DNA of 64,000 bases, from assembly GCF_963675165.1 (NCBI RefSeq), contig NC_087382.1, forward strand, positions 3,387,963-3,451,962, in the 5' to 3' direction. Made by a program: the position numbers and the translations under genes. Source of the stretch: Halichondria panicea. Its lineage: Eukaryota; Porifera; Demospongiae; Suberitida; Halichondriidae. Positions 1 through 64,000 of the stretch are shown here, piece by piece; positions within the stretch are counted from its first letter, which is position 1; each line of letters starts with the position of its first letter. Under the pieces are notes generated by a model. The model did not search any database, was not told the origin of the DNA, and was given only the letters and a program-made list of their open reading frames with translations.

Positions 1-99
1 AATAATTATAATTATAGTTTCAAGATGCAAGCGCTATCAATGCTAGTCGTAAGAAACTAGACAGAATCGATAAGAGAGGTCTTACAGCTGTACAGAGAA

Positions 100-3000
100 A
101 TGGGCTCCTCTTCTGACCATCACAAGTCTCACAGCAAGCACTCAAAACACAAGAAGCACAAACACCATCACAAGCACAAACATCGTCACAAGAAATCACA
201 CAAAAGGGACAAATCACACGACTCCAATCATGAGGTGACCAGTCCCATTATAAATTATATATAAGATATTTATCTGTTGTTTACTCTCTTGTGTACACGT
301 TTGCAATGCAATGTTACGTACAATTTTCAATTTCCATTTAATACATAGCAAGGATCATGAGGCTTATACGGCACCAGATGTGCACCGGATGTGGAAACGC
401 CTTAATTTTTGTTACTTTTCCTTTGCTAACCCTAACCCTTCCCTTCCACAATTACATCCGTTGCCGTATATGCCACTTGATCCCGATACTGTACATCACG
501 TCGATACTGTACTGCTGTTGTTCTATCTTACTACTTCATCAACACACGACTTTCAATCTCATAAATTGTATCTGTTTACGTTTATTATCGGAGCACAGGT
601 TGACTTGGCCAGCGACATTTTGGGAAAGACGTTGAAAAGTTTGGAGCATAAGGTTCGTCTGTTATATGTGCACGTGTGTGTATGATTGAACTTTGACCCC
701 CACAGGAGGAGATCAACAGCAGTACGTTAGAGTTGGTGATGACAGAGCACCTCCTCTCACAATTGGAGGCAGCACAAGACGAAAGCGACAACGACTCTGA
801 AAGTTCGGCCGATGAAAAACCCAAGAAAAGTCCCGTCCCCTCCCAAAAAACTATCGCCATTATTAACGATCCTCAAGTCACTAGTACTAGCAGCATGGAG
901 CCTAGCAACAAACCTAGCAACGGGGAGCCTAGCAACAAGCCTAGCAACAGAGTAATGACCATTAACATTATCTCTAAAACGCTTCCCTCAATTATTGAAT
1001 CCATGAATAGTAACGACGACGATAAAATGGAGTCAAAGAAATCATCTTCTGTCATAGCCAGTGGCCTGTCTGATGATGTGATTGTTACCTATAGCAACTT
1101 AAGGCCGACTGAAAGCAGCTCAACAAACGGTACCACAACTAATACAGCAGCTGAGGGAAAAGCCTCAAAACAGTCGGAAGGAGACAATAAAGAAAGAAAA
1201 AACCGCAAAAGATCGTCGTCTAGAAGTCCCTCACGTAGCAAAGAAAGTTCTAAAAGAAGAAGGTACATTTTACACACTCGTGACATTTTTTGCTCTCTCA
1301 ATAAAATTTTTACGCTAAAATTTTTACGCTAAAACTTGTTGATCTCTACATGTATTTGTGCATACTCCTCTCTCTTGTTTCTCGTTGCAGAAGGTCAAGG
1401 TCTCATTCCAGATCACGGAGGTCAAGGTCTAGGGATAGAAGAAGATCAAGAGATAAGCGATCGCGTTCCAGAGACAGAGGTTATAAAAGCAAGAGGAGGT
1501 CCCGTTCCAGAGACAGAAGCAAGAGATCACGTTCCAGGGACAGAAGCAAGAGATCGCGTTCCAGGGACAGAAGCAAGAGATCGCGTTCCAGGGACAGAAG
1601 CAAGAGATCGCGTTCTAGAGATAGAAGATCATGTTCCAAGGACAGAAGCAAGAGATCGCGTTCCAGAGACAGAAGCAGAAGGTCCTCATACCGGCATAGA
1701 TCACGCTCTCCTAGAAGAAGTTATTCTCAACGAAAGTAAGAAAAAACGTTCATTGACTTTGAAATTTGTGATGTATGTGTGTAGGAGTCCTCGAAGAAGG
1801 CACAGAAGTTCGTCTAGCAGAAGCAAGTCTCGTTCCAGTTCCAGGCCACCGTCTAGATCCAGTTCCAAAGCAAGGTAGTGTGCTAGCTGTTGTATACCGT
1901 AGCGCTAGAAATTAATGAGTCCGTCGTACTACAACTAATGCTATTATATTCGAGTGGCTATCATTCTGATACTTTTGTACCATACTGGTTAATTTGAAGC
2001 CTGTACAATCCTCATTGAAATCGCGACGTTTAGATTAATTACATAACGTTTTCGGAGCCTTAAAAGTGATGATTTTATGCTCGCATGTATATAGTACTAC
2101 GGCAGTTGTTTCCATTCCATACAGAATGGAGGCTGAATCAGAATCAAACTTCTCACGTTATCAAGTGGTGCAGTCCGTGTCTCAAATTGCCAAAGAATTT
2201 GGATCGCTAAAAAGACACATTGAAATAGGCAAACTCACATCACTGTGTGCACAGCTACAAGATTCACCCGCATCTACGATGAAGGGCGGGGCTATGGGCG
2301 GGGCTAAAGGGACATCACATGTGTGTTAGAGTGACCTCTCTAGCTACCACTTGCTGTACATGTTATCGTGCTGCCATTATATTATTTATAAAGCTGTTGT
2401 TTTCCCAATGCTCCCAATGAAGTCCTTTCCATCTCACTTGAAATAAAAATTTAATAAGCAAAAATGCTACCTGCAGTGTACAGAGCCTATAGTGTGGTCC
2501 CACTGTGTGCACTGTAGCTAGTGTACAGAGCCTATAGTGTCGTCCCACTGTGTGCACTGTAGCTAGTGTACAGAGCCTATAGTGTCGTCCCACTGTGTGC
2601 ACTGTAGCTAGTGGTTGTCTCTATAATAAAGTTTGCATTTCAAGCCAGGTGAAAAGGGTTGAAGCTGTTCTAGATTGTGTTCAGTTTGTCCAATTTCAAA
2701 ACTACATTCTGTATAATTTATATTTAGATATGAATTTTTTAATTGCGTAAGTTTTTTGCGTTAGCCCAATATAATTTTAGGAGTATCGCTCACCCTACGA
2801 AGTGAATACTACCACACGCACGTTCGAGCCGAGGCTGACCAATCAGGTTCAATCCTCTGCTCTCGTCGTGCTGCCAAGGCGACCAGTGGAGGAGGTGTTC
2901 CCTGTATCGACGGGAGTGGAGCATGCCGGAGTTGAAAAGTCCGTTGCCACGGGAGACAACGTGTTCGAACAGACAAGAGTGAGTTAATTAAATATAATTT

Positions 3001-4861
3001 CAGGTCACCCTCTATAATTATACCAAAGCATCCATAGATGTTTGTACGTGTGTTAATTCTAATACAGACACTGTAGGTCTGCCCCACGAGTGGTCATGTG
3101 TTCATCGTACCGTAACCTCCCCTTGCAGAGTATGCCAGTGAATGAGCTGATCACTAAGAGACTAGAGATGACTCAGAGGTTGACAATGAACCCAGGAGAC
3201 ACGGAGGCCAGGATGACACTGTCCCTGATCGAGCAGCAGGTGGGGAGATGTGTGCTAGCTAGCTTTAACTTGTGTTGCGCTACAATATAGTGTACTTAGA
3301 TTAGTGATTTATTCTGGGCCCAAAATTGTGGAAAAAAGCGTGGGCTATTAGTGGTTTTATCTTTGATTGCCCATAACTTGTGTTTCGAATGTTCAATTGT
3401 GTGTTTAGTAGCTCTTTGATAGTGCTATCCTCCACCCACTCTATCCTCACCACCCACCCACTCCACACGCACCCTCCACACACACACACAGATGTCGCTG
3501 TGGGCCCAGTCTGGAATGAAGCCTGGACAGTACACTGGCAAGCAGACTCTCAATCCACTCTCCACTGAGGTGCACAGGACTGGGTTCCAGACATGGGCTA
3601 AGAAGGTGAGGCTACCATTAATAGCTCTCAGGTATAGACTCTCACTAATCCAGCTGTCTGAGGTACGGCCACCTAGATATACCAGTGATGAACCTAAGTG
3701 GTGGCTATTTGTTCAATCCTCAACACACAATTTGGCTCACATGTAAAGGAGATGTTTGTTATGGTTAGAATTTCAACAAAAAATGCTTTTAGAGGCCATT
3801 CCACGAAATTTAAGTGCCTGAACATTTCTCTCTAATACGGTAGTCGGACTTAATTTAACTTATGAGTATTCAAGTTTTGTAGTTAACAGTTCATGGATAC
3901 TTATATTGCCTCCCCCTCCTCCATGCACAGAAAATGTTTCATCATCTTGCGCCGGTGATCGGTGGGTTCGGTTTAAAGATGCTCAAGAAAATGGGATGGC
4001 AGGAAGGGTGCCCCCTCGGGATACATGGGCGGGGCCAAGTCGAACCTATTGCACTGGACATCAAAACAGACAGAAGTGGTGAGGGTTCAAAAATACCAAG
4101 TCTTATAATAATTTAATATTACTTCATGCTGTTTATATATAGGTCTCAAATCTTCCAAAGAAACTGTTGCCACGGGAGCCGCTTCTTCCTCGGGTTCTGG
4201 CCAACCAAAGTCAATGGTCACGCCCTCAGCTATAGCCCAGAGCAAGCATCCTGTGTCAGCACTTCAAGAGATCAGTCAGAAGAGACACTGGAGTATACCA
4301 CGGTATGAGATGGCCACACCCACTGACGGAATGCCCTTCCTGTTTAAGGTAGCCCCGGGACGCACGTGTGTGTGTGTATTGTACCATAAATTATGTCGAA
4401 TTTCGAATACAACGTTCTTTTGATTGCAAATTTCGAATTTTCATAACGAAATAACCTTGAAGTGTAGGCATGCATGCTTTGCATAATTCTAATTCACAAT
4501 AGTTAGAAACGCAATCAGGTTTGTACAGTGTCATTCGCAATCGATTAACCTCGCAGTCGAAACACATAATGATATACGGTAATAGTGGTAAAACTTAGCT
4601 GTCTATTGTGATCATCCTATTAGCAGGCCACCACCCTCTATAATACATCCACATTGCACAAATTAATGTGTAGTACTATTATCCTCCCCTCCTATTATCC
4701 CCCCTCCCCCTTTTCCCCAGGTGATCCTGTCTATTGGATCGTACGTCCCCTTGGCCGGCAGCTGTACTAAAAAAGAGGCCAAAGTGAACGCAGCAGCTGT
4801 AGCCCTCTCTGGGCTTGGTCTCACTCCCAAGACTCTGGAGTACACCTTCAGTGCTCTGTAA
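100..4861 (+). CDS. SON: SON homologue: RS-rich splicing co-factor with G-patch and dsRNA-binding domain
   Basis: Twelve exons read by eye: 100-234, 599-652, 706-1262, 1391-1735, 1785-1874, 2125-2320, 2781-2978, 3129-3239, 3492-3605, 3931-4078, 4143-4348, 4721-4861. They sum to 2295 nt, 764 aa, with all phases agreeing. The N-terminus is His/Lys-rich, then a Ser/Asn-rich acidic part, then Arg-Ser repeats (about aa 249-420, repeated RSRSRDRSK). Exon 10 (about aa 601-650) is a G-patch (APVIGGFG, KKMGWQEGCPLG). Exons 11-12 are a dsRNA-binding domain containing KHPVSALQEI, followed by KKEAKVNAAAVAL. The order and motifs match the C-terminus of vertebrate SON, a nuclear-speckle protein that promotes splicing of weak introns. 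It is far shorter than human SON (about 2400 aa) because the long repeat region is absent. The start is uncertain: an in-frame TAG lies at 58-60, and more 5' exons could lie outside the window. It converges on UBE2E with a 352-bp gap. Confidence 0.88.
2477..2611. repeat. 45-bp minisatellite, 3 copies, in a SON intron
   Basis: Three nearly identical 45-bp copies begin at 2477, 2522 and 2567 (unit starts TGTACAGAGCCTATAGTG). They lie in the intron between exons 2125-2320 and 2781-2978. No coding role is seen. Confidence 0.9.
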
Positions 4862-5151
4862 CATTCTTATATAACTTGCTTTAGTGCTCCATAAGCTTCT
4901 TATCCAACTGTATTACAACTGTGTATACAAACACCTGCTGTCTACTTTAATTATTGATTGTTGACACTAGCTGTTTGTGTTATTTTATGTTCAAAGTTTC
5001 ATTGCTTTTCTTTCTGCTGCTTATTTAAATATTATCTACTGTTTCCTGCATGTTGCAATCCAACGAAATTAATTACATTATATTTAATTATGTTGAAAAA
5101 GATTCACTGTGGCAGAACTATAACTGCATATTCGAATTCATACTGTACAGT

Positions 5152-5157
5152 AATAAA
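5152..5157 (+). other. Candidate polyadenylation signal of SON
   Basis: AATAAA lies about 290 bases after the SON stop codon, in the gap between the convergent SON and UBE2E genes. Only the hexamer supports the call. Confidence 0.45.
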
Positions 5158-5213
5158 ATTGTTAATTTTCTAGATAATAATTATTGATTGAAAATAGATA
5201 AAAAGAAAATAAT

Positions 5214-6744
<1,531 letters not shown>

Positions 6745-7233
6745 TCAGGATACATTCAGCTTCAAGGTAAACACAGCTCAAGAAGAAAGAAGGTGTGGCT
6801 GGATGAGCTTGGCTGATTCAGCAGAGAGATCCTTATCACCCGAATAGCTAGCTCAGCAAAGAAGTCAACTGGATCGAACAAGGAGCTCTGGCATATTAAT
6901 CTAGCCAGCCTGTTGGCTACTGTATAAGCTTGACACCGGACCTTGCATCTGTGCAGTGGTTTATAGGTGAACTTGTGAATTGAATATGAATCTATAATTA
7001 TGACATTGTACATTATTTGTATATAGATCTACAATGCAATACACATGTGCATTCAGATCATAGCAATGGTGATAATTTTAGCTTTATATTGTAACAACTG
7101 AAATTTAGCTTAAGGTACGATCAAGGTTATCCATTAAAATTTTACTCTAGTTTATATATATAAAATGTGATTTCCGAAACGAAAAATATATAATTATGAT
7201 GATGTCATTCTGTACTAATTATAGGTACGTGTA
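6745..7233. promoter_or_regulatory. Bidirectional intergenic promoter region between UBE2E and ANKIB1
   Basis: A 489-bp AT-rich gap separates the divergent start codons of an E2 enzyme and an E3 ligase. It must hold both 5' ends unless there are distant non-coding exons. No specific promoter motif was identified with confidence. Confidence 0.5.
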
Positions 7234-10200
7234 ATGGGTGGTCTGGAGTCAAAGTTCAACGGGCTCCTCGTGGAGGGGAGGAAGGAAGATGCCGAGGTCA
7301 TGTGGAAGGCGAACCCTGATCTGCAGAGTAGGTTCAGACCCAACGCCCAGATCAAGTTCAGTCCGACTAGGGACACACCCCTTCATTGTACGACACGGCA
7401 CGAGATGCAGGTGGGTGTGGCTTAATGGCGGGGGGTGTACTGCCCTTTACAGCTCATTTGGAATTTTGGTAACATCTACTTGAGATAAGTATAAGCCATC
7501 TAGGTTTTATGTAAACCGTTACACTAGTTTTATGTTGTCCCAAAGGTCCAAGTGAGCTGCAAAGCACAGCAGCTAGTACATGTGCAGAGAAGTTTGACCT
7601 CTTGGCTAGCTTTGTGTAGTGTTTCCTGGCATATAAATTGAGGCCTACAATGCTGCTGCATTGTTCTGGGCAAATGTTCTATCCTTTTAGCTATATAGTC
7701 ATTGTAGTATAATACATGTAGCTTACACGGCTGTCTATAATGGAGCAAGCTTCTGCTTATAATACATTGACCTTACTACATGTACAGTACAGTGCTATTA
7801 TATGGACTCTATACATTGATGTACATGTGTCTCACATGTGTACCCACACTGGTCGGTGGTGGTGGTTGGTACTAACCTCTCTACACCACACTAACCACAC
7901 ATGTACACATGTTAGGCTAGAAAGAGAAACTGTGTGTGTTGTGGAGTAATAATAGCCACCATTTTGAAACTTCTGGTCACATCTGTCTAAGCACACGCAC
8001 ACTAATAACAAATGTTGTGATTGGTACTAACCACTTCAAGACAAACCTTTTAGGCCTAAGTAGTTCACTATGTGCATATTAAGTTGCTATGAAAGAGGCA
8101 AAATTACAAGACTGAAGGTTGAGTTATAACCATCACTTTGGCAAAGCACACACTAACAAAATCATGTTCACTCTGCAGACACTCCTCGAGGTGTTCCTTG
8201 ATAAGGGGGGTAACCCCTTCGTTAGCAACAGTAGCGGGGACACCCCCCTTCACCTCGTATGTACGTCGGCGAAATTCAGCTCTAGAAGATCGAAACGAAA
8301 AGCCGACCAACTTCAACTGCTTCTCAATAAAATGACGCCTGCAGAAATCACTCAAAGTTTGAAGAAAGACGAGAGCAAGAAGAGTACTACTGAGAGTAGG
8401 TTTACGCAAAGTCTCTTATGGTTTGGTGGAGTGGGCGGAGCTCGTGATGGAAGTGAGGGGTGTGGTGCGGAGGCGGGCCTCGGAGTACAGAATAAGGTAT
8501 CGGTACATGTACTTGTGATATTATCTTTCAATATTTCGAACCTTTCCTTTAATTGTGTCAGGCTCGGAACACTCCGCTCCATTTGGCAGCTGCTTCTGGT
8601 TTACTCGACTGTGTGGAGGTTAGTTACGCCCACACCACCCCCTCACATGTCACACACTCCACACCCACACACACACAGCTCCTCCTGGCTCACAACGCCC
8701 CCCTATTTGTACATAACGTGGCTGAACAGACACCGTGTGACGTGGCGTGGGAGGCAAAGCAACTGATCATTGCCAAGCAACTCGAGTCTAAAATGGTGTT
8801 TGCTGTAAGTTAAGTTTCCAGTAATACAGTATAATTAATAAACTGCCATGTCATTAGTTGAGAGCATTATTATAATTGGTGTTAAAATTGTCCAATTTCA
8901 TGATGTATTCTGTAGTTCTCGGGATGACCTCTAATTATGTGTTTAGATGCAAACTCAGGCTAATACATTACATGCAGAATGATGATAAAGGTGAAACAGC
9001 TAGTCGACCGAAAGAGAGAATAAAGATGGATGTAAGTACTGTATCGTGTAGACTGTTCTGTACATGACACACACACACCCCACTACACACATCCCACCCA
9101 CCCACTACACACACTACACACACCTCACACCAACCACACACACAGTCGTTTCATGACTCCCGTGCGCTGCAGATGCTCAAGAAGGAGATTGTGGAGAATG
9201 TGTCTAGAGAGCATCAGGTGATAGATACATCACATGTCCATTATCAATATTATACTGAATAGCGCGAAAGGTTCGCTGTTTTCAAGAGTTAGCAATTCTC
9301 CACGAAATACTCAGCTAACACTTGTATGTGTTTTCTTGTGTTTAGCCAGACTGTCAGATACATTTACGATAAAAGCATTCCGTTTAGTCTAATTGTATTC
9401 AGCCTCAAAGAAGCTTCCAAAAATTTGGACAACCCGCAAGCAGGCGCCCAGTAATGTTGTATGAAAGGGTGTCAGCAGAACAAGGCTCACAATAGATCAT
9501 TGACTTGTCAAGCTTCCCTCAGATAAGGACAGTTAGAGTGAGAGTGGCAACTAGGGCCTTTTATAGACCAGCTCGGTGTCATGTATTTGTGGTTTACGGT
9601 CGTGAATATTGTTAATTAATTTTTTAATGTAGATACCCGAGTTCCCAGCACAAGCTTTGCTCATGGCGTACGGTAAGCTAGCCAATATACCAGTGTATAG
9701 TACTGTTTGACCTTTGACCCCAGGTTGGTCGGAGGAGCTGGTGCGTGAAGCCTGGGAGAACGATAGGGAGGGGGCGTGTGAGAAAGCCGGGATCGATGTT
9801 GACATGACAACAGAGGGAGCAGTTAACGGAGAAGACAGCTACACGTCACTATCAGTACACAGAGTAAGTAAGAAGATTTTCTCCTTTTAAAGTGTCTAAT
9901 TCATCGGTACCGTGCCCACACTGGTCGGTGGTGGTGGTTGGTACTAGCCACCTCTTAGACCAACCGAGCAAATGAGTATGTGATGAATTGAGAGATTGAG
10001 GACTGGAAATAGCCACCACTTTTAAAGTTCTTGAGCAGGGTGTCATACAGGGGAGGGGGGAAAGGGGGATACCCCCCCCCCCCTTTCAATTATGACTGAG
10101 TGTCCATATATAGCTGGGTATTGAAATAACAGTTGACCTTTTTTTAGCAACATTTTCTGGTTACTTTTCTCATTTCCCCCCTCTACTTCAAAATCCTGTA

Positions 10201-13200
10201 TGACACCCTGTTGAGCACTGATTGGATAGTTAATAAAACAATACGATTGTTTACTGTTGTTTCTGTTGTAGTTTAATAGTTAACATTTACTATATACCGC
10301 CATCCTTTCTCTCTTACATAGTGTGGTATTTGCGATTATGAGATTCCACCGATGGACCGAGTGAGAGTTCCTTGTGACCATAACTTCTGTCAGGACTGCT
10401 GGACACTGTGAGGCCACTAACCCTAGCAACAGTAACCTAGCAACAGTAACCTAGCAACACAAGTGTAACTACAGATAGAGAAGGGTAGCTGGTGTACTGT
10501 ATTACTGATATCTTACTCTTCAGTTATCTAGAGAGTCAGATTAACGAAGGAGCTGGACGAGAGATTCGTTGCCCTGGTTACCAGTGCTACAAATTAGTCC
10601 CTGAGGTACAAACAAATAGAACTTTAATCATAATTATGGTTGTGTATTTTATTATAAGGCCCTTTTTGCTATTTTAATGCGCCGTAATAACGTCACGTGA
10701 CAGGAAGTAATCAGCGATATGGTGTCAGCTGACCAGCTACAGAAATACTCGGATCTAAACCTCAAACAATTTGTGGAATCGTCATCGGACATTCGCTGGT
10801 GTCCGTTCCCAGACTGTGGTTACGCCATATGCATCGGCGGGAAAGGAGATGTGGCCATACCCACTAATGGTGGTGTGGTCAGTGACGATGACTCCACCCC
10901 TGGACGCAACGTTGAGTGCGGTAGAGGTCATGGTTTTTGTTGGTGAGCGTATAAGTTCTTTTTTATTTTAGTGCTGTAATTAATGGGTGTGGTTACCCCT
11001 CCCATATACAGGCACTGTATGAAGGAGCCACACGAGCCGACATCATGTGAGCTCTGGGAACGATGGAAGGAGGTGGTCTCACGAATGACAAACGGTGAGA
11101 TAATTAAATCGAGCCTGTGTTATCGTGTCCACGATACCCTGCCGCTAATACCCAACACATGCACACACTGTCTTAGTTATCCACCACCCCACCACCCACA
11201 CACACCACACACACTAGATGACGAGGCAAAGAAGGTAGCCTCACAGGCACAAGCAGACGCTCGCTGGATCATAAGAAATACAAAGCCTTGCCCACACTGC
11301 AGGTACGTTGGAATAGAGTATAGAACAGTTAGAGTTAAAAGTTGCACTGTGCCTGTACGTTTCTCTGATTTCAATATTTCCTTATAGAGCTCCAATTCAG
11401 AAGAACGACGGATGCAATCACATGACTTGTAAACAGGTACGGGCTTAACATAATTATTGAAACGGCTGCACCTAGTTCATCTTTTGTTGCCTCTAGTGTC
11501 GCCATGATTTCTGCTGGGTGTGTCTTGATCCCTGGAGTCTTCATAACCACAGAACTGGGGGATACTTTACGTAAGTCGTACATTGCCAATTTACATTCAA
11601 AAACGCTCTTACAACTGATTGTCATCTATAGCTAGCTATGTGTAATAGCTTTGCTGTTCTCATAACTTTTTCAGTTCATATTTCACACAAATGTCACAAA
11701 TGATATGGGCAACAGATATCAATCTTGTCTATTGACCTAGCTCCCTCCTTTTCCTTCGTAGTGTGAATCGGTACCGTTGCAGTTTTAATTTATTCAACAA
11801 ATACTTTTTTAGAGGCCATTCCATGAAATTCAGTTGTCTATTGACCTCCCTTCCCATTGTAGCTGTAACCGGTTCACTGCTCAGGAGAAGGCCAACACGA
11901 CTGTGGAGAGGTCCAGAGGAGACATGGAGGCTGCCTATGTTAAGAAAGCTACAGAGGACCTTCAGTCGCACACTAAGAGATTCCAGCATTATTATGACAG
12001 ATACAACAATCATCTACACAGTCTGGATGTAAGTGGTGGAGCGTGAAAAATCTCTCGACAATTCTAGCAAGTTTAGTTTTGATTTTGCTAGCTAGTTTTG
12101 AGTGCCCATAACTTGACTTTGGAAGGTCCAATTTCATGTAAGATGCGTTCTGTAGCTCTAAGGGAGGTCTATTTATCAAAATGGGGTGTGTTTAAATCAT
12201 GTAGGCCAATTTTTTTTCTCCTTGTCAGATTGAAATGAAGTTGCTTCAAGAGTCGACTGGTAAGATGAGAGAACTGGAAAGACTCGGACTGGCTCTCGAC
12301 AAGAAAGGTACGATGTTTGTGCATGTGCATGTATTATAATAGCTGCTTAGTAATATTGAAATATGACCTTAATTTGGAAGTTCGTACTGTACATATAACA
12401 CTACATATTCTTTATAGTGGCTCGGGTCAAAGGTCAATCTGATGCCACCATTGGGGTGAACTCTCCTCTCACTCCACAAAAGAAAATCAGTGTTTTCACA
12501 ACTGGAGAAGCAAAAAACTTTCTCGACGATATTTTCCGAATTCTTCTGAGAGCGAGGAGAATCCTGTCAGCCTCATATTGCATTGGATACTTCATCCCTG
12601 ATACAGATAAGGAGGCCCTGGGGGCACATGAAGTATTGCAGGTGAGGGCAAGTGGCTCATCGTGACAGTAGATTGTGGTGTATGGAGAAATAGTAAAGTA
12701 TTTCTTTAAACGATCACAACTTAAATGTTTATCTACTTGCGTGAAGTATTCCATTTTGGTAGAATTTACTACGTGTACCATTGCATTGTCGAGTGTAGCA
12801 GCGATGTCTAACAGCCTACTGTAATAGCTAATTTGGTATGTCACTTTCCAACACACACTCACACACACACGCACACCCACACCCACACCCACTCACACTT
12901 ACACACCCACTCACACACCCACACACACTCACACTCACCCACACGCACACACACTCACACACCCCACACCCCTCAGGGCAAACTAGAGGAAGCAGTGGAG
13001 GTTGTCTCGGAGATGGTCAATAGACAATACCTCCAAACACCACGCTCTAAAATGAACGAAGCCGCTGGAAATGTCGACTACCTTTGCAGCGAATATCTCA
13101 CCGAAATGTCTGTGGTTGCGACAATCGCCGATCTGGCAGTAAAAGAAGCGGAAAAGCCTCCACCTCCGCGTGCCACCCCGCCCACTCCACGGGAGGACAG

Positions 13201-13372
13201 CCCGCCCCCTCGTATGGGGGTGATTCCCCTCGGCTTTGGACCAGACGTTCCCGACCAACCGGATGGAGAGAGGCGCTTCCGTTTGATTGGTCTATTGAAT
13301 CCCGATGGAACATTGCATATTTTACGAGTACCAGAAGAGGAGTTTCAATTTCTTAGGGCCCCAGCAGACTAA
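7234..13372 (+). CDS. ANKIB1: ANKIB1 homologue: ankyrin-repeat RBR E3 ubiquitin ligase
   Basis: Nineteen exons: 7234-7410, 8179-8496, 8562-8618, 8679-8804, 8978-9031, 9146-9217, 9633-9672, 9724-9863, 10322-10407, 10524-10605, 10704-10942, 11012-11094, 11218-11302, 11388-11436, 11497-11570, 11863-12028, 12229-12307, 12418-12641, 12977-13372. They sum to 2547 nt, 848 aa, in phase. Visible in order: MGGLES start (myristoylation-type, as the G2 start of vertebrate ANKIB1), ankyrin repeats (DTPLHLV, NTPLHLAAASGL), a UBA-like helix segment (GWSEELVREAWEND), RING1 (CGICDYEIPP, CDHNFCQDCW), IBR (RWCPFPDCGY, CGRGHGFCWHCMKEPHE) and Rcat (CPHCRAPIQKNDGCNHMTC, HDFCWVCLDPW). The catalytic Cys is expected in GCNHM by homology to other RBR ligases. 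RBR ligases pass ubiquitin through a Cys thioester. The C-terminal tail is Pro-rich and shorter than in vertebrates. From intron base about 11114 onward the 3' half is duplicated three more times downstream. Confidence 0.92.
7848..7880. repeat. Dispersed repeat, GGTGGTGGTTGGTACTA family (member 1)
   Basis: The motif CACTGGTCGGTGGTGGTGG followed by TTGGTACTAACC occurs here, at about 9915-9955 and at about 42031-42069, each followed by related sequence ending near AATAGCCACCA or similar. It is intronic here. Its class is unknown; a SINE-like family is possible. Confidence 0.6.
9915..10020. repeat. Dispersed repeat, GGTGGTGGTTGGTACTA family (member 2)
   Basis: The best-preserved copy in an ANKIB1 intron: CACTGGTCGGTGGTGG, then GGTACTAGCCACCTC, then a tail with GAATTGAGAGATTGAGG and AATAGCCACCAC. 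The copy near 42031 shares head and tail in the same order, so the unit is about 105-150 bp. Confidence 0.6.
10036..10210. mobile_element. MITE-like element in an ANKIB1 intron
   Basis: A 16-bp perfect terminal inverted repeat (CAGGGTGTCATACAGG at 10036-10051 and its complement at 10195-10210) flanks a 175-bp AT/C-rich interior with a run of C near 10068-10083. TTGAG directly flanks both ends (10031-10035 and 10211-10215) as a possible 5-bp target duplication. There is no coding capacity. Confidence 0.72.
12100..12184. repeat. Dispersed intronic repeat, CATAACTTGA...AGCTCTAAGGGAGGTCTAT family
   Basis: This intronic segment has the modules CATAACTTGACTTTGGAAGG, TCCAATTTCATGT and TGTAGCTCTAAGGGAGGTCT. 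Besides its segmental copies it recurs independently near 42771-42850 and 42950-43022, with weaker matches near 8880-8915 and 37265-37320. Confidence 0.65.
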
Positions 13373-14058
13373 TTAGCGTTATGTGAATGTACTTGTGAAC
13401 TACATGTATATAATAATTATGAGTATTCTGTTCAACAATTTAGCTGTGTGTGTGTATGTATAAACATGTTATTTTTCATGTTGTTTGCACAGTCGTCATT
13501 AATATTTTGTTATTAATTAAAAGGCACCTCTGCCCCGAAGCACCATTGTGATCAAACTCTGCAGATCCACCCCCTTTCTATGGTTCGTAACACGCCGACC
13601 GTTTCATATTTTAAAGACAGAATAATCACTGTTATTTATGATAATAATTATGCTAGACTAGCCAATTAGCGTTAATTGCAATGGTATCTCATACCCCCCC
13701 CCCCCATCTCAAATATATACCCAAAGCATTTGAACACTAAAAGCTAGCTGCAAACAAAGCACTGCATGTCAGTCGTCACTAGCCTGTTTTACCATAATAT
13801 TATAGTTAGAGAACAGGCATTTTTAGATGTCTGATAATACCCCCTGCATGCATGTACATGTACCCTATGATTTATTCATGAACATGCATGCAGTCACATG
13901 TGTAATGGAATTCCCCTTACACACAATAGAGGGTGTGTCTGGCATGTCTGTGGTGAGGGTATTCATATCATTCCAAGAATACCAGCTAGTGAATATAATC
14001 AGTGAACCAATTCTCTGCAGTCTACACACATCTCTGAGTTCCTAGCAGAAACTATAAT
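13373..14058 (+). promoter_or_regulatory. Intergenic 5' region of Roco gene A
   Basis: This 686-bp gap runs from the ANKIB1 stop to the Roco A ATG and contains no gene. It holds the ANKIB1 3' UTR, a poly-C tract near 13694-13706, and a palindrome-rich stretch (TGCATGCATGTACATGTA near 13848, then CATGAACATGCATGCA). The same layout precedes all four Roco genes, so the promoter is presumably here (inference). Confidence 0.5.
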
Positions 14059-17000
14059 ATGGGACAGGAACAGTCTGCTGAGTAAGTGATGGTCTTACAG
14101 CCTAACATTTTTATTGCTTTTAAACAGGAAACAGGCCAGTAATGCTGCTTGGAGTGGTGATGTAAGCAAAGTGAAGTCCCTGCTGGCACGTGGGGCCAAC
14201 CCCAACCACCCCGAGTACTATCTATTACACAATGCTTGTAGGAATGGTCACCTGGAGATAGTGAAGGCACTTGTTGAGGCTGGAGCAGACACTGGGAGAT
14301 GGGATAATCAGGGCATCTCTCCAGTTCATTGTGCAGCCAAGTGGGGTCATAAGAAGGTGTTAGTTTACTTGATCAGGGATTGCAAGTGCAGCGCTGGTGA
14401 GTAGTTTTCTATTCACTAGCAGTTGCTACATAACTCCCCCGGCCAACCCTATATATAGCAATTTTTCACATTGCAAATATTTTTGTGCATGGGACTTTAA
14501 TATCAGTTTAATTTGTAACGAATACGGAATACATGCATGGCTTGGGCTTCTTAATTTTGAATGAGTTGGTTATGTACACGAACTATGCGTTCGAGGCCTT
14601 GAGGGCCTGGCTTAGGGATGGACATTTAGTTCCTTACAAATGCACCAGTCCTGTAATATTTAAATATTAGTGATACCAACATTCACTTGTGTATAGATGC
14701 CAGGGACCGGTACAACAATACTCCACTCCACTATGCATGCTCTGGTGGTCACCTAGATGTGGTACAGTACTTGGTGGAGGAGGCCCACTGTGACATCAGT
14801 GAGTGTATCATAATTTTGTCTGTCCTTGTGTACAAATTTGTTGTTATGAACACTTTCAGATGTACGGAACAACAACAACCAGACTGTACTTCATGCAGCC
14901 TGCGGTAACGTCCTATTTATAAGTGATGAGTCGATAATTAGAGATTATAGTAACTACATAGCCCTAAAAGTACTTGTTCGTACAAACCAGAAATAAGAGT
15001 ATATGCATGTAATAGATATAGCATGGGAGACCGAGTGTTTTATGGAATATACAGGTACAAGCACAAGGGTGAAGCTCCGAGGGCGAGTTGCTTGTATATT
15101 TCAATAAAACACGAGGATTCTCATGCTATAATATTATGCAGGACGATCCTTACCAATGTGTAATAAAATAATAGAACACGGAAGAAACTGTATGACTTTT
15201 ATTACACGCTTGTAACCGATATAAAGTTATAAGATCCTTACAATACAGTGCATGTATTATACCAACTGCATTCCCGTTCAATACAATGCAGTCCGAATTT
15301 TACTTCGGCTTCAAAAAATCAAATCAGTCTGGTATGAAAAAGTTCCCCGTCAGCTTGCATTGGCGCAGTACTTGGTTGAGAAGGCTAACTGTGACATCAG
15401 TGAGTTTATTTAAATGTAATGTGTATACAATCTCTTGACCATTAACACATGTATGCAGATGCAACCGATAATGAAGGCAGGACACCCCTTGACATAGCTA
15501 AAGGGATAAGTGGTTACGAGGACATTGTTGACTACCTCAAGACTCGACAAGAATCATCTAGACAACCAGGCAAGTTATGAAAAAACATTTCACCGGCATC
15601 CTAAATAATTGACATAGCTATACATTATAAAGAGATTAGTGATGTGCATAATGTTATGTTTACACGACTCAACAACTGTTACTCATGGCAACCAGGCACG
15701 ACGATATGAACATATTTAACCGAAATTGTTATCACGAGGAATTCCTAGTAAATTGTTATCTGAGTACATTTTCCTCAATGAAGTAAAAAATGTCATGCCA
15801 GCAAAGGCTTCGCCATGCATACAGTAATTATAACTATACTTTACCATAGCTATATATAATTTATAGTCAGTCACATTTACTTCCTTGTACATTCATGCAG
15901 GAAAAGATGGTGTTGGGAGTCAAACAGCTGTTCCACTCACACAAGACGAGGCTGATGCTCTGCAGAAGCTTTTCGAGGGAGCACAAGTCACCATTGGTCA
16001 TCCCATTGTTGCTGGCACAACCACTCTGGAGGATGTTCAGCAGCTGCTTACTCAGAGAGGACTGGAGATTATGGCCGACGACCTCAGGACAAAACTCAGA
16101 CTAAGTAAGCTTAAAATTACTACTTTTAGTGCTTATCAAATGATCTCCGGTCAATCAGTTTAGCTTAAAGTAGTCACACGACCGTGATTTGTAATCTCCA
16201 CACTTAACTGATTACTTGCCGAATGGTTCTCGCTAAAATTTCAATGTTTGTTATTTTTCATATGATCAAAGTAACTTAATCTCTACTAATTTCTCCATAA
16301 TTATAGTTATGACTGAGCAACAAAGAAACCTCGAGATACTCAACAATCTAATGACAGATGAAGACACTATCGATGTTTGCTACCCAAGGCTATTTCTTGT
16401 TGGGCCGCCATCTGTTGGCAAGACGACCACACTCAATCGACTGCTGGGGGAGTTTGAGAACATTGACTCTGCTAGAGACAAAGCCAAGCTTAGAAGCACA
16501 CTGCTTGCTAACTGCAAACAAATACTTGCTTTCGTTAATGAAGACACAACAAAATGGTTGTCATCCAAAGATGTTGACGAAGAAACAAAGCTATTGTTTG
16601 GTTACTTGCGTGAATCTAAGTCTGAAACCACTCCTAACAAAGAGAGAAGCATCGCAACCTCAACCGATTCTCCTGTATTAATACGCATGCTAAGAACTCT
16701 GTTTAAATACACCACACAATTATTTTCTGAAGAAAACAGACCACCACTACACCAAGCCACAGCTGCTCAGCGTACGATGACAATGAGTCAACCAAAAAAC
16801 AAACTATTACCAATAAAATCAGAATTACAACAGCTAATAAAGAATGCGGATTATTCCAAAATGGCTGATTTCCTTGGCGATATTTTACTGAATATTCACG
16901 ACATCGGAGGTCAGCCAGGCTTCTTAGAAATGCTACCAGCCCTGAGCACTGGTCCGGCCATGTACCTAGTGTTCTTAGATCTCAGTAAGGAACTTGACAA

Positions 17001-20000
17001 GCTGTACAAAATACCTTTCAGTCGAGATGGTATGGAAATTATTCCCTTCAATTCTGTTCACACTACAGAAGCCACAATCTCTCAAATCCTCACCTCTATT
17101 GCCAGTGTCCATTGCATCTCAAGAGATCCCACTCCTCTTATTGATGTTGGCAGAGCTAGTGATGCTCTTAAAGAAAGAATTAAAACATTTAAACAAGTTA
17201 AACCGGTAGCAGCCTTGATAGGCACACACAAAGACAAGCTGACCGACCCCGAGAGACAAATCAGCGAGAAAAATGAGGCACTTACAAAAGTTCTCCAAAA
17301 ATTCCCTGAAATTATTATTTCTCCTGGATCAGAACAGCAGAATATTGAGCACAGCGAACCTCTATACGGAGCCCGTACACAATTAGATTCAAAATCTTGT
17401 TTCTTCTCAGTAGATAACCTCAATGGAACTGAAGTGTCTGACATCGGCCCCGTTCGTAATTTCTTAAGTCGAATAATTTTGTCTCGCTTCAAAAATGCTT
17501 CTCTTCCAATTCGACCGAAATGGCTCATTTTTGGGTTGCTTCTTCGAAAACAATTTCAAATAGCTACAATTGAAGATTGCTTTGAATTAGGAGAAATGCT
17601 AGAAATGCAGAAAGAAGAAGTAGAAGTGTGTCTCTGGTATCTTCACAACTGTGTTGGTACGATCCTCCGTTACACCAACGTACCTGGTGATGACGGTTGG
17701 CTCAAGGGTCATGTGATCTGCACCCTTCAAGCTATCTTTGATAGCATCAGCCAGTTTATTCTCCTTTCTATGCGAACGCTTCACTCAGGAGGTCCAGTTA
17801 CCGACTACGAGCAAGCCGAGTTGGTTAAGAAGGGACAGTTCTCGATCAAATCCATTGAGATGTGTTGCAGAAACGTGGAAATTTCTGAACTCATTCCCGC
17901 AAAGCATCTCATTAAGTTATTGGAGCATGTCAAACTTCTGTCCCCGATATCTCATAAGGATAAATCATCAGCGAAAGTTGTTCGCACTACCTACTTAATG
18001 CCGGCTGTTTTGGAATGTGCTTCACAAGAGGAGCTGGCGAACCCACCTCCACCAGACACCAACAACCCAGAACCACTCCACATTAGATTCAGCTTTGGTT
18101 ACGTACCAACAGGAGTCTTCTGTGGGCTCATCACTCGACTAGTTTCCCAAGGCCGCCATGGAATACTCGGATTGACGTGGAAGTTGGTGGAAGATGGTGT
18201 CAAGAGAAACTGCGTCTCTTTTCTGATTGCGAAATCAAATAAGATAACGTTAATATCTCATGAAAGGAGTTACGAAATACGAGTTACTCGAAATCACGCC
18301 CGTCTCTCCCTTCATGACCTTTGCACCTATGTTCTCTCGGTAGTTCTCTACACTCTCACGAACATGTACGAGCAGCTAGTCCCACAAGTGGCGTTCCAGT
18401 GCCCATGTCCTGGTCACAGCTCAAGCAGAGATCACAATTCCTTGTGTATTCTGACGGAAGATGTATGGATTCAGTTTCTGTGTGGCAGTAATCCCGTTAC
18501 CTTGAGGAAGGAGCAGACAGTTTGGCTTGGAAAGGTGTGTGTACAGTTAGCGTACGTAGAATTATGTTCATGTGTTCTACTTGCCTGTCTTACTATTTGC
18601 CGCTTGTTAGTCACATGCATCCCTTCTTTTCAACAGACCAAGAAGGTTGGTGAGGAAGCTGAACTAGAGGTGCTAAAGTTTACTGAGGAAGGTTTCTCCT
18701 TCCACTGGACTAAAGAGGGCTCCAGACGCCAGATCAAGACAACTGATGATCGGCCCAACACTCTGAGCTTCCCGAGTGTGAGAGAGGAGGACTTTGGTCA
18801 CTACCAGTGTGAGGTGAAGGATACAGCTGCTGGGAAAGTGCTCCTCACTCTCTACAGAGCTCTCTACAAAGAGGAGTCAAGTCAGTTAGCATAATTATAT
18901 TGAGAGTATAATTATATATGTGTGCCAATTGTCACGATACGCCACACTTACGTTCAATATTTTAACTGCTTCAGGTGAATTCTCTACTGAAAGGAATGAA
19001 GAGCCAAAAAGCAATGACACTAAATCTATTGTAAAGACGCCATCATCAGGTTTGATTGTTTCTACGAACTATTCTACAAACACTGTTATTCACTGATCAC
19101 TCGTATAGATGAGGGGTCCCTGTCACCAGAAAGGCTCCAACCCTCAGCAGCTCCAGTCCAGAGAGCAGAAACTCCATCAGCTGGTGGTGACAGTCAATTC
19201 CGTACTCAAAAAGGTATATTTCTTTATATACATGTAGCTGTGTATGATATTGTCACATCATCAATCAATGATTTATGCCCTCTACAGGACCACCCGCTAA
19301 TCGAGTCGCTCTCCAAGAACTAATGGGACGATACAATCTGACTAACGAGCAACTCAACCGTGAAATAAGTAACCCTAATTTTTCCTACCTGGCCATATAT
19401 TTCGATGATGTGGAAATTTATTCGAATGCCATGGGACTAGCTTCTGCTGAACAAGCCGATGTGAAGAGGTTATACCATAGCGAAGGTTCCCAAGCAGCCA
19501 TGTTAAAGTGTTTGAAAATCTGGAAACAACACAATTCTTCTCAAGCAAGTTACAGAGCTCTACTGGATATCATACTGAGATTGGGGAAAGGAGACACAGC
19601 TGATAAAATCTGTCAGCAATTGACCCAACGTAAGTACATGTATATCAGTGCCCCTCCCCTTTTCCTCGCCCCTCTAACAAGCAACTGAGCCAGTAGCTAT
19701 CCGACTCATGCATGTAACTGAACTCAACTCACACCAGAGAAGTATTTTATAATGAGTACATAGCTAGTAGGTTGTACATAATTATAGGATTGACAGTGCA
19801 ATTGTGTGTTTTCAATCATATTTCACCGCGTTTCGTCTGACTGACTAAGTAAGTAAGTATGTAAGTAAGTAAATAAGTAAGTAATATTCTTGGAAAGCAT
19901 TTCCTCCTTGTACAGACATGTTCAGAAGATTCTAGATACAGCCTCTAGTCGACTAGAACCCGGACCATGGGCGTTTTTCTCAGAATTGCGTCCGCTTCCA

Positions 20001-20947
20001 AGAGGCAGATGACCTCTCAGGCTCCACTTTTCTTACCTACGCAATTCCGCCATCTTTAAATGACTGCCACAGCAACGCACATGGCAACTTATGAGGTGGG
20101 CGTGGCTGTGACATCGATAAACACAAAACCTCTTTTCTTCAGCTCAGCTCTCCATTCACTCACTTCATGTATGCTATTTATCCTAGATGCATGCACTAAA
20201 AAACATTTGCAATGTGAACGTTGCTAGGATTGCCAGGAAAAGAAAAGCACGAAAAAGCGAAGAAACAAGAAATTCGGCGAGTGCATAACTCCAATCCGTT
20301 ACAACGTCATGAACATGTACAGTCGAGTGGCCTACTGTTGATAAGGAATTTTAAAATCGAAATATAGATTGGATAAACACACAGTCATTGGTCTTTATCT
20401 GCTCATGAATATAACTTGGAATACTCCCATCCACACATCCAACACTTGCGTGTTTGCTCAACACTGTAAGGGAGTCATAAACATATAACTATAGCCTGCA
20501 AAAAATGTACATAATTAACATCACTATAATTATTACTTGCAATGTGAAAGGATTGGCCAGGAAAAGTACCAAAACAAAAATAATAATTATTAATAACTTA
20601 TTGAAACAGTACATGTTCATGACGTTGTAACGGATTGGAGTTATGCACTCGCCGAATTTCTTGTTTCTTCGCTTTTTCGCGCTTTTCTTTTCCTGGCAAT
20701 CCTAGCAACGTTCACATTGCAAATGTTTTTTAGTTTTGATAATTATAGGATTGACAGTGCAATTGTGTGTTTTCAATTATTGCACAAATTATCACTCTGT
20801 TCATAATTATATACATTTCCACTTGTTGGTGTCTATATAGCTAGACTGCACTCTCAGCTGGTGCACTGTTGATATGACAACCTGTAGTTTATCAAAATGA
20901 TCTACATATTGTTTCTATATTATTGTACAGATCATACACTGGACTGA
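14059..20947 (+). CDS. Roco gene A: ankyrin-Roc-COR-Ig-death domain protein
   Basis: Thirteen exons: 14059-14081, 14128-14396, 14697-14798, 14860-14904, 15328-15399, 15459-15569, 15901-16104, 16307-18534, 18637-18880, 18975-19049, 19109-19213, 19288-19629, 20931-20947. They total 3837 nt, 1278 aa, in phase. MGQEQS is an N-myristoylation-type start. Ankyrin repeats fill about aa 8-207 (NTPLHYAC, GHLEIVKALVEAGA). The 2.2-kb exon holds a Roc GTPase: P-loop GPPSVGKTT (about aa 308-316), DIGGQ (about aa 474), THKD (about aa 582), then a COR-like region ending in a FQCPCPGH Cys/His motif. Exon 9 is Ig-like (FHWTKEG, EEDFGHYQCEV). Exon 12 is a death-like domain. Roco proteins are GTP-regulated scaffolds; membership of a signalling complex is inferred. 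The exon 4 donor (GCG|gtaacg) and exon 5 acceptor differ from the paralogues and are the weakest part. The intron after exon 6 uses a GC donor. A candidate AATAAA lies at 21065. Confidence 0.85.
15017..15130. repeat. 114-bp fold-back repeat in a Roco A intron
   Basis: It starts TATAGCATGGGAGA and ends TCTCATGCTATA. The two halves are imperfect inverted repeats over about 45-50 bp (GTGTTTTAT...AATATACA...AAGCA on both arms). Equivalent copies sit in the other Roco genes at 28789-28902, 49287-49400 and 61491-61604, all 114 bp, so it predates the duplications. Confidence 0.75.
19817..20777. mobile_element. About 960-bp insertion in the last intron of Roco A
   Basis: A 39-bp direct repeat (ATAATTATAGGATTGACAGT...TTTTCAAT) lies at 19778-19816 and again at 20739-20777. 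Roco C has one copy of that sequence and no intervening DNA. The inserted block starts with a TAAG microsatellite (19845-19884) and contains a long inverted repeat listed separately. No coding sequence was recognised. Confidence 0.65.
20195..20734. repeat. 126-bp inverted repeat with 288-bp spacer
   Basis: The arm at 20195-20320 (ACTAAAAAACATTTGC...GAACATGTAC) is nearly perfectly complementary to 20609-20734. It lies inside the Roco A intron insertion. The form fits a fold-back/MITE-like element and would make a long hairpin in the pre-mRNA. Confidence 0.85.
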
Positions 20948-21273
20948 TGCAGTGATTACACATGCAGTGTGTTGGATTGTACAAAATACTCTAGAAATTG
21001 CATGTTACATAGATTCACCCCTACTGGATGATCGATTTGATCAGACGAAGAAGACTGACTGAACAATAAAATTATAGCCATTTTCATATAGATACAATTA
21101 CATTCAAATGTTCTCATGCAAATGTACAGTGGAATTGTTAGATCACAATAACAACTATTCAGTAATAACAACTTTTCTGTTACATAATTGTACATGAATA
21201 GATTGTATTATAAAAATAATTATAACATGTACGCCAGAATAACAACTGAAACCAAAAAACAATTATAATATAA

Positions 21274-22122
21274 TTATGAAAGTATATACAATAATAAAAC
21301 TAGACAACGTTCAGACATTGCATGACAGTATCTAAACTGAGAGCAGGCTACAGCCCACAGAGGACAGCCGATACCACCTGCAGAGAAAGAGAAACACTCA
21401 ATAAGGGACCACACACTTGGAGGTATGGATATATACACCTCACCTGGTTGTCCAGTGGGGAAGGCCAGGAGTGGAGACACTGGATGGAACAGTTCAGTGG
21501 GGGAAATGGCAACTGGTCTCCGATGATTCAGCATGACGACACCAATATGCATTATCAACTACGAAACGGCATGACAACAATTAGCAATGGTAGAGAGGGA
21601 TGTATGTGCTCTCACTATTAACAATGAACTCTCTCCACTCAACACGGCACTCAGCTTCGTCAACTGTGACTTGACCCTTCTCTAAGGGAATGTTTTGTTA
21701 ATGGTAGCTAGCTATAGTTACAATAGCACAGACCTTTCACCTGAAGCTCTCTGTCCTTCTGATTGATTCTCCTCTGAAGTCTGGCATGATCTGCAAAATT
21801 GTCCTGTCAGATATAATCGATAGTGGTATCCATACATAAGTTTCATCTCACCATCATATTAACGTGCTGCAACTGTTGCTTTATATCTGATACTTCTCTC
21901 TTCAGGCTAACCAAGTCAGGAGTCTCAGAGGCGTACCAATACACCAACTAGATACAGTGACATGTGTTAAAACTATATTCCAGCATCTAGACCAGTATAA
22001 TTATAGTAAACTGACTTTGTTAGATAGCTTGGGACTCCATAATCTGAGCAGCTTGGTGAGCAGCACTGTTCCTAAGACAAGACAAGACACAGGAGGCTCC
22101 AGTTGATCACAACACTCTCCAT
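21274..22122 (-). pseudogene. GET1: GET1 (WRB) gene copy, probably broken by a 5-bp repeat
   Basis: Minus-strand exons: 22122-22016 (start ATG at 22122), 21947-21852, 21803-21741, 21681-21616, 21558-21444, 21377-21274. GET1/WRB is the ER receptor that inserts tail-anchored proteins. Matches: LKREVSDIKQQLQHVNMM, then DNFADHARLQRRINQKDREL (coiled coil that binds GET3), then a hydrophobic stretch, PVAISPTELFHPVSPL, LAFPTGQPGGIGCPLWAV. The order and spacing agree with animal GET1. The start is MESVVINWSLLCLVLS, a signal-like first membrane segment, but CTTGTCTTGTCTTAG then puts a stop in frame. Removing one CTTGT would restore the frame, so a 5-bp tandem duplication seems to have broken it. The same lesion is in the copies at 43.7 and 55.2 kb. 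It could still be functional if an unseen splice form avoids it. Divergent from APEX1. Confidence 0.75.
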
Positions 22123-22547
22123 GGCAGTAAGAATGAAGGGATATTCCCTAACAGTAGTTCTACACTGCACTTACAGGTAGGGTTTTTCCCTATGCAATGG
22201 GCCACCATTGACATGATTGTTGTGCCACTGTCTAGTCTAGTCTACGTCTGTTTCCAAGAGCTCTCTCACTATCTGCAGTCGAGTCCAAGTTATGCCAAAA
22301 GAAAGAAAAGAAAGGTTCTACTTTAATAGAAATCTAGTGTAGAACTTACTTTGATAGCCTGTTGCTAGCTAGCTGTAGAGATGTATTTGTTTATATATCT
22401 ACCTATATAGCTACTGAGTACTGTGCTATTTTACCTCATACCAACACCCACATAACCAGGAGACTCCTGCTGCTGTAGGAGGAGGCTCTGGCTCCACCAT
22501 TGAGGAGGTACGTCACTGGCACACACACCTCACACATTGTGTCCACG

Positions 22548-23237
22548 TAGTCTCATGAATCAGCCGCACTAGGAATGTCCGTCTGAGCACCACTTTAGTC
22601 TAGAGGTCATTGCACAATGGAATTTTAATTGTCATTACGTCAGTGTCAAAACCAATTAGTTCCAACGCATGCAAAAGGTCAACCGCGAACGCTTGACTTA
22701 GCAGCTATGAATTTTTGTTTGGCTTACTCCAAGAACGTTGTTAAAAGATCAAGAAAAAGGTTGTACAGCACTAGTGCAGTCAACATAGCTCCTTGACTGG
22801 CTAACAGTAGTGCTGACTAGTGCAGTCAACATAGCTCCTTGACTGGCTAACAGTAGCGCTGACTAGTGCAGTCAACATAGCTCCTTGACTGGCTAACAGT
22901 AGTGCTGACTAGTGCAGTCAACATAGCTCCTTGACTGGCTAACAGTAGTGCTGACTAGTGCAGTCAACATAGCTCCTTGACTGGCTAACAGTAGCGCTGA
23001 CTAGTGCAGTCAACATAGCTCCTTGACTGGCTAACAGTAGCGCTGACTAGTGCAGTCAACATAGCTCCTTGACTGGCTAACAGTAGCGCTGACTAGTGAA
23101 TGCGTCCTGCTGCATACACTTCTTGTCATTTTTTATTTCCTTTAATTTTGTCAATCCTTGATCTGATTGACCTAGCCAAAAAAGTTTGTACTTTGTGCTC
23201 AGACGGACATTCCTAGTGCGGCTGATTCATGAGACTA
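22548..23237. mobile_element. Non-autonomous DNA transposon with about 42-bp TIRs (690 bp), in an APEX1 intron
   Basis: Terminal inverted repeats TAGTCTCATGAATCAGCCGC...GTCTGAGCAC and complement bound the element. GTGTCCACG flanks both ends as a 9-bp target duplication, which suggests a MULE-like or hAT-like MITE (class is inference). The interior contains a 46-bp minisatellite. The same insertion at the same site occurs at 55631-56116, and a deleted remnant near 44137-44258. Confidence 0.85.
22770..23091. repeat. 46-bp minisatellite, 7 copies, inside the MITE
   Basis: Seven copies of a 46-bp unit (ACTAGTGCAGTCAACATAGC...) begin every 46 bp from 22770. Units end GTAGTGCTG or GTAGCGCTG. The orthologous MITE at 55.6 kb has only two copies (55851-55942). 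Confidence 0.97.
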
Positions 23238-23659
23238 GTGTCCACGTACGTACGTATATATCCCCAGGCACTTCCTGTGAAGAAAATCAAAACGACAGAA
23301 GCTACTGATGGAGAGGCTGTGAGCAAAGGGAAGGGCAAGGAAAACAAGACGAACTGGGATGGTATCGAATTGGGACAAACTAAACACTGGAGGTATACAT
23401 TCCAACTATGTTATCAACTGATACTGGTCACATGTACTCAGACCATGGACCAGCTCATGGAATGTGAACGGAATCAGAGCGTGGATAAAGGTATCGTTTC
23501 CTCCGTCCTCAATAATTACAATTATTAACCAACCGCATTTTATACACTGTGTACAGAATGGTGGTCTGGAGTATATTGCACGGGAATACCCAGACATATT
23601 CTGTGTACAAGAAACCAAGTGTATTGAGAAAGAGCTTCCTATGGTAGGACAGCCACTGT

Positions 23660-23860
23660 ACACACACACTCACCCCCCACACACACACACACACACTCAC
23701 ACCCACACACACAACCCCCCCACACACACACACTCTCACATAACCCCCACACACACACACACACACTCACCCTCCCCCACACACACACACACACACACAC
23801 TCACCCCCCCCACACACTCTCACATAACCCCCCCCCCACACACACACACACACACACACA
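23660..23860. repeat. CA-rich microsatellite with poly-C interruptions
   Basis: CACACA runs separated by CTCACCCCC blocks fill the APEX1 intron just upstream of the 23862 exon. Homologous arrays of different length lie at about 44622-44817 and 56540-56942. Confidence 0.95.
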
Positions 23861-24656
23861 GAACCAGCTCGGTATTCCTGGCTACCACGTCTACTGGCAC
23901 TCCGCAGAGAAGAGGCTACAGCGGTGTGGGGTGAGGCATATTCACCAACTGTTGTGTGGTTAGTTACAAGTATTGTGCAGGCTGTACTCCAAAGAGAAGC
24001 CAATTTCAGTGACCAATGGTTTGGGAATTGAGAAGTTTGATTGTGAGGGTAGGATCATCACTGCTGAATATGCTATTTCTTTACATCTTGTAAGTTGGTT
24101 CTGATTTTATTTAGATTCCTATTGTCACTGTTATGTTGTGCCCTGTGTATATAGATGTGCCCAATGCTGGTGATGGCCTCAAGAGGCTCTCGTACAAGCA
24201 AGACTGGGATAGGGACCTCAGAGAGTACATGAAGAAACTAGATCTCAGTCCTTCTCTGTGGGGACCTCAATGTGGCCCATAAAGAGATAGGTACCTTCAG
24301 AGTTTGCCTTGACTTTGTGTACATACATGTATGTATCTACGTGTAGATTTAAAGAACCCCAAGACAAACACAAAGACAGCTGGTTTCACACCCGAGGAGA
24401 GACAGGACTTCACAGAGCTACTGGAGGAGGGTTTCGTGGACACCTGTATTCCGACCTCGCTGGAGCGTACATTTACTAGTCATACCGGCTCAACGCCAGA
24501 GCCAAGAACACTGGCTGGTGAGTGCTCCCGCATTACTCTAGCAATAGAGTGTATCTGTGTTATCGTGTCCACGATCCTGCTACTAATACCCAACACATGC
24601 ACACTGTCTTAGTTATCCACCACCCCCACCACCCACACACATCACCCACACACTAG

Positions 24657-26850
24657 ATGACGAGGCAAAGAAGGTAGCCTCACAGGCACAAGCAGACGCT
24701 CGCTGGATCATAAGAAACACAAAGCCTTGTCCACACTGCAGGTACGTTGGAATAGAGTATAGAATCAATAGAACAATAATATTTAGAGTTACTGTACATA
24801 ATTATACGTTTCATTGTTGTCTGATTTCAATATTTCCTTATAGAGCTCCAATTCAGAAGAATGACGGATGCAATCACATGACTTGTAAACAGGTACGGGC
24901 TTAACATAATTATTAGACTGGGAACGGCTGCATCTAGTTCATTTTTTGTTGCCTCTAGTGTCACCATGATTTCTGCTGGGTGTGTCTTGATCCCTGGATT
25001 CTACATAACCACAGAACTGGGGGATACTTTACGTAAGTCGTACATTGCCAATTTACATTCAAAAACGCTCTTACAACTGATTGTCATCTATAGCTAGCTA
25101 TGTGTACTAGCTTTGCTGTTCTCATAACTTTTTCAGTTCATATTTCACACAAATGTCACAAATGATATGGGCAACAGATATCAATCTTGTCTATTGACCT
25201 AGCTCCCTCCTTTTCCTTCGTAATGTGAATCGGTATCGTTGCAGTTTTAATTTATTCAATAAATACTTTTTTAGAGGCCATTCCATGAAATTCAGTTGTC
25301 TATTGACCTCCCTCCCCTTTGTAGCTGTAACCGGTTCACTGCTCAGGAGAAGGCCAACACGACAGTGGAGAGGTCCAGAGGAGACATGGAGGCTGCCTAT
25401 GTTAAGAAAGCTACAGAGGACTTTCAGTTGCACACTAAGAGATTCCAGCATTATTATGACAGATACAACAATCATCTACACAGTCTGGATGTAAGTGGTG
25501 GAGCGTGAAAAATCTCTCGACAATTCTAGCAAGTTTAGTTTTGATTTTGCTAACTAGTTTTAAGTGCCCATAACTTGACTTTGGAAGGTCCAATTTCATG
25601 TAGGATGCGTTCTGTAGCTCTAAGGGAGGTCTATTTATCAAAATGGGGTGTGTTTAAATCATGTAGGCCAATTTTTTTTCTCCTTGTCAGATTGAAATGA
25701 AGTTGCTTCAAGAGTCGACTGGTAAGATGAGAGAACTGGAAAGACTCGGACTGGCTCTCGACAAGAAAGGTACGATGTTTGTGCATGTGCATGTATTATA
25801 ATAGCTGCTTAGTAATATTGAAATATGACCTTAATTTAGAAGTTCGTACTGTACATATAACACTACATATTTTTCTTTATAGTGGCTCAGGTCAAAGGTC
25901 AATCTGATGCCACCATTGGGGTGAACTCTCCTCTCACTCCACAAAAGAAAATCAGTGTTTTCACAACTGGAGAAGCGAGAAAACTTTCTCAACGATATTT
26001 TCCGAATTCTGCTGAGAGCGAGGAGAATCCTGTCAGCCTCGTATTGCATTGGATACTTCATCCCTGATACAGATGAGGAGGCCCTGGGGGCACATGAAGT
26101 ATTGCAGGTGAGGGCAGGTGGCTCATCGTGACAGCAGATTATGGTGTACGGAGAAATAGTGAAGTATTTCTTTAAACGATCACAACTTAAATGTTTATCT
26201 ACTTGTGTGAAGTATTCCATTTTGGTAGAATTTACTACGTGTACCATTGCATTGTTGAGTGTAGCAGCGTTGTCTAACAGCCTACTGTAATAGCTAATTT
26301 GGTATGTCACTTTCCAACACACACTCACACACACACACGCACACCCACACACACACACACTCACACTCATACACACACATGCACACACACACCCACACAC
26401 ACACACTCACACTCACACACCCACTCACACACACACACACCCTACACCCCTCAGGGCAAACTAGAGGAAGCAGTGGAGGTTGTCTCGGAGATGGTCAATA
26501 GACAATACCTCCAAACACCACGCTCTAAAATGAACGAAGCCGCTGGAAATGTCGACTACCTTTGCAGCGAATATCTCACCAAAATGTCCGTGGTTGCGAC
26601 AATCGCCGATCTGGCAGTAAAAGAAGCGGAAAAGCCTCCACCTCCGCGTGCCACCCCGCCCACTCCACGGGAGGACAGCCCGCCCCCTCGTATGGGGGTG
26701 ATTCCCCTCGGCTTTGGACCAGACGTTCCCGACCAACCGGATGGAGAGAGGCGCTTCCGTTTGATTGGTCTATTGAATCCCGATGGAACATTGCATATTT
26801 TACGAGTACCAGAAGAGGAGTTTCAATTTCTTAGGGCCCCAGCAGACTAA
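24657..26850 (+). pseudogene. ANKIB1 3'-half duplicate, copy B
   Basis: Copies of ANKIB1 exons from 11218 onward: 24657-24741, 24844-24892, 24959-25032, 25325-25490, 25691-25769, 25883-26107, 26457-26850. It has no ankyrin, UBA, RING1 or IBR part, only Rcat and the C-terminus. Rcat residues including GCNHM persist, with an Arg to His change (CHHDFCWVC). An extra base in the run after GEA (about 25977-25985) shifts the frame and leads to an early stop. An APEX1-ANKIB1 read-through would join a phase-2 donor (TG|gt) to an exon starting ATGA, giving an immediate stop, so no fusion protein is expected. Likely a non-coding passenger. Confidence 0.85.
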
Positions 26851-27642
26851 TTAGCGTTATGTGAATGTACTTGTGAACTACATGTATATAATAATTATGA
26901 GTATTCTGTTCAACAATTTAGCTGTGTGTGTGTATGTATAAACATGTTATTTTTCATGTTGTTTGCACAGTCGTCATTAATATTTTGTTATTAATTAAAA
27001 GGCACCTCTGCCCCGAAGCAGCCATTGTGATCAAACTCTGCAGATCCACCCCCTTTCTATGGTTCGTAACACGCCGACCGTTTCATATTTTAAAGACAGA
27101 ATAATCACTATTATTAATTATGCTAGACTAGCCGATTAGCGTTAATTGCAATGGTATCTCATACCCCCCCCCACTCAAATATATACCCGAAGCATTTGAA
27201 CACTAAAAGCTAGCTGCAAACAAAGCACTGCATGTCAGTCGTCACTAGCCTGTTTTACCATAATATTATAGTTATATAGAGAACAGGCATTTTTAGATGT
27301 CTGATAATACCCCCTGCATGCATGTACATGTACCCTATGATTTATTCATGAACATGCATGCAGTCACATGTGTAATGGAATTCCCCTTACACACAATAGA
27401 GGGTGTGTCTGGCATGTCTGTGGTGAGGGTATTCATATCATTCCAAGAATACCCCCTGCATGCATGTACATGTACACTATGATTTATTCATGAACATGCA
27501 TGCAGTCACATGTGTAATGAATTCCCCTTACACACAATAGAGGGTGTGTCTGGCATGTCTGTGGTGAGGGTATTCAGCTAGTGAAGTGAACCAATTCTCT
27601 GCAGTCTACACACATCTCTGAGTTCCTAGCAGAAACTATAAT
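26851..27642 (+). promoter_or_regulatory. Intergenic 5' region of Roco gene B with an internal tandem duplication
   Basis: Counterpart of the Roco A upstream region. The stretch starting AATACCCCCTGCATGCATG is tandemly duplicated with a period of 142 bp (27306-27447 and 27448 to about 27580). The other three Roco genes have it once. No other gene is seen in this gap. Confidence 0.6.
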
Positions 27643-30600
27643 ATGGGACAGGAACAGTCTGCTGAGTAAGTGATCGTCTTACAGCCTAACATTTTTATTG
27701 CTTTTAAACAGGAAACAGGCCGGGGAGTTATGGGTTGCTGCTTGGAATGGTGATGTCAGCAAAGTGAAGTCCCTGCTGGCACGTGGAGCCAACCCTAACC
27801 ACCCCGAGTACTATCCATTACACAACGCTTGTAGAAATGGTCACCTGGAGATAGTGAAGGCACTTGTTGAGGCTGGAGCAGACACTGAGAGATGGGATGG
27901 GGGCATCTCTCCAGTTCATTGTGCAGCCATATTTGGTCATAAGGAGGTGTTGGTTTACTTGATCAGGGATTGCAAGTGCAGCGCTGGTGAGTAGTTTTCC
28001 ATTCACTAGCAGTTGCTACATAACTCCCCCAGCCAACCCTATATATAGCAATTTTTCACATTGCAAATATTTTTGTGGGACTTTAATATCAGTTTAATTT
28101 GTAACGAATACGGAATACATGCATGGCTTGGGCTTCTTAATTTTGAATGAGTTGGTTATGTACACGAACTATGCGTTCGAGGCCTTGAGGGCCTGGCTTA
28201 GGGATGGACATTTAGTTCCTTACAAATGCACCAGTCCTGTAATATTTAAATATTAGTGATACCAACATTCACTTGTGTATAGATGCCAGGGACCGGTACA
28301 ACAATACTCCACTCCACTATGCATGCCATGATGGTCACCTAGATATGGTGCGGTGCTTGGTGGAGGAGGCCCACTGTAACATCAGTGAGTCTATCATTCT
28401 GTCTCCGTGTTATACCAATACATGTGTTAACATGATTATATGTACGAATGAGGTGACTGTTATTTCAGATGCACTGAACAAGTACAACACTACTCCACTC
28501 CACGATGCATGCTATCGTGGTCACCTAGAATTGGTGGAGTACTTGGTGGAGGAGGCCCACTGTGACATCAGTGAGTGTATCATAATTTTGTCTGTCCTTG
28601 TGTACAAATTTGTTGTTATGAACACTTTCAGATGTACGGAACAACAACAACCAGACTGTACTTCATAGAGCCTGCATTTTCTTGCTATTTAAAGGTGAGT
28701 CGAAGTAATTAGAGATTATAGTAACTACATAGCCCTAAAAGTACTTGTTTGTAACAAACCAGAAATAAGAGTATATGCATGTAATAGATATAGCATGGGA
28801 GACCGAGTGTTTTATGGAATATACATGTACAAGCACAAGGGTGAAGCTCCGAGGGCGAGTTGCTTGTATATTTCAATAAAACACGAGAATTCTCATGCTA
28901 TAATATTATGCAGGACGACCCCTTACCAAAACGTGTAATAAGAACACGGAAGGAACTGTATGACTTTTATTACATCCTTGTAACCTATATAAAATTATAA
29001 GATCCTTACAATACAGTGCATGTATTATTATAACCAACTGCATTCCCGTTCAATATTGTAACTTTAGGTATGGCATGGATGCCTTCCCGTAAGCTTGCAG
29101 TGGTGAAGTACTTGGTTGAGAAGGCTAACTGTGACATCAGTGAGTTTATTTAAATGTAATGTGTATACAATGACCATTAACATGCACATGCAGATGCAAC
29201 TGATAAGCGAGGCAGGACACCCCTTGACCTAGCTATAAAGAGTGATTACAAGGACATTGTTAACTACCTCAAGACTCGACAAGAATCATCTAGAAAACCA
29301 GGCAAGTTATGAAAACATTTCACCGGCATCCTATATAATTGGCATAGCTATACATTATAAAGAGATTAGTGATGTGCATAATGTTATGTTTACACGACTC
29401 AACAACTGTTACTCATGGCAACCAGGCACGACGTTATGAACATATTTAACTGAAATTGTTATCACGAGGAATTCCTAGTAAATTGTTATCTGAGTACATT
29501 TTCCTCAATGAAGTAAAAAATGTCATGCCAGCAAAGGCTTCGCCATGCATACAGTAATTATAACTATACTTTACCATAGCTATATATAATTTTATAGTCA
29601 GTCACATTTACTTCCTTGTACATTCATGCAGGAAAAGATGGTGTTGGGAGTCAAACAGCTGTTCCACTCACACAAGACGAGGCTGATGCTCTGCAGAAGC
29701 TTCTCGAGGGAGCACAAGTCACCATTGGTCATCCCATTGTTGCTGGCACAACCACTCTGGAGGATGTTCAGCAGCTGCTTACTCAGAGAGGACTGGAGAT
29801 TATGGCCGACGACCTCAGGACAAAACTCAGACTAAGTAAGCTTAAAATTACTATTTTTAGTGCTTATCACATGATCTCCGGTCAATCAGTTTAGCTTAAA
29901 GTAGTCACACGACCGTGATTTGTAATCTCCACACTTAACTGATTACTTGCCGAATGATTCTCGCTAAAATTTCAATGTTTGTTATTTTTCATATGATCAA
30001 AGTAACTTAATCTCTACTAATTTCTCCATAATTATAGTTATGACTGAGCAACAAAGAAACCTCGAGATACTCAACAATCTAATGACAGATGAAGACACTA
30101 TCGATATTAGCTACCCAAGGCTATTTCTTGTTGGGCCGCCATCTGTTGGCAAGACGACCACACTCAATCGACTGCTGGGGGAGTTTGAGAACATTGACTC
30201 TGCTGGAGACAAAGCCAAGCTTAGAAGCACACTGCTTGCTAACTGCAAACAAATACTTGCCTTCGTTAATGAAAACACAGCAAAATGGTTGTCATCCAAA
30301 GATGTTGACGAAGAAACAAAGCTCTTGTTTGGCTACTTACGTGAATCTAAGTCTGAAACCACTCCTAACAAAGAGATAAGCATCGCAACCTCAACCGATT
30401 CTCCTGTATTAATACGCAAGCAAAGAACTCGATCTAAAAATACCACAAAAGTGTTTCCTAAAGAAAGCAGATCACCACTACACCAAGCCACAGCTGCTCA
30501 GCGTACGACAATGAGTCATCCAAGAAGCAAACTATTACCAATAAAATCAGAATTACAACAGCTAATAAAAAATGCGGATTATTCCAAAATGGCCGATTTC

Positions 30601-33445
30601 CTTGGCGATATTTTACTGAACATTCACGACATCGGAGGTCAGCCAGGCTTCTTGGAAATGCTACCAGCCCTGAGCACTGGTCCGGCCATGTATCTAGTGT
30701 TCTTAGATCTCAGTAAGGAACTTGACAAGCTGTACAAAATACCTTTCAGTCGAGATGGTATGGAAATTATTCCCTTCAATTCTGTTCACACTACAGAAGC
30801 CACAATCTCTCAAATCCTCACCTCTATTGCCAGTGTCCATTGCATCTCAAGAGATCCCACTCCTCTTATTAATGTTGGCAGAGCTAGTGATGCTCTTAAA
30901 GAAAGAATAACAACTTTTAAACAAGTTAAACCGGTAGCAGCCTTGATAGGCACACACAAAGACAAGCTGATCGACCCCGAGAGACAAATCAGCGAGAAAA
31001 ATGAGGCACTTAAAAAAGTTATCAATAAATTCCCCGAAATTATTATTTCTCCAGAATCAAAACAGCAGAATATTGAGCACAGCGAACCTATAGACGGAGC
31101 CCGTACACAATCATGTTCAAAATCTTGTTTCTTCTCAGTAGATAACCTCAATGGAACTGAAGTGTCTGACATCGGACCCGTTCGTAATTTCTTAAGTCGA
31201 ATAATTTTATCTCGCTTCAAAAATGCTTCTCTTCCAATTCAACCGAAATGGCTCATTTTTGGGTTGCTTCTTCGAAAACAATTTCAAATAGCTACAATTG
31301 AAGATTGCTTTGAATTAGGAGAAATGCTAGAAATGCAGAAAGAAGAAGTAAAAGTGTGTCTCTGGTATCTTCACAACTGTGTTGGTACGATCCTCCATTA
31401 CACCAACGTACCTGGTGATGACGGTTGGCTCAAGGGTCATGTGATCTGCACTCTTCAAGCTATCTTTGATAGTATCAGCCAGTTTATTCTCCTTTCTATG
31501 CGAACGCTTCACTCAGGAGGTCCAGTTACCAACCACGAGCAAGCCGAGTTGGTTAAGAAGGGACAGTTCTCGATCAAATCCATTGAGATGTGTTGCAGAA
31601 ACGTGGAAATGTCTGAACTTATTCCCGCAAAGCATCTCATTAAGTTATTGGAGCACGTCAAACTTCTGTCCCCGATATCTCATAAGGATGAATCATCAGC
31701 GGAAGGTGTTCGCATTACCTACTTAATGCCAGCTGTTTTGGAATGTGCTTCACAAGAGGAGCTGGCGAACCCACCTCCACCAGACACCAACAACCCAGAA
31801 CCACTCCACATCACATTCAGCTTTGGTTACGTACCAACAGGAGTCTTCTGTGGGCTCATTACTCGACTAGTTTCCCAAGGCCCCCATAAAATCCTCGGAT
31901 TTAAGTGGAAGTTGGTGGAAGATGGTGTCAAGAGAAACTGTGTCTCTTTCTATGTAGATGGTATTCACAAGGTGACTCTGCTCTCGCACGAAAAGAGCTA
32001 CGAAATTCGAGTTTCCCGTGAGGATCCAGAATCTTCTCTGCACGACCTTTGCGCTCATGCACTCTCTGTCGTTCTGTATTTCCTCAAAACCTTGTATGAG
32101 AATTTGGTTCCATTAATCGCATTCCAGTGTCCCTGTTCTAATCACAAAGCCGAACGAGACGTCACTAATTTATGTACTATTTCCGATGGTTCAAAAGTTC
32201 GATTTCTTTGTAACGATTCTATGAAGCTCGTTAAATTAAAACCGGAACAACGGATCTGGCTTGGAAAGGTAAGTATTTTTGTAACCATTAATTGTATTAA
32301 TGATGCAATTAATTCGCTACAGACCAAGAAGGTTGGTGAGGAAGCTGAACTAGAGGTGCTAAAGTTTGCTGAGGATGGCTTTTCCTTCCACTGGACCAAA
32401 GAGGGCTCCAGACGTCAGATAAAGACAACTGATGATCGGCCCAACACTCTGAGCTTCCCGAGTGTGAGAGAGGAGGACTTTGGTCACTACCAGTGTGAGG
32501 TGAAGGATGCAGCTGCTGGGAAAGTGCTCCTCACTCTCTACACAGCTCTCTACAAAGAGGAGACAAGTCAGTTAGCATTGAGTTATGCCACACTTACGTT
32601 CAATCTTTTTACATCACATTATACTTTAGCCGAATTCTCTACTGAAAGGAATGAAGAGCCAAGATGCAGTGGCACTAACTCTATTGTAAAGACGCCATCA
32701 TCAGGTTTGATTGTTTCAACTATTCTACAAACACTGTTGTTCACTGATCACTCCTTTAGATGAGGGGTCTCTGTCATCAGAAAGGCTCCAATATTCAGCA
32801 GATCCAGTCCAGAGAGTTGGAACTCCATCAGCTGGTGAAGACAATCAAGTCTGTACTACAATAATATTAGGTATATTTCCTGAAGTAGCTAGTTATGTAT
32901 TTATGTATGGTTATTTAATGTTTGCCCCTCTACAGGACCACCTGCTAATCAAATCGCTCTCCAAGAACTAATGAAGCGATACAAACTGACTGACGAGCAA
33001 CTCAACCGTGAAATAGTGGACTCCGATACTCCCGTAATGGCCTTAAATTTTGATGATGTGGAAATGTATTCAACTGCAATGGGGCTAGCTATTGCTAAAC
33101 AAGCTGATGTGAAAGAATCATGTGGAAATCAAGCAGCCATGATGAAGTGCCTGCAAGTCTGGAAAGAACGTGATCCTTTTCAAGCAACTTACAGAGCTCT
33201 ACTGGATATCGCACTGAGATTGGGGAAAGGAGAAACAGCTGATAAAATCTGTCGGCAATTGACCCAACGTAAGTACATGTGTATCAGTGCCCCTCCCCCT
33301 TTTCCTCCCCCCTCTAGAAAGCAACGAGTATAGCTATCCAAACAGTTTGACTGCAATCACACCTTCTATATAATTAATTTTTACAAAACACCTGCATACA
33401 TAATTATTTCCACTTTTCCTGATTGCAGATCGTACACTGGACTGA
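27643..33445 (+). CDS. Roco gene B: ankyrin-Roc-COR-Ig-death domain protein
   Basis: Fourteen exons: 27643-27665, 27712-27986, 28283-28384, 28469-28570, 28632-28694, 29068-29139, 29194-29301, 29632-29835, 30038-32268, 32323-32566, 32630-32704, 32760-32870, 32936-33268, 33429-33445. They total 3960 nt, 1319 aa, in phase with no stop. The order is as in Roco A, but with one additional ankyrin exon (28469-28570, KYNTTPLHDACYRGHLE). P-loop GPPSVGKTT, DIGGQ and THKD are intact. From about 31950 to the end of that exon (32268) the protein diverges sharply from A and C (YVDGIHKVTLLSHEKS versus LIAKSNKITLISHERS), and the following intron is unrelated; the Ig exon is again nearly identical. The Ig-like motif is FHWTKEG then EEDFGHYQCEV. 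The death domain lies in exon 32936-33268. The start (MGQEQSAEKQAGELW) matches the other copies, and the intron after 29301 has a GC donor. Confidence 0.88.
28789..28902. repeat. 114-bp fold-back repeat in a Roco B intron
   Basis: Counterpart of the 15017-15130 element, with the same TATAGCATGGGAGA and TCTCATGCTATA ends. Confidence 0.75.
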
Positions 33446-34027
33446 TCGATGAAGTGATTACACATGCAGTGTGTCGGATTGTACAAACACTCATTAGAAT
33501 AGATGTGTGTGCTAGCTAGCTGTAAAATAGCTATCCATTTTTAATTTAGTACTGCATGGACAATCGATTCCCATTAGAGACGTCATGATATGTTTCATTA
33601 TTTCAGAAACCCATTGAGAGTTTCATGTACATAGTTTTAAGTTGATTATAACTGTTTAATTTTAACGATTCGCCTGCAAATGTTAGTTTACTCCTCTATA
33701 CAATTACAAGCGTATCATAATTAATTATGGCCAGCATATTTATAATTATAAATTTGTTCCTCCGCCACCATTACCAATTAATTATCTAATAGCAACACTT
33801 CACTGTAACATAAATTTGCCAGGAAAAAGAATACTAGTACATGTACTGCAATTATTTATAGTCTCAAGTATTCAATAAACCTCAAGTCATGCCACCAAAT
33901 TTAAAAAGGTGCCAACAATAGCAGCTATAATGCTATATAAGGTATCTCTGTTTCTGAGCAAAATTGGCGAAAATAATTATCATGCTAACTAACTCTACAG
34001 CCTACAAAGTCCAGTCTCTACAGACGG

Positions 34028-37000
34028 TTACCATGCCAACACGCTGTGTGCTAGCATGCCTAAAACATGTTTCAGTGTGAAATTGTTCTTTTCCACTCTC
34101 AACGGAATGTTGTAGTCCCACAGTTCCGATGCTGTAACCATGGGAATGGTTTCTATGACAACCACAGGGGATTGATATTCTTTCCAATTCTGCGATGGTT
34201 GCCCGGAAATATCGATATTTGGGTCGTTATGACGAAAGTGCTCCTTAGGTCCAATGTAGTTAGTTTGTATTTCACGATCCGGTTGCTCTACACGAGGATA
34301 TTGAGGGATAGCGGGGTTAAAATATCCATGGTCGGAGGTCAAATTCCAATTATCTTGTCTATTAATTTTAGCGTTAACTCTTGTAGCATTCGAAATGACG
34401 TCTTTGGTAGCTGCATCGATACGAGGGTTAAACTGATTATTCCGAGCCTGCTGCTCGTCAGGATGAATTAATAAAGAGACTAGAGGGTTAAATTGTCCGG
34501 GAGACGAAATAGCCTTTGAGTGGTTGTCAGGGGTCAAAAGTTCAGGCAATGTAAGAACAGCTGTTAGATTGAATAACAAAAACAGTCCAGGGTCCAAATA
34601 TCCGTTGCTAAGCACGTTGCTAGGCACGTTGCTTGGTTCGTTTGATGTAATATTCAAGATCTCTGATTTGCGTGAAATTTCTTCAGTTTGAATTTTTGGA
34701 TATTTGTCAAAAATGGGGTGTCCAAAATCGTTCTTAATTATAGATTTTAGTGAGGAATTTTCAGGAAGATTTTTCTTTGGATCGGAACTCGAAAAAGTTT
34801 TCAGTAATGGCTTCAAATTTGACAGATCAGGTGGTAGCTTTGAGTGGTTGTTAAACGAAACAGGTGGGGTCGCTTGGGGGTCAAAAATGGCCACGTTCGT
34901 AGAGAGTTCGTTGGAGAGGTCGTTTCCGAGAGACATCAGGGGACAAAGGTCGTTGCCAGGTGGTGTGGGGGTGGAGGCAAAGAGGGTAGCAACACACATC
35001 AGATAGAGCAGAGCACTTCCACAGGCAACCTGGAGTGTGGGAGTTATTGTGATGATCTTTACCACACAAACAAAAATGCTAACAGCTAAGTCAAAATTAT
35101 TTTGTAGGTATGATGATCTTTACCAAGTATGATGGTCGAATAAATCAAAGTATGGACGGGTATTTTTGAGGGTATAAAACTTCGCAGATTTAATATAATT
35201 TACACCGGAATAGCAGCCTTGTTGCAGCATGCAATATTAGATTCGCGGGTGCACGCTTAATCAGTGAAAACCACAAACATAAAATTAATTATACCCTCGA
35301 AATATCCCGCTATACGGTAATTACGGCCAAAATATGGTTATGTAACATTGCGATGGAAACACATTATTTTTTATGGTATGTACTAGCTTCGTTACTATAC
35401 CTTAGCAGTGGTCTTGGAGGTGGTGGCCATGTTATCTGACGCCCCCCACACAGCGCAAAGGTCAGTGTACGAGAACCACCCCCTCTGACACGCCTCGTTA
35501 AGTGCAACTCTGTGAGTGGGCGGGACAAATAGCAATGGTAGCAATAAATTTAATACAGAATAATTGTTACCTACTTCACTTCTCACACACCACCCACACA
35601 CTCCACACACACCACCCACACCCACACACACGTACCTCCCTTCCACACTTCTGACAAACTGGTAATACTCATCCATAGATACGAACAGCCTCCAATCCTG
35701 CACGATAAAACAACAGCAGATCACATGACACAAGCTCGCACAACACCCATTGGTCCATCAAACTACAAGCGCAACTTATGACAAGCCATATACATGTAGA
35801 TCATTAAAAAGGTCTCTTTCTATGCTTTTAGAAAATCAAAACATAAATTTTTGAATTTGATACTAAAGTTATGGCTATTCAACTACCCCTCCCCCTCTTT
35901 CAGCTGCCATAACTCGAATTCCGTGGATCCAATTTCAACGATTTTATGATTTTCTGGAAAGAGACCTTTCAAATGGTGTCCTTAAAATTCATATTTGAGA
36001 GATAAAAAATATTCGCCAATTTGGCCGTACCATGGTCCAAGGCCAAAAAATGACAAATTATGGCTCCGATGAAATTTAGAATTTAGAAAGGTCTCTTTCT
36101 AAGCTTTCAGAAAATCATAACATATTTGAAATTGGATCAACGGTACTCAAGTTATGGCAGCTGGAAGATTACACCCCCCCCCCCTCCGCTTATCATCTCT
36201 TTTTCTCTGTACACTCTAATGTGAAATTCATTTGATGTACTTATTGAATTAGTATTTGTAAAGATGATCATGTCATAATAACGAATGTTTCACATTTCTC
36301 TCCCAGATGCACGCATGCTATTGCTAAGTAACAGCGCTAGTTATAGTGACAAAAGATTAAGAATTAGAGACCACACAAAGAAAAGAATTCAATGAAAGAA
36401 TATAGCAAAATGTTAATAATTGGGTAGTTTATTTTACACATCTGCCGTACACGTACGTGTTGCCAGGCAACAATCCCACTGTGGAAATCATTATAATAAT
36501 TTGTAACATGTTTTCAAACAAACGTCAACATAACGAAAGGATTTCACACATTAAAAATGTGATTTGAATATTTGAATTGAGAGGAATATGAAGTTATGCG
36601 CAAGGCTTAAGGCAAAAACACGGAAATAACAAGTCATAAATAGTAATAATGATCAAAGAAAACGTGACTAGAAGCTCTTATAGTTGCATTTTATTGATCC
36701 TTGAGCAACCGTATATGTAGCAGTCTACACACACACACACAACGCACTGATTTTCTACATAAAAGCTTAAAAAAGCAAGCAAAAGCCAAGAAGCTTGAAC
36801 TTGCAAGGACACACACACACACACACACACACTACCGTATGCGCACACAGAAGCATAACAACACAAGCTCCAGTATAAACGTATCGCATGTCCTGTACAT
36901 GTATTTAGCTTCAGATAGAGAATGAACCATGACTGAATAAAGAATTTTTCTTAATGGGTAAGAATGCCACAATAAAATAAATACAGGAGTGTTGTGAAAG

Positions 37001-40000
37001 CATGCATTACCGTGGCGACACTACAAGTGAATGGGCCACCCTCAATATGTACGTACTGATGATACAAACACGGAGATCACAAGACTTGCGTACAAGCAAC
37101 AATAGTTAGTTGATAGAAGTTTTTGGTCATGCAATAAACAAACAATGGATCTATTATGGCAACAAGTTTAAATGGTGGACATGCCTCTCCTAACTTAGAT
37201 GTAGTTTACCTGAACTAAGATCCGGTTATGGCGAACTTCTTTTATATAATTATTGTACTAGTTTGGAAGTTCTGAAGTAAGAAATAAATTTTGCAGTGCT
37301 CTGAGGGAAGTCTATCAAATGAGGTCAGAAAGGAGGACAAATTAGGCGCTTAGTTTGATACGGTGGCCCAGCATTAATTTGCCGAAATAGTAAGTCTATA
37401 ATAGTCCTAGTATGGCTTCATGCATGCACTGTGCACACATGCACATGTCTGCTATTACACTGAGACAACACATGTCGTATATCGGGTTTCGAACGTGAGG
37501 TTAATTGATTGCGAATGACACTGTACAAGCATTGATTGATTGCATTTCTAACTATCGTCATGAATTGCATGTAAAGCATGGGAAATTGCATGCACTTTGC
37601 TCACTCTTTGCGAGTCTTTCGTTTGTGATTTATGCAAAAAGTCGTAATTTGAGAACCACGCAATGGAAACCTGATATACAATACTACACTGAAACAACCA
37701 ACACACACACCTTCTAAATGACAAAACAACGACAGGTTAGTGTTACAGTATAGTCTGCCCCCCACTCCACCCAACTGTGTATTGCCTGGGGCTATCTGAG
37801 CATACACCAACTATACACATGATCGCACAACACAACACAGCCGATATTGACAACAAAACCAGATACATTTCATCACATTTGGGACTACTTAAAATAATAG
37901 GCTCACACAAGACCGTGTATAGACAATATCATTGTACCGGTACTATTCTAATTAAAGCAGGGGCTATTAAATTTCAGAGACGCACCATATTTGAGGGCAA
38001 AGATAAGAGGCATGATATGATATCCATGAACCCAATAGTCTGGGCAAAAAAATATAGCAGAGAATGGTTTCGATCCATCGACCTCTGGGTTATGGGCCCA
38101 GCACGCTTCCACTGCGCCACTCTGCTACATGAGTATACATGTCGGAGATAGGGAGAGCAAAGTGTGATCAAACCTAGTGAACTACGAATGCGCAGAATTT
38201 GACCTTTGTTAATCAGTTGGGAAAGAGTACAATACATGTTTGAACACAAACAACAACTTCCTAGAAAATTGAAATCCAATCGCCACATTCTCCCAACAAT
38301 GGTAGTAGAGACATGGCTCTCAGTATACCAATAACATTGCTACGTATGTGCGTGTGTGGAGCTCAGTGATGCCTGTCTGTTGTGGTGTCCTATAAGCAGG
38401 AATGGCCCCAAAGTCTCTCCATGGAATGTGTTTGGACCTGTGTTAGCAGGCCACCCTCTATAATACAGCCAGGTTAATGGGCCCCAAAGTCTCTCCATAG
38501 CATGTGTTTGGACCTGTGTTAGCAGGCCACCCTCTATAATACAGCCAGGTTAATGAGCCCCAAAGTCTCCATAGCATGTGTTTGGACCTGTGTTAGCAGG
38601 CCACCCTCTATAATACAGCCAGGTTAATGGGCCCCAGGGTCTCCATAGCATGTGTTTGGACCTGTGTTAGCAGGCCACCCTCTATAATGCAGCCACTGTT
38701 GGTCTACCCAAGGAGCTACCACTATGACATTACTACAGTTGGCCTAAAACTACGAGAGGTACTTAAGAGATCATTACCAGAAATATGCAGAATGATTGAA
38801 TCATCACTATAGCTATACATACAATAATGAACGGATGTGGAAGTAAATATCGGGAAAACCTCCACACGTAATGTTGATTCAAGAATGGACGGTATTTAGC
38901 TCCCAGCTGCACTAATAATGACGTTCAGCATGTACTACGGTCTTATAATATTATCATGATTATTGAGAATGTGAGTGAAACATACCAGAAGATGCCCACT
39001 TGCGTAGGTAGCTAAAAGGTCACCGTAAATTGACCTTACGAATCAGATAGGCTACTCAAAAACATGTCAAAAATGTTTAACAAATGTTCGCCCTCCCCCC
39101 CCACACACACGCACACACGCAGAGCGAATTATGATAATTACGCACAATGGCATGTATGCATGTATGCATGTTATAAAATTATATCTATAGTTTAAATATA
39201 GAAATCAGTGGCCTCAATAGTGGACCTAGTGTGTGTGTGTGTGTAATGGTGTATGAAATTGGCCGATAGCAGCCTCGTTAAAGGTTATGGATAATGATGC
39301 TATATCATCATTATCCATAACCTTTAACGAGGCTGCTATCGGTCAATTTCAATTATCGCAATGAACTGTATAATTGGACAATTGGTGAATGAGCCTTTTG
39401 AAATTTGAACTGACTTAGCGGTTTTTAATTTGGTGTCTCAAGCGTCTATACTACAGCAATGACGTTGTGTCCACTGGAAAACTTTAATTTGGCCAAATAT
39501 CTCCAAATCGTCAAATTTTTCGTTCAAGAGTGGAAATGGTAAAAGATTATGACGGTTTATTATGTAATGTAAAATTAGTATTAAAATGGAGTAATTGATT
39601 GGACCATCTGAAAAAATTCCCACTGTAAAATATATCGTATTTTGAACGAGTTGCTATGGAAACAAGAACATAATTAGCACATGGACTACATAGACACGGA
39701 GATTATCGTGAATATCTAATTACACGCAATTAACGAAAACAAAATATGAAAATGTGGGAAAACATTCGCCATACAAATTACTCAACTATAAATGGAAGTC
39801 AACAAAGAAACAAGAGATGGGAAAAGGAATAATTTCAACGATCATATTTCAGTCCTTAAGATCATGGGGTTTTAATGAAGTATTTTGATTGGACGACTAC
39901 AAAACCACACACCTGTCGCCAGAGTGGCTACACACAGGAACGCATATTACTCATTAATAACATTCACAGCACGTACAGATAATTAAATCAATCAATTCTC

Positions 40001-41589
40001 TAACATTTTTGAGTGTAGTCTAGTTATTGTCTATCAGACTTTATGGCAGTACACCTCCGAGGCCAAAGACGAACAAATTAATTTGAATGTAGTTGACAAT
40101 AACTGTTATAATAGTCACTGGAATGAAAACTGCCTGCTACCTAAGCTATCTCACCTTGGATATAACTAGCTAACAGTCTCATAAACTATTGAAAAGAAAA
40201 ACTTGTCCGTATACAGCATGTAGCCAGTGCTAAGCTTCTAGCTCTACGCTGCTAACTTGTCCATGTCCAAGCAGTGAGCCCCACCCTTCCTGGTGTTTAA
40301 CAAGCCCCACCCATCTGTTCTGCCCTTGTCAACAAGTGTCTATATCTAGTATAAAATTAGTGCGCCCTCAACACTTTTTGTTGATGTTGCAAAGATTCGC
40401 CAAAACCCTGTTGTTAAACCCCACCCAGTTGGTACGATACAGACCCTTACGTGAGGTACATTACAGCATAAAATAATCATACGCACTCTAGTTACGCTTG
40501 AGTAAATGACACTTAATTCACAATAATTGTTTTTTAATTGGAGAATTAATAAATTGCGTGTTTAGGCAATTCCTGTAGTTTACAGAATCTATGACACATA
40601 ATGTACATCGTACTTCCCTAAAAATTAATTGCTGACTGTACCCCCCTCCACACACACACCCACCCACCCACTCACACCACACACACACACACACATACAC
40701 ACAACACCACCACCCACACACCCACACACACACACACACACACACACAATCATGGTTCACTGCAACACAAACTGAAAGTCCGCTGAAATCATATAAACAA
40801 GACAAACATGCAGAGTGCATTCTCAGACTAACAACAATAGTCTAATAGGATCAGCAATTAGCCAGTCTGGACAATGGACCACCACCTTACAACACACACC
40901 TTGATGAGGTAATAGCATATCAGTACACAACTGCCCACGCTACAGTATTAGCAGGCCACCCTCTGGAATACAGCCAGGTTAATGGGCCCCAAAGTACTAT
41001 AGAAGGTAATTTTCGTGGGGTAAAATATTCGTGGTTTTCGTGGTTGAAGCACTGACCACAAATATTTTATCCACGAATGAAGCGACCTTGTCTACCTTTA
41101 CCTGCAGTGCAAGCAGCAACCACGAAAATATTATCCACAAAATGACTAAATACTGCTCAACCACAAATATTTTGTCCCCCGAAAATTACCCGCTATACGG
41201 TATCCATAGCATGTGTTCGGACCTGTGTTAGCAGGCCACCCTCTTATATCAATATCAGCATTAACTCACAATTGCTTGTAAGAATCTGATTTCCAAGTGA
41301 TCCAGTCGATTGCGTGGGGTGGAGCCTGTGTGTGGGCGGATACATCAAAGGGAATAAACCACACCCACTACAACACATCAAAGTGAGTGTGCTAAAGCTA
41401 GCTATGTACAAGAGTGCTGTGATGTGACTGAGAGTGAAAATTAACAAAATAGACAAAATAACAATAATTATTGTAAACATCAGACGCTTCATCTCGCCAT
41501 GTGCACATTAACGAACCGATGGTGGAAAAATCCGTGTTAGTGAGAGCTTCCATTTCTCCTTCATCGTTGAGGAACTTTGATGCCACCAG
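34028..41589 (-). CDS. CNPPD1: CNPPD1-like cyclin-domain membrane protein, 5' part not found
   Basis: Six minus-strand exons: 41589-41517, 41325-41270, 35697-35636, 35509-35401, 35085-35063 (23-nt micro-exon), 35015-34028. They total 1311 nt and all phases agree, giving about 436 residues to the stop. Cyclin-like matches to vertebrate CNPPD1: LVASKFLNDEGEMEAL, then LDHLEIRFLQAIDWRLFVSM, then RGWFSYTDLCAVW, then a hydrophobic membrane-type segment KLLAFLFVCALLYLMCVATL. The long last exon encodes a Ser/Pro/Asn-rich tail of about 320 aa with no known domain. The start of the cyclin box (about 130-150 aa in vertebrates) was not found between 41590 and the array at 43548, so the gene may be truncated by the junction. 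Cyclin Pas1/PHO80-domain proteins bind CDK-type partners; CNPPD1 function is poorly known. The 5.6-kb intron holds tRNA-iMet and several repeats. Confidence 0.75.
35901..36163. repeat. Inverted repeat pair plus a third direct copy
   Basis: 35901-35968 (CAGCTGCCATAACTCGAATT...AGAGACCTT) is the inverted counterpart of 36088-36163 (AAGGTCTCTTTCTAAGC...). A third, more diverged copy in the second orientation lies at about 35809-35880. It is intronic in CNPPD1. The CATAACT and GGATCCAATTTCA modules resemble the dispersed family at 12100. Confidence 0.7.
36164..38054. other. CNPPD1 intron stretch without recognised gene
   Basis: AT-rich sequence with short CA runs (36726-36741, 36810-36832) and a weak match to the CTCTAAGGGAGGTCTAT dispersed repeat near 37300-37320. 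No exon with good splice sites and similarity was found on either strand. Confidence 0.5.
38055..38126 (-). tRNA. Initiator tRNA-Met (CAT)
   Basis: The 72-nt minus-strand sequence starts AGCAGAGTGGCGCAGTGG, has the anticodon region GGGCCCATAACCC (anticodon CAU) and the T-arm GGATCGAAACC, and ends CTCTGCTA. It closely follows the animal initiator tRNA, including the A-U first acceptor pair and the AUCGAAA T-loop typical of eukaryotic initiators. A T7 run follows within 5 nt (Pol III terminator). It lies inside a CNPPD1 intron on the same strand. No intron in the tRNA. Confidence 0.93.
38401..38694. repeat. About 75-bp tandem repeat, 4 copies
   Basis: Units begin AATGGGCCCCAAAGTC at 38401, 38476, 38552 and 38626 and contain GTTAGCAGGCCACCCTCTAT. 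Single dispersed pieces of the same unit occur at about 4620-4645 and 40950-41245, so the array expanded from an interspersed repeat. Confidence 0.9.
39255..39350. repeat. Near-perfect palindrome: 45-bp arms, 6-bp spacer
   Basis: Arms 39255-39299 (GAAATTGGCCGATAGCAGCC...AATGATG) and 39306-39350 are complementary with one mismatch; the spacer is CTATAT. It would form a long hairpin or cruciform. It has no coding sequence. Confidence 0.95.
39351..40994. other. CNPPD1 intron stretch without recognised gene
   Basis: AT-rich sequence with a CA-rich tract at about 40645-40748. A partial copy of the 38.4-kb tandem unit starts at about 40950. Nothing coding was recognised. Confidence 0.5.
40995..41202. 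mobile_element. MITE inserted into a copy of the 75-bp repeat
   Basis: Imperfect TIRs TACTATAGAAGGTAATTTTCG (left) and TACCGTATAGCGGGTAATTTTCG (complement of right end) flank an interior with several CCACGAAAAT/ATTTTCGTGG-like words. The flanks CCCCAAAGT and TCCATAGCATGTG are adjacent in the intact 38.4-kb repeat units, which gives the empty site. The element is about 208 bp, with a possible TA target duplication. Confidence 0.75.
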
Positions 41590-41630
41590 CTGCGAGGAAA
41601 ATAGATGGATATTTAGTGACACACACACAC

Positions 41631-41678
41631 GTTAGAATGAAGATCTAAAGGTCCCTGGTTCGATCCCGGGTTTCGGCA
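41631..41678 (+). pseudogene. 3' fragment of tRNA-Phe (GAA)
   Basis: TTAGAATGAAGATCTAA is an anticodon arm with GAA, followed by variable loop, T-arm (GGTTCGATCC) and 3' acceptor strand TTTCGGCA, then TTTTTT. The D-arm and 5' acceptor half are replaced by a CA repeat. This is a truncated tRNA-Phe relic, not a working gene. Confidence 0.8.
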
Positions 41679-43329
41679 TTTTTTATATCTCTGGGTTGAC
41701 ACGCACGCACACACACTAAAACAGGACACAAACAGTCTACCTAGATAATATGATCAACCTTACAGCACACACAGCGATTAGTAACAGACACACAGACATA
41801 ACTGAGCAAGTTTTGTTTTATTAGCACTTGCCAAGATAATAGCTAAGGTTACCAAAGGTTAGGCTCGCTACTGTTTCAGACTCCACACACAGATTGGAAT
41901 GTACCCCCCCTCTAGAAACATTGACATCACTAATTAGTACGCTACCATGTAGGAGGTTGCATCATCAGCACTACGGTAAACAATATTGGTCATTCATTAC
42001 CCAGGGCAATGCGTGCAGGGATGTGCCTCCACTGGTCAGTGGTGGTGGTGGTTGGTACTAACCACCTCTAGACACAATCAACCACCTCCTAGGCAAGTTT
42101 ACCACATAATAAGCTATAAAAATGCTGAATTGAGATTGAGGTTTGAAAATAGCACTTCGAATATTCCAGGCACACACATCCAGCTGCTCATTTTAAGTGA
42201 TTGAGAATGCCGATAAAAATACGCACATAAGACTGTGATTGTGTGTATCCATCTATTGTGTACAACGTGTGTATAAGTAACCACATCCATTTCCCACGTT
42301 ACATCTTTCCTTACTTAAGTTGCTCCACAAGACCATTACAACAGTGAAGCCTTATTATTAATTGGTTAATTTGCAGCAGTAACGAACGTGTCAGCTCATT
42401 TAACGCTGAACATACCTCGTCAGTCAGTCAGTGGAGTGATAGTCACTACAAACATTCCTAAAATGTACTGTGTCTCATGACATGGGGAAATATTAGCAAG
42501 TGTTAGAAGCACAGCCTTCAACAAACATGACCTCATCCAAACACTGTACCCATGCAAACACTGTACTCATGCAAACACGGTACCTACCTACTGGTGGAGC
42601 CCACTTTAATGGCCACTCATGAAGAGAGGCTAACTGCGATACCAAGGCCAGGTCCCAAATGAACAGTTTGTGTATAAAACAACCTCTCAACAAAGGCCAC
42701 CTCTGTATAAGAGCCGACACATTGTTCCCAAAGGTGTTCGTTATAGAGGTACTATGTATGTTTACTTTGACTGCTCGTAACTTGAGTCGGGAAGATCCGA
42801 TTTCAGAAATAAAAAATGCATTCTGTAGCTCTAAGGGAGGTCTATCTAATTATGGGTTTAACTTGAGGCTTTTAATCGGGCCCAAATTTGCTGACACAGC
42901 ACAGGTGTATCGTCTTCAAATTTTAGCCGATTTTTTGCTAGCTAACTGGCCATAATTTAAGTTTGGAAGGTTCGCTTCTAGAAAGAGAAGATGTATTATG
43001 TAGCTCTAAGGGAGATCTATCTAATGGTGTGTTTAGAGATTGCTAATTGACCAAAATAAATACATCCCTTCCACTAAATTAGGCTATCAATTAAAACACA
43101 CATTACCAGCATGTACACAAACATTCGCTCGTTAACTGGCTAATCATCACAAGACAATTGCTCATCAAATACCAGCTAGGAAAACAAGTTGTAAAGGCTT
43201 CACATTTCCCAGAGCTGCTGTAATTGAACTGCAAAGGTTTCTTAGCAATGAGGGGACTATGAATTTTAGAATAATGTGCAGCGTCAATAGATACTTGTTA
43301 AGCAAGTTAGTGCTGACAATGCCAATAAC
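41679..43329. other. Repeat-rich stretch upstream of the CNPPD1 exons, no gene recognised
   Basis: It holds a member of the GGTGGTGGTTGGTACTA family at about 42031-42170 and two members of the AGCTCTAAGGGAGGTCTAT family at 42771-42850 and 42950-43022. No upstream CNPPD1 exon was found here. Confidence 0.5.
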
Positions 43330-43511
43330 AGGATGCACTCAGCATGAACACTAGAGTAGAGGTACACACATTCATCTTGCAAACATAGTATTGTAATGAA
43401 GGGCCTCTCTTCCAATCAACAGGATACACTGAGCACGAACACTAGAGTAGGGGTACACACATTCATCTTGCAAACATAGTATTGTAATGAAGGGCCCCTC
43501 CTCCAATCAAC
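43330..43511. repeat. 91-bp tandem duplication
   Basis: Two copies of a 91-bp unit (AGGATGCACTCAGCATGAAC... at 43330, AGGATACACTGAGCACGAAC... at 43421) sit just left of the point where array homology resumes. Confidence 0.9.
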
Positions 43512-43547
43512 AGTCCAGTAGACTACACACATGAAGACTAGAGCTAG

Positions 43548-43730
43548 TACCAATACACCAACTAGATACGTGTGTTAAAACTATATTCCAGCATCTAGAC
43601 CAGTATAATTATAGTAAACTGACTTTGTTAGATAGCTTGGGACTCCAAAATCTGAGCAGCTTGGTGAGCAGCACTGTTCCTAAGACAAGACAAGACACAG
43701 GAGGTTCCAGTTGATCACAACACTCTCCAT
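43548..43730 (-). pseudogene. GET1: GET1 5' fragment (copy in unit 2)
   Basis: It retains the start exon (ATG at 43730) with the same CTTGTCTTGTC duplication, the exon encoding VLLTKLLRLW, and only the first few codons of the next exon (LVYWY). The rest is cut off at the junction with the 10-kb block. Confidence 0.82.
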
Positions 43731-44055
43731 GGCAGTAAGAATGAAGGGATATTCCCTAACAGTAGTTCTACACTGCACTATACAGGTAGGGTTTTTCCCT
43801 ATGCAATGTGGCCACCATTGATTGTTGTGCCACTGTCTAGTCTACGTCTGTTTCCAAGAGCTCTCTCACTATCTGCAGTCCAAGTTATGCCAAAAGAAAG
43901 AAAAAGAAAGGTTCTACTTTAATAGAAATCTAGTGTAGAACTTACTTTGATAGCCTGTTGCTAGCTAGCTGTAGAGATGTATTTGTTTATATATCTACCT
44001 ATATAGCTACTGAGTACTGTGCTATTTTACCTCATACCAACACCCACATAACCAG

Positions 44056-45496
44056 GAGACTCCTGCTGCTGTAGGAGGAGGTTCTGGCTCCACCATTGAG
44101 GAGGTACGTTACTGACACACACACTTCACACATTGTGTCCACGTAGTCTGCTCTTCGCTCCCACCTTGTTCAGGTATTCGCTCGTTTTCTCATGAATCAG
44201 CCGCACTAGGAATGTCCGTCTGAGCACCACTTTAGTCTAGAGGTTATTGCACAATAAAGAAGCTACTGATAGAGAGGCTGTGAGCAAAGGGAAGGGCAAG
44301 GAAAACAATGGGATGGTATCGAATTGGGACAAACTAAAGACTGGAGGTATATATTCCAACTATGTTATCAACTGATACTGATCACATGTACTCAGACCAT
44401 GGACCAGCTCATGGAATGTGAATGGAATCAGAACGTGGATAAAGGTATCGTTTCCTCTGTCCTCAATAATTACAATTATTAACCAACCGCATTTTATACA
44501 CTGTGTACAGAATGGTGGTCTGGAGTACATTGCACGAGAATACCCAGACATATTCTGTGTACAAGAAACCAAGTGTATTGAGAAAGAGCTTCCTATGGTA
44601 GGACAGCCACTGTACACAAACACTCACCCCCCCCACACACACACACTCACACTCCCCCCCACACACACACACACACACACACACTCACCCCCCCACACAC
44701 ACACAACCCCCCCACACACACACACTCTCACATAACCCCCCACACACACACACTCACCCCCCCCCACACACACACACACACAACCCCCCCCCCCACACAC
44801 ACACACACACACACACAGAACCAGCTCGGTATTCCTGGCTACCACGTCTACTGGCACTCCGCAGAGAAGAGGCTACAGCGGTGTGGGGTGAGGCATATTC
44901 ACCAACTGTTGTGTGGTTAGTTACAAGTATTGTGCAGGCTGTACTCCAAAGAGAAGCCAATTTCAGTGACCAATGGTTTGGGAATTGAGAAGTTTGATTG
45001 TGAGGGTAGGATCATCACTGCTGAAGATGAGCACTTCTATTTCCTTACATCTTGTAAGTTGGTTCTGATTTTATTTAGATTCCTATTGTCACTGTTATGT
45101 TGTGCCCTGTGTATATAGATGTGCCCAATGCTGGTGATGGCCTCAAGAGGCTCTCGTACAGTACAAGCAAGACTGGGATAGGGACCTCAGAGAGTACATG
45201 AAGAAACTAGATCTCAGTCCTTCTCTGTGGGGACCTCAATGTGGCCCATAAAGAGATAGGTACCTTCAGAGTTTGCCTTGACTTTGTGTACATGCATGTA
45301 TGTATCTACGTGTAGATTTAAAGAACCCCAAGACAAACACAAAGACAGCTGGTTTCACGCCCGAGGAGAGACAGGACTTCACAGAGCTACTGGAGGAGGG
45401 TTTCGTGGACACCTTCCGTCACCTGTATCCCGACCTCTCTGGAGCGTACACTTACTGGTCATACCGGCTCAACGCCAGAGCCAAGAACACTGGCTG
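44056..45496 (+). pseudogene. APEX1: APEX1 5' fragment, copy 2, broken
   Basis: It has the ETPAAVGGGSGSTIEE exon, but the next exon has lost its acceptor and the ALPVKKIK start through a deletion that also removed most of the [43 protein letters not shown], and a fully preserved [16 protein letters not shown] follow. Both frameshifts of copy 1 are present (SAEK/GYSGVG, and before VLLCGDLN). KRLSYKQDW coding is further altered by a 5-bp duplication (TACAGTACAAGC near 45160). The last exon is absent. Confidence 0.85.
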
Positions 45497-45632
45497 GTTA
45501 GTGCTCCCACATTACTCTAGTAATAGAGTGTATCTGTGTTATCGTGTCCACGATCCTGCTACTAATACCCAACACATGCACACTGTCTTAGTTATCCACC
45601 ACCCCACCACCCACACACACCACACACACTAG

Positions 45633-47633
45633 ATGACGAGGCAAAGAAGGTAGCCTCACAGGCACAAGCAGACGCTCGCTGGATCATAAGAAACACAAAG
45701 CCTTGTCCACACTGCAGGTACGTTGGAATAGAGTATAGAATCAATAGAACAATAATATTTAGAGTTACTGTACATAATTATACGTTTCATTGTTGTCTGA
45801 TTTCAATATTTCCTTATAGAGCTCCAATTCAGAAGAACAACGGATGCAATCACATGACTTGTAAACAGGTACGGGCTTAACATAATTATTAGACTGGAAA
45901 CAGCTGCATCTAGTTCATCTTTTGTTGCCTCTAGTGTCGCCATGATTTCTGCTGGGTGTGTCTTGATCCCTGGAGTCTACATAACCACAGAACTGGGGGA
46001 TACTTTACGTAAGTCGTACATTGCCAATTTACATTCAAAAACGCTCTTACAACTGATTGTCATCTATAGCTAGCTATGTGTACTAGCTTTGCTGTTCTCA
46101 TAACTTTTTCGATTCATATTTCACACAAATGTCACAAATGATATGGGCAACAGATATCAATCTTGTCTATTGACCTAGCTCCCTCCTTTTCCTTCGTAGT
46201 GTGAATCGGTACCGTTGCAGTTTTAATTTATTCAACAAATACTTTTAGAGGCCATTCCATAAAATTCAGTTGTCTATTGACCTCCCTCCCCTTTGTAGCT
46301 GTAACCGTTCACTGCTCAGGAGAAGGCCAACACGACAGTGGAGAGGTCCAGAGGAGACATGGAGGCTGCCTATGTTAAGAAAGCTACAGAGGACCTTCAG
46401 TCGCACACTAAGAGATTCCAGCATTATTATGACAGATACAACAATCATCTACACAGTCTGGATGTAAGTGGTGGAGCGTGAAAAATCTCTAGACAATTCT
46501 AGCAAGTTTAGTTTTTGATTTTGCTAGCTAGTTTTGAGTGCCCATAACTTGACTTTGGAAGGTCCAATTTCATGTAGGATGCGTTCTGTAGCTCTAAGGG
46601 AGGTCTATTTATCAAAATGGGGTGTGTTTAAATCATGTAGGCCAATTTTTTTTTCTCCTTGTCAGATTGAAATGAAGTTGCTTCAAGAGTCGACTGGTAA
46701 GATGAGAGAACTGGAAAGACTCGGACTGGCTCTCGACAAGAAAGGTACGATGTTTGTGTGCATGTATTATAATAGCTGCTTAGTAATATTGAAATATGAC
46801 CTTAATTTGGAAGTTCGTACTGTACATATAACACTACATATTTTTCTTTATAGTGGCTCGGGTCAAAGGTCAATCTGATGCCACCATTGGGGTGAACTCT
46901 CCCCTCACTCCACAAAAGAAAATCAGTGTTTTCACAACTGGAGAAGCGAAAAACTTTCTCGACGATATTTTCCGAATTCTGCTGAGAGCGAGGAGAATCA
47001 GACAGCAGAGTACGGTGGGAGAAATAGTAAAGTATTTCTTTAAACGATCACAACTTAAATGTTTATCTACTTGCGTGAAGTATTCCATTTTGGTAGAATT
47101 TACTACGTGTACCATTGCATTGTCGAGTGTATCAGCGTTGTCTAACAGCCTACTGTAATAGCTAATTTGGTATGTCACTTTCCAACACACACTCACACAC
47201 ACACACACACACACACACCCACTCACACTCACACACCCACTCACTCACACACACACCCCACAACCCTCAGGGCAAACTAGAGGAAGCAGTGGAGGTTGTC
47301 TCGGAGATGGTCAATAGACAATACCTCCAAACACCACGCTCCAAAGCCGCTGGAAACGTCGACTACCTTTGCAGCGAATATCTCACCAAAATGTCTGTGT
47401 TTGCGACAATCGCCGATCTGGCAGTAAAAGAAGCGGAAAAGCCTCCACCTCCGCGTGCCACCCCGCCCCCTCGTATGGGGGTGATTCCCCTCGGCTTTGG
47501 ACCAAACGTTCCCGACCAACCGGATGGAGAGAGGAGCTTCCGTTTGATTGGTCTATTGAATCCCGATGGAACATTGCATGTTTTACGAGTACCAGAAGAG
47601 GAGTTTCAATTTCTTAAGGCCCCAGCAGACTAA
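45633..47633 (+). pseudogene. ANKIB1 3'-half duplicate, copy C
   Basis: The same exon series as copy B. The exon homologous to 11863-12028 lacks one G in AACCGGTTC (46304-46312), shifting the frame. The exon homologous to 12418-12641 is cut after GCGAGGAGAATC (about 46999), losing its last about 90 bases and donor site. The last exon has lost MNE and part of the Pro-rich stretch in frame. Rcat has an Asp to Asn change (KNNGCNHM). Non-functional as a ligase. Confidence 0.85.
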
Positions 47634-48320
47634 TTAGCGTTATGTGAATGTACTTGTGAACTACATGTATATAATAATTATGAGTATTCTGTTCAACAAT
47701 TTAGCTGTGTGTGTGTATGTATAAACATGTTATTTTTCATGTTGTTTGCACAGTCGTCATTAATATTTTGTTATTAATTAAAAGGCACCTCTGCCCCGAA
47801 GCAGCCATTGTGATCAAACTCTGCAGATCCACCCCCTTTCTATGGTTCGTAACACGCCGATCGTTTCATATTTTAAAGACAGAATAATCACTATTATTTA
47901 TGATAATAATTATATGCTAGACTAGCCAATTAGCGTTAATTGCAATGGTATCTCATACCCCCCCCCCATCTCAAATATATACCCGAAGCATTTGAACACT
48001 AAAAGCTAGCTGCAAACAAAGCACTGCATGTCAGTCGTCACTAGCCTGTTTTACCATAATATTGTAGTTAGAGAACAGGCATTTTTAGATGTCTGATAAT
48101 ACCCCCTGCATGCATGTACATGTACCCTATGATTTATTCATGAACATGCATGCAGTCACATGTGTAATGGAATTTCCCTTACACACAATAGAGGGTGTGT
48201 CTGGCATGTCTGTGGTGAGGGTATTCATATCATTCCAAAAATACCAGGTAGTGAATATAATTAGTGAACCAATTCTCTGCAGTCTACACACATCTCTGAG
48301 TTCCTAGCAGAAACTATAAT
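47634..48320 (+). promoter_or_regulatory. Intergenic 5' region of Roco gene C
   Basis: Counterpart of 13373-14058 with the same poly-C tract and TGCATGCATGTACATGTA palindrome region. No additional gene. Confidence 0.5.
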
Positions 48321-51300
48321 ATGGGACAGGAACAGTCTGCTGAGTAAGTGATGGTCTTACAGCCTAACATTTTTATTGCTTTTAAACAGGAAACAGGCCG
48401 GGGAGTTATGGGTTGCTGCTGGGGATGGTGATGTAAGCAAAGTGAAGTCCCTGCTGGCACGTGGGGCCAACCCTAACCACCCCGAGTACTATCCATTACA
48501 CTACGCTTGTAGGAATGGTCACCTGGAGATAGTGAAGGCAGTTGTTAAGGCTGGAGCAGACCCTGAGAGAAGGGATGTTTGGGGCTGGTCTCCAGTTCAT
48601 TATGCAGCCTATTATGATCATAAGGAGGTGTTGGTTTACTTGATCAGGGATTGCAAGTGCAGCGCTGGTGAGTAGTTTTCCATTCACTAGCAGTTGCTAC
48701 ATAACTCCCCCGGCCAACCCTATATATAGCAAGTTTTCACATTGCAAATATTTTTGTGGGACTTTAATATCAGTTTAATTTGTAACGAATACGGAATACA
48801 TGCATGGCTTGGGCTTCTTAGTTTTGAATGAGTTGGTTATGTACACGAACTATGCGTTCGAAGCCTTGAGGGCCTGGCTTAGGGATGGACATTTAGTTCC
48901 TTACAAATGCACCAGTCCTGTAATATTTAAATATTAGTGATACCAACATTCACTTGTGTATAGATGCCAGGGACCAGCGCAACAATACTCCACTCCACAA
49001 AGCATGCTATTGGGATCACCTAGGTGTGGTGCAGTACTTGGTGGAGGAGGCCCACTGTGACATCAGTGAGTGTATCATAATTTTGTCTGTCCCTGTGTAC
49101 ACATTTGTTGTTATGAACACTTTCAGATGTACGGAACAACAACAACCAGACTGTACTTCATTTAGCCTGCAGTCGCGCCCTATATCTAACTGGTGAGTCG
49201 AAGTAATTAGAGATTATAGTAACTACATAGCCCTAAAAGTACTTGTTTGTAACAGACCAGAAATAAGAGTATATGCATGTAATAGATATAGCATGGGAGA
49301 CCGAGTGTTTTATGGAATATACAGGTACAAGCATAAGGGTGAAGCTCCGAGGGCGAGTTGCTTGTATATTTCAATGAAACACGAGGATTCTCATGCTATA
49401 ATATTATGCAGGACGACCCCTTACCAAAACGTGTAATAAGAACACGGAAGGAACTGTATGACTTTTATTACATCTTTGTAACCTTATAAGATCCTTACAA
49501 TATAGTACATGTATTATTATAACCAACTGCATTCCCGTTCAATATTGTAGGTTTTGGTATGCCTTCCCGTCAGCTTGCAGTAGTGCAGTACTTGGTTGAG
49601 AAGGCTAACTGTGACATCAGTGAGTTTATTTAAATGTAATGTGTATACAATCTCTTGACCATTAACATGCACATGCAGATGCAACTGATAAGCGAGGCTG
49701 GACACCCCTTGACACAGCTATAAAGAGTAGTTTTTTCAAGGACATTGTTGACTACCTCAAGACTCGACAAGAATCATCTAGACAATCAGGCAAGTTATGA
49801 AAACATTTCACCGGCATCCTAAATAATTGACACAGCTATACATTATAAAGAGATTAGTGATGTGCATAATGTTATGTTTACACGACTCAACAACTGTTAC
49901 TCATGGCAACCAGGCACGACGTTATGAACATATTTAACCGAAATTGTTATCACGAGGAATTCCTAGTAAATTGTTATCTGAGTACATTTTCCTCAATGAA
50001 GTAAAAAATGTCATGCCAGCAAAGGCTTCGCCATGCATACAGTAATTATAACTATACTTTACCATAGCTATATATAATTTTATAGTCAGTCATATTTACT
50101 TCCTTGTACATTCATGCAGGAAAAGATGGTGTTGGGAGTCAAACAGCTGTTCCACTCACACAAGACGAGGCTGATGCTCTGCAGAAGCTTCTCGAGGGAG
50201 CACAAGTCACCATTGGTCATCCCATTGTTGCTGGCACAACCACTCTGGAGGATGTTCAGCAGCTGCTTACTCAGAGAGGACTGGAGATTATGGCCGACGA
50301 CCTCAGGACAAAACTCAGACTAAGTAAGCTTAAAATTACTATTTTTAGTGCTTATCACATGATCTCCGGTCAATCAGTTTAGCTTAAAGTAGTCACACGA
50401 CCGTGATTTGTAATCTCCACACTTAACTGATTACTTGCCGAATGGTTCTCGCTAAAATTTCAATGTTTGTTATTTTTCATATGATCAAAGTAACTTAATC
50501 TCTACTAATTTCTCCATAATTATAGTTATGACTGAGCAACAAAGAAACCTCGAGATACTCAACAATCTAATGACAGATGAAGACACTATCGATGTTTGCT
50601 ACCCAAGGCTATTTCTTGTTGGGCTGCCATCTGTTGGCAAGACGACCACACTCAATCGACTGCTGGGGGAGTTTGAGAACATTGACTCTGCTGGAGACAA
50701 AGCCAAGCTTAGAAGCACACTGCTTGCTAACTGCAAACAAATACTTGCCTTCGTTAATGAAAACACAGCAAAATGGTTGTCATCCAAAGATGTTGACGAA
50801 GAAACAAAGCTGTTGTTTGGCTACTTGCGTGAATCTAAGTCTGAAACCACTCCTAACAAAAAGATAAGCATCGCAACCTCAACCGATTCTCCTGTATTAA
50901 TACCCAAGCAAAAAACTCGATCTAGACATCCCACAAAAGGGTTTCCGAAAGAAAGCAGATCACCACTACACCAAGCCACAGCTACTCAGCGTACAACAAT
51001 AAGTCAACCAAGAAGCAAACTACTACCAATAAAATCAAAATTACAACAGCTAATAAAGAATGCTGACTATTCCAAAATGGCCGATTTCCTTGGCGATATT
51101 TTACTGAACATTCACGACATCGGAGGTCAGCCAGGCTTTTTGGAAATGCTACCAGCCCTGAGCACTGGTCCGGCCATGTATCTAGTGTTCTTAGATCTCA
51201 GTAAGGAACTTGACAAGCTGTACAAAATACCTTTCAGTCGAGATGGTATGGAAATTATTCCCTTCAATTCTGTTCACACTACAGAAGCCACAATCTCTCA

Positions 51301-54034
51301 AATCCTCACCTCTATTGCCAGTGTCCATTGCATCTCAAGAGATCCCACTCCTCTTATTGATGTTGGCAGAGCTAGTGATGCTCTTAAAGAAAGAATTAAA
51401 ACATTTAAACAAGTTAAATCGGTAGCAGCCTTGATAGGCACACACAAAGACAAGCTGACCGACCCCGAGAGACAAATCAGCGAGAAAAATGAGGCACTTA
51501 CAAAAGTTATCAATAAATTCCCCGAAATTATTATTTCTCCAAGATCAAAACAGCAGAATATTGAGCACAGCGAACCTATAGACGGAGCCCATACACAATC
51601 AGGTTCAAAATCTTGTTTCTTCTCAGTAGATAACCTCAATGGAACTGAAGTGTCTGACATCGGCCCCGTTCGTAATTTCTTAAGTCGAATAATTTTGTCT
51701 CGCTTCAAAAATGCTTCTCTTCCGATTCGACCGAAATGGCTCATTTTTGGGTTGCTTCTTCGAAAACAATTTCAAATAGCTACAATTGAAGATTGCTTTG
51801 AATTAGGAGAAATGCTAGAAATGCAGAAAGAAGAAGTAAAAGTGTGTCTCTGGTATCTTCACAATTGTGTTGGTACGATCCTCCATTACACCAACGTACC
51901 TGGTGATGACGGTTGGCTCAAGGGTCACGTGATCTGCACTCTTCAAGCTATCTTTGATAGTATCAGCCAGTTTATTCTTCTTTCTATGGGAACGCTTCAC
52001 TCAGGAGGTCCAGTTACCGACTACGAGCAAGCCGAGTTGGTTAAGAAGGGACAGTTCTCGATCAAATCCATTGAGATGTGTTGCAGAAACGTGGAAATGT
52101 CTGAACTTATTCCCGCAAAGCATCTCATTAAGTTATTGGAGCACGTCAAACTTCTGTCCCCGATATCTCATAAGGATAAATCATCAGTGGAAGTTGTTCG
52201 CACTACCTACTTAATGCCGGCTGTTTTGGAATGTGCTTCACAAGAGGAGCTGGCGAACCCACCTCCATCAGACACCAATAACCCAGAACCACTCCACATC
52301 ACGTTCAGCTTTGGTTACGTACCAACAGGAGTCTTCTGTGGGCTCATCACTCGACTAGTTTCCCAAGGCCGCCATGGAATACTCGGATTGACGTGGGAGT
52401 TGGTGGAAGATGGTGTCAAGAGAAACTGCGTCTCTTTTCTGATTGCGAAATCAAATAAGATAACGTTAATATCGCATGAAAGAAGTTACGAAATACGAGT
52501 TACTCGAAATCACGCCCGTCTCTCCCTGCACGACCTTTGCACCTATGTTCTCTCGGTAGTTCTCTACACTCTCACGAGCATGTACGAGCAGCTAGTCCCA
52601 CAAGTGGCGTTCCAGTGCCCATGTCCTGGTCACAGCTCAAGCAGAGATCACAATTCCTTGTGTATTCTGACAGAAGATGTATGGATTCAGTTTCTGTGTG
52701 GCAGTAATCCCGTTACCTTGAGGAAGGAGCAGACAGTTTGGCTTGGAAAGGTGTGTGTACAGTTAGCGTACGTAGAATTATGTTCATGTGTTCTTGCATA
52801 ATGTTTCCATTCATTCTACAGACCAAGAAGGTTGGTGAGGAAACTAAACTAGAGGTGCTAAAGTTTTCTAAGGATAGTTTCTCCTTTCACTGGATTAAAG
52901 AGGGTCAGATCAAGACAACTGACGATCGGCCCAACACTCTGAGTTTCCCGAGTGTGAAAGAGGAGGACTTTGGTCACTACCAGTGTGAGGTGAAGGATGC
53001 AGCTGCTGGGAAAGTGCTCCTCACTGTCTACAGAGCTCTCTACAAAGAGAAGACAAGTCAGTTAACTGAGTATGATTAAGGATGTACTTACTTTTAACAT
53101 CACATTTACTTTAGATGAAATCTCTACTAAAAGGAATGAAGAGCCAAAAAGCTATGACACTACCAGCACATCTATTGTAAAGATGCCATCATCAGGTTTG
53201 ATTGTTTCTACGAACTATTCTACAAACACTGTTATTCACTGATCACTCCTATATAGATGAGGGGTCCCTGTCAGCAGAAAGGCTCAAACCCTCAGCAGAT
53301 CCAGTCCAGAGAGTAGGAACTCTATCAGCTGGTGAAGATAATCAAGTCTGTACTAGAATATTAGGTATATTTCCTGAAGTAGCTAGTTATGTATGTATGC
53401 ATGGTTTTAATGTCTGTCCCTCTACAGGATCACCTGCTAATCAAGTCGCTCTCCAAGAACTAATGAGGCGATACAATCTGACTGACGAGCAACTCAACCG
53501 TGAAATAGTGGACTCCGATACTCCCGTAATGGCCTTAAATTTTGATGATGTGGAAATGTATTCAACTGCAATGGGGCTAGCTATTGCTAAACAAGCTGAT
53601 GTGAAGAAGGTGTACCATTGCGAAGGAACTCAAGCAGCCATGATGAAGTGCCTGCAAGTTTGGAAAGAACGTGATCCTTTTCAAGCAACTTACAGAGCTC
53701 TACTGGATATTGCACTGAGTTTGGGGAAAGGAGACACAGCTGATAAAATCTGTCATCAATTGACCCAACGTAAGTACATGTATATCAGTGCCCCTCCCCA
53801 TTTTCCTTGCCCCTTTAACAAGCAACTGAGCCGGTAGCTATCCGACTCATGCATGTAACTGAAATCACACCAGAGAAGTATTTCATAATGAGTATACATA
53901 GGATTGACAGTCACAGTGCAATTGTGTGTGTTTTCAATTATTGCACAAATTATCTCAGCTAGTGCACTGTTGATATGACAACCTATAGTTGATATACATA
54001 TAATTATTATTGTACAGATCGTACACTGGACTGA
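48321..54034 (+). CDS. Roco gene C: ankyrin-Roc-COR-Ig-death domain protein
   Basis: Thirteen exons: 48321-48343, 48390-48667, 48964-49065, 49127-49192, 49551-49619, 49679-49789, 50120-50323, 50526-52750, 52822-53056, 53115-53195, 53257-53364, 53428-53769, 54018-54034. They total 3861 nt, 1286 aa, in phase. The same domain order is seen: MGQEQS start, ankyrin repeats, Roc with P-loop GLPSVGKTT (Pro to Leu, still GxxxxGKT), DIGGQ, THKD, COR-like region with FQCPCPGH, Ig-like exon (FHWIKEG, KEEDFGHYQCEV), death domain. The ankyrin exon reads RRDVWGWSPVHYAAYYDHKE where Roco A has GRWDNQGISPVHCAAKWGHK. The Ig exon lacks three residues (GSR) relative to A. The COR end matches A, not B. The intron after 49789 has a GC donor. 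A candidate AATAAA follows near 54165. Confidence 0.88.
49287..49400. repeat. 114-bp fold-back repeat in a Roco C intron
   Basis: Counterpart of 15017-15130; same ends and length. Confidence 0.75.
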
Positions 54035-54361
54035 TGCAGTGATTACACATGCAGTGTGTCGGATTGTACACAAAATACTCTAGAAATTGCATGTTACATA
54101 GATTCACCCCTACTGGATGATCGATTTGATCATACGAAGAAGACTATACTGAACAATAAAATTATAGCCATTTTCATAGATACAATTACATTCAAATTTT
54201 CTCATGCAAATGTACAGTGGAATTGTTAGATCACAATAACAACTATTCAGTAATAACAACTTTTCTGTTACATAATTGTACATGAATAGATTGTATTATA
54301 AAAATAATTATAACATGTACGCCAGAATAACAACTGAAACCAAAAAACAATTATAATATAA

Positions 54362-55215
54362 TTATGAAAGTATATACAATAATAAAACTAGACAACGTTC
54401 AGACATTGCATGACAGTATCTAAACTGAGAGCAGGCTACAGCCCACAGAGGACAGCCGATAGCCGATACCACCTGCAGAGAAAGAGAAACACTCAATAGG
54501 GTACCACACACTTGGAGGTATGGATATATACACCTCACCTGGTTGTCCAGTGGGGAAGGCCAGGAGTGGAGACACTGGATGGAACAGTTCAGTGGGGAAA
54601 ATGGCAACTGGTCTCCGACGATTCAGCATGACGACACCAATATGCATTATCAACTACGAAACGGCATGACAACAATTAGCAATGGTAGAGAGGGATGTAT
54701 GTGCTCTCACTATTAACAATGAACTCCCTCCACTCAAGACGGCACTCAGCTTCGTCAACCTTGACTTGACCCTTCTCTAAGGGAATGTTTTGTTAATGGT
54801 AGCTAGCTATAGTTATAATAGCACAGACCTTTCACCTGAAGCTCTCTGTCCTTCTGATTGATTCTCCTCTGAAGTCTGGCATGATCTGCAACATTGTCCT
54901 GTCAGATATAATCGATAGTGGTATCCATACATAAGTTTCATCTCACCATCATATTAACATGCTGCAACTGTTGCTTTATATCTGATACTTCTCTCTTCAG
55001 GCTAACCAAGTCAGGAGTCTCAGAGGCGTACCAATACACCAACTAGATACGTGTGTTAAAACTGTATTCCAGCATCTAGACCAGTAGATCTAATTATAGT
55101 AAACTGACTTTGTTAGATAGCTTGGGACTCCATAATCTGAGCAGCTTGGTGAGCAGCACTTTTCCTAAGACAAGACAAGACACAGGAGGTTCCAGTTGAT
55201 CACAACACTCTCCAT
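54362..55215 (-). pseudogene. GET1: GET1 (WRB) gene copy in unit 3, broken
   Basis: The same exon series as 21274-22122 with start ATG at 55215. It carries the CTTGT duplication after the first membrane segment and a private 7-bp duplication (GCCGATAGCCGATA near 54460-54473). The second lesion shifts the last exon, so the GGIGCPLWAV end is lost. RRPVAIFPTELFHPVSPL is retained. Confidence 0.82.
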
Positions 55216-55630
55216 GGCAGTAAGAATGAAGGGATATTCCCTAACAGTAGTTCTACACTGCACTTACAGGTAGGGTTTTTCCCTATGCAATGTGGCCACC
55301 ATTGATTGTTGTGCCACTGTCTAGTCTACGTCTGTTTCCAAGAGCTCTCTCACTATCTGCAGTCGAGTCCAAGTTATGCCAAAAGAAAGAAAAAGAAAGG
55401 TTCTACTTTAATAGAAATCTAGTGTAGAACTTACTTTGATAGCCTGTTGCTAGCTAGCTGTAGAGATGTATTTGTTTATATATCTACCTATATAGCTACT
55501 GAGTACTGTGCTATTTTACCTCATACCAACACCCACATAACCAGGAGACTCCTGCTGCTGTAGGAGGAGGCTCTGGCTCCACCATTGAGGAGGTACGTCA
55601 CTGGCACACACTTCACACATTGTGTCCACG

Positions 55631-56116
55631 TAGTCTCATGAATCAGCTGCACTAGGAATGTCCGTCTGAGCACCACTTTAGTCTAGAGGTTATTGCACAA
55701 TGGAATTTTAATTGTCATTACGTCAGTGTTAAAACCAATTAGTTCCAACGCATGCAAAAGGTCAACCGCGAACGCTTGACTTAGCAGCTATGAATTTTGT
55801 TTGGCTTGCTCCAAGAACTTTCTAAAAGATCAAGAAAAAAGTTGTACAGCACTAGTGCAGTCAACATAGCTCCTTGACTGGCTAACAATAGTGCTGACTA
55901 GTGCAGTCAACATAGCTCCTTGACTGGCTAACAGTAGCGCTGACTAGCGCTATAATATGAATGCGTCCTGCTGCATACACTTCTTGTCATTCTTTATTTC
56001 CTTTAATTTTGTCAATCCTTGATCTGATTAGTCAGGTCGGAATTCTGACCTGACCAAAAAAGTTTGTACTAAAGTGCTCAGACGGACATTCCTAGTGCGG
56101 CTGATTCATGAGACTA
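55631..56116. mobile_element. MITE with about 42-bp TIRs (486 bp), same insertion as 22548-23237
   Basis: Identical flanks (GTGTCCACG both sides) and TIRs TAGTCTCATGAATCAGC... and complement. It has only two copies of the internal 46-bp unit (55851-55942), accounting for most of the length difference. Confidence 0.85.
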
Positions 56117-56539
56117 GTGTCCACGTACGTACGTATATATCCCCAGGCACTTCCTGTGAAGAAAATCAAAACGACAGAAGCTACTGATGGAGAGGCTGTG
56201 AGCAAAGGGAAGGGCAAGGAAAACAAGACGAACTGGGATGGTATCGAATTGGGACAAACTAAAGACTGGAGGTATACATTCCAACTATGTTATCAACTGA
56301 TACTGATCACATGTACTCAGACCATGGACCAGCTCATGGAATGTGAACGGAATCAGAGCGTGGATAAAGGTATCGTTTCCTCCGTCCTCAATAATTACAA
56401 TTATTAACCAACCGCATTTTATACACTGTGTACAGAATGTTGGTCTGGAGTACATTGCACGAGAATACCCAGACATATTCTGTGTACAAGAAACCAAGTG
56501 TATTGAGAAAGAGCTTCCTATGGTAGGACAGCCACTGTA

Positions 56540-56942
56540 CACACACACTCACCCCCCCCCCCCCACACACACACACACACACACTCACCCCCCCACACAC
56601 ACACACACCCCCACACACACTCACCCCCCCCCCCCACACACACACACACACACTCACCCCCCCACACACACACACACCCCCACACACACTCACCCCCCCA
56701 CACACACACTCACCCCCCCACACACACACACAACCCCCCCCACACACACACTCACCCCCCCACACACACACTCACCCCCCCCCACACACACACTCACCCC
56801 CCCACACACACACACTCACCCCCCCACACACACACACTCACCCCCCCCACACACACACTCACCCCCCCCACAGACCCCCCCCCCACACACACACTCACCC
56901 CCCCACACACACACACAATCCCCCAAACACACACACACACAC
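56540..56942. repeat. Long CA/poly-C microsatellite
   Basis: About 400 bp of (CA)n with CTCACCCCCCC interruptions arranged in higher-order repeats of about 22-60 bp, in an APEX1 intron. It is about twice the length of the homologous arrays in copies 1 and 2. Confidence 0.95.
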
Positions 56943-57733
56943 AGAACCAGCTCGGTATTCCTGGCTACCACATCTACTGGCACTCCGCAGAGAAGAGGCT
57001 ACAGCGGTGTGGGGTGAGGCATATTCACCGTTAGTTACAAGTATTGTGCAGGCTGTACTCCAAAGAGAAGCCAATTTCAGTGACCAATGGTTTGGGAATT
57101 GAGAAGTTTGATTGTGAGGGTAGGATCATCACTGCTGAATATGAGCACTTCTATTTCCTTACATCTTGTAAGTTGGTTCTGATTTTATTTAGATTCCTAT
57201 TGTCACTGTTATGTTGTGCCCTGTGTATATAGATGTGCCCAATGCTGGTGATGGCCTCAAGAGGCTCTCGTACAAGCAAGACTGGGATAGGGACCTCAGA
57301 GAGTACATGAAGAAACTAGATCTCAGTTCTTCTCTGTGGGGACCTCAATGTGGCCCATAAAGAGATAGGTACCTTCAGAGTTTGCCTTGACTTTGTGTAC
57401 ATGCATGTATGTATCTACGTGTAGATTTAAAGAACCTCAAGACAAACACAAAGACAGCTGGTTTCACGCCCGAGGAGAGACAGGACTTCACAGAGCTACT
57501 GGAGGAGGGTTTCGTGGACACCTTCCGTCACCTGTATCCCAACCTCTCTGGAGCGTACACTTACTAGTCATACCGGTTCAACGCCAGAGCCAAGAACACT
57601 GGCTGGTTAGTGCTCCTGCATTACTCTAGCAATAGAGTGTATCTGTGTTATCATGTCCACGATCCTGCTACTAATACCCAACACATGCACACTGTCTTAG
57701 TTATCCACCACCCCCACCACCCACACACACTAG

Positions 57734-59852
57734 ATGACGAGGCAAAGAAGGTAGCCTCACAGGCACAAGCAGACGCTCGCTGGATCATAAGAAACACAAA
57801 GCCTTATCCACACTGCAGGTACGTTGGAATAGAGTATAGAATCAATAGAACAATAATATTTAGAGTTACTGTACATAATTATACGTTTCATTGTTGTCTG
57901 ATTTCAATATTTCCTTATAGAGCTCCAATTCAGAAGAATGACGGATGCAATCACATGACTTGTAAACAGGTACGGGCTTAACATAATTATTAGACTGGAA
58001 ACGGCTGCACCTAGTTCATCTTTTGTTGCCTCTAGTGTCGCCATGATTTCTGCTGGGTGTGTCTTGATCCCTAGAGTCTACATAACCACAGAACTGGGGG
58101 ATACTTTACGTAAGTCGTACATAGCCAATTTACATTCAAAAACGCTCTTACAACTGATTGTCATCTATAGCTAGCTATGTGTACTAGCTTTGCTGTTCTC
58201 ATAACTTTTTCAGTTCATATTTCACACAAATGTCACAAATGATATGGGCAACAGATATCAATCTTGTCTATTGACCTAGCTCCCTCCTTTTCCTTCGTAG
58301 TGTGAATCGGTACCGTTGCAGTTTTAATTTATTCAACAAATACTTTTTTAGAGGCCATTCCATGAAATTCAGTTGTCTATTGACCTCCCTCCCCTTTGTA
58401 GCTGTAACCGGTTCACTGCTCAGGAGAAGGCCAACACGACAGTGGAGAGGTCCAGAGGAGACATGGAGGCTGCCTATGTTAAGAAAGCTACAGAGGACCT
58501 TCAGTCGCACACTAAGAGATTCCAGCATTATTATGACAGATACAACAATCATCTACACAGTCTGGATGTAAGTGGTGGAGCGTGAAAAATCTCTCGACAA
58601 TTCTAGCAAGTTTAGTTTTGATTTTGCTAGCTATAGTTTTAAGTGCCCATAACTTGACTTTGGAAGGTCCAATTTCATGTAGGATGCGTTCTGTAGCTCT
58701 AAGGGAGGTCTATTTATCAAAATGGGGTGTGTTTAAATCATGTAGGCCAATTTTTTTCTCTTGTCAGATTGAAATGAAGTTGCTTCAAGAGTCTACTGGT
58801 AAGATGAGAGAACTGGAAAGACTCGGACTGGCTCTCGACAAGAAAGGTACGATGTTTGTGCATGTGCATGTATTATAATAGCTGCTTAGTAATATTGAAA
58901 TATGACCTTAATTTGGAAGTTCGTACTGTACATATAACACTACATATTTTTCTTTATAGTGGCTCGGGTCAAAGGTCAATCTGATGCCACCATTGGGGTG
59001 AACTCTCCTCTCACTCCACAAAAGAAAATCAGTGTTTTCACAACTAGAGAAGCGAAAAACTTTCTCGATGATATTTTCCGAATTCTGCTGAGAGCGAGGA
59101 GAATCCTGTCAGCCTCGTATTGCATTGGATACTTCATCCCTGATACAGATGAGGAGGCCCTGGGGGCACATGAAGTATTGCAGGTGAGGGCAGGTGGCTC
59201 ATCGTGACAGCAGATTATGGTGTATGGAGAAATAGTGAAGTATTTCTTTAAACGATCACAACTTAAATGTTTATCTACTTGCGAAATATTCCATTTTGGT
59301 AGAATTAACTACGTGTACCATTGCATTGTCAAGTGTAGCAGCGTTGTCTAACAGCCTACTGTAATAGCTAATTTAGTGTGTCACTTTCCAACACACACTA
59401 ACACACACACGCACACCCACACACACACTCACACACACACACACCCCACACCCCTCAGGGAAAACTAGAGGAAGCAGTGGAGGTTGTCTCGGAGATGGTC
59501 AATAGACAATACCTCCAAACACCACGCTCTAAAATGAACGAAGCCGCTGGAAACGTCGACTACCTTTGTAGCGAATATCTCACCGAAATGTTCGTGGTTG
59601 CGACAATCGCCGATCTGGCAGTAAAAGAAGCAGAAAAGCCTCCACCTCCGCGTGCCACCCTGCCCACTCCACGGGAGGACAGCCCGCCCCCTCGTATGGG
59701 GGTGATTCCCCTCGGCTTTGGACCAGACGTTCCCGACCAACCGGAGAGAGAGGCGCTTCTGTTTGATTGGTCTATTGAATCCCGATGGAACATTGCATAT
59801 TTTACGAGTACCAGAAGAGGAGTTTCAATTTCTTAGGGCCCCAGCAGACTAA
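57734..59852 (+). pseudogene. ANKIB1 3'-half duplicate, copy D
   Basis: The exon series as in B and C. The first Rcat zinc ligand is lost (KPYPHC instead of KPCPHC, near 57807). The Trp codon in CLDPW is TAG (near 58073), ending translation inside Rcat. A 2-bp deletion in the last exon (CCGGAGAGAG, about 59741) shifts the C-terminus. Clearly non-functional. Confidence 0.88.
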
Positions 59853-60502
59853 TTAGCGTTATGTGAATGTACTTGTGAACTACAGGTATATAATAATTAT
59901 GAGTATTCTGTTCAACAATTTAGCTGTGTGTGTATGTATAAACATGTTATTTTTCATGTTGTTTGCACAGTCATCATTTGTCATTAAAAAGGCACCTCTC
60001 CCCGAAGCAGCCATTGTGATCAAACTCTGCAGAACCACCCCCTTTCTATGTTTCGTAACACGCCGACCGTTTCATATTTTAAAGACAGAATAATCACTAT
60101 TATTTATGATAATAATTATGCTAGACTAGCCAATTAGCGTTAATTGCAATGGTGTCTCATACCCCCCCCCCCCCCACTCAAATATATACCCGAATCATTT
60201 GAACACTAAAAGCTAGCTGCAAACAAAGCACTGCATGTCAGTTGTCACTAGCCTGTTTTACCATAATATTATAGTTAGAGAACAGGCATTTTTTTATATG
60301 TCTGATAATACCCCCTGCATGCATGTACATGTACCCTATGATTTATTCATGAACATGCATGCAGTCACATGTGTAATGGAATTCTCCTTACACACAATAG
60401 AGGGTGTGTCTGGAATGTCTGTGGTGAGGGTATTCATATCATTCCAAGCTTCCATTCTCAATATTAAACTGCAGCCTACACACATCTCTGGTTCCTATAA
60501 TA
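59853..60502 (+). promoter_or_regulatory. Intergenic 5' region of Roco gene D
   Basis: Same layout as the other Roco upstream regions (poly-C at about 60162-60175, TGCATGCATGTACATGTA). The segment just upstream of the ATG differs from A-C (replacement between about 60448 and 60500). Confidence 0.5.
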
Positions 60503-63500
60503 ATGGGACAGGAACAGTCCAAAAGTATGGGACAGGAACAGTCTGCTGAGTAAGTGATCGTCTTACAGCCTAACATTTTTATTGTTGTTTTTTAACCAGG
60601 ACACAGTCCAAGGAGTTATGGGTTGCTGCTAGGGCTGGTGATGCAAGCAAAGTGCAGTCCCTGCTGGCACGTGGGGCCGACCCTAACCACCCCTGGTACT
60701 ATTATCCATTACGCAACGCTTGTGAGAATGGTCACCTGGAGATAGTGAAGGCACTTGTTGAGGCTGGAGCAGACACTGGGAGATGGGATCATCGGGGCAT
60801 GTCTCCAGTTCATTTTGCAGCCAAGTGGGGTCATAAGAAAGTGTTGGTTTACTTGATCAGGGATTGCAAGTGCAGCGCTGGTGAGTCGTTTTCCATTCAC
60901 TAGCAGTTGCTACATAACTCCCACGGCCAACCCTATATATATCAATTTTTCACATTGCAAATATTTTTGTGGGACTTTAATATCAGTTTAATTTGTAACG
61001 AATACGGAATACATGCATGGCTTGGGCTTCTTAATTTTGAATGAGTTGGTTATGTACACGAACTATGCGTTCGAGGCCTTGAGGGCCTGGCTTAGGGATG
61101 GACATTTAGTTCCTTACAAATGCACCAGTCCTGTAATATTTAAATATTAGTGATACCAACATTCACTTGTGTATAGATACCAGGGACCAGCACAACGATA
61201 CTCCACTCCACGATGCATGCTATTGGGGTCACCTAGATATGGTGCAGTACTTGGTGGAGGAGGCCCACTGTGACATCAGTGAGTGTACCATAATTTTATC
61301 TGTCCTTGTGTACAAATTTGTTTTTATGAACACTTTCAGATGTACGGAACAACAGCAACCAGACTGTACTTCATGCAGCCTGCTGTCTAATTGGTGGTGA
61401 GTCGAAGTAATTAGAGATTATAGTAACTACATAGCCCTAAAAGTACTTGTTTGTAACAAACCAGAAATAAGAGTATATGCATGTAATAGATATAGCATGG
61501 GAGACCGAGTGTTTTATGGAATATACATGTACAAGCACAAGGGTGAACCTCCGAGGGCGAGTTGCTTGTATATTTCAATAAAACACGAGGATTCTCCTGC
61601 TATAATATTATGCAGGATGACCCCTTACCAAAACGTGTAATAAGAACACGGAAGGAACTGTATGACTTTTATTACATCCTTGTAACCTATATAAAATTAT
61701 AAGATCCTTACAATACAGTGCATGTATTATTATAACCAACTGCATTCCCGTTTAATATTGTAACTTTAGGTAAGAGATGGACGTCCAATCAGCTTGCATT
61801 GGTGCAGTACTTGGTTGAGAAGGCTAACTGTGACATCAGTGAGTTTATTTAAATGTAATGTGTATACAATCTCTTGACCATTAACATGCACATGCAGATG
61901 CAACTGATAAGCGAGGCAGGACACCCCTTGACATAGCTAAAGGGAGGAGTGATTACGAGGACATTGTTGACTACCTCAAGACTCGACAAGAATCATCTAG
62001 ACAACCAGGCAAGTTATGAAAAAACATTTCACCGGCATCCTAAATAATTGGCATAGCTATACATTATAAAGAGATTAGTGGTGTGCATAATGTTATGTTT
62101 ACACGACTCAACAACTGTTACTCATGGCAACCAGGCACGACGTTATGAACATATTTAACCGAAATTGTTATCACGAGGAATTCCTAGTAAATTGTTATCT
62201 GAGTACATTTTCCTCAATGAAGTAAAAAAATGTCATGCCAGCAAAGGCTTCGCCATGCATACAGTAATTATAACTATACCATAGCTATATATTATTTATA
62301 GTCAGTCACATTTACTTCCTTGTACATTCAGGAAAAGATGGTATTGGGAGTCAAACAGCTGTTCCACTCACACAAGACGAGGCTGATGCTCTGCAGAAGC
62401 TTCTCGAGGGAGCACAAGTCACCATTGTTCATCCCATTGTTGCTGGCACAATCACTCTGGAGGATGTTCAGCAGCTGCTTACTCAGAGAGGACTGGAGAT
62501 TATGGCCGACGACCTCAGGACAAGACTCAGACTAAGTAAGCTTAAAATTACTATTTTTAGTGCTTATCACATGATCTCCAGTCAATCAGTTTAGCTTAAA
62601 GTAGTCACACGACCGTGATTTGTAATCTCCACACTTAACTGATTACTTGCCAAATGGTTCTCGCTAAAATTTCAATGTTTTGTTATTTTTCATATGATCA
62701 AAGTAACTTAATCTCTACTAATTTCTCCATAATTATAGTTATGACTGAGCAACAAAGAAACCTCGAGATACTCAACAATCTAATGACAGATGAAGACACT
62801 ATCGATGTTTGTTACCCAAGGCTATTTCTTGTTGGGCCGCCATCTGTTGGCAAGACGACCACACTCAATCGACTGCTGGGGGAGTTTGAGAACATTGACT
62901 CTGCTGGAGACAAAGCCAAGCTTAGAAGCACACTGCTTGCTAACTGCAAACAAATACTTGCCTTCGTTAATGAAAACACAGCAAAATGGTTGTCATCCAA
63001 AGATGTTGACGAAGAAACAAAGCTCTTGTTTGGCTACTTGCGTGAATCTAAGTCTGAAACCACTCCTAACAAAAAGAGAAGCATCGCAACCTCAACCGAT
63101 TCTCCTGTATTAATACCCAAGCAAAAAACTCGATCTAGACATCCCACAAAAGTGTTTCCGAAAGAAAGCAGATCACCACTACACCAAGCCACAGCTACTC
63201 AGCGTACAACAATGAGTCATCCAAGAAGCAAACTACTACCAATAAAATCAAAATTACAACAGCTAATAAAGAATGCTGACTATTCCAAAATGGCCGATTT
63301 CCTTGGCGATATTTTACTGAACATTCACGACATCGGAGGTCAGCCAGGCTTTTTGGAAATGCTACCAGCCCTGAGCACTGGTCCGGCCATGTATCTAGTG
63401 TTCTTAGATCTCAGTAAGGAACTTGACAAGCTGTACAAAATACCTTTCAGTCGAGATGGTATGGAAATTATTCCCTTCAATTCTGTTCACACTACAGAAG

Positions 63501-64000
63501 CCACAATCTCTCAAATCCTCACCTCTATTGCCAGTGTCCATTGCATCTCAAGAGATCCCACTCCTCTTATTGATGTTGACAGAGCTAGTGATGCTCTTAA
63601 AGAAAGAATTAAAACATTTAAACAAGTTAAACCGGTAGCAGCCTTGATAGGCACACACAAAGACAAGCTGACCGACCCCGAGAGACAAATCAGCGAGAAA
63701 AATGAGGCACTTACAAAAGTTATCAATAAATTCCCCGAAATTATTATTTCTCCAAGATCAAAACAGCAGAATATTGAGCACAGCGAACCTATAGACGGAG
63801 CCCATACACAATCAGGTTCAAAATCTTGTTTCTTCTCAGTAGATAACCTCAATGGAACTGAAGTGTCTGACATCGGCCCCGTTCGTAATTTCTTAAGTCG
63901 AATAATTTTGTCTCGCTTCAAAAATGCTTCTCTTCCGATTCGACCGAAATGGCTCATTTTTGGGTTGCTTCTTCGAAAACAATTTCAAATAGCTACAATT
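60503..64000 (+). CDS. Roco gene D: ankyrin-Roc protein, 5' part (continues beyond window)
   Basis: Exons: 60503-60549, 60600-60880, 61177-61278, 61340-61396, 61770-61838, 61898-62008, 62332-62535, 62739 to the edge. Phases agree and no stop is seen. The first exon carries a duplicated start, MGQEQSKSMGQEQSAE, with both ATGs in frame (60503 and 60527). Ankyrin repeats differ from the other copies (EADT-type loops: GRWDHRGMSPVHFAAKWG; DQHNDTPLHDACYWG). Roc motifs GPPSVGKTT, DIGGQ and THKD are all present. COR, Ig and death parts lie outside the window and are expected by analogy. The GC donor after 62008 is shared with the other copies. Confidence 0.85.
61491..61604. repeat. 114-bp fold-back repeat in a Roco D intron
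   Basis: Counterpart of 15017-15130, with one change in the right end (TCTCCTGCTATA). Confidence 0.72.

What the first reader, a model, noticed from the sequence alone, without database searches (positions are those of the whole stretch)
14128..14396. Ankyrin exons evolve faster than their own introns
By-eye comparison of exon 2 in A (14128-14396) and C (48390-48667) shows about two dozen substitutions, nearly all changing amino acids. The adjacent intron (14397-14696 versus 48668-48963) differs by only about four substitutions and one short indel in 300 bp. Changes cluster at the TPLH/GH turn and helix positions (QGIS/WGWS, AAKWGHK/AAYYDHK), which are typical ligand-contact positions of ankyrin repeats. 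A versus D shows a milder excess of replacements.
Basis: partly seen in the sequence, partly recalled or inferred. Interest (0 to 1): 0.9.

Follow-up and report, generated by a model that had tools for sequence, protein, structure and literature searches.

The report
Ankyrin exons outpacing their own introns
In an animal genome, tandem gene copies keep nearly identical introns and protein scaffold but swap amino acids at the target-contacting positions of their ankyrin repeats, the signature of strong selection for a varied set of recognition proteins.

Summary
Exon 2 of copies A and C differs at 30 of 269 sites, intron 2 at 4 of 296; codon counting gives 28 replacement and 3 silent changes. 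A-D belong to a 20-copy array. In 15 analysed array copies, replacement divergence exceeds intron divergence in 104 of 105 pairs; a site model puts about 16% of codons at omega about 10 (2dlnL 164). The ROC-COR-like exon of 6 of these genes has pN/pS 0.49. A related family on another chromosome (16 of 40 matches taken) shows the same at equivalent ankyrin positions, omega about 16. The array's 11 selected sites all lie in first helices or turns of the predicted fold. Silent third bases of hypervariable codons are not elevated, arguing against local hypermutation. The genes look like ANK - ROC-COR GTPase - Ig - Death. Best reading: a germline repertoire of recognition proteins under extreme diversifying selection, with exchange among copies. 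Closest precedents: fungal ANK-NLRs and brown-algal LRR-ROCOs. Ligand and function are inferred.

The parts
14059..14081 (+). copy A exon 1, MGQEQSAE start (resembles an N-myristoylation signal; recalled motif, not tested)
   Evidence: sequence; open frame joined to exons 2-3
14128..14396 (+). copy A exon 2: about 2.5 ankyrin repeats with hypervariable contact codons
   Evidence: Pfam Ank_4 1.3e-20; site model; AF2 model of the C copy pLDDT 94.6
14397..14696 (+). copy A intron 2, conserved among 15 copies (mean 0.026, median 0.010)
14697..14798 (+). copy A exon 3: one ankyrin repeat with the same variable positions
   Evidence: 13 copies, pN 0.106, pS 0.040, pN>pS in 68 of 78 pairs
14860..14909 (+). 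copy A exon 4: start of a further ankyrin repeat; its 3' end varies in length between copies (donor uncertain)
15354..15399 (+). copy A exon 4b: rest of that repeat (splicing inferred)
   Evidence: open frame when joined
15459..15569 (+). copy A exon 5 (GC donor), last ankyrin-like repeat
15901..16104 (+). copy A exon 6, linker
16307..18534 (+). copy A ROC-COR-like GTPase exon, conserved (pN/pS 0.49 in columns 1-430, 6 copies)
18637..18840 (+). copy A Ig-like domain (residues 777-844 of the ORF that starts at 16309)
   Evidence: Pfam Ig_3 9.9e-6, below cut-off in A; in B the Pfam model ig passes its cut-off (22.7 against 21.8 bits)
19275..19685 (+). copy A Death-domain ORF
   Evidence: Pfam Death 6.3e-4, 20.3 bits against a cut-off of 22.6
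27712..27986 (+). copy B exon 2
28283..28384 (+). copy B exon 3, first copy
28469..28570 (+). copy B exon 3, second copy (repeat gained)
30040..32763 (+). copy B ROC-COR-like and Ig ORF
48390..48667 (+). copy C exon 2 (the comparison copy of the finding)
48668..48963 (+). copy C intron 2
50528..52801 (+). copy C ROC-COR-like ORF
53202..53837 (+). copy C Death-domain ORF
   Evidence: Pfam Death 0.0046, below cut-off
60600..60880 (+). copy D exon 2

Best explanation
A germline family of ANK - ROC-COR GTPase - Ig - Death genes is under very strong diversifying selection at the target-contacting residues of its ankyrin repeats. Shown: copies are tandem duplicates; scaffold codons, GTPase exon and introns stay nearly identical; replacement changes accumulate at 11 to 14 codons of exon 2, and at the same positions of exon 3, that lie in the first helix and turn of each repeat; copies also exchange short stretches. 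Inferred: each copy binds a different, fast-changing partner with its ankyrin surface, the ROC-COR GTPase acts as the switch and the Death domain passes on the signal, so that the array works as an NLR-like repertoire for pathogen, symbiont or non-self recognition in which a ROCO module takes the place of NACHT or NB-ARC.
For: Replacement divergence above intron divergence in 104 of 105 array pairs and 120 of 120 pairs of the second family. M1a/M2a tests, omega about 10 and 16, also with intron trees and in both halves of array exon 2. Tree-free disjoint closest pairs: array, 7 pairs, N 0.100, S 0.056, intron 0.0177; second family, 8 pairs, N 0.083, S 0.043, intron 0.0168; N against S p 0.004 and 0.002. 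Closest pair A-c17: exon 2 17/269 against 7/1087 in introns and spacer, p 7e-8. Control: columns 1-430 of the ROC-COR exon in 6 copies, pN/pS 0.49, against 1.50 for exon 2 in the same 15 pairs. Diversity peaks at ankyrin positions taken from designed-ankyrin libraries (recalled list 2,3,5,13,14,33; 10 codons per family): mean 0.736 against 0.172, p 4.8e-7, and 0.667 against 0.130, p 2.6e-7; the two families agree position by position in repeat 3 (rho 0.64) and repeat 2 (rho 0.59). 11 of 11 selected array sites outside the second helices, P = 0.015 by chance. Death, Ig and ROC-COR matches. 110 matches (pieces, not genes) to the ROC-COR part in the genome.
Against: Silent divergence of exon 2 by NG86 is above the intron's (Fisher p 1.5e-5 and 2.3e-4), partly a counting effect of multi-hit codons (single-base codons only: S 0.035 and 0.022), so depth of descent may differ between exon and intron. 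A vs B has dN < dS. The upstream spacer is more divergent than the introns (pi 0.074), as is the repeat-rich DNA farther upstream of the second family's exon (0.09-0.21). Reticulation violates the single-tree assumption of the site models. Many variable codons differ at 2-3 bases; multinucleotide mutation could inflate omega. Not all library positions vary: of the 10 codons per family, columns 53 and 72 (array) and 13, 78, 92 (second family) are weak, and position 10, not in the list, varies strongly. Roc, COR-B and Death matches in copy A are below Pfam's curated cut-offs. No expression, population or binding data; no relative from another species could be searched.
Confidence: 0.72

Rival explanations
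1. The contrast comes from gene conversion: introns (and conserved codons) are homogenised among copies while exons escape, or exons were imported as blocks from divergent donors.
For: Four gametes in 151 of 351 exon-2 site pairs; linkage decays with distance (rho -0.121, permutation p 0.019 in exon 2); fourfold sites in exon 2 about twice as divergent as intron 2 in the array (0.049 against 0.026); the upstream spacer is more divergent than the introns; block import is visible in the 3' half of B.
Against: Import brings silent changes along; exon 2 has few. In the second family fourfold sites (0.012) are no more divergent than the intron (pi 0.022) although the first two positions of variable codons are at pi 0.48 and 0.57. 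Conserved stretches inside exon 2 are at intron level (0.007 at 14360-14379) a few bases from hot codons. Most block haplotypes are unique (12-14 distinct among 15).
Confidence: 0.17
2. Targeted or local hypermutation makes the diversity, for example an AID-like or DGR-like process acting on these codons.
For: First and second positions of the hot codons (a set chosen after seeing the variation) are highly diverse (pi 0.45-0.57), many differences involve 2-3 bases, and variation is tightly focused.
Against: Fourfold third bases in hot codons are not elevated: 3/50 (array) and 1/67 (second family) against 179/3638 and 55/4534 elsewhere. Third-position A is kept in hot codons of the second family (14 of 16 at columns 54 and 80; 12 of 16 at column 48), against adenine-targeted mutagenesis. 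Neighbouring introns and codons are little changed.
Confidence: 0.04
3. Relaxed constraint: the ankyrin exons are decaying and simply tolerate replacements, with introns under unusual constraint.
For: c13 matches in two pieces, and 4 of the array's ROC-COR matches contain stop codons.
Against: Exon 2 is open in 15 of 15 core copies and in 16 of 16 copies of the second family, with many scaffold residues invariant; omega of the fast class is far above 1; exon lengths differ by whole codons.
Confidence: 0.04

Closest known systems
Fungal NOD-like receptors with ANK, TPR or WD repeats of high internal conservation (Dyrka et al. 2014, PMC4986451; passages read)
   Same: Ankyrin repeats with conserved scaffold and few hypervariable positions under positive selection, with one exception on the concave surface; copy number of repeats varies; proposed non-self recognition.
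   Different: There the switch is NACHT or NB-ARC and variation was studied between repeats and alleles of a gene; here the switch is ROC-COR-like, the effector Death-like, and variation is among tandem paralogues with introns as an internal yardstick.
Brown-algal LRR-ROC-COR genes (Teng et al. 2024, PMC11378527; passages read; Zambounis et al. 2012 as cited there)
   Same: ROCO module with a repeat domain, one repeat per exon, exon shuffling, diversifying selection at four concave sites by site models, candidate immune receptors.
   Different: Leucine-rich instead of ankyrin repeats, no other domain combination found there, an alga instead of an animal.
DAPK1 group of ROCO proteins (review PMC6337361; passages read)
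   Same: Animal-only ROC-COR group with a Death domain and no LRR; DAPK1 also has ankyrin repeats (recalled).
   Different: No kinase part found here, an Ig-like part added, and a large expanded family.
Expanded Death/TRADD-N proteins of the sponge Amphimedon (PMC8195603; passages read)
   Same: Sponge expansion of Death-superfamily proteins, often with ankyrin repeats, seen as immunity proteins.
   Different: Death part N-terminal with a TRADD-N domain; TRADD-N was not looked for here by name and did not appear in the Pfam scans made.
Designed ankyrin repeat proteins (DARPins)
   Same: The variable positions largely coincide with the library positions (recalled list; test); many of the 50 structural matches listed are DARPins or designed ankyrins.
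   Different: Natural, germline, evolved by selection; position 10 varies too.
Venom multigene families whose exons evolve faster than introns (recalled; one paper listed only)
   Same: Replacement-rich exons between conserved introns in tandem paralogues (recalled).
   Different: Secreted venom proteins; here a few contact codons of a protein without a secretion signal noted.

Membership tests
ROCO (ROC-COR) proteins | Roc GTPase domain with P-loop | tested here: inconclusive
   Pfam Roc at E<=1 in 9 of 10 aligned members, best 9.5e-4 in copy A with 19.8 bits against a cut-off of 27; P-loop GPPSVGKTT in the sequence; PDB profile search lists LRRK2 Roc at E 0.013, level with another archaeal protein
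ROCO (ROC-COR) proteins | COR domain directly after Roc | tested here: inconclusive
   Pfam COR-A in 3 of 10 members (best 0.0013; bits not shown for them), COR-B in copy A at 0.083, 13.1 bits against 27; Foldseek top five are Roco COR and LRRK1/2, best 1.9e-6, but the model is poor, pLDDT 41
DAPK1 group | C-terminal Death domain | tested here: inconclusive
   Pfam Death 6.3e-4 (copy A) and 0.0046 (copy C), cut-off not reached; joining to the upstream exons not shown
DAPK1 group | N-terminal protein kinase | tested here: inconclusive
   gene model starts with MGQEQS directly before the ankyrin exons; no kinase match in the ORFs scanned, but no transcript confirms the start
NLR | NACHT or NB-ARC NTPase | tested here: not met
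   neither is among the 24 families matched by the 10 aligned members at E<=1; weak AAA-type matches (AAA_22, AAA_16) do occur
Diversity-generating retroelement target | adenine-directed mutation of variable codons, other bases spared | tested here: not met
   third-position A largely kept in hot codons of the second family; no template or reverse transcriptase was searched for
Ankyrin repeat protein | ankyrin fold | tested here: met
   Pfam Ank_4 1.3e-20, 73.4 bits against 22.7; AF2 pLDDT 94.6 with Foldseek matches to ankyrins

The most novel reading that the evidence does not exclude
An early-branching animal runs a large germline repertoire of ANK - ROC-COR - Ig - Death proteins as its equivalent of NLRs, possibly for self/non-self recognition, and selection has settled on the same ankyrin surface positions that protein engineers randomise in DARPin libraries.
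Probability: 0.5. Interest if true: 0.85.

Novelty: new variant of a known kind. Interest (0 to 1): 0.74.

Why it matters
The large intracellular recognition repertoires known in animals are mostly NACHT-LRR proteins (recalled). A ROCO-based repertoire with natural ankyrin binding surfaces, with contact codons changing at about ten times the silent rate, would be a parallel solution, tied to a Death-type effector. The conserved introns and scaffold make the family unusually well suited to measuring selection codon by codon, and the variable codons point directly at the residues to test for binding. In early animals the molecules of pathogen, symbiont and tissue self-recognition are largely unknown (recalled).

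Tried and rejected
Wholesale import by gene conversion: rejected as the main cause, kept as a contributing process. Local hypermutation: rejected on third-base rates. Relaxed constraint: rejected. A first run of the site models had a badly started M0 (omega stuck at 1.00); one search replaces it. The AF2 model of the 861-residue exon is poor (pLDDT 41); its Foldseek matches are used only as support. Attempt to name the species from genome size: 13 papers listed of 14, 11 of them sponge genome notes, none at 131 Mb in the abstract openings shown; that the host is a sponge is inference only. Paper searches for ankyrin, NLR or ROCO repertoires of this kind (open-licence PMC only): judged by the titles and abstract openings listed, none reports this family; one search found 88 papers and listed 20. 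Rows dropped: of the 20 array copies, c13 (exon 2 in two pieces) and c01-c04 (divergent) were left out of the 15-copy counts, as was the C5 copy; the exon 3 count leaves out B and c16 (extra exon copies); means for intron 4, exon 5 and intron 5 are not used because c12 and c16 do not align there. Of 40 matches to the second family's exon, the best 16 were taken. The ROC-COR control used 6 of the array copies.

Full report
What was checked. The window is G000:C6:3387963-3451962 of a 131-Mb genome in 39 contigs. Death and Ig matches point to an animal; that it is a sponge is only inference. A search of this genome with exon 2 of copy A gave 32 matches: 21 in one stretch of C6 (3349278-3662216), which are 20 copies because c13 is in two pieces, one on C5, and ten short weaker ones. 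The window holds four copies: A (exon 2 at 14128-14396), B (27712-27986), C (48390-48667) and D (60600-60880).

The observation. A vs C: exon 2 30/269, intron 2 4/296, intron 1 0/46, spacer 8/684, exon 3 11/103, intron 3 2/61. Over 15 core copies (105 pairs) the mean differences are exon 2 0.113, intron 1 0.027, intron 2 0.026 (median 0.010), exon 3 0.094, intron 3 0.037, exon 4 0.105; the upstream spacer has mean 0.085, median 0.035. In 20-base bins intron 2 stays between 0.000 and 0.053; exon 2 peaks at 0.258 (14300) and 0.222 (14340) but falls to 0.007 at 14360; exon 3 shows 0.171 and 0.220 next to 0.007; the spacer before exon 1 also has two high bins, 0.299 and 0.183. Within the gene the excess belongs to particular codons, not to the exon as a block.

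Selection. NG86 over 105 pairs: pN 0.126, pS 0.073, pN above pS in 97. A-C dN 0.146, dS 0.052; A-D 0.113, 0.087; A-B is reversed, 0.072 and 0.125. Site models written in Python (M1a, M2a; FastTree trees): array, omega 9.95 for 15.6% of codons, 2dlnL 164.4; with an intron tree 37.5 and 368.1; 5' half 2dlnL 35.6; 3' half 119.3. Selected alignment columns: 4, 7, 11, 49, 52, 74, 75, 77, 82, 85, 86. Because copies recombine (four gametes in 151 of 351 exon-2 pairs; linkage decay), a tree-free check used disjoint closest pairs: 7 pairs, N 0.100, S 0.056, intron 0.0177; with codons differing at a single base only, N 0.065, S 0.035. The closest pair, A and c17, differs at 17/269 in exon 2 and 7/1087 in introns and spacer. 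Exon 3 in 13 copies: pN 0.106, pS 0.040, 68 of 78 pairs with pN above pS. The GTPase exon of 6 copies is the control: pN/pS 0.49 in columns 1-430 against 1.50 for exon 2 in the same 15 pairs.

Replicate. A related family sits on C1. Forty places match its ankyrin exon; the best 16, spread over about 1.1 Mb, were analysed. All 16 exons are open. Windows just upstream of the exon (91-240) differ by 0.000-0.032, exon windows by up to 0.209; farther upstream, in repeat-rich DNA, 0.09-0.21. M2a: omega 16.2, 2dlnL 265.6; intron tree 24.2 and 391.7. Fourfold sites differ by 0.012, the intron by 0.022 (pi), variable codons by 0.48, 0.57 and 0.33 at the three positions. By fourfold sites, silent and intron rates agree here, so this family is the cleaner case; by NG86 its silent rate is above the intron's (0.043 against 0.017), falling to 0.022 when only single-base codons are counted. 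Its variable positions match those of the array in repeat 3 (rho 0.64, p 5e-4) and repeat 2 (rho 0.59, p 0.002).

Where the codons lie. Designed-ankyrin library positions (2, 3, 5, 13, 14, 33 of the repeat; recalled) are far more variable than the rest: 0.736 against 0.172 and 0.667 against 0.130, although five of the 20 codons so chosen are weak and position 10 varies without being on the list. In the AF2 model of the C copy (pLDDT 94.6) all 11 selected array residues are in the first helix of a repeat or in a turn, none among the 28 residues of second helices (P 0.015). Many of the 50 Foldseek matches listed are DARPins or designed ankyrins.

Mutation or selection. If these codons mutated faster, their silent third bases would too. 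They do not: 3/50 and 1/67 fourfold third bases differ in hot codons, 179/3638 and 55/4534 elsewhere. Adenine-directed mutation is also unlikely, since third-position A is largely kept at hot codons of the C1 family. Against a simple picture: NG86 silent rates in exon 2 are above the intron's (p 1.5e-5, 2.3e-4), and many hot codons differ at two or three bases.

The gene. Copy A reads open through exons 1-7 when exon 4 is spliced at 14909, and also when exons 4 and 4b are skipped (splicing inferred, no transcript). Then follow an Ig-like part and a Death-like ORF. Ig passes a Pfam cut-off in copy B (22.7 against 21.8 bits) but not in A. Roc is matched by 9 of 10 family members, COR-A by 3, COR-B by 1; Roc and COR-B in copy A are below cut-off; structure search of a poor model finds Roco COR and LRRK first. 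Matches to the GTPase part number 110 in this genome, counted as pieces and not genes. Copy B has two copies of exon 3 and c16 apparently more (by eye), so repeat number changes too.

Mechanism and known relatives. The likely working order is ankyrin sensor, ROC-COR switch, Death effector, as in NLRs; this is inferred from domain order. Fungal NLRs show the same concave-face selection in ankyrin repeats (PMC4986451, passages), and brown algae have LRR-ROC-COR genes with selected concave sites and exon shuffling (PMC11378527, passages). Among the papers listed by the searches made here, judged by title and abstract opening, none reports an animal ANK-ROCO repertoire; the library holds open-licence papers only.

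Verdict. Real, stronger and wider than reported; a new variant of a known kind of recognition repertoire.

Noticed in passing
window 12976-13372 and the same place before copies B, C, D: Each unit also carries an exon of the upstream gene (by eye an RBR/ankyrin E3-ligase-like gene, not confirmed: a Pfam scan of the ORF there gave no match), with a low median difference (0.029).
   Followed up: partly
window 28283-28570; c16 (L032): Exon 3 is doubled in B and apparently present in more copies in c16 (by eye): ankyrin repeat number changes by exon duplication.
   Followed up: partly
window 30040-32763, about codons 640-740: The 3' half of copy B's GTPase exon differs from A at many silent and replacement sites, by eye a block of other descent (75 silent and 116 replacement changes in columns 431-800).
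   Followed up: no
window 14910-15353: A long intron splits one ankyrin repeat, and the exon end before it varies in length between copies.
   Followed up: no
C1, C3, C4, C8 and others: 110 matches to the ROC-COR part across the genome, many on C1.
   Followed up: partly
window 23464-23931: ORF with an endonuclease/exonuclease/phosphatase match (5.9e-4, below cut-off), perhaps from a retroelement.
   Followed up: no
window 14059-14081: Short first exon MGQEQSAE, resembling an N-myristoylation signal (recalled motif); median difference 0 among 15 copies, but it varies in at least 3 of them.
   Followed up: no
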